A program made the translations under genes and the position numbers. Of a DNA stretch of 64,000 nt, positions 1-64,000 are shown one piece after another (the first letter of the stretch is position 1; the number at the start of each line of letters is the position of its first letter). This stretch comes from an uncultured Candidatus Saccharibacteria bacterium (lineage in GTDB: Bacteria; Patescibacteriota; Saccharimonadia; Saccharimonadales; Saccharimonadaceae), in the NCBI GenBank assembly GCA_946548715.1, contig CAMNPZ010000001.1:1-64000 (forward strand). The letters run 5' to 3'. The notes beneath the pieces are model-generated. The model made no database searches, had not been told where the DNA came from, and was given only the letters and a program-made list of their open reading frames with translations.

Positions 1-30
1 GAAACACATTAAAGAAATTTTTAAGCAACC

Positions 31-228
31 AAAAGGATGAAATGGGTTTCTAAAAGAGCATAATGAGATTTAGACCAGATTTCTAAATTGTAAGTTTTGC
101 AACTCGACAATGAAAAAATGTCCCCTAGCGAGCTTTAGCTCGCGAATAAGGACATTTTTTCTTGCCTCGCGTTGCAAGTCTTACAATTTAGAAGTCCAGG
201 CTCTTTTAGAAACTCATTTCATCCTTTT
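31..228. repeat. Long nested fold-back (inverted repeat) downstream of rpoC
   Basis: AAAAGGATGAAATGGGTTTCTAAAAGAGC (31-59) pairs with GCTCTTTTAGAAACTCATTTCATCCTTTT (200-228), 28/29. Inner arms TTCTAAATTGTAAG (81-94)/CTTACAATTTAGAA (180-193), AAAAAATGTCC/GGACATTTTTT, and apical GCGAGC-TTTA-GCTCGC. Confidence 0.9.
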
Positions 229-317
229 GAAGTTCTCAAAATCCGCCTACCATTGTAATTTTTATCTTGGCGAAATCTTATCGCTGAGGAAAATAGCGTT
301 TTAAGACACTGGCATTT

Positions 318-3300
318 CTAGAGATTCTCAAGATCCGCTTCAGTCGGTTCTTTAGAACCTGGAGTTTCAAAATCCTCTAAAGGCGCTACGCCAGTACCCA
401 CTGGAATCTTGCGACCAATAATCACATTTTCCTTAAGGCCTCGCAAATGATCAACTCGACCATTAATCGCCGCATTAATCAAGACACGAGTCGTATCCTG
501 GAATGAAGCGGCCGATAAGAACGAATCGGAGAAGATAGAAACTTTAGTAATTCCTAGCAGCAGGCTCGTATAGGTAGCCGGCTCTTTTCCAGCTTTCTCG
601 AGCTCACGATTCTCCAAAGTAACTGCCGCACGTGAGGTGATATCTCCAGACACAAATTCCGAGTCACCAGGTTCGTTAATCTGTACTCTAGAGAACATCT
701 GACGCACCAATATCTCCAAATGCTTTGGCGAAATCTCATGGCCTTGCGCCGCGTAAACATTTAATACATCATTCATGATATAACGCTGAGTTGCCTCGAC
801 ACCTTTATACTTCAGTAAATCTTGCAAGTTAAGAGAACCAGTCGTCAATCTATCGCCAGCTTTTACAGAATCATTAGACTTCACTACTAACTCAGCGTCG
901 CCTGGTATTTCTACTCGAACTGGCGCACTAGCGGTTGATACCAATATAATCGCACCGTTCACCAGTTCAGCCACACCATCACGCGGAGCTTTAATTGCAG
1001 GTTTATCACCAGATTTCTTAACTAAAGTTGCGCCCGCCTTGACACTTTCGCCGTCCTTAACCAAAGGTTTACGTTCACCGATTTCAAATCTCTCAACCTC
1101 GCCAGATTGCGGAGTTATCTGTACTATATAATGATTACCGTCTTCCCATGCCTCCACAACACCATCAATCGATGCAACATAGGCTTGACCCTTTGGCGTA
1201 CGTGCCTCGAGAAGCTCTTCTACACGAGGAAGACCTCTTGCGATTGCACCAGAACCCGCCACACCAGAACCGTGTTTGGTATCAAGGGTTAGCTGAGTAC
1301 CAGGTTCACCAAGCGACTGCGCCGCAATCACACCAACTGGCTCATTGGCCGCCACGAGTGCACGAGTCGACATATCGACCCCATAAGCCTTGCGCGGTAC
1401 ACCATTAACCGCCGTAGTCGAAAGAATTGATTGAATCTTTACTGCATCAATCTTCTCGTCTGCTTCGATTTGTTCCGCAATCTCTTTCGTAATCAGCTGA
1501 TCCGCCTCGAGATAACCCGGAACCGCCTCGGCCGTATAACGACCCGAGAGTCTTGCGGCAAAACCAATACCAGATAGTTCAGTTTCATTTCGATAAACTG
1601 CAAAGCCAGGATCATCCGCCTCTTCATCCGTAGTAAAGACATCTTGCGACACATCAACCAGACGACGCGTCAAATAACCGGAATCTGCAGTACGAAGTGC
1701 CGTAGACACCTGACCCTGACGAGCACCTCGAGTCGCAATAAATGACTCAAGCGTATTTAGACCCTTCTTGTATGAAGACTTAACCGGAAGCTCAATCTCG
1801 TTGTTGTTAATATCCACCATGATACCAATCTCGGCCGAAGCAAGCTTAATATTAGAAATATTACCACGGGCACCTGAGTTCACCATCACCGCAATATCGG
1901 TGTCCATCTCAGACAATTTACCCTGCAAGAATTCCGAAATCTTCTTATCGATATCACGCCAGTTAGCAACTGTCAGCTTATGACGCTCTTCCTCCGTAGT
2001 TAAACCATCGTTGAAATCTTGTTGAATCAAAGCTGTTTTTGCATCACCTTCTGCGATAAAGTCATCAATTTCATCGTAAGTCGGATAATCGTCTTTGGCA
2101 GTCGAAATCGACGCAATCGTCTCATACTCGAAAGCTAAATCTTTCAAATCATCAGCCGTCTTAACCATCACGTCTGCACCATACAAATCAAAGATATCAG
2201 CCATCACTTTCGATAAGTGCTTCTTGTTTTGCACGGAGTTATCGTAAGGATAATCCGCTGGAAGAATTTCATTGAAAATCACCCGGCCCAAAGTAGTATC
2301 GCGAATCTCTTTCTTTGTAAATACGCGAATCGGAGTTTGAAGTGCAATTATACCTTGGTCATAAGCCATTTCCGCCTCGTAAACAGATGAAAATGCCTTT
2401 GGCTTACCCGTATCGGTTCCTGGCTTATCGTAAGTTAAGTAATAAGCACCGAGAACCACATCCTGATAAATCGCAAGAACAGGAGAACCATCCGCAGGCT
2501 TCAACAAATTCTTCGAAGCAGACATTAATTCCCTTGCTTCCGCCTGCGCCGCATCGGACAAGGGTAGATGCACAGCCATCTGGTCACCATCGTAATCGGC
2601 GTTAAATCCAGAAGCGACTAGAGGATGAAGCTTAATAGCCTTACCATCAATCAACCTCGGCTGGAACGCCTGTACCGACAAACGGTGTAGAGATGGAGCA
2701 CGGTTTAGAAGAACATACTTACCTTTAATTACTTCGTCAAGTGCATCCCATACAACAGTTTCCTTCGCTTCAATCAATCTAGAAGCAGAACGAATGTTAT
2801 TGGCATACTCGTTACTGATTAGCCAAGAAATCACAAAAGGCTTGAACAGTTCAAGTGCCATTTGCTTAGGCAAACCACACTCATTCAACTTCAGTTCTGG
2901 GCCCACCACAATCACCGAACGACCAGAATAATCTACGCGTTTACCAAGTAGGTTCTGGCGGAAGCGTCCTTGTTTACCTTTCAATAGATCAGATAGTGAT
3001 TTCAATTTACGTCGTCCATTTGAAGAGTTGACGCCTCGAGAACCATGTGCCGCAGAATTATCAATCAGAGCATCTACCGCTTCCTGCAGCATCCTCATTT
3101 CATTACGACAAATCACCTCAGGCGCATTGAGATCAATTAATTTCTTCAACCGATTATTGCGGTTAATCACACGGCGATACAAATCGTTCAAATCGGAAGT
3201 TGCAAACCGGCCACCAGGCAAAGCAATCATTGGACGTAAATCTGGTGGGATTACAGGAATCACCGTCAAAATCAAATCTTCTGGTTTTATTCCAGCAGCC

Positions 3301-4151
3301 TGCATGCCCTCGAGAGTTTTTAGCCTCTTCTGTAGTTTTTTCTCTTTCTGGCCTTTCGCTTCCGACTCTTCCTCACGCAACTGTTCGATCAGCTTGTCGA
3401 GGTTAATCTCATCAAGCATTTTCTTGATTGCAGAAGCACCCATCTCAACGGTAATGAAGTCTTCATATTCTTCAGGAAGATTACGATATTCGACCTCAGT
3501 GATCGTATTTCCCTTCTTAAATGATTCAAGACTCGACTTCCGGGCAACATAATCTGCCTCAAGTGTCTGTAACTCATCGGCTTGCGCCTCGGCCAAAGCT
3601 TTCACATTTGCCCCGTCCGCTTTAGCCTCTTTTTCATAACGCAAGCGAATCGCATCACGTGCCGCCGCGGTTTGGCTTTCCAAGCTCTCCAAGGCTTTTT
3701 CAATCTCTTCGGTTTTAGCATCAGTAATCAGATAAGTTGCAAAATAGACTACTTTCTCGATATTCTTAACCGTTATATCCAAAAGTAAAGATAAAGCCGA
3801 AGGCACACCGCGCATAAACCAAATGTGCGCAACTGGCGCTGCCAAGGCAATATGCCCCATACGCTCACGTCGCGTAATCGACTTAGTGACGAGGTTACCT
3901 TCCTTATCTACTGCCGCTTCGCGGCTTCTTACGCCCTTTAACTTAGAATCATGCGGATTAATATCCTTGGTTGGTCCAAAAATCCTTTCGCAGAACAAAC
4001 CGTCACGTTCTGGCTTCTGAGTCCGATAGTTAATCGTTTCTGGCTTTGTAACTTCGCCATAACTCCAGTTCAGGATATCGTCACGACTAGCTACAGTCAA
4101 TCTAATCGAATCGAAATCCGAAGCGCTGATAAAATTATCCATCCACGCCAT
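318..4151 (-). CDS. rpoC: DNA-directed RNA polymerase subunit beta'
   Basis: Contains NADFDGDQMAVH-type active-site motif (NADYDGDQMAVHLPLS); start chosen at MAWMDNFISASDFDSIRL just after the rpoB stop. Confidence 0.98.
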   Translation of the reverse strand: MAWMDNFISASDFDSIRLTVASRDDILNWSYGEVTKPETINYRTQKPERDGLFCERIFGPTKDINPHDSKLKGVRSREAAVDKEGNLVTKSITRRERMGHIALAAPVAHIWFMRGVPSALSLLLDITVKNIEKVVYFATYLITDAKTEEIEKALESLESQTAAARDAIRLRYEKEAKADGANVKALAEAQADELQTLEADYVARKSSLESFKKGNTITEVEYRNLPEEYEDFITVEMGASAIKKMLDEINLDKLIEQLREEESEAKGQKEKKLQKRLKTLEGMQAAGIKPEDLILTVIPVIPPDLRPMIALPGGRFATSDLNDLYRRVINRNNRLKKLIDLNAPEVICRNEMRMLQEAVDALIDNSAAHGSRGVNSSNGRRKLKSLSDLLKGKQGRFRQNLLGKRVDYSGRSVIVVGPELKLNECGLPKQMALELFKPFVISWLISNEYANNIRSASRLIEAKETVVWDALDEVIKGKYVLLNRAPSLHRLSVQAFQPRLIDGKAIKLHPLVASGFNADYDGDQMAVHLPLSDAAQAEARELMSASKNLLKPADGSPVLAIYQDVVLGAYYLTYDKPGTDTGKPKAFSSVYEAEMAYDQGIIALQTPIRVFTKKEIRDTTLGRVIFNEILPADYPYDNSVQNKKHLSKVMADIFDLYGADVMVKTADDLKDLAFEYETIASISTAKDDYPTYDEIDDFIAEGDAKTALIQQDFNDGLTTEEERHKLTVANWRDIDKKISEFLQGKLSEMDTDIAVMVNSGARGNISNIKLASAEIGIMVDINNNEIELPVKSSYKKGLNTLESFIATRGARQGQVSTALRTADSGYLTRRLVDVSQDVFTTDEEADDPGFAVYRNETELSGIGFAARLSGRYTAEAVPGYLEADQLITKEIAEQIEADEKIDAVKIQSILSTTAVNGVPRKAYGVDMSTRALVAANEPVGVIAAQSLGEPGTQLTLDTKHGSGVAGSGAIARGLPRVEELLEARTPKGQAYVASIDGVVEAWEDGNHYIVQITPQSGEVERFEIGERKPLVKDGESVKAGATLVKKSGDKPAIKAPRDGVAELVNGAIILVSTASAPVRVEIPGDAELVVKSNDSVKAGDRLTTGSLNLQDLLKYKGVEATQRYIMNDVLNVYAAQGHEISPKHLEILVRQMFSRVQINEPGDSEFVSGDITSRAAVTLENRELEKAGKEPATYTSLLLGITKVSIFSDSFLSAASFQDTTRVLINAAINGRVDHLRGLKENVIIGRKIPVGTGVAPLEDFETPGSKEPTEADLENL

Positions 4152-4152
4152 G

Positions 4153-7100
4153 TTAGAACTCCTCTCCGAGGTCGACAGTGCCATCCTCATCGTCTACCTC
4201 TGTTATTTCTACACCTTCTTCCTCCATCATCGCCTCAGCCTCTGACTCATCGAGGTCTAAGATTTGTGGTTCGGTGTCTTTCTTGTGTTGATCATAGATG
4301 GATTGATCATCTTTGTTCTTCTCAATTTCTCTCGAGGTCTTTTCGATTACATCGCCAGCATCAGCCGATTCACCATGATCAAGCAAATCAACTTTCAGCC
4401 CCAGGCCCTGCAATTCTTTCACTAACACGTTAAAGCCTTCAGGAAGTTTCGGACCTTCAATTGGTTCATGCTTAATAATTGCCTCGTAAGCTTTAGCACG
4501 TCCGTAAACATCATCCGATTTGATAGTGAGCATTTCTTGCAAAGTAGTCGCAGCACCATAAGCTTCCAGTGCCCAAACCTCCATTTCCCCGAAACGCTGA
4601 CCACCATTTTGCGCTTTACCGCCGAGAGGCTGTTGCGTCACCATTGTGTATGGGCCAGTTGAACGAGCATGTATCTTATCTTCCACCATGTGGTGAAGCT
4701 TCAACATATGCATTACGCCAACCGAAGTTCTCTCCTCAAACGGCTCACCAGTTAAACCATCATATAGCTGCACCCTACCATCGCGTTGGAATCCAGCTCT
4801 TTCAAGCTCAGACGAAATCTTTTCATCTGGTACACCGTTAAACGAAGGAGTAGCCACTGTATATCCAAGTGCTCTTGCAGCCATACCTAAATGTGTCTCA
4901 AATAGCTGACCGAGGTTCATACGCGAAGGCACACCCATTGGTGAAAGCACAATGTCAATCGGAGTGCCATCTTCCATGAACGGCATGTCTTCGACTGGAA
5001 GTACTCTGGATACCACACCCTTGTTACCATGACGACCAGCCAACTTATCACCAACACCAATCTTACGCATCTCGGCTACAAAAATCTTAATCTGCATTAT
5101 CACGCCAGCCTTCAGCTCGTGACCTTGCTCACGGGTGTATACGCGCACATCCACAACCTTACCCGTCGACGAACCATTCATTCTCACTGATGTGTCACGA
5201 ACATCCTTAGCCTTTTCGCCAAAGATTGCACGAAGTAGTCGCTCCTCTGAGCTTAACTCTTGTTCACCCTTAGGAGTAATTTTACCTACCAAGATGTCTC
5301 CATTCGATACCTCGGAGCCAACCGTCACAATACCGTCTTCACCCAAATGCCGCAAAGCATGCTCGGAAACATTCGGAATATCACGCGTTACTTGCTCTGG
5401 GCCTAACTTCGTCTCACGCACTTCCACGTCAAAATCTTTAATGTTAATCGACGTCAACGTGTCATCTTCGACCAAACGATTCGAAATTACAATCGCGTCA
5501 TCCATGTTATAACCACGCCATGGCATGAAAGCCACTAGCAAATCACGACCAAGTGCCAATTCGCCATTATGAATAGATGCACCTTCTATGAGAGTATCAC
5601 CCTTCTTTACCTTCTGACCACGCGCCACCACACAACGTTGGTTATAACAACGATCATCATTCGTTTTCTCAAAATGCTGCAATTTATATTCACGGTCACC
5701 ACCCTTATCGTAAGTTACGATTACCGATTCGCCGTCTGCTTTTTTCACTACGCCAGTTCCAGAAGCCATAATCAGTTGTGAAGTGTTCTTAGCGACTTCA
5801 CGCTCGATACCAGTACCCACGATAGGATTATCCTGACGTAGTAGCGGTACAGCCTGCTTCTGCATAGCGCATGCCATCAAAGAACGGTCAACACGGTTCT
5901 TCTCTACGAACGGAATCAAAGATGCCGAAACACCTAGAATCTCTTTATGCGCCGCATCGATATGTGTCACCCTGCTTGCTTCTACCTGTGCTGGCGTGCC
6001 ATGTACACGAGCAGAAACCCAGTCTTCCGTAAACTTACCGTCTTTATCTAGCTTGACTGAGGCGTCGGCGATAATTTTATCCTGCTCAGTATCAGCATCC
6101 ATATAGACCACTTCATCAGTAACCTTGCCATCTTTCACTACGCGATACGGAGCTTCGATGAAACCATATTCATTTACTCTAGCATAAGTCGCAAAGTTAA
6201 GCACGAGCCCCACGTTACCACCTTCTGGTGTTTCAACCGTACAAATACGACCGTAGTGTGTCGGATGCGCATCACGCACGTCAAATCCGGCTCGTTCCCT
6301 AGTCAAACCACCAGGACCCATCGAGCTAAGACGCCTTTTGTGGGCCAACTCTGAAAATGGGTTTACTTCATCCATCAGCTGAGAGAGCTGCGATGTGGCG
6401 AAGAACTCTTTTACAGCGGCCACCACTGGACGTGAATTTAAAAGTTGAGATGGTGTCACTTCTTCAGCATTAGCCATTGACATTCTATCGAGAATATTGC
6501 GCTGTAACCGCAACATGCCCAAACGGAACTGCCTCTGCACCAACTCCCCTACTAACTTCACACGACGATTTGACAAAGAATCAATATCATCGGCTGGCTC
6601 TTGAGTATTATTTAATCTAATAATCTCTGAAATAATCGCAATTACATCATCCATCTGCAAAGTTCGATGCTCTGGATCATTTGGCGTTTCAAATCCAAGT
6701 CGGCGATTAATCTTAAAACGACCCACATTAGAATAATCATAACGTTTAGCGTCAAAGAACATTCGTTCAATCATGGATTTAGCATTTTCAACCGTAGCTA
6801 AATCACCTGGACGAATCCTACGGTATACTTCAAGCAAAGCTTCACCTTGATTAGAAGTTGTGTCTTTTTCAAGAGTCGCATCAATATAGCTCTGCTCGCC
6901 ATTGTCAATACTTGCGAATCGATCTTTGATTTCCGACTTCGACAAGCCAAGTGCCCTGAGGAAAGTCGTTACAGGAATCTTGCGACGTCGGTCAATTTTT
7001 ACGTATATTGCACCGTTCGTCGCCGTCTCGAACTCCAGCCAAGCCCCACGACCAGGAATGACTTTTGCGCCATAATAATTGCGCATCCCAATCGTATCAG

Positions 7101-7533
7101 CACTAAAGAATACGCCAGCCGAGCGAATCAATTGAGAAACAATCACACGCTCAGTGCCATTAATAATAAAGGTCGCCCTTTCAGTCATCCAAGGATAGTC
7201 ACCAAAGTAAATATCCTGCTCTTTTTTCTCGCCAGTAGTCTTGTTTTCAAGTTCGACGAGTACATGTAACGGAGCCTCATAAGTAGCTAAGTTATATTTA
7301 GCTTCTTGCTCCGTCTCCTTCGGATCCTTAAAATAATAATCTTTAAACCTCAGTGAAAGCTTCTGGCCGGTATAATCGTCAATTGGATTAAGTTCGGCAA
7401 AAACTTCCCTAAGGCCATTTTTGACAAAATCTTCCCAAGAATCCTTTTGATGCTGTGTCAAATCAGGAATTGGAAGCGATTGGTCACCTTCGGTGAAAAA
7501 CACTCTCTCACCTTGTTTTGGTTTTGTAGCCAT
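4153..7533 (-). CDS. rpoB: DNA-directed RNA polymerase subunit beta
   Basis: Full-length RpoB with characteristic motifs (GRHGNKGVVSRVLPVEDMPF, GEMEVWALEAYGA). Confidence 0.98.
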   Translation of the reverse strand: MATKPKQGERVFFTEGDQSLPIPDLTQHQKDSWEDFVKNGLREVFAELNPIDDYTGQKLSLRFKDYYFKDPKETEQEAKYNLATYEAPLHVLVELENKTTGEKKEQDIYFGDYPWMTERATFIINGTERVIVSQLIRSAGVFFSADTIGMRNYYGAKVIPGRGAWLEFETATNGAIYVKIDRRRKIPVTTFLRALGLSKSEIKDRFASIDNGEQSYIDATLEKDTTSNQGEALLEVYRRIRPGDLATVENAKSMIERMFFDAKRYDYSNVGRFKINRRLGFETPNDPEHRTLQMDDVIAIISEIIRLNNTQEPADDIDSLSNRRVKLVGELVQRQFRLGMLRLQRNILDRMSMANAEEVTPSQLLNSRPVVAAVKEFFATSQLSQLMDEVNPFSELAHKRRLSSMGPGGLTRERAGFDVRDAHPTHYGRICTVETPEGGNVGLVLNFATYARVNEYGFIEAPYRVVKDGKVTDEVVYMDADTEQDKIIADASVKLDKDGKFTEDWVSARVHGTPAQVEASRVTHIDAAHKEILGVSASLIPFVEKNRVDRSLMACAMQKQAVPLLRQDNPIVGTGIEREVAKNTSQLIMASGTGVVKKADGESVIVTYDKGGDREYKLQHFEKTNDDRCYNQRCVVARGQKVKKGDTLIEGASIHNGELALGRDLLVAFMPWRGYNMDDAIVISNRLVEDDTLTSINIKDFDVEVRETKLGPEQVTRDIPNVSEHALRHLGEDGIVTVGSEVSNGDILVGKITPKGEQELSSEERLLRAIFGEKAKDVRDTSVRMNGSSTGKVVDVRVYTREQGHELKAGVIMQIKIFVAEMRKIGVGDKLAGRHGNKGVVSRVLPVEDMPFMEDGTPIDIVLSPMGVPSRMNLGQLFETHLGMAARALGYTVATPSFNGVPDEKISSELERAGFQRDGRVQLYDGLTGEPFEERTSVGVMHMLKLHHMVEDKIHARSTGPYTMVTQQPLGGKAQNGGQRFGEMEVWALEAYGAATTLQEMLTIKSDDVYGRAKAYEAIIKHEPIEGPKLPEGFNVLVKELQGLGLKVDLLDHGESADAGDVIEKTSREIEKNKDDQSIYDQHKKDTEPQILDLDESEAEAMMEEEGVEITEVDDEDGTVDLGEEF

Positions 7534-7569
7534 TTTACCTCTTTAATATTAGTGTTATTAATCTTTTTT

Positions 7570-7687
7570 GACATCCCACAGAAATACTAACTCCATGAGC
7601 ATTTCTATTGAATGTCTCAGCGCCGAAGATTACTGCCTTGTCTCCCCCTGGGACTCGCCAAATCCCACAAGTTACAAAAACAAGGCA
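7570..7687 (-). promoter_or_regulatory. Structured 5' leader of rpoB
   Basis: On the minus strand: stem TGCCTTGT...ACAAGGCA enclosing GGGA...TCCC, then GACAT...ATGTC enclosing AGAAAT...ATTTCT. Confidence 0.55.
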
Positions 7688-7705
7688 CACTACTTCTTGT
7701 ACTCT

Positions 7706-7734
7706 AGTATATCACACATCGTCTTTACATTCAA
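7706..7734 (-). promoter_or_regulatory. Sigma70-like promoter for rpoBC
   Basis: Minus strand TTGAAT-17 bp-TATACT. Confidence 0.6.
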
Positions 7735-7744
7735 GCCCAAAACC

Positions 7745-7775
7745 AAAAAATTCCCTCAACGGCAGGGAATTTTTT
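7745..7775. terminator. Intrinsic (bidirectional-looking) terminator
   Basis: AAAAAATTCCCT-caacggc-AGGGAATTTTTT. Confidence 0.8.
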
Positions 7776-7875
7776 AGACATATATAAGCTCTCAACCCAT
7801 TTGTTTTAAGCAAACTCGCAGTTAGTTAGCTTATGTTTAATTATACACGACCAAGTCGCATTGTCAAGTACTTTT

Positions 7876-8331
7876 TTAAATGTCGAGATCATCCAAATCT
7901 GCTAACTCTGCCCGTGTTTTCTCCGCTAACTCAGAAGACTCTTCCTCGTCATCCTCATCCTCGTCTTCTTCATCTTCCGATTCCTCAGCATCTTCCTCAA
8001 CCACTTCTTCATCTTCCGGCAAATCTTCCTTCTCTTCGCTAACTGAACTTTCAGATTCATGAGAATGCACTCCTTCTCCGTCGCTATCAGTATTCACGAT
8101 TTTTAAGTTGTAACGCGCATCTTGTTTTGTACCCAAAGCCCTAAGCAGCACACGAATCGCCTGCGCAGTAACACCTCGCTTACCGATTACACGGCCTACG
8201 TCTTCTGGCGCAACTGTAAGCGAAAGCAATACGCCTTTTTCGTCAATCGTCCGTTCAATTGCTACCTTTTCAGGATTGTTGACTAAGGTTTTTACGATAT
8301 ATTCTACGAATTGTTGGTCAATAGTAGCCAT
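7876..8331 (-). CDS. KH-domain RNA-binding protein (KhpA/YlqC-like) with acidic C-terminal tail
   Basis: GRVIGKRGVTAQAIRVLL KH signature; located next to rpsP; long Glu/Asp-rich tail. Confidence 0.85.
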   Translation of the reverse strand: MATIDQQFVEYIVKTLVNNPEKVAIERTIDEKGVLLSLTVAPEDVGRVIGKRGVTAQAIRVLLRALGTKQDARYNLKIVNTDSDGEGVHSHESESSVSEEKEDLPEDEEVVEEDAEESEDEEDEDEDDEEESSELAEKTRAELADLDDLDI

Positions 8332-8375
8332 AATTTTCTCCATTTATCTTTATTATTATAATAAAATTATAGCAC

Positions 8376-8404
8376 AAAAATAGTCCCATCACAGGACTAT
8401 TTTT
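8376..8404. terminator. Hairpin terminator between rpsP and the KH gene
   Basis: AAAAATAGTCC-catcaca-GGACTATTTTT. Confidence 0.7.
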
Positions 8405-8412
8405 GAAAGAAA

Positions 8413-8784
8413 TTATTCTTCAGTGGTTGTTGTTTCCTCAGCCGGAGCCTCGGCTGGAGCAGCTTCTTCTTTCGGCTGATTTTTACGTAGTTTATCTGCG
8501 TGCTTAGCCACGGCCTTCTTAGCCGTAGGTTCCTTGTACCACTTTGGCAACTTCACGCCATTCTTCTTCAGAATGAAAGCTACTCTTGATGATGGCTGTG
8601 CACCATTCGTTAAGTATTTTTCAACCGCTTCCTTGTCTAAAGTCAAAGCCTTAGTTGCTGGGTTGTAATTGCCGACCTCAGCTACCACACGTCCCGAAAG
8701 CGGATGACGCTGCGCTTCTTGGACGACTATCCGGTACGTTGGATAATGTGACCGGCCATTACGTTGCATGCGAATCGCTAGCAT
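8413..8784 (-). CDS. rpsP: 30S ribosomal protein S16
   Basis: MLAIRMQRNGRSHYPTYRIVVQEAQRHPLSGRVVAEVGNYNP; C-terminal Ala/Glu/Thr tail. Confidence 0.95.
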   Translation of the reverse strand: MLAIRMQRNGRSHYPTYRIVVQEAQRHPLSGRVVAEVGNYNPATKALTLDKEAVEKYLTNGAQPSSRVAFILKKNGVKLPKWYKEPTAKKAVAKHADKLRKNQPKEEAAPAEAPAEETTTTEE

Positions 8785-8842
8785 ATTTCTCCTTATATTA
8801 TTTTATTCCCTATATTTTAGCTTATTTTTACAAAAAAATCAA

Positions 8843-8865
8843 CCCCCAGAGACAATCTCCGGGGG
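8843..8865 (-). terminator. GC-rich hairpin terminator of the 8872-9381 gene
   Basis: CCCCCAGAGACAATCTCCGGGGG, followed on the minus strand by a T-rich tract. Confidence 0.7.
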
Positions 8866-8871
8866 CACAAA

Positions 8872-9381
8872 CTAGTTTCCTGCTTTCTCCGAGCGTCTTT
8901 TCAGACGCTTCTGATACTTCATCTCCAGCTCGTCTGGAGAAAGAGTCCGACCATGCTTCAGGCAGGTACTCAAATACCCTTTATAAGCAACCCTCCTTTC
9001 CTTGTAAAGCGCAAGAGCATTCAAAAAAGCCTTTTTTTTCGGCATTCCATAATTAAAGCATCCAGCGTGGAGGCTCAGAATCGCGAAAGATCGTTCAGCT
9101 TTCACTCGCCACTCTGCCAACTGATCCTCATAGTACTTCAAATCATGCTGGTAAGCCGATGCAATACTCTTGGCCTTGTTGACGCCAGCGCCGACAAATT
9201 TTTTCATATTGTAAAAATATGAAACCTGTCCGCAAGCATCAATCAGGGCCTTAAACTCTGCCAAGTATTCCAGTACTGGCAGACTTTTCGAAGCCTCGGC
9301 TTTCTTGCAATCCGGAACCAGGCCATCGCCACAGGTCCTCTCGTCATCAGCTTCTTCAAAACGGAAACCATCGTCTTTCAT
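8872..9381 (-). CDS. Hypothetical protein
   Basis: 169-aa ORF with SD-like GGGGGTG upstream and own terminator; no recognised family. Confidence 0.7.
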   Translation of the reverse strand: MKDDGFRFEEADDERTCGDGLVPDCKKAEASKSLPVLEYLAEFKALIDACGQVSYFYNMKKFVGAGVNKAKSIASAYQHDLKYYEDQLAEWRVKAERSFAILSLHAGCFNYGMPKKKAFLNALALYKERRVAYKGYLSTCLKHGRTLSPDELEMKYQKRLKRRSEKAGN

Positions 9382-9497
9382 TTATTCACCCCCGTTCTCG
9401 TGAAAGACAAAGTTAATGTACTATATTCATATTATAGCACATTATTCCAAAACAGTCAAGTAAATCACCCTCGCCAAAGCTTATCAACTATCTCAAA

Positions 9498-10199
9498 TTA
9501 CTTTTGACTAGCACGATATTTTTTGACGCCTTCTCTCGCCGCCGCCGTCTGTGCCTCCTGTTTCGAATGGCCCGTTCCAGTCCCTTTCAGTGAGCCCCCT
9601 ACATATAACCCGACCGTAAACAGTTTATCATGGTCTGGCCCCTCTTCCTTCAGAGTCTTATAAGTCGGCGTAATACCATCCACCTTTTGCGCCAATTCCT
9701 GCACATAGGATTTCGGGTCGCGCCACAACCCTTCCTCTATCACCATATCCGTCTTCACTAAAATATGTTTAGCGATAAAATCTCGCGCTGCCTCGTAGCC
9801 TTGATCTAAGTAAATTGCACCAGTCACCGCCTCGAAACAGTCCGCCAGTATTACATCATGAGCCCGCTCCGAACCCTGCTTCTCGCCTCGCGACAATCTC
9901 ACTAAAGGCTCGTATCCAAGTTCTTTCCCGGCATCACCAATCGACTCGGTTCGCACCAGAGCAGCCCGTATCGCCGTCATTACTCCCTCAGGGTAGTCAT
10001 AATTACGATATAAGTAGTCCGAAGAGACTAGTTCCAATACCGCGTCGCCCAAAAACTCCAACCTTTCATTATGCTCGTGTGCGGCTTTATGTTCATTGAC
10101 ATAACTCCGATGCGTCAAAGCCACCACAAGCAGATTAATGTCATTGAACACAAGGCCCAATTTTTCTTTTGCAAATTCCTCATATGGCGTATAATCCAT
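9498..10199 (-). CDS. rnc: Ribonuclease III
   Basis: NERLEFLGDAVLELV signature and C-terminal dsRBD. Confidence 0.96.
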   Translation of the reverse strand: MDYTPYEEFAKEKLGLVFNDINLLVVALTHRSYVNEHKAAHEHNERLEFLGDAVLELVSSDYLYRNYDYPEGVMTAIRAALVRTESIGDAGKELGYEPLVRLSRGEKQGSERAHDVILADCFEAVTGAIYLDQGYEAARDFIAKHILVKTDMVIEEGLWRDPKSYVQELAQKVDGITPTYKTLKEEGPDHDKLFTVGLYVGGSLKGTGTGHSKQEAQTAAAREGVKKYRASQK

Positions 10200-10222
10200 T
10201 TTCCTCCTTTGTTTATAAAAGC

Positions 10223-10867
10223 TTAATAATCACCAGTTCGCACTTTTTTCTTGGCTATTAGCATTAATTTGCCGATATCATCATATTCGATTGTTTCAAG
10301 TGCATCAGTAAATGAAAACCAACGAATTCCTTTCATCCACTTTTCACCTACCGGATTTTCATGAGTATCGAGTGCTTGTACTAAATAAATCTGAGTAGTC
10401 ATCAATACTAGTTTATCGCTCCGACGATACTTAAAATGAATCTTGCCAAGCCACGTCAAAATCGATACGTTCTTGAGCCCGGTCTCTTCTTCAATCTCAC
10501 GACGCGCCGTCATCTTGGCCGTCTCCCCTGGTTCGATATGTCCCTTTGGAATCGTCCATCTTCCTTTCGAATCTTGAATTAATAGTATTTCAATATCTTT
10601 TTGATCCCTAGTCAAACGAAAAACAATCCCTCCTGAAGTAGGTTCCCGAACCACTTCCTGAATTGTCACTTTCTTACGAAACATCGCAGAAGTAATCTTC
10701 TTAAAAGGAGACTTCTTCGTTTCGTCAATCGGCAAAGCATCCGGAACCTTCAACCTCCGACGCTCTAATGGCTCTCTATCAAAAGATTGTCTTTTAACCG
10801 ATCCCCTACTTAACTCCGCTGTCCGCCTTGGCCTCTGTCGGCTCAGCGGATTTATTCTTTGATTCAT
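10223..10867 (-). CDS. NUDIX hydrolase with Arg-rich N-terminal extension
   Basis: Nudix box [23 protein letters not shown]; start uncertain, alternative ATG at about 10684. Confidence 0.85.
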
Positions 10868-11312
10868 GATTATTCTCTTCAGTAATTCCGAGCTGCTTAT
10901 ATGCCGTACCCAGTACGCCATTTATAAACTTTGAGGAATTCTCACTCCCAAAAGCCTTCGCCAGCTCCACGGCTTCGTTAATAGCAACCTTCGGCGGAAT
11001 ACTATCCCTACACTCCGAAAGTTCATATAGCCCCATCCGTAGGATATTTCTATCAATTGCCGCAATTGACGCAATCGGCCATTCTGGTGCCATTGGCTGC
11101 AAAACCTTATCAAGAGTCTCAAATTCTTTGGCAACATTGTGTGCCAGATTATAAACAAACTCTGTATCCCCCAAGGTTTTCTCGTATGGCTCAATATTTT
11201 TAGCGACAACAGTATCCAAATCGACTTCGGGGTCATGTGCAAGCGTCCTTAGTTCGTATTCATACAAACTCTGCAGAACAATTACTCTTCCTAAATGTCG
11301 ATTACTAGCCAT
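10806..11312 (-). CDS. nusB: Transcription antitermination protein NusB
   Basis: Fold-typical [43 protein letters not shown]. Confidence 0.95.
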
Positions 11313-11328
11313 TTTTTAATTTTCTTTC

Positions 11329-11487
11329 TTATTTAACAGTTTTAACTTTTAAATTCGGGGTCTTTTTCTTAGTCTCAAATGCTTTCACAGGGGAAGTTTT
11401 ATTAACCCTTCGCGCCAGCTTAAGCCTGAGATGACTCCTACGGAGCCCGGTTTTTCTTGGGCTACTTTGTTTCTTAGGTTCAGGCAT
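11329..11487 (-). CDS. rpmF: Short 50S ribosomal protein bL32
   Basis: Read from sequence, not in the ORF track: MPEPKKQSSPRKTGLRRSHLRLKLARRVNKTSPVKAFETKKKTPNLKVKTVK. N-terminus matches the bL32 pattern; the CxxC zinc ribbon is absent. Confidence 0.7.
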   Translation of the reverse strand: MPEPKKQSSPRKTGLRRSHLRLKLARRVNKTSPVKAFETKKKTPNLKVKTVK

Positions 11488-11590
11488 TTTACTCCTTAGT
11501 TTAATAGATAATTTTACCTATTTTACCACCCTTTAGGCAAACAATCAAGAGTTGACTATTGCACAAATATATGGTATAATACAAAGATAT

Positions 11591-11797
11591 TTAGATTTCT
11601 AATTTTCTTAGCGCTTTTTTTATCGCCGGGCGATCAAACCCCACAATTCGTTCTTCACCAATTATCGTCACTGGAACAGTACTGATGTCTGGCTCTTTCG
11701 TAGCATCCATTTCTTGGTATTCCAAACCCATTTTATCCAACCAATCCATCAATGCATGGCAATATGCACAGGTTGGCGTTGTATATACTTTAATCAT
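11591..11797 (-). CDS. Glutaredoxin-like protein
   Basis: MIKVYTTPTCAYCHALMDWL, TVPVTIIGEERIVGFD. Confidence 0.88.
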   Translation of the reverse strand: MIKVYTTPTCAYCHALMDWLDKMGLEYQEMDATKEPDISTVPVTIIGEERIVGFDRPAIKKALRKLEI

Positions 11798-12297
11798 AAA
11801 TTCATTATACCATACATCGCAATACCAGCCGCCACTGATACATTAAATGATTCCTTTCGCCCCTTCATTGGAATCTCTACAAATAAATCTACCTTTGAAA
11901 CGACATCTTTCGAAATACCATGCACTTCCTCACCAAGTACGAGTACGATTTTGTCACCCAGCTTATTCTTTAATAGCTCATCGTTCAATCGAAATAACGG
12001 CACATTAGAGATATTATTCTCCAGTCCTACTACTTTCCAATCCTGCTCCTTCAACTCGTCCAAACGCGCCAAGATATCATCACTCGCTTCAATCTCTATC
12101 ATCTCCTCTGCCCCAAGCGCAGTCTTATGGATTTCTCTGTCAAGTTTCTCCCTCAAATGTGGCAACAACCTAGCGTCATGCACTCTCGGTGTATACCCCG
12201 ACAGAATCACCTTCTCCACCCCAAATCCTTCTGCCGTCCGCAGAATAGCCCCCACATTATAGCATGAACGAATATTATCAAGTACCAATATCATCAT
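11794..12297 (-). CDS. TrmH/SpoU-family RNA methyltransferase
   Basis: DNIRSCYNVGAILRTAEGFGV...LVLGEEVHGIS...IPMKGRKESFNVSVAAGIAMY. Confidence 0.9.
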   Translation of the reverse strand: MMILVLDNIRSCYNVGAILRTAEGFGVEKVILSGYTPRVHDARLLPHLREKLDREIHKTALGAEEMIEIEASDDILARLDELKEQDWKVVGLENNISNVPLFRLNDELLKNKLGDKIVLVLGEEVHGISKDVVSKVDLFVEIPMKGRKESFNVSVAAGIAMYGIMNL

Positions 12298-12322
12298 TTT
12301 TAATCACTATCCAAAAACATCA

Positions 12323-15300
12323 TTAATACGGACCATCGCCACTTGCTCTCGAAGCCCAACGTCCCTCCAGAATAGCACGCTGGAAATTATTCACGGGTAT
12401 ATTTGGCTTGCCATTTCCAACGATGCGTCGCCTTAACGACTCTCGCAGCACCTGCTTACCGTGTTCCGTAAACTCAAATAAAACTCTTTCTCCATTATAT
12501 CGCCTCGTAGTATCCGGCACGCGCCTCAACGTATAAACACCTTCTTTTGGCACACCAAACCACCATTCCAAAATCCGTTCCCATTGTCGCATGCTGCGAC
12601 GATTTCGACCACAACACGAAAAGTAATCTGTCATTTCTTTCGCAAAACGTTCTGCAACTACTTCCATATTTGGACCGTCAATATCTTCATAGAAGCTCGA
12701 CCAATATCTCCAGTCGCCACGACTAGCATTTTCATTATAACTACCCTCCGTGACATCTTCCGGCCTATTGCTCGCTCTTCGATATGCATCGTTCGTCACA
12801 CCAGAACCAGCTCGAGCAAAACCACCACCTGCATAGAATTTCAGATACCGTAAGTTGTCCGTATCGCAAATCGCATCCCCAACTCTCACAAGCATCCTAG
12901 TAGATGGATCCATCAAATCACGATCATTGGGGTTACCGGAATTATCACCACGGTCTTCGTATGCCGACGAAAAAGCATCATACAGGCGTCGTCCAACTCT
13001 TAAATCATCTGAACCCGCACCACCAGACATATCGTCACCATTAGCTTTAAAACCGTAACCGTTAACGGCAGCAAAGTGGGCAGCACGATAGCCGAAATTC
13101 CCACCAGCAGTATGGATACGTCCATTCACTGCACCAATTAAGTTACTCATTCGTTCAATCTGAGTTGCAGCACCTAAACCAGGTGCCAAACGCTGATGAT
13201 TAATATTGAATTGTGTTGTACCAGTAAATATCGGTGTCTTGGGGTTCCTTTTGGCGGCTTCCTGGATAGAAGCAACATATCTCTTGCTGATGTGTTTAAC
13301 ATCACAGTCATTTCGTACCATCACCACATCATTATCAGCACTCATACGACCTTCTCTAATCGCCTTATCAATGGCGAAAAGCACCACGTCATTCGTCTCT
13401 CTTGACACATCAAAGATACCATTATGCCCAGATTGAGAAACTGTAGCGATTTGTAAACCTCGAAAATCCCTTCTTGCCCTTTCGACTTCTTTTATGGTCC
13501 GGTCATAACGATATTGATATACTTCTGCTTTGGTTGGTTCAGGTCTACCATGTGAAGCAAAATATTTTCTCTCAGACTCTGTTAGTTCAGCTGCATCTAC
13601 AGTTTCTGGGCTTTCCGCCATTCTATCGTTCACATTAACACATACAATAAACGAATCCAACGATACGCCCTCTTGCTGCTCATAAAGCGATAGCGTATCA
13701 TAAATCTTATCGTAATCTTCCTTTGCCCAAACTGGTAGCATTATTACAGTTTTCGTAGTGCCGCCCATCTTACTCAAGACCGGAGAACTGTCAACAATCG
13801 AATCAATACGACTAGCACGCTCCGACTCTCCCGCCGCAACCATACGTTTTCTATATTCAGACACCTCCTCACCTAAAGTTAGCTGTTTACGTTGATCGAT
13901 ATTGCGAGACACTTCTCCTTTGACGCATCCATGGGGGTCTTTTATCGGCTTGTCGTCCGTTTCAAGCCTCAGTATCGGGATTCCAGAATCTTCGTAATAA
14001 TCTTCGCCATAACCATCATAATATCCTCCTCCAGGACGTCTCCTAACCCTCCGTTGCTTTACATAATCGGCCGGGGTTGAATCCTTCATTGCGCCATCAT
14101 ATATGAAAGGAAAAGTCATCGGTAAGACCCAATCGGTAATACCGGACGAAATCAGGTATTCCGGAACAGAAAGAGTCTTTGTTACTTCTTCGAGTGTGTC
14201 TTCAATCATCGGTAAAGTACCGCTATAGTCACGTCCAACCACCGTTGCAAAAGGTCGAATCAATCGTGACAAACCATCTTGAGACATACCGCAATCCTGC
14301 ACAATTTCTGCATATTTACCAATAAACTTGCCACTTGCGTCGAAAAACCTAGCTGCTATACTTCCTTCTTCTGGAACGAAAGCAATTTGACCATTCGGAA
14401 GCACTTTACCCAACACTTCAATCGGATGCCCTTGAGTTGCGCTCGTTGGCGAAATCATCAGCTTAACGGTTCCATCTTGAACCCACTTCGAAAACTGAGA
14501 CACATTGCCACCATGAAACGAGCCAGAATCAACCATCCTAGTTACGAGTCCATGCAAACCAGTTTGAGGATCAGTATAATAGTGCGCACCAAGTTCATTA
14601 AAATCAAAGACCCCTGGCGTATCATTGTCCCACCATCCGACACGACGCACGGGCACACCCAAATTCGCATTATTCCTCCATTGGCCAATAGGCACTTCTC
14701 TTGTCGTCGTGCCTGGAACTACTTGTTTCACGGTTTGCGATAGTTTTCCGATGCGCTCAACTTCAAATCCCTGCTTTCGCAACGCCTGAATTGAAGCACG
14801 AGTCATCCTACCATTTGAAGGATTCCAGTTAATTCCCTTTGCCACCTCTTTTCCGTCACGGAATAAAGTATATGTTCCATCAGGAGCCTTAGCAAACGAC
14901 ACCTTGGCATCCGTACTGACGGCTATCCCCTTTGAGACATCGAAACTAGCGTTCAGTCTAGAACTCAAATCTTTCTTTCCAAAAAGACCAAGCATACCCT
15001 GTTTTGCCTTCGCGAGTGCCGTAAGCTTAGCAGAAGCATCAACATTTTGTTTGCCTTCAAAAAGCCCCTGTAACTTATTGTCCCTATCGAAAAGTGCACT
15101 CGCACGAACCTCTTGCGCAGCAAGTCCAAACGCTGCACCAACCAATAAGCCGGTGCCGCTTTTTTTAAGAATCGTCTTAATTTTCAAATCACGTGCCGCT
15201 TTATCTTTATCTTGTTGTTCCGTCAGGTAACCATTTATCACATTCTTCATTAAGTCCGTTTGATTGTCTAATCTCTTATCAACATCCGCATAGTGCGAGT

Positions 15301-16681
15301 TGCTTTTTCGCAAAAAGGATTTAGCCCTAGCGTATTGTTGCAATAGTATCAACTGTTCTTCTGGCGCATTTCTCTCTGATGTGTATTTTAAAACAGTGTT
15401 CCCCTCTCTCTCGCATTCAAGAAGATATTTCGTTTCTGCAACAATTCGCAAAAAGTTCTCATACAAAGCAGAAGTATCTTTGCCCTCACTCTTCGCCTTA
15501 TCTATTGCAGTTCGTGCATCAGCCAAACGATTCACAACTTCGCGTGCGGAATGATGCTTGTATACAGTTTTTCGAACCTTTTCACCGCGCTTATTTTCAT
15601 TCTCAACTTTTCGACTATATCTTTCCTCATAAAAAGCACGCGAACGTTCCTGCTCAAAAGTCGAACTAGCTCTTACTCCTCCAAGAATCGCCCCACTAAG
15701 ACCAGGCACCACAGCACACACCGTACTAACTAATCTTTGCCCTACGAATTCCGAAACACTCATAGCCGTAGCTGTTGCTAACGCAAGAGTGGCTGGCGGC
15801 ACCATTGAACCAATCGCAGTAGATTCCAGTTTATCTATTACGCTATCAACAGTATTGCCCTTCGGTGTTCTTTTTTCGATTTGCTTACTACCATAAACAA
15901 TTTCAAAACCATGCATAACGCGCTTCATAGCTTCATCGTGATCAAAACGGCCGCATTCAGCCTCGACAATAGTCTTCATATCTTCATAACGCTTCTTTGC
16001 CGCAATTGCTACGTCTTTTATATTAGAAATAGAAAGATGCCCTTCTCCAAACTCCTGGCCCAACGAACTAATTACTTTCCGAAATTCCCGGTCAGCATCC
16101 TCTTCATTCGCAATAGAACCATCAGCATATCTCGCTATAATATCACGAATCTTGCTATATACAGGATTAGTTTCTTGGAGTTTTGCACGTTCATCTCCTC
16201 CAGCTTTCGAAGACAAATCATCCATGAACAAATTCGTAACGGCACGATTGTATCGTCTGCTCTCTCGATCATGTTGCAGCAACTGTTCACCTCGCAATTC
16301 TTCGCGCACACCAGCATCATGCGCCAGGCTTCCCTCACGAATTAACTGTTCGCGAGCCTCATTGATGTATTTTTGACGATAATAACCACGCGCAATTCCA
16401 CCCTGCCAAATACCAGTCAGTATCTTCTTTATGCCACGCTGACTATTGAGCTGTTTAGCAAGCTTATTTTCCCCCATTACGCGCGCTTTAGTGCGAAGGT
16501 CTTTGTCCTGATTGACAATTCCTAAGCGCAACGGTCCACCCGCCGCATAAACATCTAAGACCTTCCCTGCCCTTCGGGCTGCTTTTTCGGTATCATCACG
16601 TTTAGCCCCTTTTTGAGCTTCACCCGAATCTGATGTTTTGCTTGCACCAGGACCGGCAGGTTCGAAATCATTATTCGACAT
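12323..16681 (-). CDS. Giant protein with C-terminal glycosyltransferase-2-like region
   Basis: 1452-aa ORF; basic N-terminus, hydrophobic central segments, then VIMLPVWAKEDYDKIYDTLSLYEQQEGVSLDSFIVCVNVND typical of GT2-like folds. Confidence 0.7.
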   Translation of the reverse strand: MSNNDFEPAGPGASKTSDSGEAQKGAKRDDTEKAARRAGKVLDVYAAGGPLRLGIVNQDKDLRTKARVMGENKLAKQLNSQRGIKKILTGIWQGGIARGYYRQKYINEAREQLIREGSLAHDAGVREELRGEQLLQHDRESRRYNRAVTNLFMDDLSSKAGGDERAKLQETNPVYSKIRDIIARYADGSIANEEDADREFRKVISSLGQEFGEGHLSISNIKDVAIAAKKRYEDMKTIVEAECGRFDHDEAMKRVMHGFEIVYGSKQIEKRTPKGNTVDSVIDKLESTAIGSMVPPATLALATATAMSVSEFVGQRLVSTVCAVVPGLSGAILGGVRASSTFEQERSRAFYEERYSRKVENENKRGEKVRKTVYKHHSAREVVNRLADARTAIDKAKSEGKDTSALYENFLRIVAETKYLLECEREGNTVLKYTSERNAPEEQLILLQQYARAKSFLRKSNSHYADVDKRLDNQTDLMKNVINGYLTEQQDKDKAARDLKIKTILKKSGTGLLVGAAFGLAAQEVRASALFDRDNKLQGLFEGKQNVDASAKLTALAKAKQGMLGLFGKKDLSSRLNASFDVSKGIAVSTDAKVSFAKAPDGTYTLFRDGKEVAKGINWNPSNGRMTRASIQALRKQGFEVERIGKLSQTVKQVVPGTTTREVPIGQWRNNANLGVPVRRVGWWDNDTPGVFDFNELGAHYYTDPQTGLHGLVTRMVDSGSFHGGNVSQFSKWVQDGTVKLMISPTSATQGHPIEVLGKVLPNGQIAFVPEEGSIAARFFDASGKFIGKYAEIVQDCGMSQDGLSRLIRPFATVVGRDYSGTLPMIEDTLEEVTKTLSVPEYLISSGITDWVLPMTFPFIYDGAMKDSTPADYVKQRRVRRRPGGGYYDGYGEDYYEDSGIPILRLETDDKPIKDPHGCVKGEVSRNIDQRKQLTLGEEVSEYRKRMVAAGESERASRIDSIVDSSPVLSKMGGTTKTVIMLPVWAKEDYDKIYDTLSLYEQQEGVSLDSFIVCVNVNDRMAESPETVDAAELTESERKYFASHGRPEPTKAEVYQYRYDRTIKEVERARRDFRGLQIATVSQSGHNGIFDVSRETNDVVLFAIDKAIREGRMSADNDVVMVRNDCDVKHISKRYVASIQEAAKRNPKTPIFTGTTQFNINHQRLAPGLGAATQIERMSNLIGAVNGRIHTAGGNFGYRAAHFAAVNGYGFKANGDDMSGGAGSDDLRVGRRLYDAFSSAYEDRGDNSGNPNDRDLMDPSTRMLVRVGDAICDTDNLRYLKFYAGGGFARAGSGVTNDAYRRASNRPEDVTEGSYNENASRGDWRYWSSFYEDIDGPNMEVVAERFAKEMTDYFSCCGRNRRSMRQWERILEWWFGVPKEGVYTLRRVPDTTRRYNGERVLFEFTEHGKQVLRESLRRRIVGNGKPNIPVNNFQRAILEGRWASRASGDGPY

Positions 16682-16738
16682 TACACTTCCCTTCCTTCAT
16701 TTTGTTACATTAGTTAGCCACTCTATAGTGGTTCTTTT

Positions 16739-17044
16739 TTATTCTTGCTCTCCAAGATAAAAAGCTTTAAAATACAATAATGTCTCAGTTGTAATTTTTG
16801 GAATATCCAAACCAGAATTCATTAGAAAATCTTGCATTTTAGCTTCGTCCATTTCTCCACTATCTAACAAATCATTCAATTCATCAAGCTTTTCATCTGG
16901 TAATTGATTCAATAAGGCTCGATTGATTTGCTCTATTACAGCGGCCTTAAGTTCTGATGCAACCTGTTCATATCCTTCTGGTGTCAACCCTTGCAGATTT
17001 TTTTCTTTTATAAGGCTATCGACAAAGCTATCGATGTCATCCAT
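16739..17044 (-). CDS. Small acidic protein (DUF5663-like)
   Basis: MDDIDSFVDSLIKEKNLQGLTPEGYEQVASELKAAVIEQINRALLNQLPDEKLDELNDLLDSG. Confidence 0.65.
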   Translation of the reverse strand: MDDIDSFVDSLIKEKNLQGLTPEGYEQVASELKAAVIEQINRALLNQLPDEKLDELNDLLDSGEMDEAKMQDFLMNSGLDIPKITTETLLYFKAFYLGEQE

Positions 17045-17166
17045 AATACCTCCAATTATTATTAATATAATCATTATAGCATAAAATATTTGTAGCTTTT
17101 ATATAATTAATAAAACAAAAAACATTTTCATACGTATTTCCCTCACTAAAAGGTTATAATAATACT

Positions 17167-17691
17167 ATGAAACAATCAAAACCAAGTAACACCAGCTTTT
17201 ATATCGAAATCAGCATCCTTATTTTAACTTTATTCATCTTATTAACTCCAGTATTTATTATTATTAAGAATCAACATTCAGGCACAGATAGCTCAAGCTC
17301 TACTGACTCCTCATCAACCCAAGAAAACGCCAGCCCCAAGAACACAGAACAAAACACTAAGCCAGCTCAACCAACCGAGCCGACAGCTCCGCAATCGACA
17401 CCATCAGAGCAAAGTCCTTCCCCCACAACTTCCACTGAACAACCCATCACGCCAGCACAACCAGCCCCAACCCCATCCGCAGCTCCGACACCAACCACTC
17501 CAACCTGCCACCACGAAGAGCAAGGCATCTGCTGGGACGAACTAGAAGACGCCAACTACTCTGCCGGCCTCTATGACCGCGAAAACGCCAACTACGGTGC
17601 CACCATCGATTACCCAGATTCCTGCAATTCCGTCTGTCGCGACATTATCGACGACGCCTACGAAGAAGGCTGGTACGACGGCAGCTATTAG
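17167..17691 (+). CDS. Membrane-anchored protein with Pro/Ser/Thr-rich linker
   Basis: N-terminal TM segment, low-complexity PTS linker, Cys-containing acidic C-terminus. Confidence 0.7.
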   Translation: MKQSKPSNTSFYIEISILILTLFILLTPVFIIIKNQHSGTDSSSSTDSSSTQENASPKNTEQNTKPAQPTEPTAPQSTPSEQSPSPTTSTEQPITPAQPAPTPSAAPTPTTPTCHHEEQGICWDELEDANYSAGLYDRENANYGATIDYPDSCNSVCRDIIDDAYEEGWYDGSY

Positions 17692-18263
17692 ACCTTGTCC
17701 GTCACAGTCTTTATCCGCTTCGCTTCAAACAACACCGTCGGCACCGCTGGTGGTGGCGTAAAATCGGTAGGCTTCAGTGGCAACCGAATCCGCGTAGTAT
17801 ACTCCCGTGTCAACGCTAGCCCCAACTGCGAAGTATAATGTCGGTCATTATTCAACAATTTTAGAGCAAACTGTTTTTGTAAAATTAAGTAAATCGCCTC
17901 CGGCGGATTCGACGCCTCAATCAACTTATGCAAAATCGCCGAACTCAAATGAAACGGCGGATTCGCAAACACCTTATACGCCCCAGCCGGCAACTCGTAA
18001 TCCATAAAATCTTTCACTACCACTTCAACATTCTCGCATCCCTGACGCTTCAAATGCCCCCGCAGTTTCGCCACTGCCTCCGCATCCGGCTCCACCGCAA
18101 TCACGTGCGCCACTCTTCGCGCCAGAGCCGAAGTGATCACTCCGCTCCCAGCCCCAATCTCCACTACCGTGTCACGCTTTTTCAGATTCGAATGCCCAAT
18201 CAAAATCAACGCCAACCGCGGATTTCTTAAAAAATGTTGCGACAGTAAATGATTCCTTGACAT
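17688..18263 (-). CDS. rRNA adenine N6,N6-dimethyltransferase family (Erm/KsgA-like, short)
   Basis: QHFLRNP...VVEIGAGSGVITSALARR...VFANPPFHLSSAILHKL; NPPF motif; 191 aa. Confidence 0.85.
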   Translation of the reverse strand: MSRNHLLSQHFLRNPRLALILIGHSNLKKRDTVVEIGAGSGVITSALARRVAHVIAVEPDAEAVAKLRGHLKRQGCENVEVVVKDFMDYELPAGAYKVFANPPFHLSSAILHKLIEASNPPEAIYLILQKQFALKLLNNDRHYTSQLGLALTREYTTRIRLPLKPTDFTPPPAVPTVLFEAKRIKTVTDKV

Positions 18264-18302
18264 ATTCCCTGTAATTATAGCATAGTGTGTTATAATATTT
18301 CG

Positions 18303-20819
18303 ATGAGTAATAGATACAATCCTTTAGAAATCGAATCCAAATGGCAAGCCAAATGGGAAGCCGACCAGCCTTTCAAAGCAACCGAAAACCCCGCCAAGCC
18401 CAAAATGATGCTCGCCGAAATGTTCCCTTATCCTTCCGGCGCCGGCCTTCACGTCGGCCACGTCCGTAATTTTACCATCGTCGATGTACTCACTAGATTC
18501 TATCGTCAACAAGGCCTCAACGTCTTGCGCCCCTTCGGCTACGACACCTTCGGCCTCCCCGCTGAGAACTACGCCATCAAGACCGGCACCGCACCCCAAG
18601 ACATCACCAAATCCAACATCGCCAACTTCAAGAAACAAGCCAAACGCCTTGGCTACGCCATCGATTGGTCTCGCGAGATTAACACTTCCGACCCTGAGTA
18701 CTACAAATGGACCCAATGGTGCTTCCTCCAACTCTATAAGAAAGGTCTCGCCTACCAAAAAGAATCCTACCAATGGTGGTGCCCCGAAGACCAAACCGTC
18801 CTTGCCAACGAACAAGTCGAAAACGGCCATTGTTGGCGCTGCGGCCACGAGGTCGAAAAGAAGAAAATGAAACAATGGTTCTTCAAAATCACCGAATACG
18901 CCGACGAACTCCTCGAAGACATCGACTCTCTCGACTGGCCCGACAAAATCAAAACCATGCAGAAAAACTGGATCGGCCGCTCCGTCGGCGCAGAAATTGA
19001 TTTCGACATTGTTCGGGGAAACATGAAGGGCGAAAAGCTTATGTCGGATTCGAGGTCATCCGGAGGCTGGCAAGCCGAGGGTAAGCGCGCCGTCCCCATG
19101 GCGATGGGCGACGGCGACGCGGGCCGAGAAGACGATATAAGTTTTCGCCATATCAAGGTTTTCACGACAAGGCCCGACACAATCATGGGCGCCACATTCT
19201 TAGTAGTCGCTCCCGAATACCCCGGCCTCGATTTCCTCGTCACCGACGACACCCGCAACGCCGTCTCGAAGTACAAACAAGACGCCCTCAAGAAATCCGA
19301 AATCGAACGCCAAGAGAACAAAGAGAAAACCGGCGTTTTCACCGGCTCCTACGCCATCAATCCTGCCACCAAGGAGAAAATCCCCGTTTACGTCGCCGAC
19401 TATGTTTTGGCCGGCTACGGTACCGGCGCTATTATGGCAGTCCCTGCCTACGACGACCGCGACCGTGAATTTGCCGAAAAGTTCGATCTCCCCATCGTCG
19501 AAGCCAAACTCATCGACCGCGACCTCTACGGCACCCCGAAGACCACTTACAAAATGCGCGACTGGCTCATCTCTCGTCAGCGTTACTGGGGTTGCCCCAT
19601 TCCTATCGCATACGACAAAGATGGCAATCCTCACCCCATTCCCGAAGACCAACTCCCCGTCGTCCTCCCCGAAATCAAAGATTACAAACCCGACAGCACC
19701 GGTCGTTCCGCCCTCGCGAAAGCTAAGGATTGGTTAAAAGTCCAAATCCCAGTCAAAGACGAGAAAACCGGCGAAACCCACATGGAAGAAATGACTCGCG
19801 AAACCGACACTCTCGATGGCTACGCCTGCTCGTCTTGGTACCTCTGGCGCTATGCCTCCCCACACGACCAAGACCACGCCTGGGACCCCGAAGCTATCAA
19901 GTACTGGGAGCCATTAGATTACTATTGTGGTGGCGACCATGCTGTAGCCCACTTATTATACGTCCGTTTCTGGTGCAAATTCTTTGCCGACCTCGGCTAT
20001 CTTCCTTTCCGCGAACCAATCAAGCATCTACTATATAACGGCTACATTAATGCTCCCGACGGCAAAAAAATGAGCAAAAGCAAAGGTAACGTCATCGACC
20101 CGCTCGATGTTATCAACGACGGCTACGGCGCCGATACTTTAAGAACCTACGAACTCTTCATCGGCCCTTACAACCTCGACGCCGCTTGGGATCCACGTTC
20201 CGTGGGAGGTGTATATAGATTCCTAAATCGTTGCTGGAATTTATGTTTCGATAACGAAGATAAAAAAGCATTAGATTCCCGACTCGGGGCAATGCGGAGC
20301 GCGGCAGCGCGAGAGTTAGCGCCGTCCGCCCGTGGCGACGGGCCGGACGGACGCGGCCCCGAGTGGGAAACTAATGCTTTAAGTATTCGACATCGTACTA
20401 TCAAGAAAGTAACCGAAGATATCTACCATTATCAATTCAACACCGCCGTCGCTGCACTCATGGAATACGTCAACGAGCTATATAAGCAAGGCACCACCAA
20501 AGACGACCTCGTTATTCTTGCGAAGCTCTTAAAACCCTTCGCTCCGCACCTCGCCAGCGAAATGTTGGAGCACCTCGACGCCACCGACGAATGGCCTACT
20601 TGGGATGACAAATATCTCACTTCCGATACCGTCACTATTGTCGTCCAAGTCAACGGCAGGCTCCGCGCCACCTTTACCACCGATGCAAGCGACCTCGACG
20701 ACGAGCAAAAAATCCTCGACCTCGCCCTCGCCGACAAAAAGATTCAGAAATATACAGAGAACGGCATCAAGAAAACCATCTTCATCAAGAAGGCCAAACT
20801 CGTCAATATCGTCGTCTAA
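18303..20819 (+). CDS. leuS: Leucyl-tRNA synthetase (with two unusual inserts)
   Basis: MFPYPSGAGLHVGHVRNFT (HIGH region), KMSKSKGN, typical editing and anticodon-binding regions. Confidence 0.97.
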   Translation: MSNRYNPLEIESKWQAKWEADQPFKATENPAKPKMMLAEMFPYPSGAGLHVGHVRNFTIVDVLTRFYRQQGLNVLRPFGYDTFGLPAENYAIKTGTAPQDITKSNIANFKKQAKRLGYAIDWSREINTSDPEYYKWTQWCFLQLYKKGLAYQKESYQWWCPEDQTVLANEQVENGHCWRCGHEVEKKKMKQWFFKITEYADELLEDIDSLDWPDKIKTMQKNWIGRSVGAEIDFDIVRGNMKGEKLMSDSRSSGGWQAEGKRAVPMAMGDGDAGREDDISFRHIKVFTTRPDTIMGATFLVVAPEYPGLDFLVTDDTRNAVSKYKQDALKKSEIERQENKEKTGVFTGSYAINPATKEKIPVYVADYVLAGYGTGAIMAVPAYDDRDREFAEKFDLPIVEAKLIDRDLYGTPKTTYKMRDWLISRQRYWGCPIPIAYDKDGNPHPIPEDQLPVVLPEIKDYKPDSTGRSALAKAKDWLKVQIPVKDEKTGETHMEEMTRETDTLDGYACSSWYLWRYASPHDQDHAWDPEAIKYWEPLDYYCGGDHAVAHLLYVRFWCKFFADLGYLPFREPIKHLLYNGYINAPDGKKMSKSKGNVIDPLDVINDGYGADTLRTYELFIGPYNLDAAWDPRSVGGVYRFLNRCWNLCFDNEDKKALDSRLGAMRSAAARELAPSARGDGPDGRGPEWETNALSIRHRTIKKVTEDIYHYQFNTAVAALMEYVNELYKQGTTKDDLVILAKLLKPFAPHLASEMLEHLDATDEWPTWDDKYLTSDTVTIVVQVNGRLRATFTTDASDLDDEQKILDLALADKKIQKYTENGIKKTIFIKKAKLVNIVV
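19032..19146. repeat. Intragenic palindromic element copy 1 in leuS
   Basis: Outer arms GAAAAGCTTATGTCGGATTC / GAAGACGATATAAGTTTTC; hairpins GGCT-GGCA-AGCC and CCGTC CCCAT-GGCG-ATGGG (C) GACGG; homologous to 20265-20380. Confidence 0.85.
20265..20380. repeat. Intragenic palindromic element copy 2 in leuS
   Basis: Outer arms AAAGCATTAGATTCCCGACTCGGGGC / GCCCCGAGTGGGAAACTAATGCTTT; hairpins GCGC-GGCA-GCGC and CCGTCCG CCCGT-GGCG-ACGGG (C) CGGACGG. Confidence 0.9.
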
Positions 20820-22075
20820 ACAGCCAATTCCACTCCCCCAGACGCATCACGCACGACTTTAGAATAAATATTAATAAACTTATCCAACGTCTTTTCAAAA
20901 TCATGTTCGTGTGCAATCTCGACCGACCGTCGGGAATACTTCTCACGCAACTTGTCATCCGACATCAATTTCACAATCGCCTGCGCCATCTCATCCACCG
21001 AGCCAGGCTGACACAAAACACCATTTTCACCATCACGACATACTTCCGCCACCGCACCCGCATTCACCGCAATCAACGGCATCCCCGACGCCGCTGCCTC
21101 AATCAGCACAATCCCCTGCGTCTCAATCGGGCTCGCCGTCACAAACACCGAGCCCAGCTTGTATAGCTCATACAAATCCGGCGGCAACACTTTACCAAGC
21201 ATCTTTACGCCATCCGCTTCACCGTATCTCCCCTCGAGTCGCGCCTTGTCCACTCCATCCCCCACAACCACCAATTGCATTTTCGGCACAACCCTACGCG
21301 CTTCCTTGAACGCTTCTATCACAAGCTCCACCTTCTTTTCTGGATCCACTCGCCCCACATACAACACCACCGGCACATCGGCATCAACTCCATACTTATC
21401 GTATATCTCGCGTGAAACCTTACCCGGCTTAAAACTCGACAAATCCACCCCATTACTTACCGCTGCCACCGGCACTGGGAACTTAGACCCCTCCCCAATC
21501 AACTTAGTAATCGCGAGCTCCGTCGGCATAGTTACAAAATCACTCTTACTTTGCCGATTCCGAAAATAATTCGACAGCAACACATTTACCGGCTTCTTCA
21601 GCGGCCCAATCCTCAAAGAATCTGTAATCACTTCTGGTTGATTATGTTCCGTCGTCACCACCGGAATCCCCCGCCGCCGTGCATACCACACCACCGACAG
21701 CCCAATCGGATCCGATACTTGCACATGCACCACATCGGGTTGAAACTCATCCAAAGCCCGCTTCACTTCCAGTTGTGGGAACACCGACACCCTCAGTCCA
21801 TGTCGATATATTAAACGCGGCATCTTCACTCCCAACATCTTACGATTCTCTGGCACATCATGAATTTGATCCGGATACACCTTGGCATCCACCGAGCGCA
21901 GATATACCGTCTTTACTCCGTCAACTACCTCAGTGTGGCTCCGCCCCGTCTGCGACGGACAAATCACCATCACCTCGTGTCCCCGGCCAGCAAGCCCAAC
22001 CGCCAAATTATGTGAGAACACTGCCACTCCATTGATTTGCGGATAATACACCGCCGTAGCAATCGCAATCTTCAT
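20816..22075 (-). CDS. Glycosyltransferase family 4
   Basis: MKIAIATAVYYPQINGVAVFSHNLAVGLAGRGHEV...YVGRVDPEKKVELVIEAF...SPIETQGIVLIEAAASGMPLIA. Confidence 0.93.
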   Translation of the reverse strand: MKIAIATAVYYPQINGVAVFSHNLAVGLAGRGHEVMVICPSQTGRSHTEVVDGVKTVYLRSVDAKVYPDQIHDVPENRKMLGVKMPRLIYRHGLRVSVFPQLEVKRALDEFQPDVVHVQVSDPIGLSVVWYARRRGIPVVTTEHNQPEVITDSLRIGPLKKPVNVLLSNYFRNRQSKSDFVTMPTELAITKLIGEGSKFPVPVAAVSNGVDLSSFKPGKVSREIYDKYGVDADVPVVLYVGRVDPEKKVELVIEAFKEARRVVPKMQLVVVGDGVDKARLEGRYGEADGVKMLGKVLPPDLYELYKLGSVFVTASPIETQGIVLIEAAASGMPLIAVNAGAVAEVCRDGENGVLCQPGSVDEMAQAIVKLMSDDKLREKYSRRSVEIAHEHDFEKTLDKFINIYSKVVRDASGGVELAV

Positions 22076-22123
22076 ATTAAAATTATATCACACAGCATCA
22101 GCAAGAAGTTATCTCTAAGAGTT

Positions 22124-23317
22124 TTACAGCTTTTTTGCCTTACTCATCTGCGGATCGCGCATCGCATTGATATCTTCATACGACCGTTCCACTTCTACAT
22201 CCGGCTTAATACCAGTCAGATTAATCGAACGTTCCTTTGGCGTAAACCACTCCGCCGTCGTCACCTTAAGTGAAGTCCCCTTCGACAAATCGAACAGATT
22301 CTGTACCACACCCTTACCATAAGTCGTCTCACCCACAATCGTCGCCTTTCCATAATCTTGCAATGCCCCTGCCACAATCTCCGACGCCGACGCCGTCGAA
22401 CCATTCACTAGCACTATCGTCTTCATATCCTTCAGTACAGCCTTCCCTGGAGCAGTCGTACTCTTTGAATCACCATAATGTTTCGATTTCTGTACTAAAT
22501 ACGTATCGTTATCAATCCAAAGACTCAACATATCTGCCGCCGCTGACACATAACCACCACCATTATTACGCAAATCCAATATCACCTTTTTTACACCCTT
22601 ATCCGAAAACTCCTTGGCAAACCCTTGCACCTTACTGCCAGTATCATTATCAAACCTCGTCACCGTCACAATTGCTGTCGAACCATCATAATCTACATAA
22701 GCAGATACATTATTAATAGTCTCCCGTTTCATTTTAAATGTTTTTTCTTCACCATCACGCACTACAGTTACAGTCACCTCAGTCCCAGCCTCGCCTCGCA
22801 CTTTTTTCGATATTTCATCCGTCGACAAAGTGTAGACTTCTTCGCCATCCACCTTATAAAGAATATCTCCAGCCAATATTCCTGCCTTGCGTGCTGGATT
22901 ATCTGGTAAAGTCCGAAGCACCCTCACATACCCATCACGCTCCCCCATTTCTACACCAATACCCGAACCAACATTGCCATGCAAATCGTTATAAAAATCA
23001 GAGCTCTCGTCGGCCGTCATATACACTGTATATTTATCGCCAAGCGCCTCCGCCATTCCTTTTTTTGCACCTTCAGCCAGCTGTTCGAAATTTACATCGC
23101 CGTTATAACTACCAGTTAGTTTATTGTATACCTCATCAAGCACCGCCCAGTTCTTCTGTTCGGTCCCTCCACCAAGTCCCAAATACGGTCCAAATCCACT
23201 AAACCAACTATTCCAATTCAAACCTACCACCACACCTAAGACAGCCAATACCGTGCCCACGATAATCGCATTGCCTAGACTAACTCGTTTTTCTTTCCAC
23301 TCTATTTTTTTATTCAT
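22124..23317 (-). CDS. S41-family C-terminal processing peptidase (PDZ-containing)
   Basis: PDZ region GSGIGVEMGERDGYVRVLRTLPDNPARKAGI; catalytic VNGSTASASEIVAGALQDYGKATIVGETTYGKG. Confidence 0.95.
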   Translation of the reverse strand: MNKKIEWKEKRVSLGNAIIVGTVLAVLGVVVGLNWNSWFSGFGPYLGLGGGTEQKNWAVLDEVYNKLTGSYNGDVNFEQLAEGAKKGMAEALGDKYTVYMTADESSDFYNDLHGNVGSGIGVEMGERDGYVRVLRTLPDNPARKAGILAGDILYKVDGEEVYTLSTDEISKKVRGEAGTEVTVTVVRDGEEKTFKMKRETINNVSAYVDYDGSTAIVTVTRFDNDTGSKVQGFAKEFSDKGVKKVILDLRNNGGGYVSAAADMLSLWIDNDTYLVQKSKHYGDSKSTTAPGKAVLKDMKTIVLVNGSTASASEIVAGALQDYGKATIVGETTYGKGVVQNLFDLSKGTSLKVTTAEWFTPKERSINLTGIKPDVEVERSYEDINAMRDPQMSKAKKL

Positions 23318-23389
23318 GTTTAATATTATAGCACACAAACAAAAAACTTTTTTTCACACAAACCACAACAACTATGTTACAATTGAAAT

Positions 23390-25411
23390 ATGAAAAAGGT
23401 TAACCATTATAATAATATATTGCCAGTAGGTATCCTACTTGGTCTCACTGCCATTGCAGGTCTATTATTAACTTCTAAAGCTTCGTCAGCTGAATCTACT
23501 TCAGCCAATGCCGCCGTCATTGTTCCAGAGGCCTGCACTATGACCAGCCATAATGATACTCCACATACCGCTACATTATCCCCAAGTACTTACTCTGGTG
23601 CAAGTGGTTCTGAATACGAAAACGGTATCGGTAAAACAACTCTCACCGCTATCTGCAACGACAGTAATGGCTTCGCTATTTACGCTATAGGTTATACTGG
23701 TAATTCATACGACAGTGAAAACCATACAAAACTAGTCGGTAGTAGCACAGAACGTACTATTGACACCGCTGTCTATACTAATAATGATACCCCTTCCAAC
23801 TGGTCCATGAAGGTCACTAAAATCACCAATAGTTCAGAATCCTACAATCCTCAAAACATGTCCATCCTTAATAGTTTTGATTCCTGGCATGTTGTCCCAG
23901 CCAACTACACCAAAGTCGCCCAGTACCACGCTAACACCGGTTCTTCTGTTACCGACTCCACCCTTGGCGCTAAAATAGAAACCACCTATGCCGCCTTCAT
24001 CGCTCCTAACCAACCATCCGATACCTACATCGGACAAGTTAAATATACTATGGTACATCCATATACAGAAGCACCACTACAACCGCAAACTACCGCTTCC
24101 GGTAAAATCTGCTACTATCCCAATGGTAGTAACGTAGATGGTACAATGGGCTGCCAAACTATTCCAACTTCTGGAACCACTGATGGTGTTTCACCAACTT
24201 CAGCTACACTTCTAGCTTCTAACTTTAGTAGAACCGGTTATGGTTTCGCTGGTTGGTCTGATAAGTTTGACTATGCAACAAATAATGAAGCTAAGTTCTA
24301 TGGCCCACAAGAAACCATTACTTACGAAAATGGTCAATATGTTGGTGAAGGCAAAGGTCTATCGCTCTATGCTGTATGGGTCAAGAGTGTAGGTAACCTC
24401 CAAGACATCGCCAAAGTTGCTGAACTTTGCGGTAATGGTACTAACGCTCTTACCGCCGCTCCAACTGACGGTACTGCAAATCTTGAATCCGTCTCCGCTC
24501 TAACCGACCAGCGTGATAACAACACCTACTCCATTGCAAAACTAGCTGATGGTAACTGTTGGATGATAGAAAACCTTCGCCTGCAAAACACTGGCACCGA
24601 CAACACTAACGGCTCTCTCGCCCAAGGCTATGGCGGTCAGTTCGCTGGTCTGGCTGACGCTGAATCTACTGGCTTTACAACCACTTATACCGCCAACAGT
24701 CTGTACTATAGCGGCACCCAGGAAGGTACTGCTAGCATAGATATCGGCACTACAAATAGCCCAGCTTACCGTATGCCACGCTATAATAACTGGAACAACC
24801 AATCTACTTCCGCAAATCGTCCACAAAACCCAACCACCAACTCAGCCATTAATAGTACTACGAGTGCTGGTATGTATAGCTATGGCAATTACTACACCTG
24901 GCATGCCGCTATAGCCAATCTTACCCATAATGGCACTACTAATCAAACTACTACCGGTACCTCACTTTGTCCTACTGGCTGGCATCTACCAACAGGCGGG
25001 TTAGCCTATGCGAGTGGCAGTACCAGTGGAGTAAATGTTACTGGAGATACTAGCACTTTCCGTGAATTCTATAACTTAGGCTATAAAACTATGGATGAAG
25101 TAAAGACTGCCTATGAAGATACGCCAAATAATGGCTATGCCTATTATTCATCTAATACTACAAATACTGTCGGAAAGACCGCGACAGCTGCCTTTAGGAG
25201 CTTCCCAAATAACTTCCTCTACTCCGGTTACTTCACTACCTCGTCGGCGCTCGATAGGGGTAGCCGCGGCTACTATTGGTCATCTACTGCGTACAATAAC
25301 CTCGTTTCGTATTACCTACTCCTGAATAGTTCCAGCGTGCTCCCAGGTACCGGTAGCGGCAATAAGTACTACGGCTACAGTATTAGATGTACAATGTCGG
25401 CCGGTACTTAA
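23390..25411 (+). CDS. Secreted protein with InlB-B-like repeat and C-terminal FISUMP (C-lectin/FGE-like) domain
   Basis: Signal peptide; AGWSDKFDYATNNEAKF...LYAVWV; then YSIAKLADGNCWMIENLRL...LCPTGWHLPTGG...RGYYWSSTAYNN...YYGYSIRCTMS. Confidence 0.85.
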   Translation: MKKVNHYNNILPVGILLGLTAIAGLLLTSKASSAESTSANAAVIVPEACTMTSHNDTPHTATLSPSTYSGASGSEYENGIGKTTLTAICNDSNGFAIYAIGYTGNSYDSENHTKLVGSSTERTIDTAVYTNNDTPSNWSMKVTKITNSSESYNPQNMSILNSFDSWHVVPANYTKVAQYHANTGSSVTDSTLGAKIETTYAAFIAPNQPSDTYIGQVKYTMVHPYTEAPLQPQTTASGKICYYPNGSNVDGTMGCQTIPTSGTTDGVSPTSATLLASNFSRTGYGFAGWSDKFDYATNNEAKFYGPQETITYENGQYVGEGKGLSLYAVWVKSVGNLQDIAKVAELCGNGTNALTAAPTDGTANLESVSALTDQRDNNTYSIAKLADGNCWMIENLRLQNTGTDNTNGSLAQGYGGQFAGLADAESTGFTTTYTANSLYYSGTQEGTASIDIGTTNSPAYRMPRYNNWNNQSTSANRPQNPTTNSAINSTTSAGMYSYGNYYTWHAAIANLTHNGTTNQTTTGTSLCPTGWHLPTGGLAYASGSTSGVNVTGDTSTFREFYNLGYKTMDEVKTAYEDTPNNGYAYYSSNTTNTVGKTATAAFRSFPNNFLYSGYFTTSSALDRGSRGYYWSSTAYNNLVSYYLLLNSSSVLPGTGSGNKYYGYSIRCTMSAGT

Positions 25412-25442
25412 GTACGCCTTCTTATTCCCGAGTACACCCTGG

Positions 25443-25568
25443 TTAAAGTGGTTTTCTATAGCCAACCCAGCAACCCTGCTTTCTTCGCATAAGAATGATT
25501 TGTTTTGCGTAATTCTTATCATAATCCCAGTCATACGAGCGCTCATCCTGAGTAAAGTATAGAAACAT
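25443..25568 (-). CDS. Candidate 41-aa micro-ORF in the fold-back element
   Basis: MFLYFTQDERSYDWDYDKNYAKQIILMRRKQGCWVGYRKPL, read from the sequence; below the ORF-track size limit. Confidence 0.25.
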   Translation of the reverse strand: MFLYFTQDERSYDWDYDKNYAKQIILMRRKQGCWVGYRKPL

Positions 25569-25703
25569 CACGCATCAGGGTGGCAAGAATCGCATTGCTT
25601 CATAGGAATCATCGCAACCTGCATAAGGCGCGAGCATCTGACGGATTATGTAAGAATTACTAGCAAAACAAGTCCAGCGAAGAAAGCAGGGTTGCTGGGT
25701 TGG
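25462..25703. repeat. Fold-back/MITE-like element with perfect 27-bp inverted arms
   Basis: CCAACCCAGCAACCCTGCTTTCTTCGC (25462-25488) and its exact reverse complement (25677-25703); imperfect subterminal arms at 25500-25527 / 25643-25672. Confidence 0.92.
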
Positions 25704-25785
25704 TTGTAATAATGCACACATTAAACCGCGAACGAAGCACTCATACAATCACAACCTAGTGTTATCGCCAATACAAAGCTCTTAG

Positions 25786-26955
25786 CTACTTCAAATGTAT
25801 AAAATTATACTGCCACAAATCATCCGCCGAAATCGTTCTTGCACCGAAATCTCCATAATGCATATCACCAGAGTATAGATAAGTCGCATACGCGTTATTG
25901 TATTCCGTCACACTAATCGAGCCATCACCATTTACGCTTTCCACCCAGAACACGTGTCCGTACGGATAACCATCAACTTGGCCAATCGTATTCGGCGCCG
26001 GCGTATGATCGACAACGTAGCCAGCCGCTCTTGCTGCATCATCCCAGGAATACGCATTACCCCAGGATAGATATAAACCATAAAACTCATATGCCTTCCA
26101 CCCAGTATAGCTAACACATTCACAGACATATCCACCCAGCGCATAACCATCTTGATAGGTCATGTAGAAATCCTGTTTATCCGGACAATCACCTTGCCAT
26201 GGATAGGTATTAGCACCCGAATATGCCGTACCACGATAACGCTCTGGATGCGCATCCTGCTCAGCCTTCTCCGCTGCACGTTGTGCCTCCTGAGCCGCCT
26301 TGGCTTCTGCCTCGTATGCCACCGCATCATTTTCGAACTTCTCCACCAACTGTTGCTGCTCAGTACGTTTTTCCGACATCGCCTGCTTGGCCGCTTCCTG
26401 TTGTGCAAGCAATTCTTCCACTTCAGCCTTATCCGATTCTAGCTTTTCCTTCGCTTTCCGCACCGCTGTAGCCGCCGCGCTAATCTGTTCCTTCACCACT
26501 TCTTCGCGCGCCGCCTTCTCCGCTAAATCCGAAATCGAAGTCGCACCCGCCAAAATCTTAATCGGCTCTGCATCAGACTCAAAATGCATATTGACTAGCA
26601 ATTCCACTAAAGCTTCTTGCTCTTCTAATAGTTTTTCCTCCGTCTTGGTAATCTCGATTTTTAATTCCTTAATCTCTGCCGTTGTTTGTGCGATTTCAAC
26701 TTCCTTGCGAGCAATCTCCGCCGACATTTCACTCACCTTTGCTTGATACAAATTTGCCGTACTTGCCGCTGCTGCAGCATTCTTATTGGCTTCTTTTTCT
26801 TTCTCAATCGCTGCAAGACAATCTGGAGAATTCTGGCAAGCTTTCGAAATCGCACTCACCGCTACCGGAGTTACAATAGCACCAGCACAAATCCCCATCA
26901 AAACTACCCCCACCAGACTACCCATCAACAATCTTTTTATTTTCATTTTAACCAT
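25786..26955 (-). CDS. PcsB-like peptidoglycan hydrolase: coiled coil plus CHAP domain
   Basis: Signal peptide, long coiled coil, then GGYVCECVSYTGWKAYEF...YGHVFWVESVNGDGSISVTEYN (Cys/His/Asn). Confidence 0.88.
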   Translation of the reverse strand: MVKMKIKRLLMGSLVGVVLMGICAGAIVTPVAVSAISKACQNSPDCLAAIEKEKEANKNAAAAASTANLYQAKVSEMSAEIARKEVEIAQTTAEIKELKIEITKTEEKLLEEQEALVELLVNMHFESDAEPIKILAGATSISDLAEKAAREEVVKEQISAAATAVRKAKEKLESDKAEVEELLAQQEAAKQAMSEKRTEQQQLVEKFENDAVAYEAEAKAAQEAQRAAEKAEQDAHPERYRGTAYSGANTYPWQGDCPDKQDFYMTYQDGYALGGYVCECVSYTGWKAYEFYGLYLSWGNAYSWDDAARAAGYVVDHTPAPNTIGQVDGYPYGHVFWVESVNGDGSISVTEYNNAYATYLYSGDMHYGDFGARTISADDLWQYNFIHLK

Positions 26956-27008
26956 AACTTTATTATAACACATTTCCACAAAGTCAACTAGAATCTTGAG
27001 TAATCTAG

Positions 27009-28046
27009 TTAAGCCTTATTGAGATATCGAGACACAGCAAGTCTTGCCGAAATTCTACCAATTATAATACCGATAACAATAAATGCCAAAAAGACCAGTA
27101 TCAGTTTGTTTGAATCTAATATATTCTCAATCTGCGCCACGCTAATCCCATAACCCTCTAGTTTCGGCGCCATGAATTTAAAACCGAAATACGAAACCGT
27201 CCCCGCCACGACGCCAGCAATAATGCCGCAAATCTCCGCCTCTACCAAGAACGGCCCACGAATAAATCGCTTATCAGCACCGACCAATTTCATCATATAT
27301 ATCTCTTCGCGCCGCGAGAAAATTGCCATCCGAATCGTCGAAAAGATAATCAAAATCGATATCACAAGAAATACAACCGCTAACACTATACCACCAGTAC
27401 GCGCGATTCTAGCCCATGATGTAATTGTTGCGATTTCTGCTCGATTTACGTCATATGTCGGTACCTTATCTTTATCGGTATATTCAACAAACAACTCATC
27501 CTCCTCAACAATACCCTTCACGCTATCTAGGTTATCAACATCGTATACCTTTATCCGCATCGTTGCTTGCATCTTATTAATCATCATCTTTTCCATCTCT
27601 GCATCTAAAATATTCAGTATCTCGTCACTGGTCTTATTCTCTTCCAAGAACTTCTTATATTCTGTTTCGGAAGAAGATGTTTCAACGCTCTTGATATTTG
27701 AGTCTTCCTCGATACGTTTCGTCAGTTTACCTAGCACTTCTTCGGTCGTGTTTGGCTTGAAATAAATCGTAATATCGATTTTATCTTTCATCATTTCCGC
27801 TGTATTTGTCAAAATCACACTAGCCACCACAGTTACAAAAAGAATAATCAAAGTAATCGACATCACCGCTGTCGCAGCAGTCGACAACCAAATATTACGA
27901 GTGAAGCCTTTGGTGCCATATTTGACTATCCTAGCACTCGTCCGAAAAACATGACGCTTGTGATTTTTCTGCATAGAACGCAGGCTTTTCTTCGAAACCC
28001 TCTTTAACTTTTTTTGCTTTTCTTCTTTTTTCTCCGTTTCAGCCAT
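27009..28046 (-). CDS. ftsX: Cell division protein FtsX
   Basis: Four-TM permease topology, FtsX extracellular-domain-like region, adjacent to ftsE. Confidence 0.92.
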   Translation of the reverse strand: MAETEKKEEKQKKLKRVSKKSLRSMQKNHKRHVFRTSARIVKYGTKGFTRNIWLSTAATAVMSITLIILFVTVVASVILTNTAEMMKDKIDITIYFKPNTTEEVLGKLTKRIEEDSNIKSVETSSSETEYKKFLEENKTSDEILNILDAEMEKMMINKMQATMRIKVYDVDNLDSVKGIVEEDELFVEYTDKDKVPTYDVNRAEIATITSWARIARTGGIVLAVVFLVISILIIFSTIRMAIFSRREEIYMMKLVGADKRFIRGPFLVEAEICGIIAGVVAGTVSYFGFKFMAPKLEGYGISVAQIENILDSNKLILVFLAFIVIGIIIGRISARLAVSRYLNKA

Positions 28047-28978
28047 TAAATCACCCTTCTTTTAACTTTAGGAGTCTTCGCAATGATGGGGCGCGAAGCC
28101 TTCACAGCATTTTGGCGCATCATCACCGGCTTCGTCGTATTCACAGTAGATTTACCCATGCTTCGAGCAGTCATTGGTTGTACCGGACCTTGAGAAGCAA
28201 CCTCAGTCGTCGTCAAGACTATCGGCTTTTGACGTAAAGCGTGCCCCGGCACCTGCATTTGCCTAAGTGGCGTCTTTACTACCGGTGTCGCATCGAGCTT
28301 ATATATACCGTTTGCTTTCTGATCATTCACTACCCTACCGTTCTTCAAAGTAATCACGCGCTTCTGCAAAGTGTTTACTACACTTTCATCATGCGTTGAT
28401 ACTAGCACGGTAGTTCCAAAATCATTAATCTTCTTAAGCAATGCGATAATCTCCGCCGTCGTTAGTTTATCCAAATTCGCCGTCGGCTCGTCTGCAATCA
28501 AAATCTTCGGCTGTCTTGCCACGCTTCGTGCAATCGACACCCGCTGCTGCTGACCACCAGACAACTGAGCTGGAAACTTTTTCGCCTGATCCAATAAATC
28601 TACCAGCTCTAGCACCTTAGGCACAGTCTTGCGAATCTCACGTCCGCTCATTCCAGCAATTTCCAAAGCAAACGCCACATTTTCATAGACCGTCCGCCGT
28701 GGTAACAGCTTAAAATCCTGAAACACCACTCCGAGCCTTCGACGATAACCCGGAATATGACGCTTTTTTACATAGTCCAAATCAATCCCACCCACAATAA
28801 TCTTGCCCGAATCAGGTATTTCTTCCTTCGTAATCATTTTTATTAACGAAGATTTCCCTGCTCCAGATTTCCCTACCAAAAACACAAATTCATTCGGCTC
28901 AATATGAAGTGATACCGAATCAAGTGCCGGTTCTGCATCGCCCGGATATTGTTTAGTTACGGAATCGAGCAATATCAT
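28046..28978 (-). CDS. ftsE: Cell division ATP-binding protein FtsE with C-terminal extension
   Basis: Walker A GKSGAGKSS, LSGGQQQRVSIARS, ILIADEPTANLD; basic tail of roughly 80 aa beyond the ABC domain. Confidence 0.94.
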   Translation of the reverse strand: MILLDSVTKQYPGDAEPALDSVSLHIEPNEFVFLVGKSGAGKSSLIKMITKEEIPDSGKIIVGGIDLDYVKKRHIPGYRRRLGVVFQDFKLLPRRTVYENVAFALEIAGMSGREIRKTVPKVLELVDLLDQAKKFPAQLSGGQQQRVSIARSVARQPKILIADEPTANLDKLTTAEIIALLKKINDFGTTVLVSTHDESVVNTLQKRVITLKNGRVVNDQKANGIYKLDATPVVKTPLRQMQVPGHALRQKPIVLTTTEVASQGPVQPMTARSMGKSTVNTTKPVMMRQNAVKASRPIIAKTPKVKRRVI

Positions 28979-29029
28979 ACTAACTATATTAGCATAATCA
29001 TAATAAATACGCAAATAATTGCCACAAAT

Positions 29030-31378
29030 CTATCGCCAAGTTCGAATGCGAAATGAGATATTTCGTGTCTTTTGTCCAGGCGCCTGATATACTGAAAGTG
29101 GCAAAATCTCCGCATCAGGATACTGCGCCTTCACCTCACACAACACTTCCGCGTAGGTCTTTTCCGTGGTCACCGTCAAATCTTCAGTTTTAACCTGGCC
29201 AAATTTAATTTTCCCCACTCCATTCACTTTTTCCAACAAACCTTCTAAATCCACAATCTCAAATCCCGCCAAATACGGTGCCAACTTAAACTCATTTCTA
29301 ACTGAATTCTTAAACTCGCCCACCACACCAATACACTCATCATCCACCATAATATCAGCCGTTCTCACCCCCTCAAATGGCATTGCTGCCTCCATTTTAC
29401 AGTGGTGCGGAACCATCTCCGCCGCGATATTCAATTCTCTCAATAGCTGTTCCGCATATTTTTTCGCCTGATAATAAGCCGTTCCACTATTTTTCCGTTC
29501 CGCAAGCACAAGCCCAAGCGACACTTTGCCATTCGGAACATTCTCGTCGTTCATTCCCCATTTCTTACTATAGACTTCATTCATCTCAAACATCGCAAAC
29601 TTATCAACTGGCAATTTTTGATTCATATGAGCCTTATCCAGCAAACTCGGCACGATCGATTGTCGCACATATTGCAAATCTGGTGATATAGAATTCACAA
29701 TCTTATACGCATTTTTAATATCTTGTCCAGCTTTTTCAAGCAATTTACCGTTCACAAACGAATAAGTTAGCACTTCATTAGCACCATATTTTGACAAAAT
29801 CCGACGTATATTCTTTTTTAGTTCAAACAATCTATTTGGCGCCGACGTACCATGTAAGGGCAAAATCGGCTCAATATTGTCATATCCTAGAAGTCGTCCC
29901 ACCTCCTCAATCACATCCTCTTTGATATGAATATCAGTCCGCCAATAGGGAGCCAATATCTCAAGCTCTCCGTTCTTTTCCTCTATGCCAAATCCTACAT
30001 TCTTCAACGTCTTTACAATCAACGCATCATCATAATCGGTTCCCAGTAACTCGTTTATCTCAACTGTTGTAATTTTTACAACAGTATTCTCAATGTTATT
30101 CGGATAATAATCCTTAAGTGCCACTGGCTTTGCACCAATCTCACGCACTGCCTCCGCTAACACATTGAACGTACCGCCCGTTGGCACACCTTTGGTAAAT
30201 CTCGTAATCGCCTCCGAAAAAATCCCATGCGCCATCTGTGTCTTACGCAAATTGTATAAGCTAAACGATGCTGACTCCAGTATGATGTTCTTGGTATTTT
30301 CATCAATCATCGTCGACTTTCCACCCATCGCCCCAGCAAGTGCCACTGGCACATCATTCGAGCAAATCACGATATCATTTTCATTCAGCTCAACTTCTTT
30401 ATCATCAAGCAAGATTATCTTTTCACCCTTATGCGCTAAACGCACACCAATCACAGGATGGTCGCCACCGCCCACAGTCACAAACTTATCCGCATCAAAG
30501 GCGTGCAAAGGTTGTCCCGTTAGTAGCATTAAATAATTCGTCACATCTACTATTTTCGACTTTGTCACCATGCCGGCTTTCGCCAAATCAATCTGCATCG
30601 ATGATAAGTATTCCTCTTCAGCCGTCGCATCAATCACCTTAACAGATGCTGCAGTATACCGTGGACAGATTCCATCATCGGTAACTGCGATTTCGATACT
30701 ATTATCCTTACTCTCTACACCGTCTCGCGTATTCACCAAAAATCCTTCCGGAAACACACTTTCGTGCAGTAAAAATTCTGGTTCCTTGAACTCGAGCCCC
30801 AGAATCCCAGCCACCTCTCGTGCAAATCCTATCACTCCAAAACAATCCGGCCGATGCGTCAATGACTTATTCTCAATCTCAAGCACCAAATCTCTTAACC
30901 CGAATACATCTGCCAGTGCATCACCTGGGTTCGCCATTTCTGGATCGATTTCAGCAATCTTCTCATGTTTATCATCAAAGTCTAATTCATCTGCCCCCGC
31001 CAGCATTCCACAAGATTCGTACCCGCGCATTTTGCGTTCGCCAATCACGAATGGTGCATCCTCATGCACCGATGCCGGCACCACCGCACCCGGCGCTATC
31101 CATACCGCCAACATTCCTTCACGCACATTCGGAGCTCCACATACCACCTGCTTCTTGCCCATATCACCCGCATCTATCTGACAAAGTGTTAAATGTGTCT
31201 CCGGAATTTTCTCGCAAGACTCCACTCTTACTACGTAAATGTTGTTATACTTATGAGTCTCATCAATTACGCCCTCCACTTCAACTAGACGCGCACCAAT
31301 CAGTCGAATCAACTCCTCATTTGACACCGTATCTGGTATCTCGACGCATCTTTTTAGCCAATTCAATGAAATTTTCAT
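29030..31378 (-). CDS. pheT: Phenylalanyl-tRNA synthetase beta subunit
   Basis: MKISLNWLKRCVEIP, B3/B4/B5 regions, C-terminal anticodon-binding domain; next to pheS. Confidence 0.97.
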   Translation of the reverse strand: MKISLNWLKRCVEIPDTVSNEELIRLIGARLVEVEGVIDETHKYNNIYVVRVESCEKIPETHLTLCQIDAGDMGKKQVVCGAPNVREGMLAVWIAPGAVVPASVHEDAPFVIGERKMRGYESCGMLAGADELDFDDKHEKIAEIDPEMANPGDALADVFGLRDLVLEIENKSLTHRPDCFGVIGFAREVAGILGLEFKEPEFLLHESVFPEGFLVNTRDGVESKDNSIEIAVTDDGICPRYTAASVKVIDATAEEEYLSSMQIDLAKAGMVTKSKIVDVTNYLMLLTGQPLHAFDADKFVTVGGGDHPVIGVRLAHKGEKIILLDDKEVELNENDIVICSNDVPVALAGAMGGKSTMIDENTKNIILESASFSLYNLRKTQMAHGIFSEAITRFTKGVPTGGTFNVLAEAVREIGAKPVALKDYYPNNIENTVVKITTVEINELLGTDYDDALIVKTLKNVGFGIEEKNGELEILAPYWRTDIHIKEDVIEEVGRLLGYDNIEPILPLHGTSAPNRLFELKKNIRRILSKYGANEVLTYSFVNGKLLEKAGQDIKNAYKIVNSISPDLQYVRQSIVPSLLDKAHMNQKLPVDKFAMFEMNEVYSKKWGMNDENVPNGKVSLGLVLAERKNSGTAYYQAKKYAEQLLRELNIAAEMVPHHCKMEAAMPFEGVRTADIMVDDECIGVVGEFKNSVRNEFKLAPYLAGFEIVDLEGLLEKVNGVGKIKFGQVKTEDLTVTTEKTYAEVLCEVKAQYPDAEILPLSVYQAPGQKTRNISFRIRTWR

Positions 31379-31391
31379 CCGCCACTCCTTC

Positions 31392-32351
31392 CTATTTAAA
31401 CTCTCTTAAGAAATCAAGATTTCCACTTTCAAAATGCCTCACGTCGGATAATCCATAACGAAGCATCACTAGTCTATCAATACCTCCACCCCAAGCAAAG
31501 CCATGATATTCTTCGGGGTTAATTCCAGCCATCTTTAGCACATTCGGATGAATCATGCCACAACCTAGCATTTCGAGGAAATCACCTTTCTTACCACCCA
31601 AACCTTGTGGCTTTTCAATCATAAATTCGAGCGAAGGCTCCGTAAACGGAAAATATCCTGGCTGCGTCCGAATATTAAGTTTCTGCTCGTAGTATTTCTC
31701 GAAAAACTCTCGCAATATCCCCAGCATCTGTCCCAAATTACAATCTCGAGACACATATACTCCCTCGCACTGATAAAAAGTATGCTCATGCGTTGCATCC
31801 ACATCTTCGTTTCTATACACTCTCCCAGGCACTACTACCGCTAGACATCCCGTCCTATCTAATTGTTCCTTGTATTGTTTCAATACTCGATGCTGCATCG
31901 TCGAGGTATGTGCTGGCGGAATTAGCCCTTCTTCCGTTCGGAAGGTGTCATAACCATCTCGCGCCGGATGTTCCTTTGGAAAATTCAAAGCATCAAACAT
32001 ATGAAACTCGTCGTCCAGTTGTCTCGCTTCTACCACATCAAATCCCATCAATTGATAAATCTCACACACCCGCTCCAGTTCCGTCATCAAAGGATGGCAC
32101 GAGCCCATCTCTGCAGGATAAAATTCCGGCAACGCCTCATTCACGCCGGACCAAGCCGTCACATCAATTGGCTCCGCATCAACATCCATCAAGGCCTTCT
32201 GCACCTGCGCAATCTTGCCAAGCACCTCTTGACGCCTCGCATTGATTTGTCGCCCAAACTCCGCCCGCTTTTCGACAGCCATTTCGCGAATTTTTGACGC
32301 CTCAGAATTAATCTTTTTCAATTCTTGTTTTAACTGTTCTAACTCTACCAT
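31392..32351 (-). CDS. pheS: Phenylalanyl-tRNA synthetase alpha subunit
   Basis: Class II motifs: HTSTMQHRVL, YRNEDVDATHEHTFYQCEG, GCGMIHPNVLKMAGINPEEYHGFAWGGGIDRLVM. Confidence 0.97.
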   Translation of the reverse strand: MVELEQLKQELKKINSEASKIREMAVEKRAEFGRQINARRQEVLGKIAQVQKALMDVDAEPIDVTAWSGVNEALPEFYPAEMGSCHPLMTELERVCEIYQLMGFDVVEARQLDDEFHMFDALNFPKEHPARDGYDTFRTEEGLIPPAHTSTMQHRVLKQYKEQLDRTGCLAVVVPGRVYRNEDVDATHEHTFYQCEGVYVSRDCNLGQMLGILREFFEKYYEQKLNIRTQPGYFPFTEPSLEFMIEKPQGLGGKKGDFLEMLGCGMIHPNVLKMAGINPEEYHGFAWGGGIDRLVMLRYGLSDVRHFESGNLDFLREFK

Positions 32352-32420
32352 ATTATATATATTATACTCCTAAACCTCGAAATCGACAAACCACGTCAAT
32401 CACCCATCCCTGCAGCATCT

Positions 32421-35348
32421 TTAAGCCACACGTGTACGTGTACGCAAATCGTCGTACTCCGTGCGACCATGCCACATCACGTACAAATCCACCGCCACCT
32501 GGCTTGCGTGTTCTACTAACGGCTCGTGTGATTCCGGCGGCATCAAATCTACGCCAAACGCATACCGTTCTGCCGGATTATATCTCGCAATAAACGTCAA
32601 ATAATCCGCATAAGCCAGCGCTATCTCAGCTTCATGCTTTGTCATTCCCGATATCCGCGCAATCCTTCCCGCCCGCGAGTTGTCTTGCGGACGTTCTGCT
32701 AATATTCTGTTTTTTAACTCGGTAACTTTACTAACCGTACCATCAAGCAACGACAACACCTCGGCATAAGTTGAATATGCCGAAAAGAGCTTCACTTTTT
32801 CTAAATTGTCATTTTCGGCACTATTAGCAAAGTATGCACCTGTTGCTGCGTCCTCCAAGAGCGCTTTATCAGTATCGCTGACGGCACCGCATGCATTATA
32901 TAAATTAAGTGCACTTGCAAAGAAATCACCAATCTTCGTCGATACGCCAACTTTACCTGCATTCTTCATCTTTTCGCAAACTTCCGCACTTTTTGTACCT
33001 ACAGTCGACCATCTTCCCATACCAGCTTCTACAAAAACGTCTAAATCACTATTCAATTTAATCTTACCCGACTCATCCAAATTACCTCCCAAAGCATTCA
33101 AAGCATTCTTAAAATCATCCTCATCATAATCTATATAACCCGTACTTATCGTATTATGGGCCGTACAATAAATATCCCCCCGCACGTTCGCTGCAGATTG
33201 TACAGTATCGCAATATTCACCAAATGTTACCCCATAATCCGCATCGTTTTCGCCATCTGCTAAAACAGAGCCCCACATTTCTTGCGCCGATTCCCCTGTC
33301 AAACTCACCATTGTACCAATCGCATTCGAAACAACCCCACCATTACTGTTATTTTGAATCATTGCATTAGCGAAACCATGCGCAATACTGCCAAAGAAAG
33401 TATAAGGAGATGAGATATCAAATGGACTCTTAGTGGCTCTTTCCGCCGCAGCTAACCTTTCCATCTCCACCTTAGCTTCACGATTATAAGCCACAACCGT
33501 AGATTCATCCGAAGGCATTGCTCCAAGAACCTGAGAATTAATCATATTTGACAAAAATGACCCACCCTCCACAATTCGATTCCCGCCCGCCTGGCTCGTC
33601 AGCAAGCTGTAATTACTTTCAGTCATTGCAATTGCTACACTGTCATCCAAGGCATCAATTAATGTACCCGCATCGGCAGGGTCACCATTCGACACAGGCA
33701 TCAACAAGCTCGATTTACTTTGTCCATCAGATGCCGTCGAAGTATCTCTAATAATACTTTGGTCAGTCATGCTAGTTGCAACTAAGGCTCTATCCCTTCC
33801 AAAGTTTAATGCCTCATTTTTTGAAAACTGGCCACCAGATACCGCCGCGACAAAATTTCCTGTCGTGAGAATCGAATTCTTCGTTGTCTTAATTTCACCC
33901 GTTAAAGCATCCTTATAGGTCATCGTCGATTCGTAGTTAAGTAAATTCATCAATTCATTTACGGGACCAGTTCCTTCAATTCTTGCTTGTTGAATAGGTG
34001 ATTCTATTCCAATAAAAGTATTAGCAGCAAGGTACGGCTCTCCAGCCGAGATAGCTGCATTTAGCAATTGCGCAGCCTTTTCATCTGCATAATCTCCTGT
34101 TACATTATTTGCCACGCTTTCTATTATTCCAGCAGCATTATCATTATCGGACACAGAAATCCTACGCGAACTGCCGTCATTATCCACCGTACCACTAGAA
34201 CCAGAATCCGACCCACCATCACTTGTTGCATCGGTTGTATCGCGCGAAGGCTGAAAAATCGTTTGACCAGAAGAAGAATCGACTACTTCTCCAGTCGATG
34301 GGTTTTCATAAAGATCGTCTGGACTCGGATTCACCTGCGGCGAAGGAGCAGGGGCAATTAGGGTACTACTACGTGACACACTCGCTGAATTATCAGAGTC
34401 ATCAAGATAAGGAAACATTACAACATTTGACTCATTATCAAGCACTTCCTTCATCGTCTCTTCAAATACCTCTTTATTCTTTTCGTTATCACCAGAATCC
34501 ACCCAATCTGCAAAAATACTGCGTGATAGTCCCATCTCTTGATACACCGCATCCACGTTATCGCCATAATAAAACTTCGCGGAGATATCTAATGCTTCAG
34601 TATAGTCCGCGAACATCTTCATATTGGATTCCACAGTATTCACAAAATCATCCGCCAACACGACCTGACCGTCATATAATATAGCCAACTCACCTTCGGA
34701 TGGCTTAACTTCATAATGCCCTAATGTGGCCACATCCTTTAGGCTGTCAATATCCGCAATATACGTATTGGTTCTCACAAAATCACCGTTTGCTGTTATC
34801 TGACCTACATTAATACCATGTTCTGCAAAATCACCAGCTAATGCCGATGGCATCTCTCCCTTGGCCAGTTTTTTCTGAATAATTCTAGTAGCTATTTTTT
34901 GCAAAATACCAGAAGTCTTCGTAAAGCCGAGTGCATCTTGAAGATTAAAATCCAAATGTCCAATCGTAAATAGTGGCGTACCAAGCATTACAAATACGCC
35001 GAATGCCATTACCGCTACCATAATCACCACTGCAGCAAACGACATTTTGAACCCTTTAAATCCTCCGCCCAGCAATCCTTTCTTTTTCTTATTGCCTCCA
35101 CTACCGTTCCCAGTAAAGCGGAATCCACCAGCGTTCTCCTCCTGTTCTTTCGCTGAAGCATTATTCTTATATAACCCTTTAGTAGCATTAGACTCAGAAT
35201 CAGCTAAATCCGACCTTGCCGATTCGCCGTTCGCATCCATTTGGGCCGCTTTTTCTTTTTCTCTGTTATCGTCGCCTGGCAACGAAGGTCTCGTACTCTT
35301 CTTAGCCTCGTTTAGCATTTTTCTATAAGGATCGTGTTCTTGTACCAT
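32421..35348 (-). CDS. Large single-pass membrane protein of unknown function
   Basis: 975 aa; charged N-terminus, TM FAAVVIMVAVMAFGVFVMLGTPLF, long extracytoplasmic region. Confidence 0.75.
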   Translation of the reverse strand: MVQEHDPYRKMLNEAKKSTRPSLPGDDNREKEKAAQMDANGESARSDLADSESNATKGLYKNNASAKEQEENAGGFRFTGNGSGGNKKKKGLLGGGFKGFKMSFAAVVIMVAVMAFGVFVMLGTPLFTIGHLDFNLQDALGFTKTSGILQKIATRIIQKKLAKGEMPSALAGDFAEHGINVGQITANGDFVRTNTYIADIDSLKDVATLGHYEVKPSEGELAILYDGQVVLADDFVNTVESNMKMFADYTEALDISAKFYYGDNVDAVYQEMGLSRSIFADWVDSGDNEKNKEVFEETMKEVLDNESNVVMFPYLDDSDNSASVSRSSTLIAPAPSPQVNPSPDDLYENPSTGEVVDSSSGQTIFQPSRDTTDATSDGGSDSGSSGTVDNDGSSRRISVSDNDNAAGIIESVANNVTGDYADEKAAQLLNAAISAGEPYLAANTFIGIESPIQQARIEGTGPVNELMNLLNYESTMTYKDALTGEIKTTKNSILTTGNFVAAVSGGQFSKNEALNFGRDRALVATSMTDQSIIRDTSTASDGQSKSSLLMPVSNGDPADAGTLIDALDDSVAIAMTESNYSLLTSQAGGNRIVEGGSFLSNMINSQVLGAMPSDESTVVAYNREAKVEMERLAAAERATKSPFDISSPYTFFGSIAHGFANAMIQNNSNGGVVSNAIGTMVSLTGESAQEMWGSVLADGENDADYGVTFGEYCDTVQSAANVRGDIYCTAHNTISTGYIDYDEDDFKNALNALGGNLDESGKIKLNSDLDVFVEAGMGRWSTVGTKSAEVCEKMKNAGKVGVSTKIGDFFASALNLYNACGAVSDTDKALLEDAATGAYFANSAENDNLEKVKLFSAYSTYAEVLSLLDGTVSKVTELKNRILAERPQDNSRAGRIARISGMTKHEAEIALAYADYLTFIARYNPAERYAFGVDLMPPESHEPLVEHASQVAVDLYVMWHGRTEYDDLRTRTRVA

Positions 35349-35377
35349 ACTATTTATTATATACCAAACTTAACCTT

Positions 35378-35608
35378 TTACAAAAAAATCATCGAAACCA
35401 ATGACAGAATCGCTAATACTATCAAGACGAGCCACACCCATCCAAACTTACTTGTCTTCTTCAAATCCTTCAAATATCTCGCGTCTTCAACCATATCTAC
35501 ATCATCGTCTCCGCTATCCGTTTGTGCCGCCCTAGCTCTCAAATCAGCCGTAATTCTTCGTGACAATTCATCATTTTGTTGGTTTTCTTTGTTTACCATT
35601 ATGCCCAT
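35378..35608 (-). CDS. Small C-terminally membrane-anchored protein
   Basis: 76 aa with hydrophobic C-terminus FGWVWLVLIVLAILSLVSMIFL. Confidence 0.6.
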   Translation of the reverse strand: MGIMVNKENQQNDELSRRITADLRARAAQTDSGDDDVDMVEDARYLKDLKKTSKFGWVWLVLIVLAILSLVSMIFL

Positions 35609-35700
35609 GTTTTTCCTTCACCTAAATAATTTAATAACTTTTTTATTATAACATACAAATTTCGTGTTATAATTAAACAAATATTATTTAAGGAGGAATA

Positions 35701-36666
35701 ATGGCGACCAAAAAGTCGAAATCGTCGAACAAGTCAAATAAGACTAAATCGACCAAATCCACAGCAGAAAAAACCGCTGTTAAGTCCGTCACCAAGTCTG
35801 CAGAAGTAGACACTGCGAAGACCACCGTGACAGAGAAAACCACTAAATCAGAAGATACTTCCGTAAGTTCTTCCAGCAATTCAGGCAAATCCTTCCTATC
35901 AGGATTTTTCGCCAAAAAATACGAAGGCAAAGAGAGTATCCTCACAATTTTCAAAAACCATAAATTCTACGGAGCATTACTTGGCGAGTTACTTGGAACC
36001 ATGTTACTTGCTTTTCTGTTCTTCTCCGTGTTACTCATGGGTATCGCTAGCACCGCTACTTACGCAGTCGCTATCATAGCCGTATTGATTGCGGTCTACG
36101 CTTTCTCAGGAGCATGTCTTAACCCACTAATCACTGTAGGCATGATGGCGTCCCGCCGCATGTCAGTCATTCGTGGCGTCATGTATATCATCGCCGAAAT
36201 CGCAGGCGCTTGGCTAGGCTGGCTAGTTTTCAACGCCTTCCATTTGGCCGGCGGCGAAACAGCCTACGAAATTGCGACCATCACCGCCATCGGTGAAGGC
36301 AAATTCTGGATTACCGCTTTAATCGAGCTAATGGGTGGCATTATCATCGCTTTCTTCTTTGCTCGAGCCCTCAAATACAAGCGCAGTGTATTCACATTCG
36401 CAGTGACAGTTACTGGTGGTCTCGTATTAGCAATTCTAGTTGGATATGTTATTTCAGCTGCCTTCGTCGGCCTCAGCAACAATTTTATCTACAACCCAGC
36501 ACTTGCCATGATGCTCCAAATTTTCCCAACTTCCGGCGAAAACTTCGGTGAAATCCTTGGCGGCATTTGCCAAGCACTATCAGCCTACGCGTTGATTCCT
36601 GCAATCGGCGGCGTTATTGGCTTCTATTTGTCCGACTTTAGCTCTAAACTAAACGACGAAGAATAA
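35701..36666 (+). CDS. MIP/aquaporin family protein (divergent)
   Basis: ALLGELLGTMLLAFLFF, first box SGACLNPLITVG, second box NPALAMML; preceded by GGAGG. Confidence 0.8.
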   Translation: MATKKSKSSNKSNKTKSTKSTAEKTAVKSVTKSAEVDTAKTTVTEKTTKSEDTSVSSSSNSGKSFLSGFFAKKYEGKESILTIFKNHKFYGALLGELLGTMLLAFLFFSVLLMGIASTATYAVAIIAVLIAVYAFSGACLNPLITVGMMASRRMSVIRGVMYIIAEIAGAWLGWLVFNAFHLAGGETAYEIATITAIGEGKFWITALIELMGGIIIAFFFARALKYKRSVFTFAVTVTGGLVLAILVGYVISAAFVGLSNNFIYNPALAMMLQIFPTSGENFGEILGGICQALSAYALIPAIGGVIGFYLSDFSSKLNDEE

Positions 36667-36675
36667 GCCTACCTT

Positions 36676-36707
36676 AAAATAGCTCCTACAATGTAGGGGC
36701 TATTTTT
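36676..36707 (+). terminator. Intrinsic terminator after the MIP gene
   Basis: AAAATAGCTCCTACAATGTAGGGGCTATTTTTTT. Confidence 0.85.
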
Positions 36708-36728
36708 TTATTATGCAATCCATCTTCT

Positions 36729-38150
36729 CTAGTGTTTCGGGAATAACGGAGTCTTGGGTGGTTGGATTTTGTCCCCTGCGAAAACATTCTGTATCTTTTC
36801 TGCTGTCTCCGGCAAAAATGGCGCCAACTCATGATTAGCCTGTAAAAGATCTTTGATTAAACCGCACATACAAGTATATAACTTCGCAATTTCTCCTTCT
36901 TTGGCCAAATTCCAAGGCTTCTCTTCATCAATTCGCTTATTCAAACCCTGAATCTTTACCCAAACCAAATCAAACGCTTTTGAAAACTTATATTCTCGCA
37001 TCAAATCATCGTATTCTTCCGAATAAATCGCTATACTCGTCCCAGTGTTAATCCTTATATCATTTTTGCTTGCAAGAGTAGCCAGTCTCTGAACTAAATT
37101 ACCTAAGTCATTGGCTAATTCATTATTGTACGCATCATCATATTTATCCCATGTAAAATCGGCATCTGCAAATGTATCCACATGTCGTAAGAAATAATAA
37201 CGAAATGCCTCGAGTCCGTATTTGTCAATCACTTCCAATGGCTCTACTACATTGCCAATTGATTTCGACATTTTTTGTCCATCTGCCAACACCATGCCAT
37301 GCGAAACGATTGTTTTAGGCAATGGTAACCCTAAACCAAGTAACAATGCCGGCCACAAAATCGCATGGAACCTTAAGATATCTTTTCCTACAAATTGTGC
37401 CGTAGCAGGCCACCAGCCAGAAATATCCTTTTCCGGATATCCCAACACTGTAATATAATTCGCCAAAGCATCCATCCAAACATACATCACTTGAGACTCG
37501 TCACCAGGCACCGGTACCCCCCAAGTCAACTGTGACGTAGGGCGCGATATCGAAACATCTGGTGTTTCCTCTAGTAACCGCATCATCTCTTTTTTGCGGA
37601 AGTCTGGCAGAATCAATATTTCATCTTCTTCTATTGCATCCCGAATCTGTTCTTTAAAATCCGCCACTCTATAGTAGTAATTCTCTTCTTTTAACTTCTC
37701 ATAGGGTTTTTGATGATCAGGACATATACCGCCGTTCTCTTGACATTCTTTCTCCGTGATATATCTCTCGCATCCCACGCAATACCATCCCTCATATTCT
37801 GCCTTATATATATGTCCGGAAAGCTTCTGCCATATCTCCTTTACTCTCTGTTCATGTTTTTTATCAGTGGTTCGCACAAAATCAGTATACGAAACATTTA
37901 ACTTTTTTATAAAACTTCTAAAATTTGCTGCATTCTCGTCAACGTATTCCTGCACGGGGACGTTCAGCTCTTTCGCCTTTTGAGCAATCTTATTACCATG
38001 TTCATCAGTACCAACCTGTAGCTTAACACTATCGCCACACGCTCGATAGTACCTTGCGCAGACATCTGCCAAACAATAATCTATCGCATGACCAATATGC
38101 GGCTTGCCATTAACATAGGGGATTGCGGTCGTTATATATTTTTTTGTCAT
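36729..38150 (-). CDS. metG: Methionyl-tRNA synthetase
   Basis: TTAIPYVNGKPHIGHA, GQKMSKSIGNVV. Confidence 0.97.
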   Translation of the reverse strand: MTKKYITTAIPYVNGKPHIGHAIDYCLADVCARYYRACGDSVKLQVGTDEHGNKIAQKAKELNVPVQEYVDENAANFRSFIKKLNVSYTDFVRTTDKKHEQRVKEIWQKLSGHIYKAEYEGWYCVGCERYITEKECQENGGICPDHQKPYEKLKEENYYYRVADFKEQIRDAIEEDEILILPDFRKKEMMRLLEETPDVSISRPTSQLTWGVPVPGDESQVMYVWMDALANYITVLGYPEKDISGWWPATAQFVGKDILRFHAILWPALLLGLGLPLPKTIVSHGMVLADGQKMSKSIGNVVEPLEVIDKYGLEAFRYYFLRHVDTFADADFTWDKYDDAYNNELANDLGNLVQRLATLASKNDIRINTGTSIAIYSEEYDDLMREYKFSKAFDLVWVKIQGLNKRIDEEKPWNLAKEGEIAKLYTCMCGLIKDLLQANHELAPFLPETAEKIQNVFAGDKIQPPKTPLFPKH

Positions 38151-38171
38151 AAAAATATTCTATAATAGAAT

Positions 38172-38199
38172 AAATAACCAGTCAAGAGACCGGTTATTT
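38172..38199 (-). terminator. Hairpin terminator
   Basis: AAATAACCAGTC-aaga-GACCGGTTATTT. Confidence 0.7.
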
Positions 38200-38221
38200 A
38201 TCTGCTCATTCGTTTGCAACA

Positions 38222-38872
38222 TTAACCATTCATTTGCATAAATAACACAACTGCAAGCGCTATTACCACTATCGCCGCTACGGCAATTAGAGCAATTAAA
38301 GTTGACTTACTAGTTTTTTTCTTCGCTGGTTGTGCCGACGTAGACTGCACAGCAGGATCATTGAATGCTACACTAGGCGTAGGATTCATCGGCTGGCCCG
38401 TAAAAGAACCTTCAGGCTGCACCTCATCAACATTTGGCATACTGGCTGGACCAGAAACGGCCGAACCAATTGAGCCGGGTACAGGACCAGCAGCCTTCAT
38501 AGGGGCCTTTAATTCTTCCTCTACCGGATCTGGCGCCGCTGGCTTTTCTGGCATCATAATCGGGTCAGTCACACCCAAACCACTCGGCTTTATAATTGGA
38601 TTAATCGGTGGCTGCACAGGTGCCACCGTCGGCTGTGCTACCGGATTTACAGGCGGCATCGCCGGGCTTGGTGCTACCGGCTCGGCCGCTACAGGTGCAG
38701 CCGGAGCCACAGGAGGGACTACCGGTGCCACAGGCGCAGGATTATCAAAGCCGCTAGCCGACACCGGATTTGGTGCTACTGGCGCCGCAACCGGAGCCGA
38801 TACATCTGGCACTGGCGCATTAGGAACCGGCGCAGGCGCTGGAGTTGTTGTAGGATTGTTTATTGGATCCAT
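38222..38872 (-). CDS. Pro/Ala-rich protein with C-terminal TM anchor
   Basis: Low-complexity P/A/V N-terminus, KKKTSKSTLIALIAVAAIVVIALAVVLFMQMNG. Confidence 0.7.
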   Translation of the reverse strand: MDPINNPTTTPAPAPVPNAPVPDVSAPVAAPVAPNPVSASGFDNPAPVAPVVPPVAPAAPVAAEPVAPSPAMPPVNPVAQPTVAPVQPPINPIIKPSGLGVTDPIMMPEKPAAPDPVEEELKAPMKAAGPVPGSIGSAVSGPASMPNVDEVQPEGSFTGQPMNPTPSVAFNDPAVQSTSAQPAKKKTSKSTLIALIAVAAIVVIALAVVLFMQMNG

Positions 38873-39020
38873 TTTATTCTTCCTTCAAAATTATATTTAA
38901 TATACTCGCTTATGTATACATAATACCACACATTCCATTTCGTCGCAACGCAAATGCAATAACTCATGCTCGTCATATTTCTAGTTAATTATCACGGCCA
39001 CAGTAGTTGTCGTCGTATTT

Positions 39021-40931
39021 TTAGCGACCGCCTCCGCCACCTCCGCCACCCCCGCCACCGGAAAAACCGCCTCCACCACCGCCAGAAAATCCCGACGATG
39101 AACCTCCTCCACCAGATATTGAGCTACTCGAATAATGAGTTGATGAGTTCGCCACGGACGCTGCCGTCCGCATCGAACGTGACAAATCAGAAACTACTAT
39201 TCCATTTGTCAAGAAATCTGGCTCCTGTATTTCTGCCACTTTGCAGTATTCTTTCAGCTCATTCATCCAGCTTTCTTCAAGTCCAAATACCGCCGCATAG
39301 GGCAATAACTTTTCATAAAGCTTCACAATCCCTTCCGGCGAAGTGTCTGCGCCTTCCACACTTTGAAGCATTTTGAGCCGCTCGGATTCCGCCATTTCGA
39401 TATATAATTTCAAACCATCCATATAACGCGAAGCTTTCAGACCCAAACTCGTATGAAATGCGTACTTATTGGTTTTACTCCTCAGGACCAACCATAAAAC
39501 AATCCACCCCACTATTAGCACCACCATTACCGGTAAGAAAAATGCATGTCCTACCGGGTATTTTCCATTTAATGATATTCCGTCAAAACCAATTTCCTCC
39601 AAAAACGATATTATCATTCCTAACACCGGAAATCCGATAATTAGCATCGTCATCACAATCTGCCCCGCAGTCATTGACTGATAGCTGGAGGTATTTTTCA
39701 TCCTATAGCCCGATTCAACCAACCCGTGCTCTTTCAGTTTTTTCAAAACTCCAGAATCATACTGTCTAGCCAATCTCACCAACTGAGATGTTGCCGAATG
39801 CGTCTTAATTGCAACCTCGTCGCCCACTGCCGGCATCTCTCCACCGTTCAGTATGGAAAGCAAGGTAGTCTCTTCACTATCCAATCCTTCCGTTGAATTA
39901 ATAATCAACTTCCACTTCTTCGATTTAGACGTACTATTACCAACCTTAGCAATCGAGACCTTTTTGTTAACTATCATATTTAGCAACAACGCCACTTTGC
40001 TATCTTTCTTTTTACCAATATAAACCTCATCCATCTCCGCAACACCATACTTCGGATTGGGCTGATATTCCGGCTTCACAAAAATCGACTTATATTCGTT
40101 CGTCTTCACCCTAGACTTACTATATTTTCGTATTGGCGAAATCATACAGAGTGCTACCAAAAGTGCCGTACCTAGCATGAGCCATACCAATGCATAACTC
40201 TTTTCCGGTTCCGGTATCGCAAAACTTCCCGGCTTTAGCTCTAAATCAAAGGTCAAGTTCTCATAACTACCCAAATTCGACGCTATAAACTCCACTCCAT
40301 CATCTATCTTTGTAATCGTACAAGAGTCTTGCCCACTCTCGCCATACGCTCCCGTATAGCACCAGCTCTGACCAGTCCAATCGTCCATATCTTCCAAATG
40401 TACCCGTGCCGTCACCCTATCAAATCGCTGATACCATCCATTACCATTCGTATCCCAGTATAATTCCTGTTTGTCACTAAATTCCGTCACCACACGCTGA
40501 AATTCGTATACCAAAGTATACATTTGCGTCCCCAACACATAATCATCTGTCCCCGTACATACCTCATAATGCCCATTGTATTTATCAATACTCCAAATTG
40601 GCTCTACCACACCATTTCGATATACCAGAATATCCGACTCAGTCAAACCATCCAAGGTTAAATTCCAATCACGATTGTTTGTATATGGAATTTGTCGACA
40701 AATTCCCTTGTTTTGTTTATAGTTGGGAAATTCTGCCGTCAAATTCTCCACTACCTTCAAATGCGACACCCCTTCCGCATCTTTTGTTAAATAATAATCC
40801 GCTGTAAAGTCACTGAAATAGAAATCATCCGTAGACGCATACACCGGTGCTGCGATAGTAGAAATCATAGTTATTAGCAAAACAAACATAGTTACAAAAT
40901 ATTTCTTCATAGTTTCATTATACCAAATCAT
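39021..40931 (-). CDS. DUF2207-family membrane protein
   Basis: Signal peptide, extracytoplasmic N-terminal domain, TM segments, Gly/Ser-rich C-terminus. Confidence 0.82.
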   Translation of the reverse strand: MIWYNETMKKYFVTMFVLLITMISTIAAPVYASTDDFYFSDFTADYYLTKDAEGVSHLKVVENLTAEFPNYKQNKGICRQIPYTNNRDWNLTLDGLTESDILVYRNGVVEPIWSIDKYNGHYEVCTGTDDYVLGTQMYTLVYEFQRVVTEFSDKQELYWDTNGNGWYQRFDRVTARVHLEDMDDWTGQSWCYTGAYGESGQDSCTITKIDDGVEFIASNLGSYENLTFDLELKPGSFAIPEPEKSYALVWLMLGTALLVALCMISPIRKYSKSRVKTNEYKSIFVKPEYQPNPKYGVAEMDEVYIGKKKDSKVALLLNMIVNKKVSIAKVGNSTSKSKKWKLIINSTEGLDSEETTLLSILNGGEMPAVGDEVAIKTHSATSQLVRLARQYDSGVLKKLKEHGLVESGYRMKNTSSYQSMTAGQIVMTMLIIGFPVLGMIISFLEEIGFDGISLNGKYPVGHAFFLPVMVVLIVGWIVLWLVLRSKTNKYAFHTSLGLKASRYMDGLKLYIEMAESERLKMLQSVEGADTSPEGIVKLYEKLLPYAAVFGLEESWMNELKEYCKVAEIQEPDFLTNGIVVSDLSRSMRTAASVANSSTHYSSSSISGGGGSSSGFSGGGGGGFSGGGGGGGGGGGR

Positions 40932-40954
40932 AGTGCATATGTTATAATAAACCC

Positions 40955-41869
40955 ATGGATAATAACAAAGTCATGATTGTCGGTACTGGGAATGTGGGCG
41001 CGAGTATCGCTTTCGGTATCATGAATCAGCGCACCGCAGTCAATGAAATCATCTTAACCGACATCATCGCCAAAGACGCCGAAGGCGAAGCTATGGACCT
41101 TCGCGATGCTCTTGCCGTCGCTCCAAGTTACGTCAAAGTTAAAAATGGCACCTATAAAGACGCCCGCGATTGTGACGTGGTAGTTATCACCGCTGGCGCC
41201 GCACAAAAACCAGGCGAAACTCGCATGGAGCTCCTCGCCAAAAATGTCAACATCCTTCAGGGCATGATCGAACAAATCATGGCCTCCGGTTTCAATGGAA
41301 TCCTCCTCATCGTCACCAACCCCATGGATGTATTAACTTACTATGCTTTCAGATTTTCTGGCCTCCCCGCCGAAAAAGTCATCGGTTCTGGCACCGTCCT
41401 TGACTCCGCCAGACTCCGCACCCGCATCGCCGGTTATCTCAATGTCAACCCAAAATCCGTCCACGCTTACCAAGTCGGCGAGCACGGCGACACTGAATTA
41501 ACCCTTTGGTCCCTCGCCGACCTTGGCGGCCAATCCATCGCTAAACTCCTCGACCGCAATATTCGTTCCGACATTTCTGACTACGTCCGCAACGAAGTCT
41601 ACGACATTATCGAGAAAAAAGGTGCCACTTATTACGGCATCGCCACCTGCGTCATCGACATTTTGAACTGCATCTTCAACGACGAATTGCGCGTCCTTCC
41701 AGTTTCATCCTACGATAATTTCTCCGACACTTCTTTCGGCTGGCCCACCGTCGTCGGCCGTACCGGCATTATCCGTCGCCTCGACCTCAAAATCTCCGAG
41801 CACGAGGGCATCGAACTCCAAAAATCCATCAATACTCTTAAAAAAGCAATTAGTTCAGTAAGGCTATAG
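40955..41869 (+). CDS. ldh: L-lactate dehydrogenase
   Basis: GTGNVGASIAF, ITAGAAQKPGETR, VTNPMDVLTYYA, GEHGDTELTLWS. Confidence 0.93.
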   Translation: MDNNKVMIVGTGNVGASIAFGIMNQRTAVNEIILTDIIAKDAEGEAMDLRDALAVAPSYVKVKNGTYKDARDCDVVVITAGAAQKPGETRMELLAKNVNILQGMIEQIMASGFNGILLIVTNPMDVLTYYAFRFSGLPAEKVIGSGTVLDSARLRTRIAGYLNVNPKSVHAYQVGEHGDTELTLWSLADLGGQSIAKLLDRNIRSDISDYVRNEVYDIIEKKGATYYGIATCVIDILNCIFNDELRVLPVSSYDNFSDTSFGWPTVVGRTGIIRRLDLKISEHEGIELQKSINTLKKAISSVRL

Positions 41870-42020
41870 CTAGAGAGTTTCGAAACATTTTGAAATCGCC
41901 CGATAAAATTTACAACAGTCACAGACGAGTAGCTGATACTGAAATATCAGGACGAGTCTGCCTGACCTGTTGTAAATTTTATGCGGCGAGATTTCAAGTT
42001 AAGAAACTCTCTAGCTATAG
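41864..42020. repeat. Long nested fold-back filling the ldh/exoI convergent intergenic space
   Basis: CTATAGCTAGAGAGTTTC (41864-41881) with exact reverse complement (42003-42020); TTGAAATC/GATTTCAA; ATAAAATTTACAACAG (41903-41918)/CTGTTGTAAATTTTAT (41967-41982). Confidence 0.92.
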
Positions 42021-42022
42021 TT

Positions 42023-43357
42023 TTACTGCAATGATTGCATATATAAGAGTAGTTCTTGTTTAATAAAGTCGTCCTTCACTTGCTCGAGCTCCGCCATAAA
42101 TCTAGGTGCTTGTCGCTTCAACCGCTCTGTACGATATTTTTCGTATGCCTCCATTTCCGAATCCGACAAAGTTTCCGGGAAATTCCGGCCTTTGTAATGT
42201 AACAACAATTCCGGCAATCTCTCATCAATAAAATCTGGATGAAAATCCGTTAGCTTCGACGGCTCTGCATTCCGCACCGCCGACACCTTAATTCTGTCCC
42301 TATCATTCAGAAACCCATCATAGAGCGCCGCCTCCGGCTCCACCGCCGGCGGAAACTCCGGCCGCTTTTCATACTGCCCACGCATCTGCTCCGCAAATTC
42401 CGGATGGCTTAGCAAAGTTTTGAGATTGTTCTCTACTATTTCCTTCGTCAATCCTATCTTTTTCCATCCATCTCCCGACTCCAACACCCCCATCGGCGCC
42501 ACCGCCGGACACTTGTTGTAACACAATTCCTTTACGATTGGGAAATAAGATTCAGGACTCTGTTTCAAAAGTAATTCCAAATCATAACGCAAGTCAAATA
42601 CCAGCACATTCCCATTTCGCCCAGGAGCTAGCGGAAACACCACCGTCGCCTTATTATACTCATTCGAATATCGTCCTGAAGCATATACAAACGGTTGCGG
42701 CTGCGCCAAGTTCACTAATCGCTGCACCGCTCGTTTATCACGCATCTTTAATAAATAGTCAAACATCTTAGGCTGTTTGTCGCGTATCAACTTCGCCACT
42801 GCTATTGTGGCATACACATCCGACAACGCATCGTGCGCATGCTCATGCGACACACCGTTTAATTTCGTAATCAATTCCAACCGGTTCGTTGGCTTGCCAT
42901 CCTCCCGAAATGGCCATTCAATCCCCTCAGGTCTGAGCGCCCGCGTCAACCTCACCACATCCAATATATCCCACCGTGACCTTCCGTCCTTCCATTCCCA
43001 TTCATAGGGGTCATAGAAATTCCGCCACAAAGTCGCCCGCATAAATTCATCATCAAATCTCACCGTATTATATCCCACCGCTACAGTATTCGGCACAAAT
43101 ACTTCCTCCGTCACATATCGACAAAACTCCGCCTCGCTTATTCCATCCATCAAAGTTTGCTGCGGCGTAATTCCTGTCACCGCTATCGCTCCTGGACTCG
43201 GTAAGGCATCGTCTGTCATTTTCACTAGTACATTTACTGGTTCACCCACTGGCGCGAGTTCCATCGTTGTCCGCTGTCCCGCAAACTGCATCAGCCTATC
43301 TTCTCGCGGATTCAATCCTGAAGTTTCAAGATCGTAAAAGAAAAATGTTTTATCCAT
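42023..43357 (-). CDS. sbcB: Exodeoxyribonuclease I
   Basis: FFFYDLETSGLNPREDRLMQFAGQRT, GYNTVRFDDEFMR, HEHAHDALSDVYATIAVA. Confidence 0.93.
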   Translation of the reverse strand: MDKTFFFYDLETSGLNPREDRLMQFAGQRTTMELAPVGEPVNVLVKMTDDALPSPGAIAVTGITPQQTLMDGISEAEFCRYVTEEVFVPNTVAVGYNTVRFDDEFMRATLWRNFYDPYEWEWKDGRSRWDILDVVRLTRALRPEGIEWPFREDGKPTNRLELITKLNGVSHEHAHDALSDVYATIAVAKLIRDKQPKMFDYLLKMRDKRAVQRLVNLAQPQPFVYASGRYSNEYNKATVVFPLAPGRNGNVLVFDLRYDLELLLKQSPESYFPIVKELCYNKCPAVAPMGVLESGDGWKKIGLTKEIVENNLKTLLSHPEFAEQMRGQYEKRPEFPPAVEPEAALYDGFLNDRDRIKVSAVRNAEPSKLTDFHPDFIDERLPELLLHYKGRNFPETLSDSEMEAYEKYRTERLKRQAPRFMAELEQVKDDFIKQELLLYMQSLQ

Positions 43358-43431
43358 GTTTAATTCTTATCATACACAGCATCTTTTTTCAACCCACGAT
43401 ATGCACCCCCCTATCACAAACAAAAGAAAAA

Positions 43432-43453
43432 CCCGGGTCACTCTCGACCCGGG
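43432..43453 (-). terminator. GC-rich hairpin terminator
   Basis: CCCGGGTC-actctc-GACCCGGG, followed on the minus strand by TTTTTCTTTTG. Confidence 0.8.
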
Positions 43454-43464
43454 CGAAAAAAAGA

Positions 43465-43821
43465 TTACATGAACTCGTACGCACGGCGTCTCCGAGCCCA
43501 CTTTTTGATGGAGGCAAGCCGCCTCCTATTTATTTGGAGGTTTATGCTGCTCGTCACCTTTCCGGCGATGCGCAGCAGCACAAACTGCGACGGGAAAAGT
43601 AAAATACATACAATCAACGTGAAGATGTTGTATTTCATCGTCACGTCAGAAAAGAACAGAAATACCTCAAAGATAATGCACATCATCTCAAGCGTCTTCA
43701 CTTCCTCGATAGGTATTTCTACAAGAATCCTCATCAGCCGACTGCTTACAGAATACCTCCGTATACCGATGCAAGCCATCAGCAACAGCGACACGAAAAA
43801 CCATCCCATCCAAACAATCAT
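43465..43821 (-). CDS. Small membrane protein, unknown
   Basis: 118 aa, several hydrophobic segments, GGGGGTG SD-like upstream. Confidence 0.6.
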   Translation of the reverse strand: MIVWMGWFFVSLLLMACIGIRRYSVSSRLMRILVEIPIEEVKTLEMMCIIFEVFLFFSDVTMKYNIFTLIVCILLFPSQFVLLRIAGKVTSSINLQINRRRLASIKKWARRRRAYEFM

Positions 43822-43981
43822 GTTTACACCCCCATCTAAATGTACTTAAGCGACTCCCCAGTCGCCCCCTTAACTTATCTTATACATTATACCACACATG
43901 GTTATTTTTGTCAATATCTGCACCAGTACCCCAGCAAATATCAACCACGATACCAAACCAGCTATCGTGTATTTACAGCTA

Positions 43982-44713
43982 TTATTTCCCCACCATCATC
44001 TTGTCATAATCCATACCATATTGCGCATATTGATATCGCATCGACGCTTCCTCGAGTTCCTCTGACATCTTGGCCAACTCATCAGTTTTTTCCACCGCCA
44101 TCACAATAAACTTCAGTGGCTTATTCTTGCCACCACATATTTCCATCGACTCACCATAGGCCAACTCACCAGGAATCGTAATCTTGCGTATGCCACCAAT
44201 CTTCATTCCTTTCATACCCTGAGTCCACCCCTCAATCAATCCCATCGAAGGGTCAAGTATCTTCGAAAAGCTAGTCGGTTCATCATTATTATCAAACGTC
44301 GAATCAAACACCGACTCATCTGCACACCATCCTACATAGTAGGCCAAATAATTTGAGCCATCTTCCTTTACTTCTTCTCCTGAACCCTCTGTCAAATCTC
44401 GCGATTTCAAGCCTCCTTCATTGGCCGAATTCTCATTATAGCCAGAAATCTCCGACTTATACTGAATGAATTTATCAAAATCACTCTTAGTCTTCTCACT
44501 AAACTCCGCCACCACTTTCTCATAAGCCGCTTCATATTCAGCCTTTTTCTCATCACTAATTTCATCCGCTTCGGCACTAGTATCACTGCTAGAGCCACCA
44601 CTGTTCAACACAATCGCCGCATAGCTAGCAATCATCGACCCTAACATAATCACTGCAATCAAAATAATAAAAAACCGTTGTTTCGGACTGGTTTTCAGCT
44701 CTTTTTCTTCCAT
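43982..44713 (-). CDS. FKBP-type peptidyl-prolyl isomerase, membrane anchored
   Basis: N-terminal TM; LIEGWTQGMKGMKIGGIRKITIPGELAYGE. Confidence 0.9.
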   Translation of the reverse strand: MEEKELKTSPKQRFFIILIAVIMLGSMIASYAAIVLNSGGSSSDTSAEADEISDEKKAEYEAAYEKVVAEFSEKTKSDFDKFIQYKSEISGYNENSANEGGLKSRDLTEGSGEEVKEDGSNYLAYYVGWCADESVFDSTFDNNDEPTSFSKILDPSMGLIEGWTQGMKGMKIGGIRKITIPGELAYGESMEICGGKNKPLKFIVMAVEKTDELAKMSEELEEASMRYQYAQYGMDYDKMMVGK

Positions 44714-44759
44714 ATCTGTATCTCCACTTAATTATTATTGGAATTATTATATCACAAAA

Positions 44760-44781
44760 AATAACCCCCGAAGGGGTTATT
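44760..44781 (-). terminator. Terminator after rplO
   Basis: AATAACCCC-cgaa-GGGGTTATT. Confidence 0.75.
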
Positions 44782-44787
44782 TATAGA

Positions 44788-45252
44788 TTATTCAGCCTTT
44801 TTCTCAGGTTTCTTTAAGATTGCCACCTTCTTAAACGACCCACCAGCCTTTTTAATGGCTTCGATGGCCGATTTCGAAGCAAACTGTGTTTCAAGTTCAA
44901 CCTTCGACTTTAGCTCACCGCGCGAGATTACCTTCACCTTCACGTAAGGAGACGAAATCAAATCAGCCTCAGCTAGCTTCAAGTTATCAACCTTACCAGA
45001 TAGCTCATTCAAACGATCAGTGTAGACCACCTCGGCCTTAGTATGGAAAGACTTAAACCCTTTTAACTTCGGCACAGCTTGCATAATTGCACGTTGACCG
45101 CCCATGAATCCTACCGGCATCTTGCGATGACCGGTACGAGCCTTCTGGCCCTTGGTGCCACGACCAGCCGTTTTACCTTGGCCAGCCGCAATACCGCGGC
45201 CTTTACGACTCGGACGCGTATTCTTCTCTACGATTAAATCATTGTATTTCAT
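44788..45252 (-). CDS. rplO: 50S ribosomal protein L15
   Basis: RKGRGIAAGQGKTAGRGTKGQKARTG. Confidence 0.96.
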   Translation of the reverse strand: MKYNDLIVEKNTRPSRKGRGIAAGQGKTAGRGTKGQKARTGHRKMPVGFMGGQRAIMQAVPKLKGFKSFHTKAEVVYTDRLNELSGKVDNLKLAEADLISSPYVKVKVISRGELKSKVELETQFASKSAIEAIKKAGGSFKKVAILKKPEKKAE

Positions 45253-46067
45253 TACTTGTCCTCCTTCTTAGCGGACTTCTTTGCGGTTGTCTTGGCAGTG
45301 GCCTTCTCTTTAGTGTCAGCCTTTTTAGCTGCAACCTTTTTCTTGGCTTCAGTCTTCTTAGTTGCAACCTTTTCTTTCACTTCAGCCTTTTTAGCCTCAG
45401 TCCCCTTCTTAGTCTCCTCTTTGTCAGCTGCTTTCTTTACTGGCATCGGCTTGCCTTCATAAGCCACCCACTTCTCGCGAGGCATCTGAGCTTTCAAGCC
45501 TTCAATTACAGCGTAAGCTATATTGACCTTATTGGTAGAACCAAGCGACTTCGAAATCAAGTTTTTGACTCCAGTCAAACCTACGATAGAACGTACCGTA
45601 CCACCGGCAATAATACCAGTACCAGGTGCCGCAGGTTTCATTAATACATCTGCACCAGTCACCTTGGTACGAGACTCATGGCAAATTGTCTCGCCATTCA
45701 TATTAAATGTAATCATTGACTTCTTTGCCTTACGGGTAGCCTTATTGACGGCCGTCGTCACATCGTTGCCCTTAGCAACACCAATACCAACTTTATTCTT
45801 GTGGTTACCAATTGCTACTAGTGCTTTAAAGCGCATTCTACGACCACCAGCCACTGTACGTGACACGCGGTCTACTGCAATCGTGATTTCATCAAATTCC
45901 TTTGGTCCAGCGTCTGCACGCACTCTATCGCGACGGTTGCGACGGTTCATTCTCTTTCCAGCAATATCACGCACTTGCTTGGTTGCTGCAACCTTGTCCT
46001 CCATCTTAAGAGTACCAGATTTATTGATTACTCTCGGAGCTTTATTTGTATTATTATTCTCTGGCAT
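45252..46067 (-). CDS. rpsE: 30S ribosomal protein S5 with Lys/Ala-rich tail
   Basis: RVSRTVAGGRRMRFKALVAIGNHKNKVGIGVAKGNDV; start at MPENNNTNK. Confidence 0.95.
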   Translation of the reverse strand: MPENNNTNKAPRVINKSGTLKMEDKVAATKQVRDIAGKRMNRRNRRDRVRADAGPKEFDEITIAVDRVSRTVAGGRRMRFKALVAIGNHKNKVGIGVAKGNDVTTAVNKATRKAKKSMITFNMNGETICHESRTKVTGADVLMKPAAPGTGIIAGGTVRSIVGLTGVKNLISKSLGSTNKVNIAYAVIEGLKAQMPREKWVAYEGKPMPVKKAADKEETKKGTEAKKAEVKEKVATKKTEAKKKVAAKKADTKEKATAKTTAKKSAKKEDK

Positions 46068-46068
46068 A

Positions 46069-46398
46069 TTAGAACTCCAATCCTTCTTTGCGGGCCGCTT
46101 CAGCAAGTGCACTCATTCGGCCTGCGTATAGTTTAGCGCCACGATCAAATACTACTTTCGAGACCTTAGCTGCTTTGGCTTTCTTGGCGATTTCCGCGCC
46201 AATCTTTGCAGCTTTTTCTGTCATCGTACCAGTGGTTTTAGTACCAACTGTCGTAGCATATGCTAGTGTCGTTTTCTTGTCATCGTCAATTACCTGAGCG
46301 GTAATATGTACATTCGAAAAATGTACTGTAAGGCGTGGCCTTTCACTTGTACCGTGAATCTTTGCACGAGTACGCTTGGCTCTGTATTCAGCTTTCAT
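46069..46398 (-). CDS. rplR: 50S ribosomal protein L18
   Basis: RPRLTVHFSNVHITAQVIDD...FDRGAKLYAGRMSALAEAARKEGLEF. Confidence 0.95.
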   Translation of the reverse strand: MKAEYRAKRTRAKIHGTSERPRLTVHFSNVHITAQVIDDDKKTTLAYATTVGTKTTGTMTEKAAKIGAEIAKKAKAAKVSKVVFDRGAKLYAGRMSALAEAARKEGLEF

Positions 46399-46934
46399 TA
46401 TTTCTTACCCGCCTTTCCTGCCTTACGAAGTATCACTTCGTCGACATATTTAATACCTTTACCCTTGTAAGGTTCAGGCTTCTTCAAAGCACGGATTTCT
46501 GCCGCTACCTGACCGACTTTTTGTTTGTCGATGCCAGATACGGTAATTTCCATCTTGTTGGTAGCAAGTTGCACACCTTCTGGAGCTGTGTATTTCACTG
46601 GGTGTGAAAAACCAAGCGCCATTTCAATCTGCTGACCGCCGCCAGACAAACGGAAACCGACTCCGTTGATTTCTAGTTTTTTCTCATAGCCCTTGGTTAC
46701 ACCAACTACTGCGTTATTAAGTAACGCACGTTGGAGACCATGCCAAGCTCGAGATTTCGGCTCGTCATCCTCACGGGTGACACGAACCTCTGTTCCTTCA
46801 ACCGTAGTTTTAGTCTTCGGTTGCACCGGCACAATGAGTTGACCCTTCGGGCCCGCAACAGTAATCTCGCTGTCGCCGACCGTAATTGTCACTCCTGCCG
46901 GAATTTCGATAGGTTGTTTTCCGATACGACTCAT
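46398..46934 (-). CDS. rplF: 50S ribosomal protein L6
   Basis: MSRIGKQPIEIPAGVTITV...KPEPYKGKGIKYVDEVILRKAGKAGKK. Confidence 0.97.
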   Translation of the reverse strand: MSRIGKQPIEIPAGVTITVGDSEITVAGPKGQLIVPVQPKTKTTVEGTEVRVTREDDEPKSRAWHGLQRALLNNAVVGVTKGYEKKLEINGVGFRLSGGGQQIEMALGFSHPVKYTAPEGVQLATNKMEITVSGIDKQKVGQVAAEIRALKKPEPYKGKGIKYVDEVILRKAGKAGKK

Positions 46935-46965
46935 ATCTTCCCTTTGTTAAACTAATATTCCCACC

Positions 46966-46994
46966 ATTATACCACAAATCCTCTTAAGATGCAA
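46966..46994 (-). promoter_or_regulatory. Candidate promoter upstream of rplF
   Basis: Minus strand TTGCAT-17 bp-TATAAT. Confidence 0.6.
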
Positions 46995-46995
46995 C

Positions 46996-47026
46996 AAAAC
47001 ACACCTAGTTTACCTAGGTGTGTTTT
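46996..47026. terminator. Terminator after the adhesin gene
   Basis: AAAACACACCTAG-ttta-CCTAGGTGTGTTTT-type hairpin. Confidence 0.8.
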
Positions 47027-47042
47027 ATGCTTGAAGTACTGC

Positions 47043-50000
47043 TTATTTACGTTTCGCGAACTTTGTAGCGCCTAGCAAGGTCACTGTACTTACCACTATC
47101 GCAACAAACAGCACAAAGGTGTTATCCACCACCGCTTCGCGCCCTTCAGATTCTACCACTCGCGTAGCCCGACCAGTCTCCGGAGCTTCAAATGGTACCT
47201 CTTCACCACCACATCCACCTTCTAGGCACGGATCGATAATTTCGTACTGGTTCTCAACCTCAATCACCGCTTCATCGTACTTCAAGACTTCAATCACCTC
47301 ACCATCACCATACGACGTCAAAGTGTAATTATCTACTTCCGCGTTCTCTTCCACCACCATATATGCACCAACCGGAATTTCGGCCTCTACCGGACAAATC
47401 GCCACCCCATCCGAAATCTCACAATCATTTGCAAAACTCAACGTCAACTCGCCATCGACGCCAAAGTCTTCAGGACCTACCACGATAAGGGTCAAGTCCT
47501 GCAATTTCTCAGCATCAATGCCAGAGAACAGCTTCACTACCGTCAATGAACCAGCCATGCTCCGATTATTCGTCACCGTCATCGACAAATTCGCCTCATC
47601 CCATACAAACTCTTCATCGCCATCTTTTGCAAACTCACAGTTCTTCACGAAAGTATTAGTCATTGTTGTCTCATCCGCTTTTGAAAGTTCCGATGCGCAA
47701 CTCACGGCCACCGTCGCTGAACCTTCCACCAAGTCGTAACCATACCATGTATCTGTTTCCGCAATCTCATACTTGAAGCTTTCTTCCTTCTGATCAGCCG
47801 ACACCGGTACTTCCACCGTAATTTGTCCATTTTCATCCGTCACATACTCTTCGCCGTTTATCGTAAATACCACACCTTCCATCGCATCACCATCATCGTC
47901 AACCTTACTCAGGACAAACTCTTTCTCACCTTCATACTCAATCTTCTCTTCAGCTGGCGTCCAAGTATTCGTCACCGTCAAGGCATCCGCGTTTTCTGCC
48001 GTCCACTTACCTTCAAGCAATTCGCCATTATAGACGTATAGCGTATCATCATTAGCGCCGCCCAAGGTCCCCTCGCCAATACCAGTCTCTTTCACTGTAT
48101 AGGTAATCTCTTCGCCCTGATTTGCATACACCAGCACCGTCACCGCTTCCGACTCCCACTCACCATAGCCATTACCATCCAAACGAATCGTCTGCACCTC
48201 GTCATTCTTATCATTTGACAGTTCCACCGTGATAAATGTTGGTGCCACCGACGGCAATACTTCGCTATCCACATTCCATACTTTCTTAAACTTCAATTCT
48301 TTCGTCTCAGGCTCATGTGTATTTGTAAACGTAAACACACCATCTGTCATTTTCCCACCATCCGACTCATATCCGGCCACATTTTCTTCAACCACCGAGT
48401 ATACATATTCAGTCGCATCTTCGTCTGCTCGTGGCAGATCCGTCCATTCATACGCCCAATCCTCAGCCGCCAAAGTCGTGGTACGATACGACTCACCATT
48501 ACGTAGCAGCGTTACCCCAAGTCCTTCCGGACGTGCTCCATCGCGATCGTCATCATCTTCCCAAACCTTCGCTACCTTATAATGTACATCGCGAATCTTC
48601 TCATAAGTGTTCTTAATCGTAAACTTCGCTTCTGCGGCTTTTTCTACCGCTTTCGCCTTGTCATTTTCGCCAGTCACTGTCAAGGTCAGTAGCCCATCAA
48701 ACTCCGCACCCGACTCCACTACCTTATATTCACCAGTTGGGATTTTACCGGTCAAAGCGTACTCGTATACACCTTCTTTAACCTTCGTAAACTTATCAAA
48801 TGCAATCTCCTGCGTCTCGAAATCTTCCGGTCCAGTTACGGTAAACTTCAATCCATTATTACGTAAAGCCGTTCCCGAAATACCAGCCGTCTCTTTCCGA
48901 ATCACTAGCGACGTCGCCAAGCTTCGTTCATTCACTACTTTCACAGTTCCCGTCTCACCATTCCATTCAAACGCTTCCGCGCCGTCTTCTGATAGTTCAC
49001 AAGTCTTTGTATAAGCATTTACTAGCTTCTCCGCATCCGCACTGGCAAACTTACTCGTACAGCTCACCGTTACAGTCGCAGTGCCCTCCACTAAATCATA
49101 TCCTTCACGTGTCGACTTCTCGCTAATCTCGTACTCAAAGGTTTCTTCTTTCTTCTCATTGTCCACTGGCACCGTAACCTTAATTTCGCCATTCGCATCA
49201 GTCGTATAATCATCGCCACCTATCGTAAACACTACACCTTCCATCACCTTGCCGTCGCCGTCGTATTTCTTAATACCAAACTCAGCCTTACCCTCAAATA
49301 CAATTTCCTCAGTTGGCTTCGTCCAAGTGTTTGTTACTTCGTATCCGTCTATACTCTTCTCCCACTGCCCTTTCAAACTGTCACCATCGTACATTACGAT
49401 AATGCTCTTACCTTCATCGAACCCAGTCTCGCCTAGCTTCGACTCTTCTACTGAATAAGTAATCTCTTTGCCACCTTCATTCTTCAATAACCCAGTAAAC
49501 GTCCATTTCCATTCATTCGCTGCCGAAATCGGTACCGGTTCGCCTACCATCCATTTTTCTTTCTCACCTGCATCATTCGTCACTTCGCCATACAATTCAA
49601 CCGTAATCGTATCTGGTCTAGCCAGTTCATTACCTTCACCCGCCCAAATCTTCTGCACCGTCAAATCACCATCGTCATTATATAGTGCCGGCTCATGCTC
49701 ATTCGTAATCACACCGTCAGATACAGTTACAGTATAATCATCGTCACCAGTAAACTCCGTACATTCAATCGCATCACCAGAGCCCTTGCAGGTAGAAGCT
49801 TCCACGATTTCATAGTTAATCGTCTCACCATCAGCATTTTTCTCCGGCAAATTCGAGAATGCGTAATCATCCTTATCCTCAAGCGCCAAAGCTTCATAAG
49901 CTACAAACTTACCCTCATCATTCTTTACTGCCACGAAATAGCCCTTGTAGTTCTTGCGTAGCCCATCTCTGTCTGCATCATCATTCCACACCTTCGCCGC

Positions 50001-53000
50001 CGTCACGTCCGTAGTCTTATACTCATTCGTAAACGTATCTTCATAATCCGACACCATCAAATCAATTTTGCCAGTCTCAGTATTATATGATACTGCCACC
50101 GTTAGTGAAATACCTTCAGCCGTATCTCCGACCGCTTCCACACTTGGCACATCGAATGACTCTGTTACCGTATAAGTGTAAGTATGCCCCACATCTTTAT
50201 TGGTAAACTTAATCCGACCAAAGCCAACTGTTTGGTTTTCCTTATTAGCCGTAATCGTAGTCTCTTTCGGCATTGGCGCGCCCTCGCTACCAGAAATCGT
50301 AAAGTTGAATTCATCCGTACTTCGCCAATCACGTCCCTGCAAGTTCTTCGTAAACTCTAACTCACCTTCCTTACCGCCATAAGTATTATCGCCTTCATAT
50401 ATATTATATATGGTTCGAGAAGCCTTCGAATAAGTCTTCGAAACCAGTCCAAGCGTACCATCACCATTATCTTTAACTTCGAGCGTCACCACGATATCTT
50501 CGTCACCTTCTAATCGCGAGACGCCATCACGGAATAAACTATTGCCATCCTCATCGGTCGTCTTCTCTGTAATTGTGTAAGTATAAGTGCCAGCATCGGT
50601 GATAGTTGGGACAAATTCCGCCGTGTCTCCCGACAGTGTCAGTGGCTTACTTTCTACAGTTTCGCCATTACCAGTCATCACGAAGGTAAACTGATCCGAA
50701 GCAATCCAGAACGGTTCGTATCCGCTCGCGAACGCCTTAAGTGCCAGAATCTTCGCATCATCCGGATCAAGTGGCGTAACAGCATAATCATTAGTAAACT
50801 CTTCTTCATTGTCGCCTTTTTTGATTGTACCAGTCTTCGTAGTTTCGGCACCCTGGTTAAATCCAGGCTTAGCCGCTTCTATGATTTCGTAAGTCCAACC
50901 AGCCGGAATATTCTTGATTTCGCAAGTCTCGTTATGCTTAACGGCCTTACAAGTCTCCGCATCAGTTCGTACTGGATTAGTGTCGCCTGCCTTCTCGTAG
51001 AAGTTCACCGTAAAGCTAAACTCTTTCTCTTGCGCTTTCTGCAGATCACCACTTGTAGCTGTCACGGTTTTCTTAATAATCAAATCACCCGATTCGAGAT
51101 AATTCGTTACCGTAGCCTGTGCACTAGCATTGCCGTATACTTCATTTACACCCTGCTTATTATCACTACCGTCGTACATTACCACTTCGTAATCAATTTG
51201 GTTTCTTGTGTAACCAGCCGGCAAAGTCTCCGTCACTGTATAGGTAGTACCAGTAGGCATATCCTGAATCCTGATTTTCTGGTTCACTTTGATTTTCTCG
51301 GTAATCGTGCCACCAGTATAAGTAGTCTTATCGGTGCGCTCCTTCACTGAGCCATCGGGATTATAAGTGTAAACACGGTAAACACCAGTTTCTTCGCTAA
51401 GATTTATCGTAATTTCATATTCATCCTCAATCGTAGTATCTTCTTTATCGTTATTAATTACGGTTTTACCGACTAGAATACCACCATTTAAGGTATTTTC
51501 AGCCGATAGCTTGGTCAACATTTCTTCGTCGATTTCAGCCGACTTGCCGTCCTCACTAAACACCACATCGTGAATCTTGCCACCCTCACCGATAATCATT
51601 GGGTGATAAAGTCTTTTGGTGATATGATAATGATTTGTACCATCATCAGTTAAGGTATAGCTCTCATCAAAGAGATAGTCGTGGCCTTCTTCAAGTACAA
51701 CATATTCGTCACTGCCAACCGTCACTACTCGACCCAGGTTCCTCAGCTCTTCAGTCTCCGCAGTCAGTTTCTTCATTACACCCGGTGCCACCGCGTAAGT
51801 GTAACTATTCTTCCATTCATCCGCACTAGCGCCCTGCTTATTGAAGACAAAAGTCCTTACTTCTTCATCATCAACTTTAAGCTTTAAAGTAATCTCTTTA
51901 ATATCATCACGCTGACTTGGGTCCATCTCATCTGCCCAAAGTTTCGTCACTTCAAGCTTAGTTTCAGGCAAATCAGTCGGGCCACGTTCCTCGGTAAAAT
52001 CAATCGGCACCGATATTTCCGAATATTCAGTTTCACCAGTATCTTCGTTCTTCGTAGCGGTTCTGAATCTAAACGTCGCTACACTGTTAGTAATAAGCCT
52101 AAAGCTCCCATCCTCTTTTTCGCCCAGACCAAACTTCGCAAGGTCCGACTCGCTACAAGCTTCCCTACCGTCATTTCTAATCGCCGCGATACAATCCATC
52201 GCTTCCTGGCTCGGCCAAACCGTAAAGGTCACCGAAGCTTTCTCACCATTTTTCAAAGTCTTGTGCTCGCCCGGATTCCAATGTACGCTTCCACCTTCAA
52301 ACGTCGCTCCAGTCCAATCGTCTCCCCACGATTCTGGCACGTCATAACGGAAATTCCCAGCCGTACCATCAACTTCTGTCGAAGTCGCCGGCGTGATACC
52401 ATCTTCGATTTGAAGGTCGGCCACCGAAAGACCCATTTTAATCTTATCTACAATCTCCGCAAAGGCCGCATTTAGTGCAGTCTGATCAGTGGCGTCATAA
52501 TATGTACCACCAATATTGCGCATGTTAGTAGCATCACCAAACGCACCAACAGCGTACAGTTCCTTATTATCATCAGCAACAATCAAATCAGCAATTTCCT
52601 TCGCTGCATTGAAATTCCTATGTGGACTCGGGTCAGTTTGACCATTGCCCCAGACCGAACATTGAGTATTCCAATTCTGTCGATGATCACTTCTACAGCC
52701 ATCGCCATCGAAATAACCCGCACCATATTGGCGCTCACGATAGGTTGGATTACCATCAGAAACGAATATAATATAAGTTTTGTCGTTATCGCCAAACGAA
52801 ATATTATTAGCTGTTGTTAATGCAGCTTCCCAGTTTGTGCCACCGTTATCATCCGTAGCATCGACCCATGAACTAAAGGTATCATAATCCGTAGTTGGAG
52901 ATTCGTGTGTCGTGTTGGTTTTTATAAACGTTGAGAAATCAACAAATGACATCTCTACCACATCCTCAAGTCCAGGAGTGTTAGGGTCATTTTGCGAAAG

Positions 53001-53339
53001 AAGTTCGTTGGCTAAACCATTCACGGCAGATTTAGCTACCGCCAAACGTGTACTTTGTCCAGCTGAATCACCCATACTACCAGACGAATCGAACACCACC
53101 ACCACATTTGCCTTGGTCGCATCCGTCTTCTGGCTTGACACGCCCTCAATCTCGAGCGTGATGTCGTAGGTACCATCGTTGTTGGAATGGACCTTTTTTA
53201 GACTTTTTGGAATGTTTTCCTCCTCCGGCACAATTCCAGCCGGTTCATCCGCATAGGTGCTCGCGAAAGTTATTGGCAAGGAACCAAAAACCATCACCAC
53301 CGCCGCGAAAATATTGAAAATTTTTCGCTTTAAGCTCAT
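47043..53339 (-). CDS. Giant surface adhesin: VWA domain plus Cna-B/pilin-like repeats and PETG plus C-terminal TM anchor
   Basis: Signal peptide; VVVVFDSSGSMGDSAG (MIDAS); repeated KVWxDDxDRDGxRP modules; C-terminus EAPETGRATRVVESEGREAVVDNTFVLFVAIVVSTVTLLGATKFAKRK. Confidence 0.9.
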   Translation of the reverse strand: MSLKRKIFNIFAAVVMVFGSLPITFASTYADEPAGIVPEEENIPKSLKKVHSNNDGTYDITLEIEGVSSQKTDATKANVVVVFDSSGSMGDSAGQSTRLAVAKSAVNGLANELLSQNDPNTPGLEDVVEMSFVDFSTFIKTNTTHESPTTDYDTFSSWVDATDDNGGTNWEAALTTANNISFGDNDKTYIIFVSDGNPTYRERQYGAGYFDGDGCRSDHRQNWNTQCSVWGNGQTDPSPHRNFNAAKEIADLIVADDNKELYAVGAFGDATNMRNIGGTYYDATDQTALNAAFAEIVDKIKMGLSVADLQIEDGITPATSTEVDGTAGNFRYDVPESWGDDWTGATFEGGSVHWNPGEHKTLKNGEKASVTFTVWPSQEAMDCIAAIRNDGREACSESDLAKFGLGEKEDGSFRLITNSVATFRFRTATKNEDTGETEYSEISVPIDFTEERGPTDLPETKLEVTKLWADEMDPSQRDDIKEITLKLKVDDEEVRTFVFNKQGASADEWKNSYTYAVAPGVMKKLTAETEELRNLGRVVTVGSDEYVVLEEGHDYLFDESYTLTDDGTNHYHITKRLYHPMIIGEGGKIHDVVFSEDGKSAEIDEEMLTKLSAENTLNGGILVGKTVINNDKEDTTIEDEYEITINLSEETGVYRVYTYNPDGSVKERTDKTTYTGGTITEKIKVNQKIRIQDMPTGTTYTVTETLPAGYTRNQIDYEVVMYDGSDNKQGVNEVYGNASAQATVTNYLESGDLIIKKTVTATSGDLQKAQEKEFSFTVNFYEKAGDTNPVRTDAETCKAVKHNETCEIKNIPAGWTYEIIEAAKPGFNQGAETTKTGTIKKGDNEEEFTNDYAVTPLDPDDAKILALKAFASGYEPFWIASDQFTFVMTGNGETVESKPLTLSGDTAEFVPTITDAGTYTYTITEKTTDEDGNSLFRDGVSRLEGDEDIVVTLEVKDNGDGTLGLVSKTYSKASRTIYNIYEGDNTYGGKEGELEFTKNLQGRDWRSTDEFNFTISGSEGAPMPKETTITANKENQTVGFGRIKFTNKDVGHTYTYTVTESFDVPSVEAVGDTAEGISLTVAVSYNTETGKIDLMVSDYEDTFTNEYKTTDVTAAKVWNDDADRDGLRKNYKGYFVAVKNDEGKFVAYEALALEDKDDYAFSNLPEKNADGETINYEIVEASTCKGSGDAIECTEFTGDDDYTVTVSDGVITNEHEPALYNDDGDLTVQKIWAGEGNELARPDTITVELYGEVTNDAGEKEKWMVGEPVPISAANEWKWTFTGLLKNEGGKEITYSVEESKLGETGFDEGKSIIVMYDGDSLKGQWEKSIDGYEVTNTWTKPTEEIVFEGKAEFGIKKYDGDGKVMEGVVFTIGGDDYTTDANGEIKVTVPVDNEKKEETFEYEISEKSTREGYDLVEGTATVTVSCTSKFASADAEKLVNAYTKTCELSEDGAEAFEWNGETGTVKVVNERSLATSLVIRKETAGISGTALRNNGLKFTVTGPEDFETQEIAFDKFTKVKEGVYEYALTGKIPTGEYKVVESGAEFDGLLTLTVTGENDKAKAVEKAAEAKFTIKNTYEKIRDVHYKVAKVWEDDDDRDGARPEGLGVTLLRNGESYRTTTLAAEDWAYEWTDLPRADEDATEYVYSVVEENVAGYESDGGKMTDGVFTFTNTHEPETKELKFKKVWNVDSEVLPSVAPTFITVELSNDKNDEVQTIRLDGNGYGEWESEAVTVLVYANQGEEITYTVKETGIGEGTLGGANDDTLYVYNGELLEGKWTAENADALTVTNTWTPAEEKIEYEGEKEFVLSKVDDDGDAMEGVVFTINGEEYVTDENGQITVEVPVSADQKEESFKYEIAETDTWYGYDLVEGSATVAVSCASELSKADETTMTNTFVKNCEFAKDGDEEFVWDEANLSMTVTNNRSMAGSLTVVKLFSGIDAEKLQDLTLIVVGPEDFGVDGELTLSFANDCEISDGVAICPVEAEIPVGAYMVVEENAEVDNYTLTSYGDGEVIEVLKYDEAVIEVENQYEIIDPCLEGGCGGEEVPFEAPETGRATRVVESEGREAVVDNTFVLFVAIVVSTVTLLGATKFAKRK

Positions 53340-53372
53340 TTTGTACTCCTTCTTCGCTTACTAATTGCCGCC

Positions 53373-53401
53373 ATTATATCACGCGTGTCAAACAGAGGCA
53401 A
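53373..53401 (-). promoter_or_regulatory. Candidate promoter of the adhesin gene
   Basis: Minus strand TTGCCT-17 bp-TATAAT with extended TGA upstream of the -10. Confidence 0.6.
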
Positions 53402-53486
53402 CGATAAGCGCCATCAGAGTAAGCACAAGGTCAAACAAAAAACTCTTGCAGAACCTGTCATTGTTTATGAAATTTGATATAATAAT

Positions 53487-53585
53487 AACGTAAGCAGTAA
53501 ATTCTGTTTACGTTACGTACTCCTTGTTTAATGGCTTCAAGCAAGGGTATCAGAAAAAGAGACCCACTAAAGGTCTCTTTTTCTT
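53487..53585 (+). ncRNA. Candidate small structured RNA (plus strand)
   Basis: CTGTCA-17-TGATATAAT ending at 53483, hairpins AACGTAAGCAG/CTGTTTACGTT and CCTTGTTT/AAGCAAGG, terminator-like AAAGAGACC/GGTCTCTTTTT. Confidence 0.35.
53554..53585. terminator. Terminator between rpsH and the adhesin gene
   Basis: AAAGAGACC-cactaaa-GGTCTCTTT with A/T tracts on both sides. Confidence 0.7.
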
Positions 53586-53601
53586 GCTTGCTACAATTGT
53601 T

Positions 53602-54003
53602 TTACCAAACTTTCACAAGTATCTCACCGCCCAAGCGATTCTTCTTCGCTTCACGACCAGTCATTAAGCCTTTCGAGGTAGATACAATAATCATACCGCG
53701 ACCAGACTTAATCACGGGTAATTCATCGGCCGAAGAATACACGCGACGACCAGGCTTGGAAACCTTACTAATCTCGTTAATTCGAGCGGTAGCACCTGGC
53801 TCGTTGATAACGACGTGAAGCATTCCACGTGGCTCACCAGCTACAATATCAAATGAAGATACATAGCCGTTCTTCGCCAGCACTTCCACCACCCCAGCCT
53901 TCAACTTAGAAGTCGGGACGAGGATTTCATTCTTGGAAACCTTAATCGCATTACGAATACGCGTAATAAGGTCAGCAATTTGATCTGTAGATTGTAATGA
54001 CAT
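53602..54003 (-). CDS. rpsH: 30S ribosomal protein S8
   Basis: QIADLITRIRNAIKVSKNEILVPTSKLKAGVVEVLAKNGYV. Confidence 0.96.
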   Translation of the reverse strand: MSLQSTDQIADLITRIRNAIKVSKNEILVPTSKLKAGVVEVLAKNGYVSSFDIVAGEPRGMLHVVINEPGATARINEISKVSKPGRRVYSSADELPVIKSGRGMIIVSTSKGLMTGREAKKNRLGGEILVKVW

Positions 54004-54018
54004 ATTCTCTCCTTTCTC

Positions 54019-54288
54019 CTACCAGCTACTCTTAGTTACACCAGGAATCTCGCCTTTACTTGCTTTTTCCCGGAAATTAATACGTGATAAACCAAATCGG
54101 CGCATATAACCGCGTGGACGACCATCCAACATATCGCGGTTTTTCAGCCTTGTTGGCGACGAATTACGTGGCAACTTCTGAAGACCTTCAAGGTCACCAG
54201 CTGCTTTTAGTTCAGCACGCTTCTTAGCGTATTTTTCATACATTTTCTGTCGTTTTGCGTCACGGAGGACTGCAGACTTCTTAGCCAT
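54019..54288 (-). CDS. rpsN: 30S ribosomal protein S14 (long, zinc-free form)
   Basis: [36 protein letters not shown]; no CxxC. Confidence 0.95.
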
Positions 54289-54289
54289 A

Positions 54290-54922
54290 CTACTTCGCCT
54301 CCTTTACAAACGGCATTCCGAAGAGTTCTAGCAATTTAAGACTTCCTTCCTTTGAGCCATTTTTAATAATAAATGTTACTTCGAGACCATGCAATACCGA
54401 TGCGTCTTCGAAAGTAATCTCTGGGAATACGGTCTGCTCCTTGAGACCAAGGTTGTAATTCCCTTGTGCATCAAATGCCGTGCGCGATACGCCATGAAAA
54501 TCACGTACATGCGGCAAGGCAATATTAATGAGCCTGTCTACAAATTCATACATTTTATCGTTACGAAGAGTCGTGAGATAGCCCACTGGCGCACCCATTC
54601 CTTTTCGAATCTTAAATGTCGCGATTGATTTCTTAGCCAGTCTAGAGGTCGCCTTCTGACCAGTAATCTTCGCAAGTGTTAGCTCAACCGTTTCGGTAAA
54701 GCGCTTATCCTCACGCTTTTTACCTACGCCAGCCGACACTACGACTTTAACGAGCTCTGGTACTTGATTGATATTATCAAGACCAAGTTCTTCTTTCAGT
54801 TTCGCCTTTAGCTCACTATTATATAGAGCTTTCAGGCGTGGTTGTGCCTTCGCGTCAGCCTTTACTGCCTTCTTTGCAGTTTTGGGGGCTTTAGCTTCAG
54901 CAGCCGTTTTCTTTTCCGCCAT
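54290..54922 (-). CDS. rplE: 50S ribosomal protein L5 with Lys/Ala N-terminal extension
   Basis: [14 protein letters not shown]...[29 protein letters not shown]. Confidence 0.95.
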
Positions 54923-55197
54923 TATTTAGCTCCTTTCTTAAGCTTATTCTTATCGGTAGATTTCTCGAATTTTGCCGCTTCGACCAATTTCAAGTTCGAC
55001 AAATCAATTCCGAGCTGAATGGTTTTCTTGCCACCGGTTGGGTTAAGATACGACTTGCGTAGATGTCGCTCCACTACACCAATACCTTCAAGACAAGCTT
55101 TGCCATTTACGCGATCAATTTTTACGATTTTAGCTTCAGTACCTTTGTGGTTACCGCTAATTACACGTACTTTATCATTTACTTTGAGAGTAGTCAT
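54922..55197 (-). CDS. rplX: 50S ribosomal protein L24
   Basis: KVNDKVRVISGNHKGTEAKIVKID (KOW). Confidence 0.95.
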   Translation of the reverse strand: MTTLKVNDKVRVISGNHKGTEAKIVKIDRVNGKACLEGIGVVERHLRKSYLNPTGGKKTIQLGIDLSNLKLVEAAKFEKSTDKNKLKKGAK

Positions 55198-55198
55198 T

Positions 55199-55567
55199 TT
55201 AGAGTACCTCCGGTGCTAAGCTAATAATCTTTGTAAATCCAGCATCCCTAAGTTCCCGAGGAATCGGGCCAAACACACGCGTTCCCTTGGGAGTCTTGTC
55301 ATCGTTCACAAGTACTGCTGCGTTTTCATCGAAACGAATGGTTGAACCATCCGGACGACGAATCGGCGCAACCGTACGTACAATCACGGCACGTACTACG
55401 GCCTTCTTCTTCACATTACCAGTAGGAGAAGCTTCCTTGACCGAGCAAGTCACGATATCTCCAACCTTGGCATAGCGAGCGCGAGTACCACCGAGTACCC
55501 GGATCACTCCAAGCTCCTTGGCACCAGAGTTATCAGCAACTTTTAATCTTGTTTCCTGTTGTATCAT
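55199..55567 (-). CDS. rplN: 50S ribosomal protein L14
   Basis: [27 protein letters not shown]. Confidence 0.97.
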
Positions 55568-55920
55568 TATTCCTCCCCTTTCTCATCAGCTTCCGCTAGT
55601 TTAGCTTTCGCGATTTCATCTGCACCGACTTTTTCTGGCAATTCAATCTCATTCACATCTTCCTTAAGTTCAACTGTACCATGCGACCGCTCCAATATCT
55701 TTACTAAAGTATAAGCTTTAGTCTTGGAAATTGGCCTGGTCATTGCAATCTCAACCCGATCACCCTTATGGGCCTCGTTCTTTTCATCGTGTGCAGTATA
55801 TTTACGAGTCTTCGAATACTGTTTGCGATAAAGTGGGTGAGTTTCCCGTGAAACGATGGAGACGGTAATGGTCTTATCGCGCTTGTCAGAAGTTACGGTT
55901 CCAACTAGAGTGTGTGCCAT
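55567..55920 (-). CDS. rpsQ: 30S ribosomal protein S17 with acidic tail
   Basis: [44 protein letters not shown]. Confidence 0.95.
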
Positions 55921-55921
55921 C

Positions 55922-56341
55922 TTAAAACTCCTCTTTCTTAATTATTTTACATTTCACCGGCAACTTGTGAGAAGCAAGACGCAGAGCCTCTTTAGCTTGC
56001 TCAGGAGTTACGTCGGCGATTTCAAACATCACCGTACCGGCTTTAACTTTTGCTACATAAAATTGCGGTTCACCTTTACCGGAACCCATCTTTACATCAA
56101 GTGGCTTCTTGGTTACAGGTGTATGTGGGAAAATCCGAATCCAGATTTTACCACCACGCTTAATATAACGGGTAATTGCTTGACGAGCTGCCTCGATTTG
56201 GCGCGAGTTGATGCGCTCATTGTCGAGAGACATCAGACCATAATCGCCAAATGCCACGGTGTTACATCGCGTCGCAATACCTGCATTTTTGCCTTTACGA
56301 ACCTTGCGGTGTGCAAGTTTCTTTGGAATCATAATCGCCAT
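55922..56341 (-). CDS. rplP: 50S ribosomal protein L16
   Basis: [16 protein letters not shown], [40 protein letters not shown]. Confidence 0.96.
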
Positions 56342-56342
56342 A

Positions 56343-56969
56343 TTACTTTTCCCCCTTATAAATCCAAACTTTAACGCCTACGATGCCAGCAATTGTTGGT
56401 GCGTGATGACAGTAAAAGTCAATATCCGCACGCAAAGTGTGTAGCGGCACCGAACCTTCGATGAACTTCTCACGGCGGCTCATTTCAGCACCGTTAAGAC
56501 GTCCAGCAACCTCGATACGTACACCTTTAGCACCAGCATTCATAGTTGATTGCAAAGCCATCTTTACGGCTCGGCGGAAGTTCATCCGCTTACCAAGCTG
56601 GAATCCAATGTTCTCTGCTACCAATTTAGCGTTTAGTTCTGGTTTCTTAACTTCTTCTACATTTATCCGAATCGGACCATCGATAATCTTCTCGAGACCC
56701 TTCTTTAATTCATTGATGCCTGCACCCTGCTTACCGATTACTGTACCAGCCTTTGCTGTCAAAATCGTAATCGTAGTCAGATTAGCGGAGCGTTCAATGT
56801 TGATTCGCGCAATCGTCGGACGCGATTTATACCGATTCTCGATATATTCGCGAATCTTTACGTCTTCCACTAGCCAGTGACGAAAATCCGCCTTCCTTGT
56901 GAACCACTTCGAAGACCAATCTTTGCTGACCTGGAGACGGTAAGAGATGGGATTAACCTTCTGACCCAT
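56343..56969 (-). CDS. rpsC: 30S ribosomal protein S3
   Basis: MGQKVNPISYRLQVSKDWSSKWF, KH domain, MSRREKFIEGSVPLHTLRADIDF. Confidence 0.96.
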   Translation of the reverse strand: MGQKVNPISYRLQVSKDWSSKWFTRKADFRHWLVEDVKIREYIENRYKSRPTIARINIERSANLTTITILTAKAGTVIGKQGAGINELKKGLEKIIDGPIRINVEEVKKPELNAKLVAENIGFQLGKRMNFRRAVKMALQSTMNAGAKGVRIEVAGRLNGAEMSRREKFIEGSVPLHTLRADIDFYCHHAPTIAGIVGVKVWIYKGEK

Positions 56970-56970
56970 A

Positions 56971-57399
56971 TTACTTCTTCTCCTTCTTCGCTTCTGCCTT
57001 AGCTTCAGACTTCACAGTCTTCTCAGCCTTCTCGGCAGTCTTTTTAACTTTCTCTTCGCCTGCGACCTCAACAAATATGTTGGACGAAATCTTCTCATAA
57101 GGCAAAGCACGACCGCGCGATGCCGGAACATATCGACGCATTCTAGTTCCGCTCGTTACAAAAATACGTGCAATCCGAACGGTCTTAGGATCAATCGATA
57201 CCTTAGAATTATTCAATAAATTCGCATTAGCAGACTCTACTGCCTTCAAAACTGCTCTAGCAGCCCGACGTGGCGTATTTTCCAAAATCACTACAGCATC
57301 TGCTACGTAGCGATCACGCACCAAGCTTGCTACTACATTAGTCTTCCTTGGCTGAGAATCAATACCTTTCGCATAAGCGTGTGCAAAGTAAGTAGTCAT
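56971..57399 (-). CDS. rplV: 50S ribosomal protein L22 with Lys/Ala/Glu tail
   Basis: TNVVASLVRDRYVADAVVILENTPRRAARAVLKAVESA. Confidence 0.94.
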   Translation of the reverse strand: MTTYFAHAYAKGIDSQPRKTNVVASLVRDRYVADAVVILENTPRRAARAVLKAVESANANLLNNSKVSIDPKTVRIARIFVTSGTRMRRYVPASRGRALPYEKISSNIFVEVAGEEKVKKTAEKAEKTVKSEAKAEAKKEKK

Positions 57400-57401
57400 A
57401 A

Positions 57402-57695
57402 CTAGTTACCTCCCTTCGCTGCGGCAGCCTCTGCTGCCTTCTTACCACCATGACGCTTAAACTTACGAGTTGGCGCAAATTCACCAAGCTTATGACCGAC
57501 CATGTTCTCCGAGATAAACACAGGCACATGTACCTTGCCATTATGAACGGCAATCGTCCGCCCCACCATCTCTGGTGAAATCGTAGATTGGCGCGCCCAA
57601 GTCTTAATCACGGTGCGATCTTCACTGGAAAGTGCGGCCACCTTTTTCGCGAGTTTGTAGTCCACGAATGGACCTTTCTTCATACTCCTCGACAT
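57402..57695 (-). CDS. rpsS: 30S ribosomal protein S19
   Basis: [18 protein letters not shown]...[34 protein letters not shown]. Confidence 0.97.
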
Positions 57696-58531
57696 TATTT
57701 CCTCTTTCCTTCGTGGCGACTGCGCACGATCATTTTATTAGTTTTCTTATTGTGACGGGTGCGGTAGCCCAGAGTCAACTGACCCCATGGCGTACGAGGC
57801 GCCTTACCAGAACCGTGACGACCACCGTCACCACCACCGTGTGGGTGATCCGTTGCGTTCATTACGACACCACGCACCGTTGGGCGAATACCCTTACGGC
57901 GACGACGTCCAGCCGCACCGATTTTCACATTCTGATGCTGCACATTGGATACGGTACCAATCGACGCTTCACAATCTACCAATACTTTCCGCACTTCGCC
58001 GGATGGCATCTTCAAGGTGGCGTAGCCATCTTCCTTAGCCATCAACTGAGCTTGAGCACCTGCCGCACGCACCATCTGTGCGCCACGACCCGGAGTTAAC
58101 TCTACTGCATACACGAAAGTACCAACTGGGATATTCTCAAGTGGCATCCGGCTTGAATCTTCAACGTCAATCTCTTTACCAGTCTTAAAGGTTGTACCTT
58201 TTGCCATCTTGGTATCAGCGAGCACATAATAATATGTACCGTTTTCATCTTTCACGCGCGCAATCCGAGCTGAACGATTTGGATCGTATTCAATCTCTTC
58301 TACTGTAAAAGTCAAATTCTCTGGTAACTTATATGTTACGATACGATAGTGTCGCTTGACACCACCACCACGATGCCGCACCGTAATGCGACCTTGGTTA
58401 TTCTTACCAGCCTGTTGCTTCTTGGCACGAGTCAAAGACTTCAAAGGTTTCTTTGTGGTAATCTGATCGAAATCCTGTGTCGTCTTCTGCCTCTGCGCCG
58501 GTGTCATCGGCCGATATGCTTTAATTGCCAT
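57695..58531 (-). CDS. rplB: 50S ribosomal protein L2
   Basis: [17 protein letters not shown]...[17 protein letters not shown]. Confidence 0.97.
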
Positions 58532-58935
58532 TATTTATTCTCCTTCCCTGCATTCTTGTCCGCCTTTTTAGCAGCTTTCTCTGCTTTCTTGGCTTCCTTT
58601 GCGCTGGTTTCACTTTCAGGCTCATCGAAAACTCTAATCGAATTGCCTTGCTTTAATCTTACGTATGCAAATTTCTTATCTTGGCGATGCGTAATCCCAG
58701 GATAAGCGTGCTTGCCCTTGCTAAATTTAGTCTTCTTACCGTTACGGATCAAAGTCCTTACATCGGTAACAGTCACATTGAACTCTTTTTCGACCATCCG
58801 AGCGATTTCCTGCTTACCCATAGATTTCTTCACTGGGAAAACATAAATCCGGTTGGTTTGCTCAAGATAGCTCTTCTCGGTAGCCCTTGGCTCTAAGAGA
58901 TGAAGCTGGATGTTCGTATTATCTTCTTTTGTCAT
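58531..58935 (-). CDS. rplW: 50S ribosomal protein L23 with Lys/Ala tail
   Basis: ATEKSYLEQTNRIYVFPVKKSMGKQEIARMVEKEFNVTVTDVRTL. Confidence 0.95.
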   Translation of the reverse strand: MTKEDNTNIQLHLLEPRATEKSYLEQTNRIYVFPVKKSMGKQEIARMVEKEFNVTVTDVRTLIRNGKKTKFSKGKHAYPGITHRQDKKFAYVRLKQGNSIRVFDEPESETSAKEAKKAEKAAKKADKNAGKENK

Positions 58936-58936
58936 C

Positions 58937-59536
58937 TTACTTCTCCTCTCCTATTAACCATGCCGTAGTAGATTTCAGAGCAGCCTCTGAGAATACAATC
59001 GCATCTGCGTTCATAATGTCAAAGACATTAAGATATGTAGCACGAACTAATTTGACGTTTGGTAGATTATTAGTCGAGCGTAGTACCTCTGGAGTCTTCT
59101 CGTTCGCTACGGCAAGCACATTCTTGCCTTCAAGCTTCAAATCCTTTAGTACTTTTACTGCGGATTTTGTCTTACCGTCTAGTTTTACGTCTTTGTCTAG
59201 TACGACGATAGCTTTTTCGGCATTTTTCATCGACAAAGCCTGACGCACTGCGAGCAACTTAGAACCTTTCGATAACTTCTTCGTGAAGTTCTCATTTCCG
59301 GTACGACCGAACGCTACACCACCATGTCGCCAAATCGGGTTACGCGTCGAACCAAATCGAGCCCGACCAGTGCCTTTCTGCTTCCATGGTTTCTTGCCAC
59401 CACCACGCACCTCACCACGCTTCAAAGTCTTTGCGTGCGAAGAACGCGAATTAGCAAGATACGTATCGTAAGCGAGTTTCACGAGCTCGTGATTCTCTAC
59501 AGAGAGTCCAAATACATCTTTATTCAAAGTAGCCAT
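58937..59536 (-). CDS. rplD: 50S ribosomal protein L4
   Basis: GEVRGGGKKPWKQKGTGRARFGSTRNPIWRHGGVAFG. Confidence 0.96.
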   Translation of the reverse strand: MATLNKDVFGLSVENHELVKLAYDTYLANSRSSHAKTLKRGEVRGGGKKPWKQKGTGRARFGSTRNPIWRHGGVAFGRTGNENFTKKLSKGSKLLAVRQALSMKNAEKAIVVLDKDVKLDGKTKSAVKVLKDLKLEGKNVLAVANEKTPEVLRSTNNLPNVKLVRATYLNVFDIMNADAIVFSEAALKSTTAWLIGEEK

Positions 59537-59537
59537 A

Positions 59538-60158
59538 TTACTCCTCTCCCTCCACGCTTACAATTCCTTTATTTGGACCAGGCACAGCGCCCTTTAATCC
59601 AATCAAATTATTCGCAGTATCGATATAAGCTACGGTTAAATTCTTCACCGTTACTTGCTCATGTCCCATACGGCCAGGCATCTTCTTGCCTTTCCAAACC
59701 TTCTGAGGATACATCGAACCAATCGAACCAACTTTACGAATATCACCCTTAAAACCGTGCGTATTGCGTGATTCATTAAAATTATGACGCTTTACCGTAC
59801 CAGCATAGCCTTTACCTTTGCTCGTACCGGTTACCGCCACCTTATCTCCCAATTTGAAACTTTCGACCGTTAGGCTATCGCCCAGCTTCATACCCTCTGG
59901 AATTTCCTCAACGCGAAATTCTTTCAGGACCTTAGGTTCAATATTTTCACCAGCCTTTTTGACGTGGCCGGAAACCGACTTGCTCAGATTCTTACCCTGA
60001 CCGTAGCCCACTTGCACAGCGTTATAACCGTCGGTATCGACAGTTTTTATCTGAGTCACCGTGCACGGACCGGCTTGTAGAATCGTGACCGGAGTCACGA
60101 CGCCATCTTCGCCGATAATCTGGGTCATACCAATTTTGGTGCCGAGAATGACTTGCAT
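59538..60158 (-). CDS. rplC: 50S ribosomal protein L3
   Basis: MQVILGTKIGMTQI...GKGYAGTVKRHNFNESRNTHG...MPGRMGHEQVTVKNL. Confidence 0.97.
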   Translation of the reverse strand: MQVILGTKIGMTQIIGEDGVVTPVTILQAGPCTVTQIKTVDTDGYNAVQVGYGQGKNLSKSVSGHVKKAGENIEPKVLKEFRVEEIPEGMKLGDSLTVESFKLGDKVAVTGTSKGKGYAGTVKRHNFNESRNTHGFKGDIRKVGSIGSMYPQKVWKGKKMPGRMGHEQVTVKNLTVAYIDTANNLIGLKGAVPGPNKGIVSVEGEE

Positions 60159-60214
60159 CCTATTCCTTTCCTTTATTTTACTTTATTTTGCAACCCCTAT
60201 AAGGTCGCTTTAGA

Positions 60215-60302
60215 GTTTTACCCCTGTACATCGGGTAAAACTACCTTTCCTGCCTATAACAGGTATTTTTGAAGCGTTTTGCCTCTGTACACCAAGCAAA
60301 AC
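60215..60302 (-). promoter_or_regulatory. Leader of the ribosomal operon with tandem covarying hairpins
   Basis: Minus strand GTTTTGCTTGGTGTACAGAGGCAAAAC (60276-60302) and GTTTTACCCGATGTACAGGGGTAAAAC (60215-60241). Confidence 0.7.
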
Positions 60303-60480
60303 TGTCTCCGTCAGCGATTCCACATCTCCACCGCAAAATCGCATCATTAAAACTAGACTTTGAGGCTGGTTTCTATTATCGAAATAACAGACCTGACCTT
60401 ATGTCTAGGTATAACTCCTTTATTTTATCACACTTTTTACTTTTTGCCAAGAGCTTTCTCTCTATTTTGAGCGTAAAAAA

Positions 60481-60500
60481 CCGGGGCCTTTCAACCCCGG
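60481..60500 (-). terminator. GC-rich hairpin terminator
   Basis: CCGGGG-cctttcaa-CCCCGG followed on the minus strand by TTTTTTAC. Confidence 0.8.
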
Positions 60501-60530
60501 TCGCAATTCAAAAAACTAGATTCCAGAGAA

Positions 60531-61211
60531 TTATGAGTAGACCATCTTTCTAGCCAAATCATAATTACCCATTAATTCTTTCCGAATCCTAGGCGACAAC
60601 GCTCCATAATCTGCCTTCGCTACGAATGTTACCAAATCTTCATCGGAGCGAAGTTCATTTCGCAGATAAAACTTGTCCTGCGTTAAGCGATAAGCCATCA
60701 TCAGCAGCTTCTCGTCCACTGCCCACCCAAAGAGATCAAGCAAGTTTCCAATATAGATTAAATACTGCCTCACAGCGTCGAAGCCAATCAGTTCCATCGG
60801 CATAAATCGACACTGCAGATATTGTTTATCAGAATCGAAAAAAAGTGCAGTATGTTGTTGCACCCATTCATCATGTGCCTCATTTAGCATCATGATTGTC
60901 AACTCAGCCCTTCTCGGCATACTACATTGTTTCACCTGACGCAAAAACCCGTTTAAGTCCTCTTCCGGCTTCTTGCTACAGATAATCGTCTCGAACAGCT
61001 TCCTGGGCGGCACAATATCGTCTCGAAGCGCCAGTATTGGGCACAGTTTGTGAATTACTGCACCCAAAACACTTACTAAACCAGTCTTTTTCTCGATCTC
61101 ACACAAATTACCACGCTCGACGAGTTCCTTTATCTCATCCTCTTCACAATAGTGTTCTAATAAATAATTTTCTACCGTTTTTTGTAAAATCAAACCAGCC
61201 TCTCTCTGCAT
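60531..61211 (-). CDS. Hypothetical protein
   Basis: Long ORF with AAAAAAGGAGG SD upstream; no recognised family. Confidence 0.7.
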   Translation of the reverse strand: MQREAGLILQKTVENYLLEHYCEEDEIKELVERGNLCEIEKKTGLVSVLGAVIHKLCPILALRDDIVPPRKLFETIICSKKPEEDLNGFLRQVKQCSMPRRAELTIMMLNEAHDEWVQQHTALFFDSDKQYLQCRFMPMELIGFDAVRQYLIYIGNLLDLFGWAVDEKLLMMAYRLTQDKFYLRNELRSDEDLVTFVAKADYGALSPRIRKELMGNYDLARKMVYS

Positions 61212-61322
61212 GTTAGCCTCCTTTTTTGAATTGTTAATGTGCTCCAATTCCTTAATTATAACACAAAATACCACAATAATCAAGACATAAACGCTTTTAA
61301 TATTCAGAAGATACGCCCATAA

Positions 61323-62402
61323 TTACGACTCCAGATACGCCTCGATAAACCCTTCGATTGCCCCGTCTAACACTTTATCAGGCTCAGTCTCCTCGTATCC
61401 GGTCCGTGTGTCTTTTACCAACTTATATGGTTGCAAGACATAATTACGTATCTGTTGACCCCATCCAGCCGACTCACCCGCACGTAGTTCCGACAGACTC
61501 GCCGCATGTTGCTCCAGCTGCATTTGCACTAATTTACCACGCAATATTTCCATTGCTTTTTCTTTGTTCTGATGTTGACTTCGTTCATTTTGAATCGCCA
61601 CCACCGTATTAGTCGGTAAATGCGTAATCCGTACCGCCGAATCCGTCGTGTTTACCCCCTGTCCACCATGGCCACCACTGTGGTACACGTCGATTCGCAA
61701 ATCTTTTTCATCGAGCATGACTTCCGTATCAGCCTTAATCACCGGCAACACCTCTACCAATGCAAACGATGTCTGTCGCAGATTATTCGCATTAAATGGC
61801 GACAAACGCACTAGTCGATGCACGCCATGTTCCGACTTCAACCAACCATAAGCATTACCGCCAGTAATCTCATAAACTGCAGTTTTAATCCCAGCTTCTT
61901 CTCCAATCACACGTTCAATACAAGACACTTTCCAGCCTTTCTTCTCAAAAAACCTCAAATACATCCGCTCCAGCATCCCTGCCCAATCCATCGCTTCTGT
62001 GCCACCAGCGCCAGAAGTAATACGCATAATCGCATCCTTACTATCATACGGGCCCTGGAATCTCAAAGCCTTTTTTAGCTCAGCCAACTGCCCTTCGATC
62101 GCTTCAATCTGCTCCGCAAACTCGTCTTTCATTCCGTCATCCGAAATCTGCATCAATTCTCCCAAATCCTCAATTTGTGTCCTCATTAATTCCCAAGGTT
62201 GCGTCTCTTCGGTTAGTCGTGCCAATTCCTGATTTTTCGCCGTCGCTTCATCTACGTTCTTCCAAATATCCGGTTCCGCCACCTCCCGTTCAAGCTGACC
62301 CACTTGCTCTATCTTATCCGCAATTTGCAATTTCTCGTAGGTCTTCAAAAAATCGCTCTCTATAGTGTTTAGTTTCTTCTGTAACTCCTGCATTACTCTC
62401 AT
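61323..62402 (-). CDS. prfB: Peptide chain release factor 2
   Basis: DVYHSGGHGGQGVNTTDSAVRITHLPT (GGQ); uninterrupted ORF. Confidence 0.95.
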   Translation of the reverse strand: MRVMQELQKKLNTIESDFLKTYEKLQIADKIEQVGQLEREVAEPDIWKNVDEATAKNQELARLTEETQPWELMRTQIEDLGELMQISDDGMKDEFAEQIEAIEGQLAELKKALRFQGPYDSKDAIMRITSGAGGTEAMDWAGMLERMYLRFFEKKGWKVSCIERVIGEEAGIKTAVYEITGGNAYGWLKSEHGVHRLVRLSPFNANNLRQTSFALVEVLPVIKADTEVMLDEKDLRIDVYHSGGHGGQGVNTTDSAVRITHLPTNTVVAIQNERSQHQNKEKAMEILRGKLVQMQLEQHAASLSELRAGESAGWGQQIRNYVLQPYKLVKDTRTGYEETEPDKVLDGAIEGFIEAYLES

Positions 62403-62415
62403 TATACAATAAAAC

Positions 62416-62431
62416 CGCCCCGCTAGGGGCG
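62416..62431 (-). terminator. GC-rich hairpin terminator
   Basis: CGCCCCGCTAGGGGCG followed on the minus strand by GTTTTATTG. Confidence 0.65.
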
Positions 62432-62437
62432 ATTTTA

Positions 62438-62689
62438 TTACAAAAGATGCCAGGATAAATCGCGCGAGTTAAACTCGAGCGTCATCTGCTCCCGACCAAC
62501 CAGCACATCAAAGATATGAAGTGCAACTCCGCCCGCAAAACGAATTTGCGTACGCAGTAACTCTGTAATCTCGGTTTCTGACTCACCACGTCGCCTGAAA
62601 GTTAGAGGCTGACACGGCGTCATCTCGTAACCGAACAGAGCCATTACTTCGACCTGCTCGTTGTTATTTTTGTTATTAAAGTTTTTCAT
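62438..62689 (-). CDS. Hypothetical small protein
   Basis: MKNFNNKNNNEQVEVMALFGYEM..., with AAGGAG upstream. Confidence 0.55.
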   Translation of the reverse strand: MKNFNNKNNNEQVEVMALFGYEMTPCQPLTFRRRGESETEITELLRTQIRFAGGVALHIFDVLVGREQMTLEFNSRDLSWHLL

Positions 62690-62848
62690 AAAGACTCCTT
62701 TAAATATTAGATTTATTAGAGTCATTTATGCGAGCCCGATTTATTGGCTCCTGGCTACGGATATAAATGACAATATCGCGCAGCTTTAAACTTTTCTCAC
62801 CGTCAGTGACCGAAGTATAACGTGAGTACTTTCATTATAACATAAAAA

Positions 62849-62870
62849 GGGCCGGTCCAAAGACCAGCCC
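62849..62870 (-). terminator. GC-rich hairpin terminator
   Basis: GGGCCGGTC-caaa-GACCAGCCC followed on the minus strand by TTTTTATG. Confidence 0.75.
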
Positions 62871-62880
62871 CAATAAGAAG

Positions 62881-63504
62881 TTAATCATAAGACCTGGCAA
62901 TATCTGCCAGACACTGCGGGCAGTACATCTCCCGCCGTACCCCCCTCGCGATTCTGACGAGATCCGGCAGGTCCCTTACCCTCTGCATCACGCAACCAGG
63001 ATTCGTACAGTGCTTACCATACGAATCGTGCACAATGTGCGTGCGATGCGGATTCCCAGCACACATGAACACGTGTCCAAGTTCGTGCCAGATCACTGCC
63101 TCGATCGCCCTTCGTCTGTCATCGACACTGAGGTGTCGGTAGCGGAAGACACTCTGCACAGTGTAGCGTCCAGCGGTCATGCCGAAACAATAATTCAAAT
63201 CCTCCCTTCCTAAATCTCTCGCCGTCAGCATAATATCGATGTGCGGATTACCTTTCTGCCAAGGCTCCACAATTAGCAAGTTTATGACGCTCCAGGCGTC
63301 AACTTGTAATCCATTATGAAGCTTTTTGGCATTGTCGATATACCAATCCGCATTCGAGAACTTCCCAGTCGACCAGCTCCTAGTGCCATACATCACCACC
63401 TTTCGCTGCGGAAATTCATTGACGAATTTCCTCATTGCTTCGTGAACACAGCCTCTCTCGAATGCATCGAGAGATGAATCATACGCCACATAGATTGCCA
63501 GCAT
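62881..63504 (-). CDS. Archaemetzincin-like putative zinc metallopeptidase
   Basis: HELGH motif, then GKHCTNPGCVM and CPQC, reminiscent of HExxHxxGxxHCx4CxM...CxxC. Confidence 0.65.
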   Translation of the reverse strand: MLAIYVAYDSSLDAFERGCVHEAMRKFVNEFPQRKVVMYGTRSWSTGKFSNADWYIDNAKKLHNGLQVDAWSVINLLIVEPWQKGNPHIDIMLTARDLGREDLNYCFGMTAGRYTVQSVFRYRHLSVDDRRRAIEAVIWHELGHVFMCAGNPHRTHIVHDSYGKHCTNPGCVMQRVRDLPDLVRIARGVRREMYCPQCLADIARSYD

Positions 63505-63641
63505 CTTATTCCTCCTCTTCTAAAGAACAACAAGTTGTCAAAGCGTATCCAACAAGTTACTAATTTAGGTATATCATATTTCAGCATAAAAGTCAAATTT
63601 ATGACCTATTCAATAACCGTTAGATATGTTATAATATTAAA

Positions 63642-64000
63642 ATGAATATTTGGCAAGAACTCCCCAAACCGTTTCTAATCCTAGCTCCAATGGAGGGCGT
63701 TACTGACATTATGTTTCGCCAGGTTATTTCCCATGCCGGTCGCCCAGATTTGTTTTTCACGGAATTCACCAATGTTTCATCTTACGCTTCCGAAAAAGGC
63801 CGCCAGAACGCCCTCGAACGTCTTCAAATCGCCCCCACAGACTCCCCCATTATTGCTCAGATTTGGGGTAAAAACCCCGACCATTTTGCGGAATGCGCTT
63901 CCGCGCTCGCTTCACTCGGGTTCTCAGGCATTGACCTCAATTTTGGCTGCCCTGACAAGCACGTCAACAAGGCTGGCGGTGGTGCTGCTATGATCAAAAC
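63642..64000 (+). CDS. dus: tRNA-dihydrouridine synthase (partial, runs off the window)
   Basis: Translated from sequence: MNIWQELPKPFLILAPMEGVTDIMFRQVISHAGRPDLFFTEF...GIDLNFGCPDKHVNKAGGGAAM. Confidence 0.92.
   Translation, partial: MNIWQELPKPFLILAPMEGVTDIMFRQVISHAGRPDLFFTEFTNVSSYASEKGRQNALERLQIAPTDSPIIAQIWGKNPDHFAECASALASLGFSGIDLNFGCPDKHVNKAGGGAAMIK

Follow-up and report, generated by a model that had tools for sequence, protein, structure and literature searches.

The window analysed here is a 64,000-nucleotide stretch of a genome that named relatives place in Candidatus Nanosyncoccus (Saccharibacteria), a genus represented mostly by ruminant-gut genomes. Its minus strand carries the S10-spc ribosomal cluster, one of the best-conserved bacterial gene orders and a fixed marker in metagenomics. 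The canonical spc operon reads rplN-X-E-rpsN-H-rplF-R-rpsE-rpmD-rplO-secY (PMC1924603). The window shares this gene order on either side of an island, but the operon is broken between rpsH and rplF and its second half has a new putative promoter. The two genes, contiguous in the canonical operon, lie 6667 bp apart in the window, with a single open reading frame (ORF) between them. The succession of rpsH, a 2098-aa adhesin ORF, rplF, rplR, rpsE and rplO that the first-pass annotation had described is confirmed. The features are as follows, in the direction of transcription:

54019..60158, minus strand: rplC to rpsN, the upstream half of the split operon; all its junctions are closed across the genus
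53602..54003, minus strand: rpsH (S8), Pfam Ribosomal_S8 E 4.7e-38; the left border of the island coincides with the stop codon of this gene
53552..53584, minus strand: predicted terminator hairpin ending the rplC-rpsH half, 14-bp stem, -20.5 kcal/mol
53373..53409, minus strand: predicted adhesin promoter, conserved block GCTTATCGTTG...TGATATAAT
47043..53339, minus strand: adhesin ORF, 2098 aa, assigned by profile search and sequence features
46991..47030, minus strand: predicted terminator hairpin 3′ of the adhesin gene, -25.1 kcal/mol
46966..46994, minus strand: predicted rplF promoter, TTGCAT-17-TATAAT with an extended -10 (TGG)
46398..46934, minus strand: rplF (L6), Pfam Ribosomal_L6 E 1.1e-33; leads the downstream half rplF-rplR-rpsE-rplO
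44788..46398, minus strand: rplR, rpsE and rplO, the rest of the downstream half, contiguous across the genus

Beyond rplO, the window encodes an FKBP-type isomerase and an exonuclease (42023-44713) instead of secY-adk; the spacing 3′ of the FKBP gene is also variable among relatives.

The inserted ORF encodes a protein that begins with a signal peptide and contains a Pfam VWA_2 domain (aa 79–196, E 1.1e-10) with the MIDAS motif DSSGS at aa 84, four stretches of Cna_B (E 2.1e-43), two FctA and two DUF7601 domains. The C-terminus carries an APETG sorting signal at aa 2052, which is followed by a hydrophobic, transmembrane stretch and a KRK tail; the sorting motif of the cargo proteins is xPxTG, not LPxTG. 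The Cna_B repeats align to the MSCRAMM collagen adhesin Cna (PDB code: 1d2p; E 4.8e-30). This likeness covers only the stalk domain, whereas the VWA head and the remainder of the protein differ. A search of the window's genome for sortases gave three matches over the cut-off, all on other contigs and none in the island. NCBIfam has no name for the adhesin, and Rfam has no match in the window. Together, the domains, the MIDAS motif, the sorting signal and the sortases of the genome mark the product as a predicted sortase-anchored VWA/Cna-B surface adhesin.

Both hairpins proposed in the first-pass annotation are present, and their folding energies lie well below those of 500 mononucleotide shuffles of the same sequence. 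The hairpin after rpsH (-20.5 kcal/mol) compares with a shuffle mean of -5.6 and a minimum of -14.6, and the hairpin after the adhesin gene (-25.1 kcal/mol) lies below all 500 shuffles (mean -10.7, minimum -20.7). The built-in consensus terminator scan missed both because the T run sits within the stem, and folding was used instead. The adhesin promoter matches the consensus at 10 of 12 positions and has the TG of an extended -10. In the rplF promoter, the extended -10 is perfect (TGGTATAAT) and the -35 element, TTGCAT, matches at only three of six positions. Over the whole region, consensus matches to promoters and terminators are no more frequent than chance; matches in a single genome are therefore weak by themselves, and the case rests on conservation across the genus.

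This conservation was assessed in 92 distinct complete loci, of which 75 are filled and 17 are under 600 bp. TGnTATAAT occurs within 60 nt 5′ of the rplF ATG in 69 loci and in a relaxed form in 20 more, so that a strict or close variant is present in 89/92 loci and in all 75 filled ones. The same motif is absent 5′ of rpsH (0/54) and at the junction of 21 outgroup genomes. Of the 80 loci with a gap of at least 120 bp, 74 have a terminator-like hairpin 3′ of rpsH, compared with 19 of 204 control windows and none of 12 uninterrupted sites. The adhesin-promoter motif, counted with a loose pattern, is found in 11/92 loci, in 10 of them immediately 5′ of a PxTG adhesin ORF. The 778 kb of ribosomal flank contain no match to it. 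A stricter search with a fuzzy 40-nt motif gave no hits because the block contains an indel. The view of the first-pass annotation that the insert would be an insulated transcription unit dividing the operon in two is well supported by this comparison.

The opening of the junction extends through the genus. Among the 96 species genomes of Candidatus Nanosyncoccus that have rpsH and rplF on a single contig in the same orientation, 79 have 0.6–29 kb between the two genes. Twelve genomes have a gap of up to 116 bp and five have one of 155–577 bp; it measures 0.6–5 kb in 31, 5–10 kb in 22 and 10–30 kb in 26. One genome, G017 (loci L238 and L242), was kept out of the shortest class, as its rpsH and rplF share a strand but rplF is 72 kb upstream; the halves of the operon are fully separated and their order is reversed. 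Adhesin-like ORFs still lie 3′ of rpsH in G017, and no known cargo lies 5′ of rplF. The two genes are on different contigs in 38 genomes, and nearly all genomes are metagenome-assembled. In the comparison with other Saccharibacteria proposed earlier, which covered 21 outgroup genomes of the same order, one from each of 21 other families, the gap is 1–282 bp in every case. Within the genus, the sixteen other S10-spc junctions from rplC to rplO never exceed 600 bp, whereas the rpsH-rplF junction does so in 45/54 cases. The opening is thus confined to a single junction and, in the sample studied, to a single genus. We found no earlier description of the rpsH-rplF locus in a literature search largely limited to open-access papers.

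The cargo differs from locus to locus between the same two flanking genes, which makes the site a hypervariable locus. By approximate class labels, which follow ORF families and a simple sorting-signal rule, the 92 loci comprise 31 with adhesins, 13 with capsule genes, five with both, three with arginine deiminase, five with a leuS...rpoB-rpoC block, 18 with other cargo and 17 under 600 bp. PxTG proteins are encoded in 34 of the 75 filled loci and capsule genes in 18; the 26 filled loci that are not classed as surface-related hold the rpoBC block (5), arginine deiminase (3) or other genes (18). Most cargo ORFs (313/365) are co-directional with the operon. The proteins of adhesin loci range from ~470 to 2170 aa and contain VWA, Cna_B, SpaA, FctA, GBS104-like or Big_2 domains, and a large adhesin often precedes another PxTG protein, ~570 aa long. 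Capsule loci encode sugar transferases, a Wzx-type flippase, UDP-sugar dehydrogenase, epimerase and LytR-CpsA-Psr proteins, together with Wzz-kinase and CpsB/CapC, whose genes usually adjoin rplF. Longer loci (L211, L243, L244 and L246) combine a giant adhesin with a capsule cluster.

One protein cluster, F0, comprises PxTG surface proteins of roughly 470–790 aa from 21 loci, often encoded second after the large adhesin (L067:6533-8245, L089:12166-13896, L153:15819-17528 and relatives). Three members tried against NCBIfam gave no match, nor did one tried alone in Pfam. Three related loci (L070, L215 and L216) carry arginine deiminase, ornithine carbamoyltransferase and a DcuC-family carrier in the same slot. 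In five others, also related (L201, L065, L204, L205 and L208), the core-gene block leuS...rpoB-rpoC lies between rpsH and rplF, which puts the downstream half of the spc operon behind rpoC; this placement apparently arose by one or two translocations, to judge from two changes on the tree.

Alignments of most close pairs end at the rpsH stop codon and resume about 20–60 bp before the rplF ATG. Turnover between these borders is extensive: among 142 pairs with flanks at least 90% identical, only 34 share any cargo ORF at 70% coverage. In L173/L203, L077/L213 and L153/L211, the flanks are 92–95% identical and nothing is shared in the cargo. In L199 and L206, the left 0.6 kb and the right 5.1 kb are kept and the capsule middle is replaced; with L173/L203 and L077/L213, this pair represents a cassette swap between close relatives with conserved ends. 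Sequence divergence of the cargo is also fast in L222 and L224, where the flank proteins are 99.7% identical and the sole cargo protein 79.5%; a relative of this protein in L084 has no Pfam match. Mapped on a flank-protein tree built on 311 columns, the seven cargo classes need 39 changes compared with a shuffled-label mean of 53.6, which indicates some inheritance of cargo class. For the empty state, with its 17 rows, 16 changes are required, a number no lower than chance would give. The capsule families on the whole follow the flank phylogeny (Mantel r 0.75 for Wzz and 0.56 for CpsB), and capsule content is thus partly inherited vertically.

Several loci retain traces of past events. In L210, the final 83 bp of rpsH occur a second time, together with a separate terminator, between the giant adhesin and the capsule cluster (island positions 5352-5434), and we read this duplicate as a recombination scar. 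L079 has an orphan adhesin promoter at the start of a capsule locus, and L058 holds a 423-bp remnant in which a signal peptide is almost directly joined to a membrane anchor, as left by deletion of an adhesin. L235, on the deepest branch of the genus, resembles the outgroups in lacking the promoter and in its gap of 12 bp, and sites with a gap of 35–94 bp have a promoter-like -10 and no terminator. The latter are plausible intermediates, and the two observations together suggest that the promoter came first and the inserts with terminators later. L234 (18 bp, no promoter) stands next to a filled relative and does not fit this order in a simple way.

Integrase-driven insertion was rejected, as no tyrosine integrase (PF00589) lies inside the islands of 60 genomes and the island ends carry no direct or inverted repeats beyond those of mispaired controls. 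Flank incongruence, considered as proof of homologous exchange, gave no signal: congruence across the island (r 0.78) is close to that within the upstream half (r 0.80), and replacement of the flanks during exchange is thus not seen. The genome of the window encodes ComEC. Saccharibacteria are naturally competent, and targeted insertion via homologous flanks works in them (PMC10633639). We infer that transformation with rpsH and rplF as homology arms, together with occasional illegitimate joints, is the most economical explanation, which the L210 scar fits.

The first-pass annotation raised two consequences, growth-coupled expression of the adhesin and recent insertion. The former supposes that ribosomal promoters drive the adhesin by read-through at high growth rate, which would agree with the co-directional cargo and with the six of 80 loci with a gap of at least 120 bp that have no clear terminator after rpsH. 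However, a strong terminator follows rpsH in the other 74 and none is present at uninterrupted sites, the conserved adhesin promoter travels with the adhesin, and the position is also taken by capsule loci and even by rpoBC. We consider growth-coupled expression quite unlikely: with a terminator after rpsH and a conserved promoter of its own, the adhesin is most likely expressed independently of the ribosomal operon. Recent insertion is just one part of the account: the site varies in content throughout the genus, and the adhesin of the window is one allele among many. A site-specific mobile element, either an integrase element or a transposon with the end of rpsH as its attachment site, could account for the border at the rpsH stop codon and for the duplicated 83 bp in L210. 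This duplication is, however, present in only one of 92 loci, the end-to-end repeats are no longer than in mispaired controls, and the islands of 60 genomes lack tyrosine integrases, the one recombinase class searched for, by which the explanation is largely refuted and has a very low probability.

The junction could also be a rearrangement breakpoint, where a promoter-bearing rplF offers a joining place and surface genes are over-represented only as the most mobile ones. The leuS...rpoB-rpoC block in five genomes and the reversed operon halves of G017 are in line with such a breakpoint. Against it, the cargo is mostly surface-related and co-directional, and its arrangements are conserved (a second PxTG protein with the adhesin; wzz-cpsB as the last capsule genes before rplF), so that we regard a mere breakpoint as unlikely. 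Assembly or binning error might be suspected of genomes that are nearly all metagenome-assembled and in 38 cases split the two genes between contigs. Nevertheless, the same borders recur in 79 genomes from unrelated projects with intact flanks and reading frames, the promoter and terminator are conserved, and the named assembly Nanosyncoccus alces (NZ_PRLM01000001) is among the genomes. With an open junction in 79 of 96 separate genomes and a homology boundary that falls mostly at the rpsH stop, misassembly is excluded in practice.

The best explanation, to which we assign a probability of roughly 0.78, is that Candidatus Nanosyncoccus has, at the rpsH-rplF junction within its spc operon, a hypervariable locus for surface antigens that is promoter-insulated. 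In the proposed sequence of events, a promoter would have arisen 5′ of rplF in an early ancestor and freed the second half of the operon from its dependence on read-through. Inserts would thereby have become non-polar and tolerated, with terminators helping. Cassettes would then have been gained, swapped and lost, most likely by natural transformation with rpsH and rplF as arms and by occasional illegitimate joints, a step that on its own has about even odds. Diversifying selection by bacterial hosts, phages or the ruminant immune system would favour surface genes in the slot. The adhesin gene of the window would be transcribed from a promoter of its own, and the protein would be sortase-anchored and bind a ligand via its VWA domain.

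Two kinds of known islands resemble this locus. Capsule (cps) loci are bounded by fixed housekeeping genes, in Streptococcus pneumoniae for example by dexB and aliA. They likewise have flanks that stay constant, biosynthetic cassettes that can be exchanged, conserved genes of the wzz/cpsB type at one end and swaps between close relatives. In contrast to cps loci, the island described here has both its flanking genes in the same essential ribosomal operon, and its one slot is contested or shared by adhesin and capsule cassettes. Gram-positive bacteria also have sortase-dependent islands for pili and adhesins, among them the Streptococcus pyogenes FCT region and islands with GBS104-type tip pilins. 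These share with the present locus VWA tip-like adhesins, Cna_B, FctA and SpaA domains, PxTG signals, variability and a fixed chromosomal site. They differ in that the present island, searched in the genome of the window, has no identified sortase, is seated in the spc operon and belongs to Patescibacteria. The genus-wide distribution of the rpsH-rplF island also sets it apart from both kinds of Gram-positive island.

These findings suggest that an internal promoter can make a core operon a safe landing site. It is possible, although we hold this only tentatively, that the genus uses the gap in its ribosomal operon as its main slot for surface identity. As rpsH and rplF are universal and conserved, DNA taken up from related species would bring ready-made homology arms, and adhesin and capsule alleles may be traded across epibiont species, driving host switching or escape from phages or immunity. 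The sequence of the rpsH-rplF interval would provide a readout of the surface type of a strain, and thereby a handle on host specificity in uncultured Saccharibacteria.
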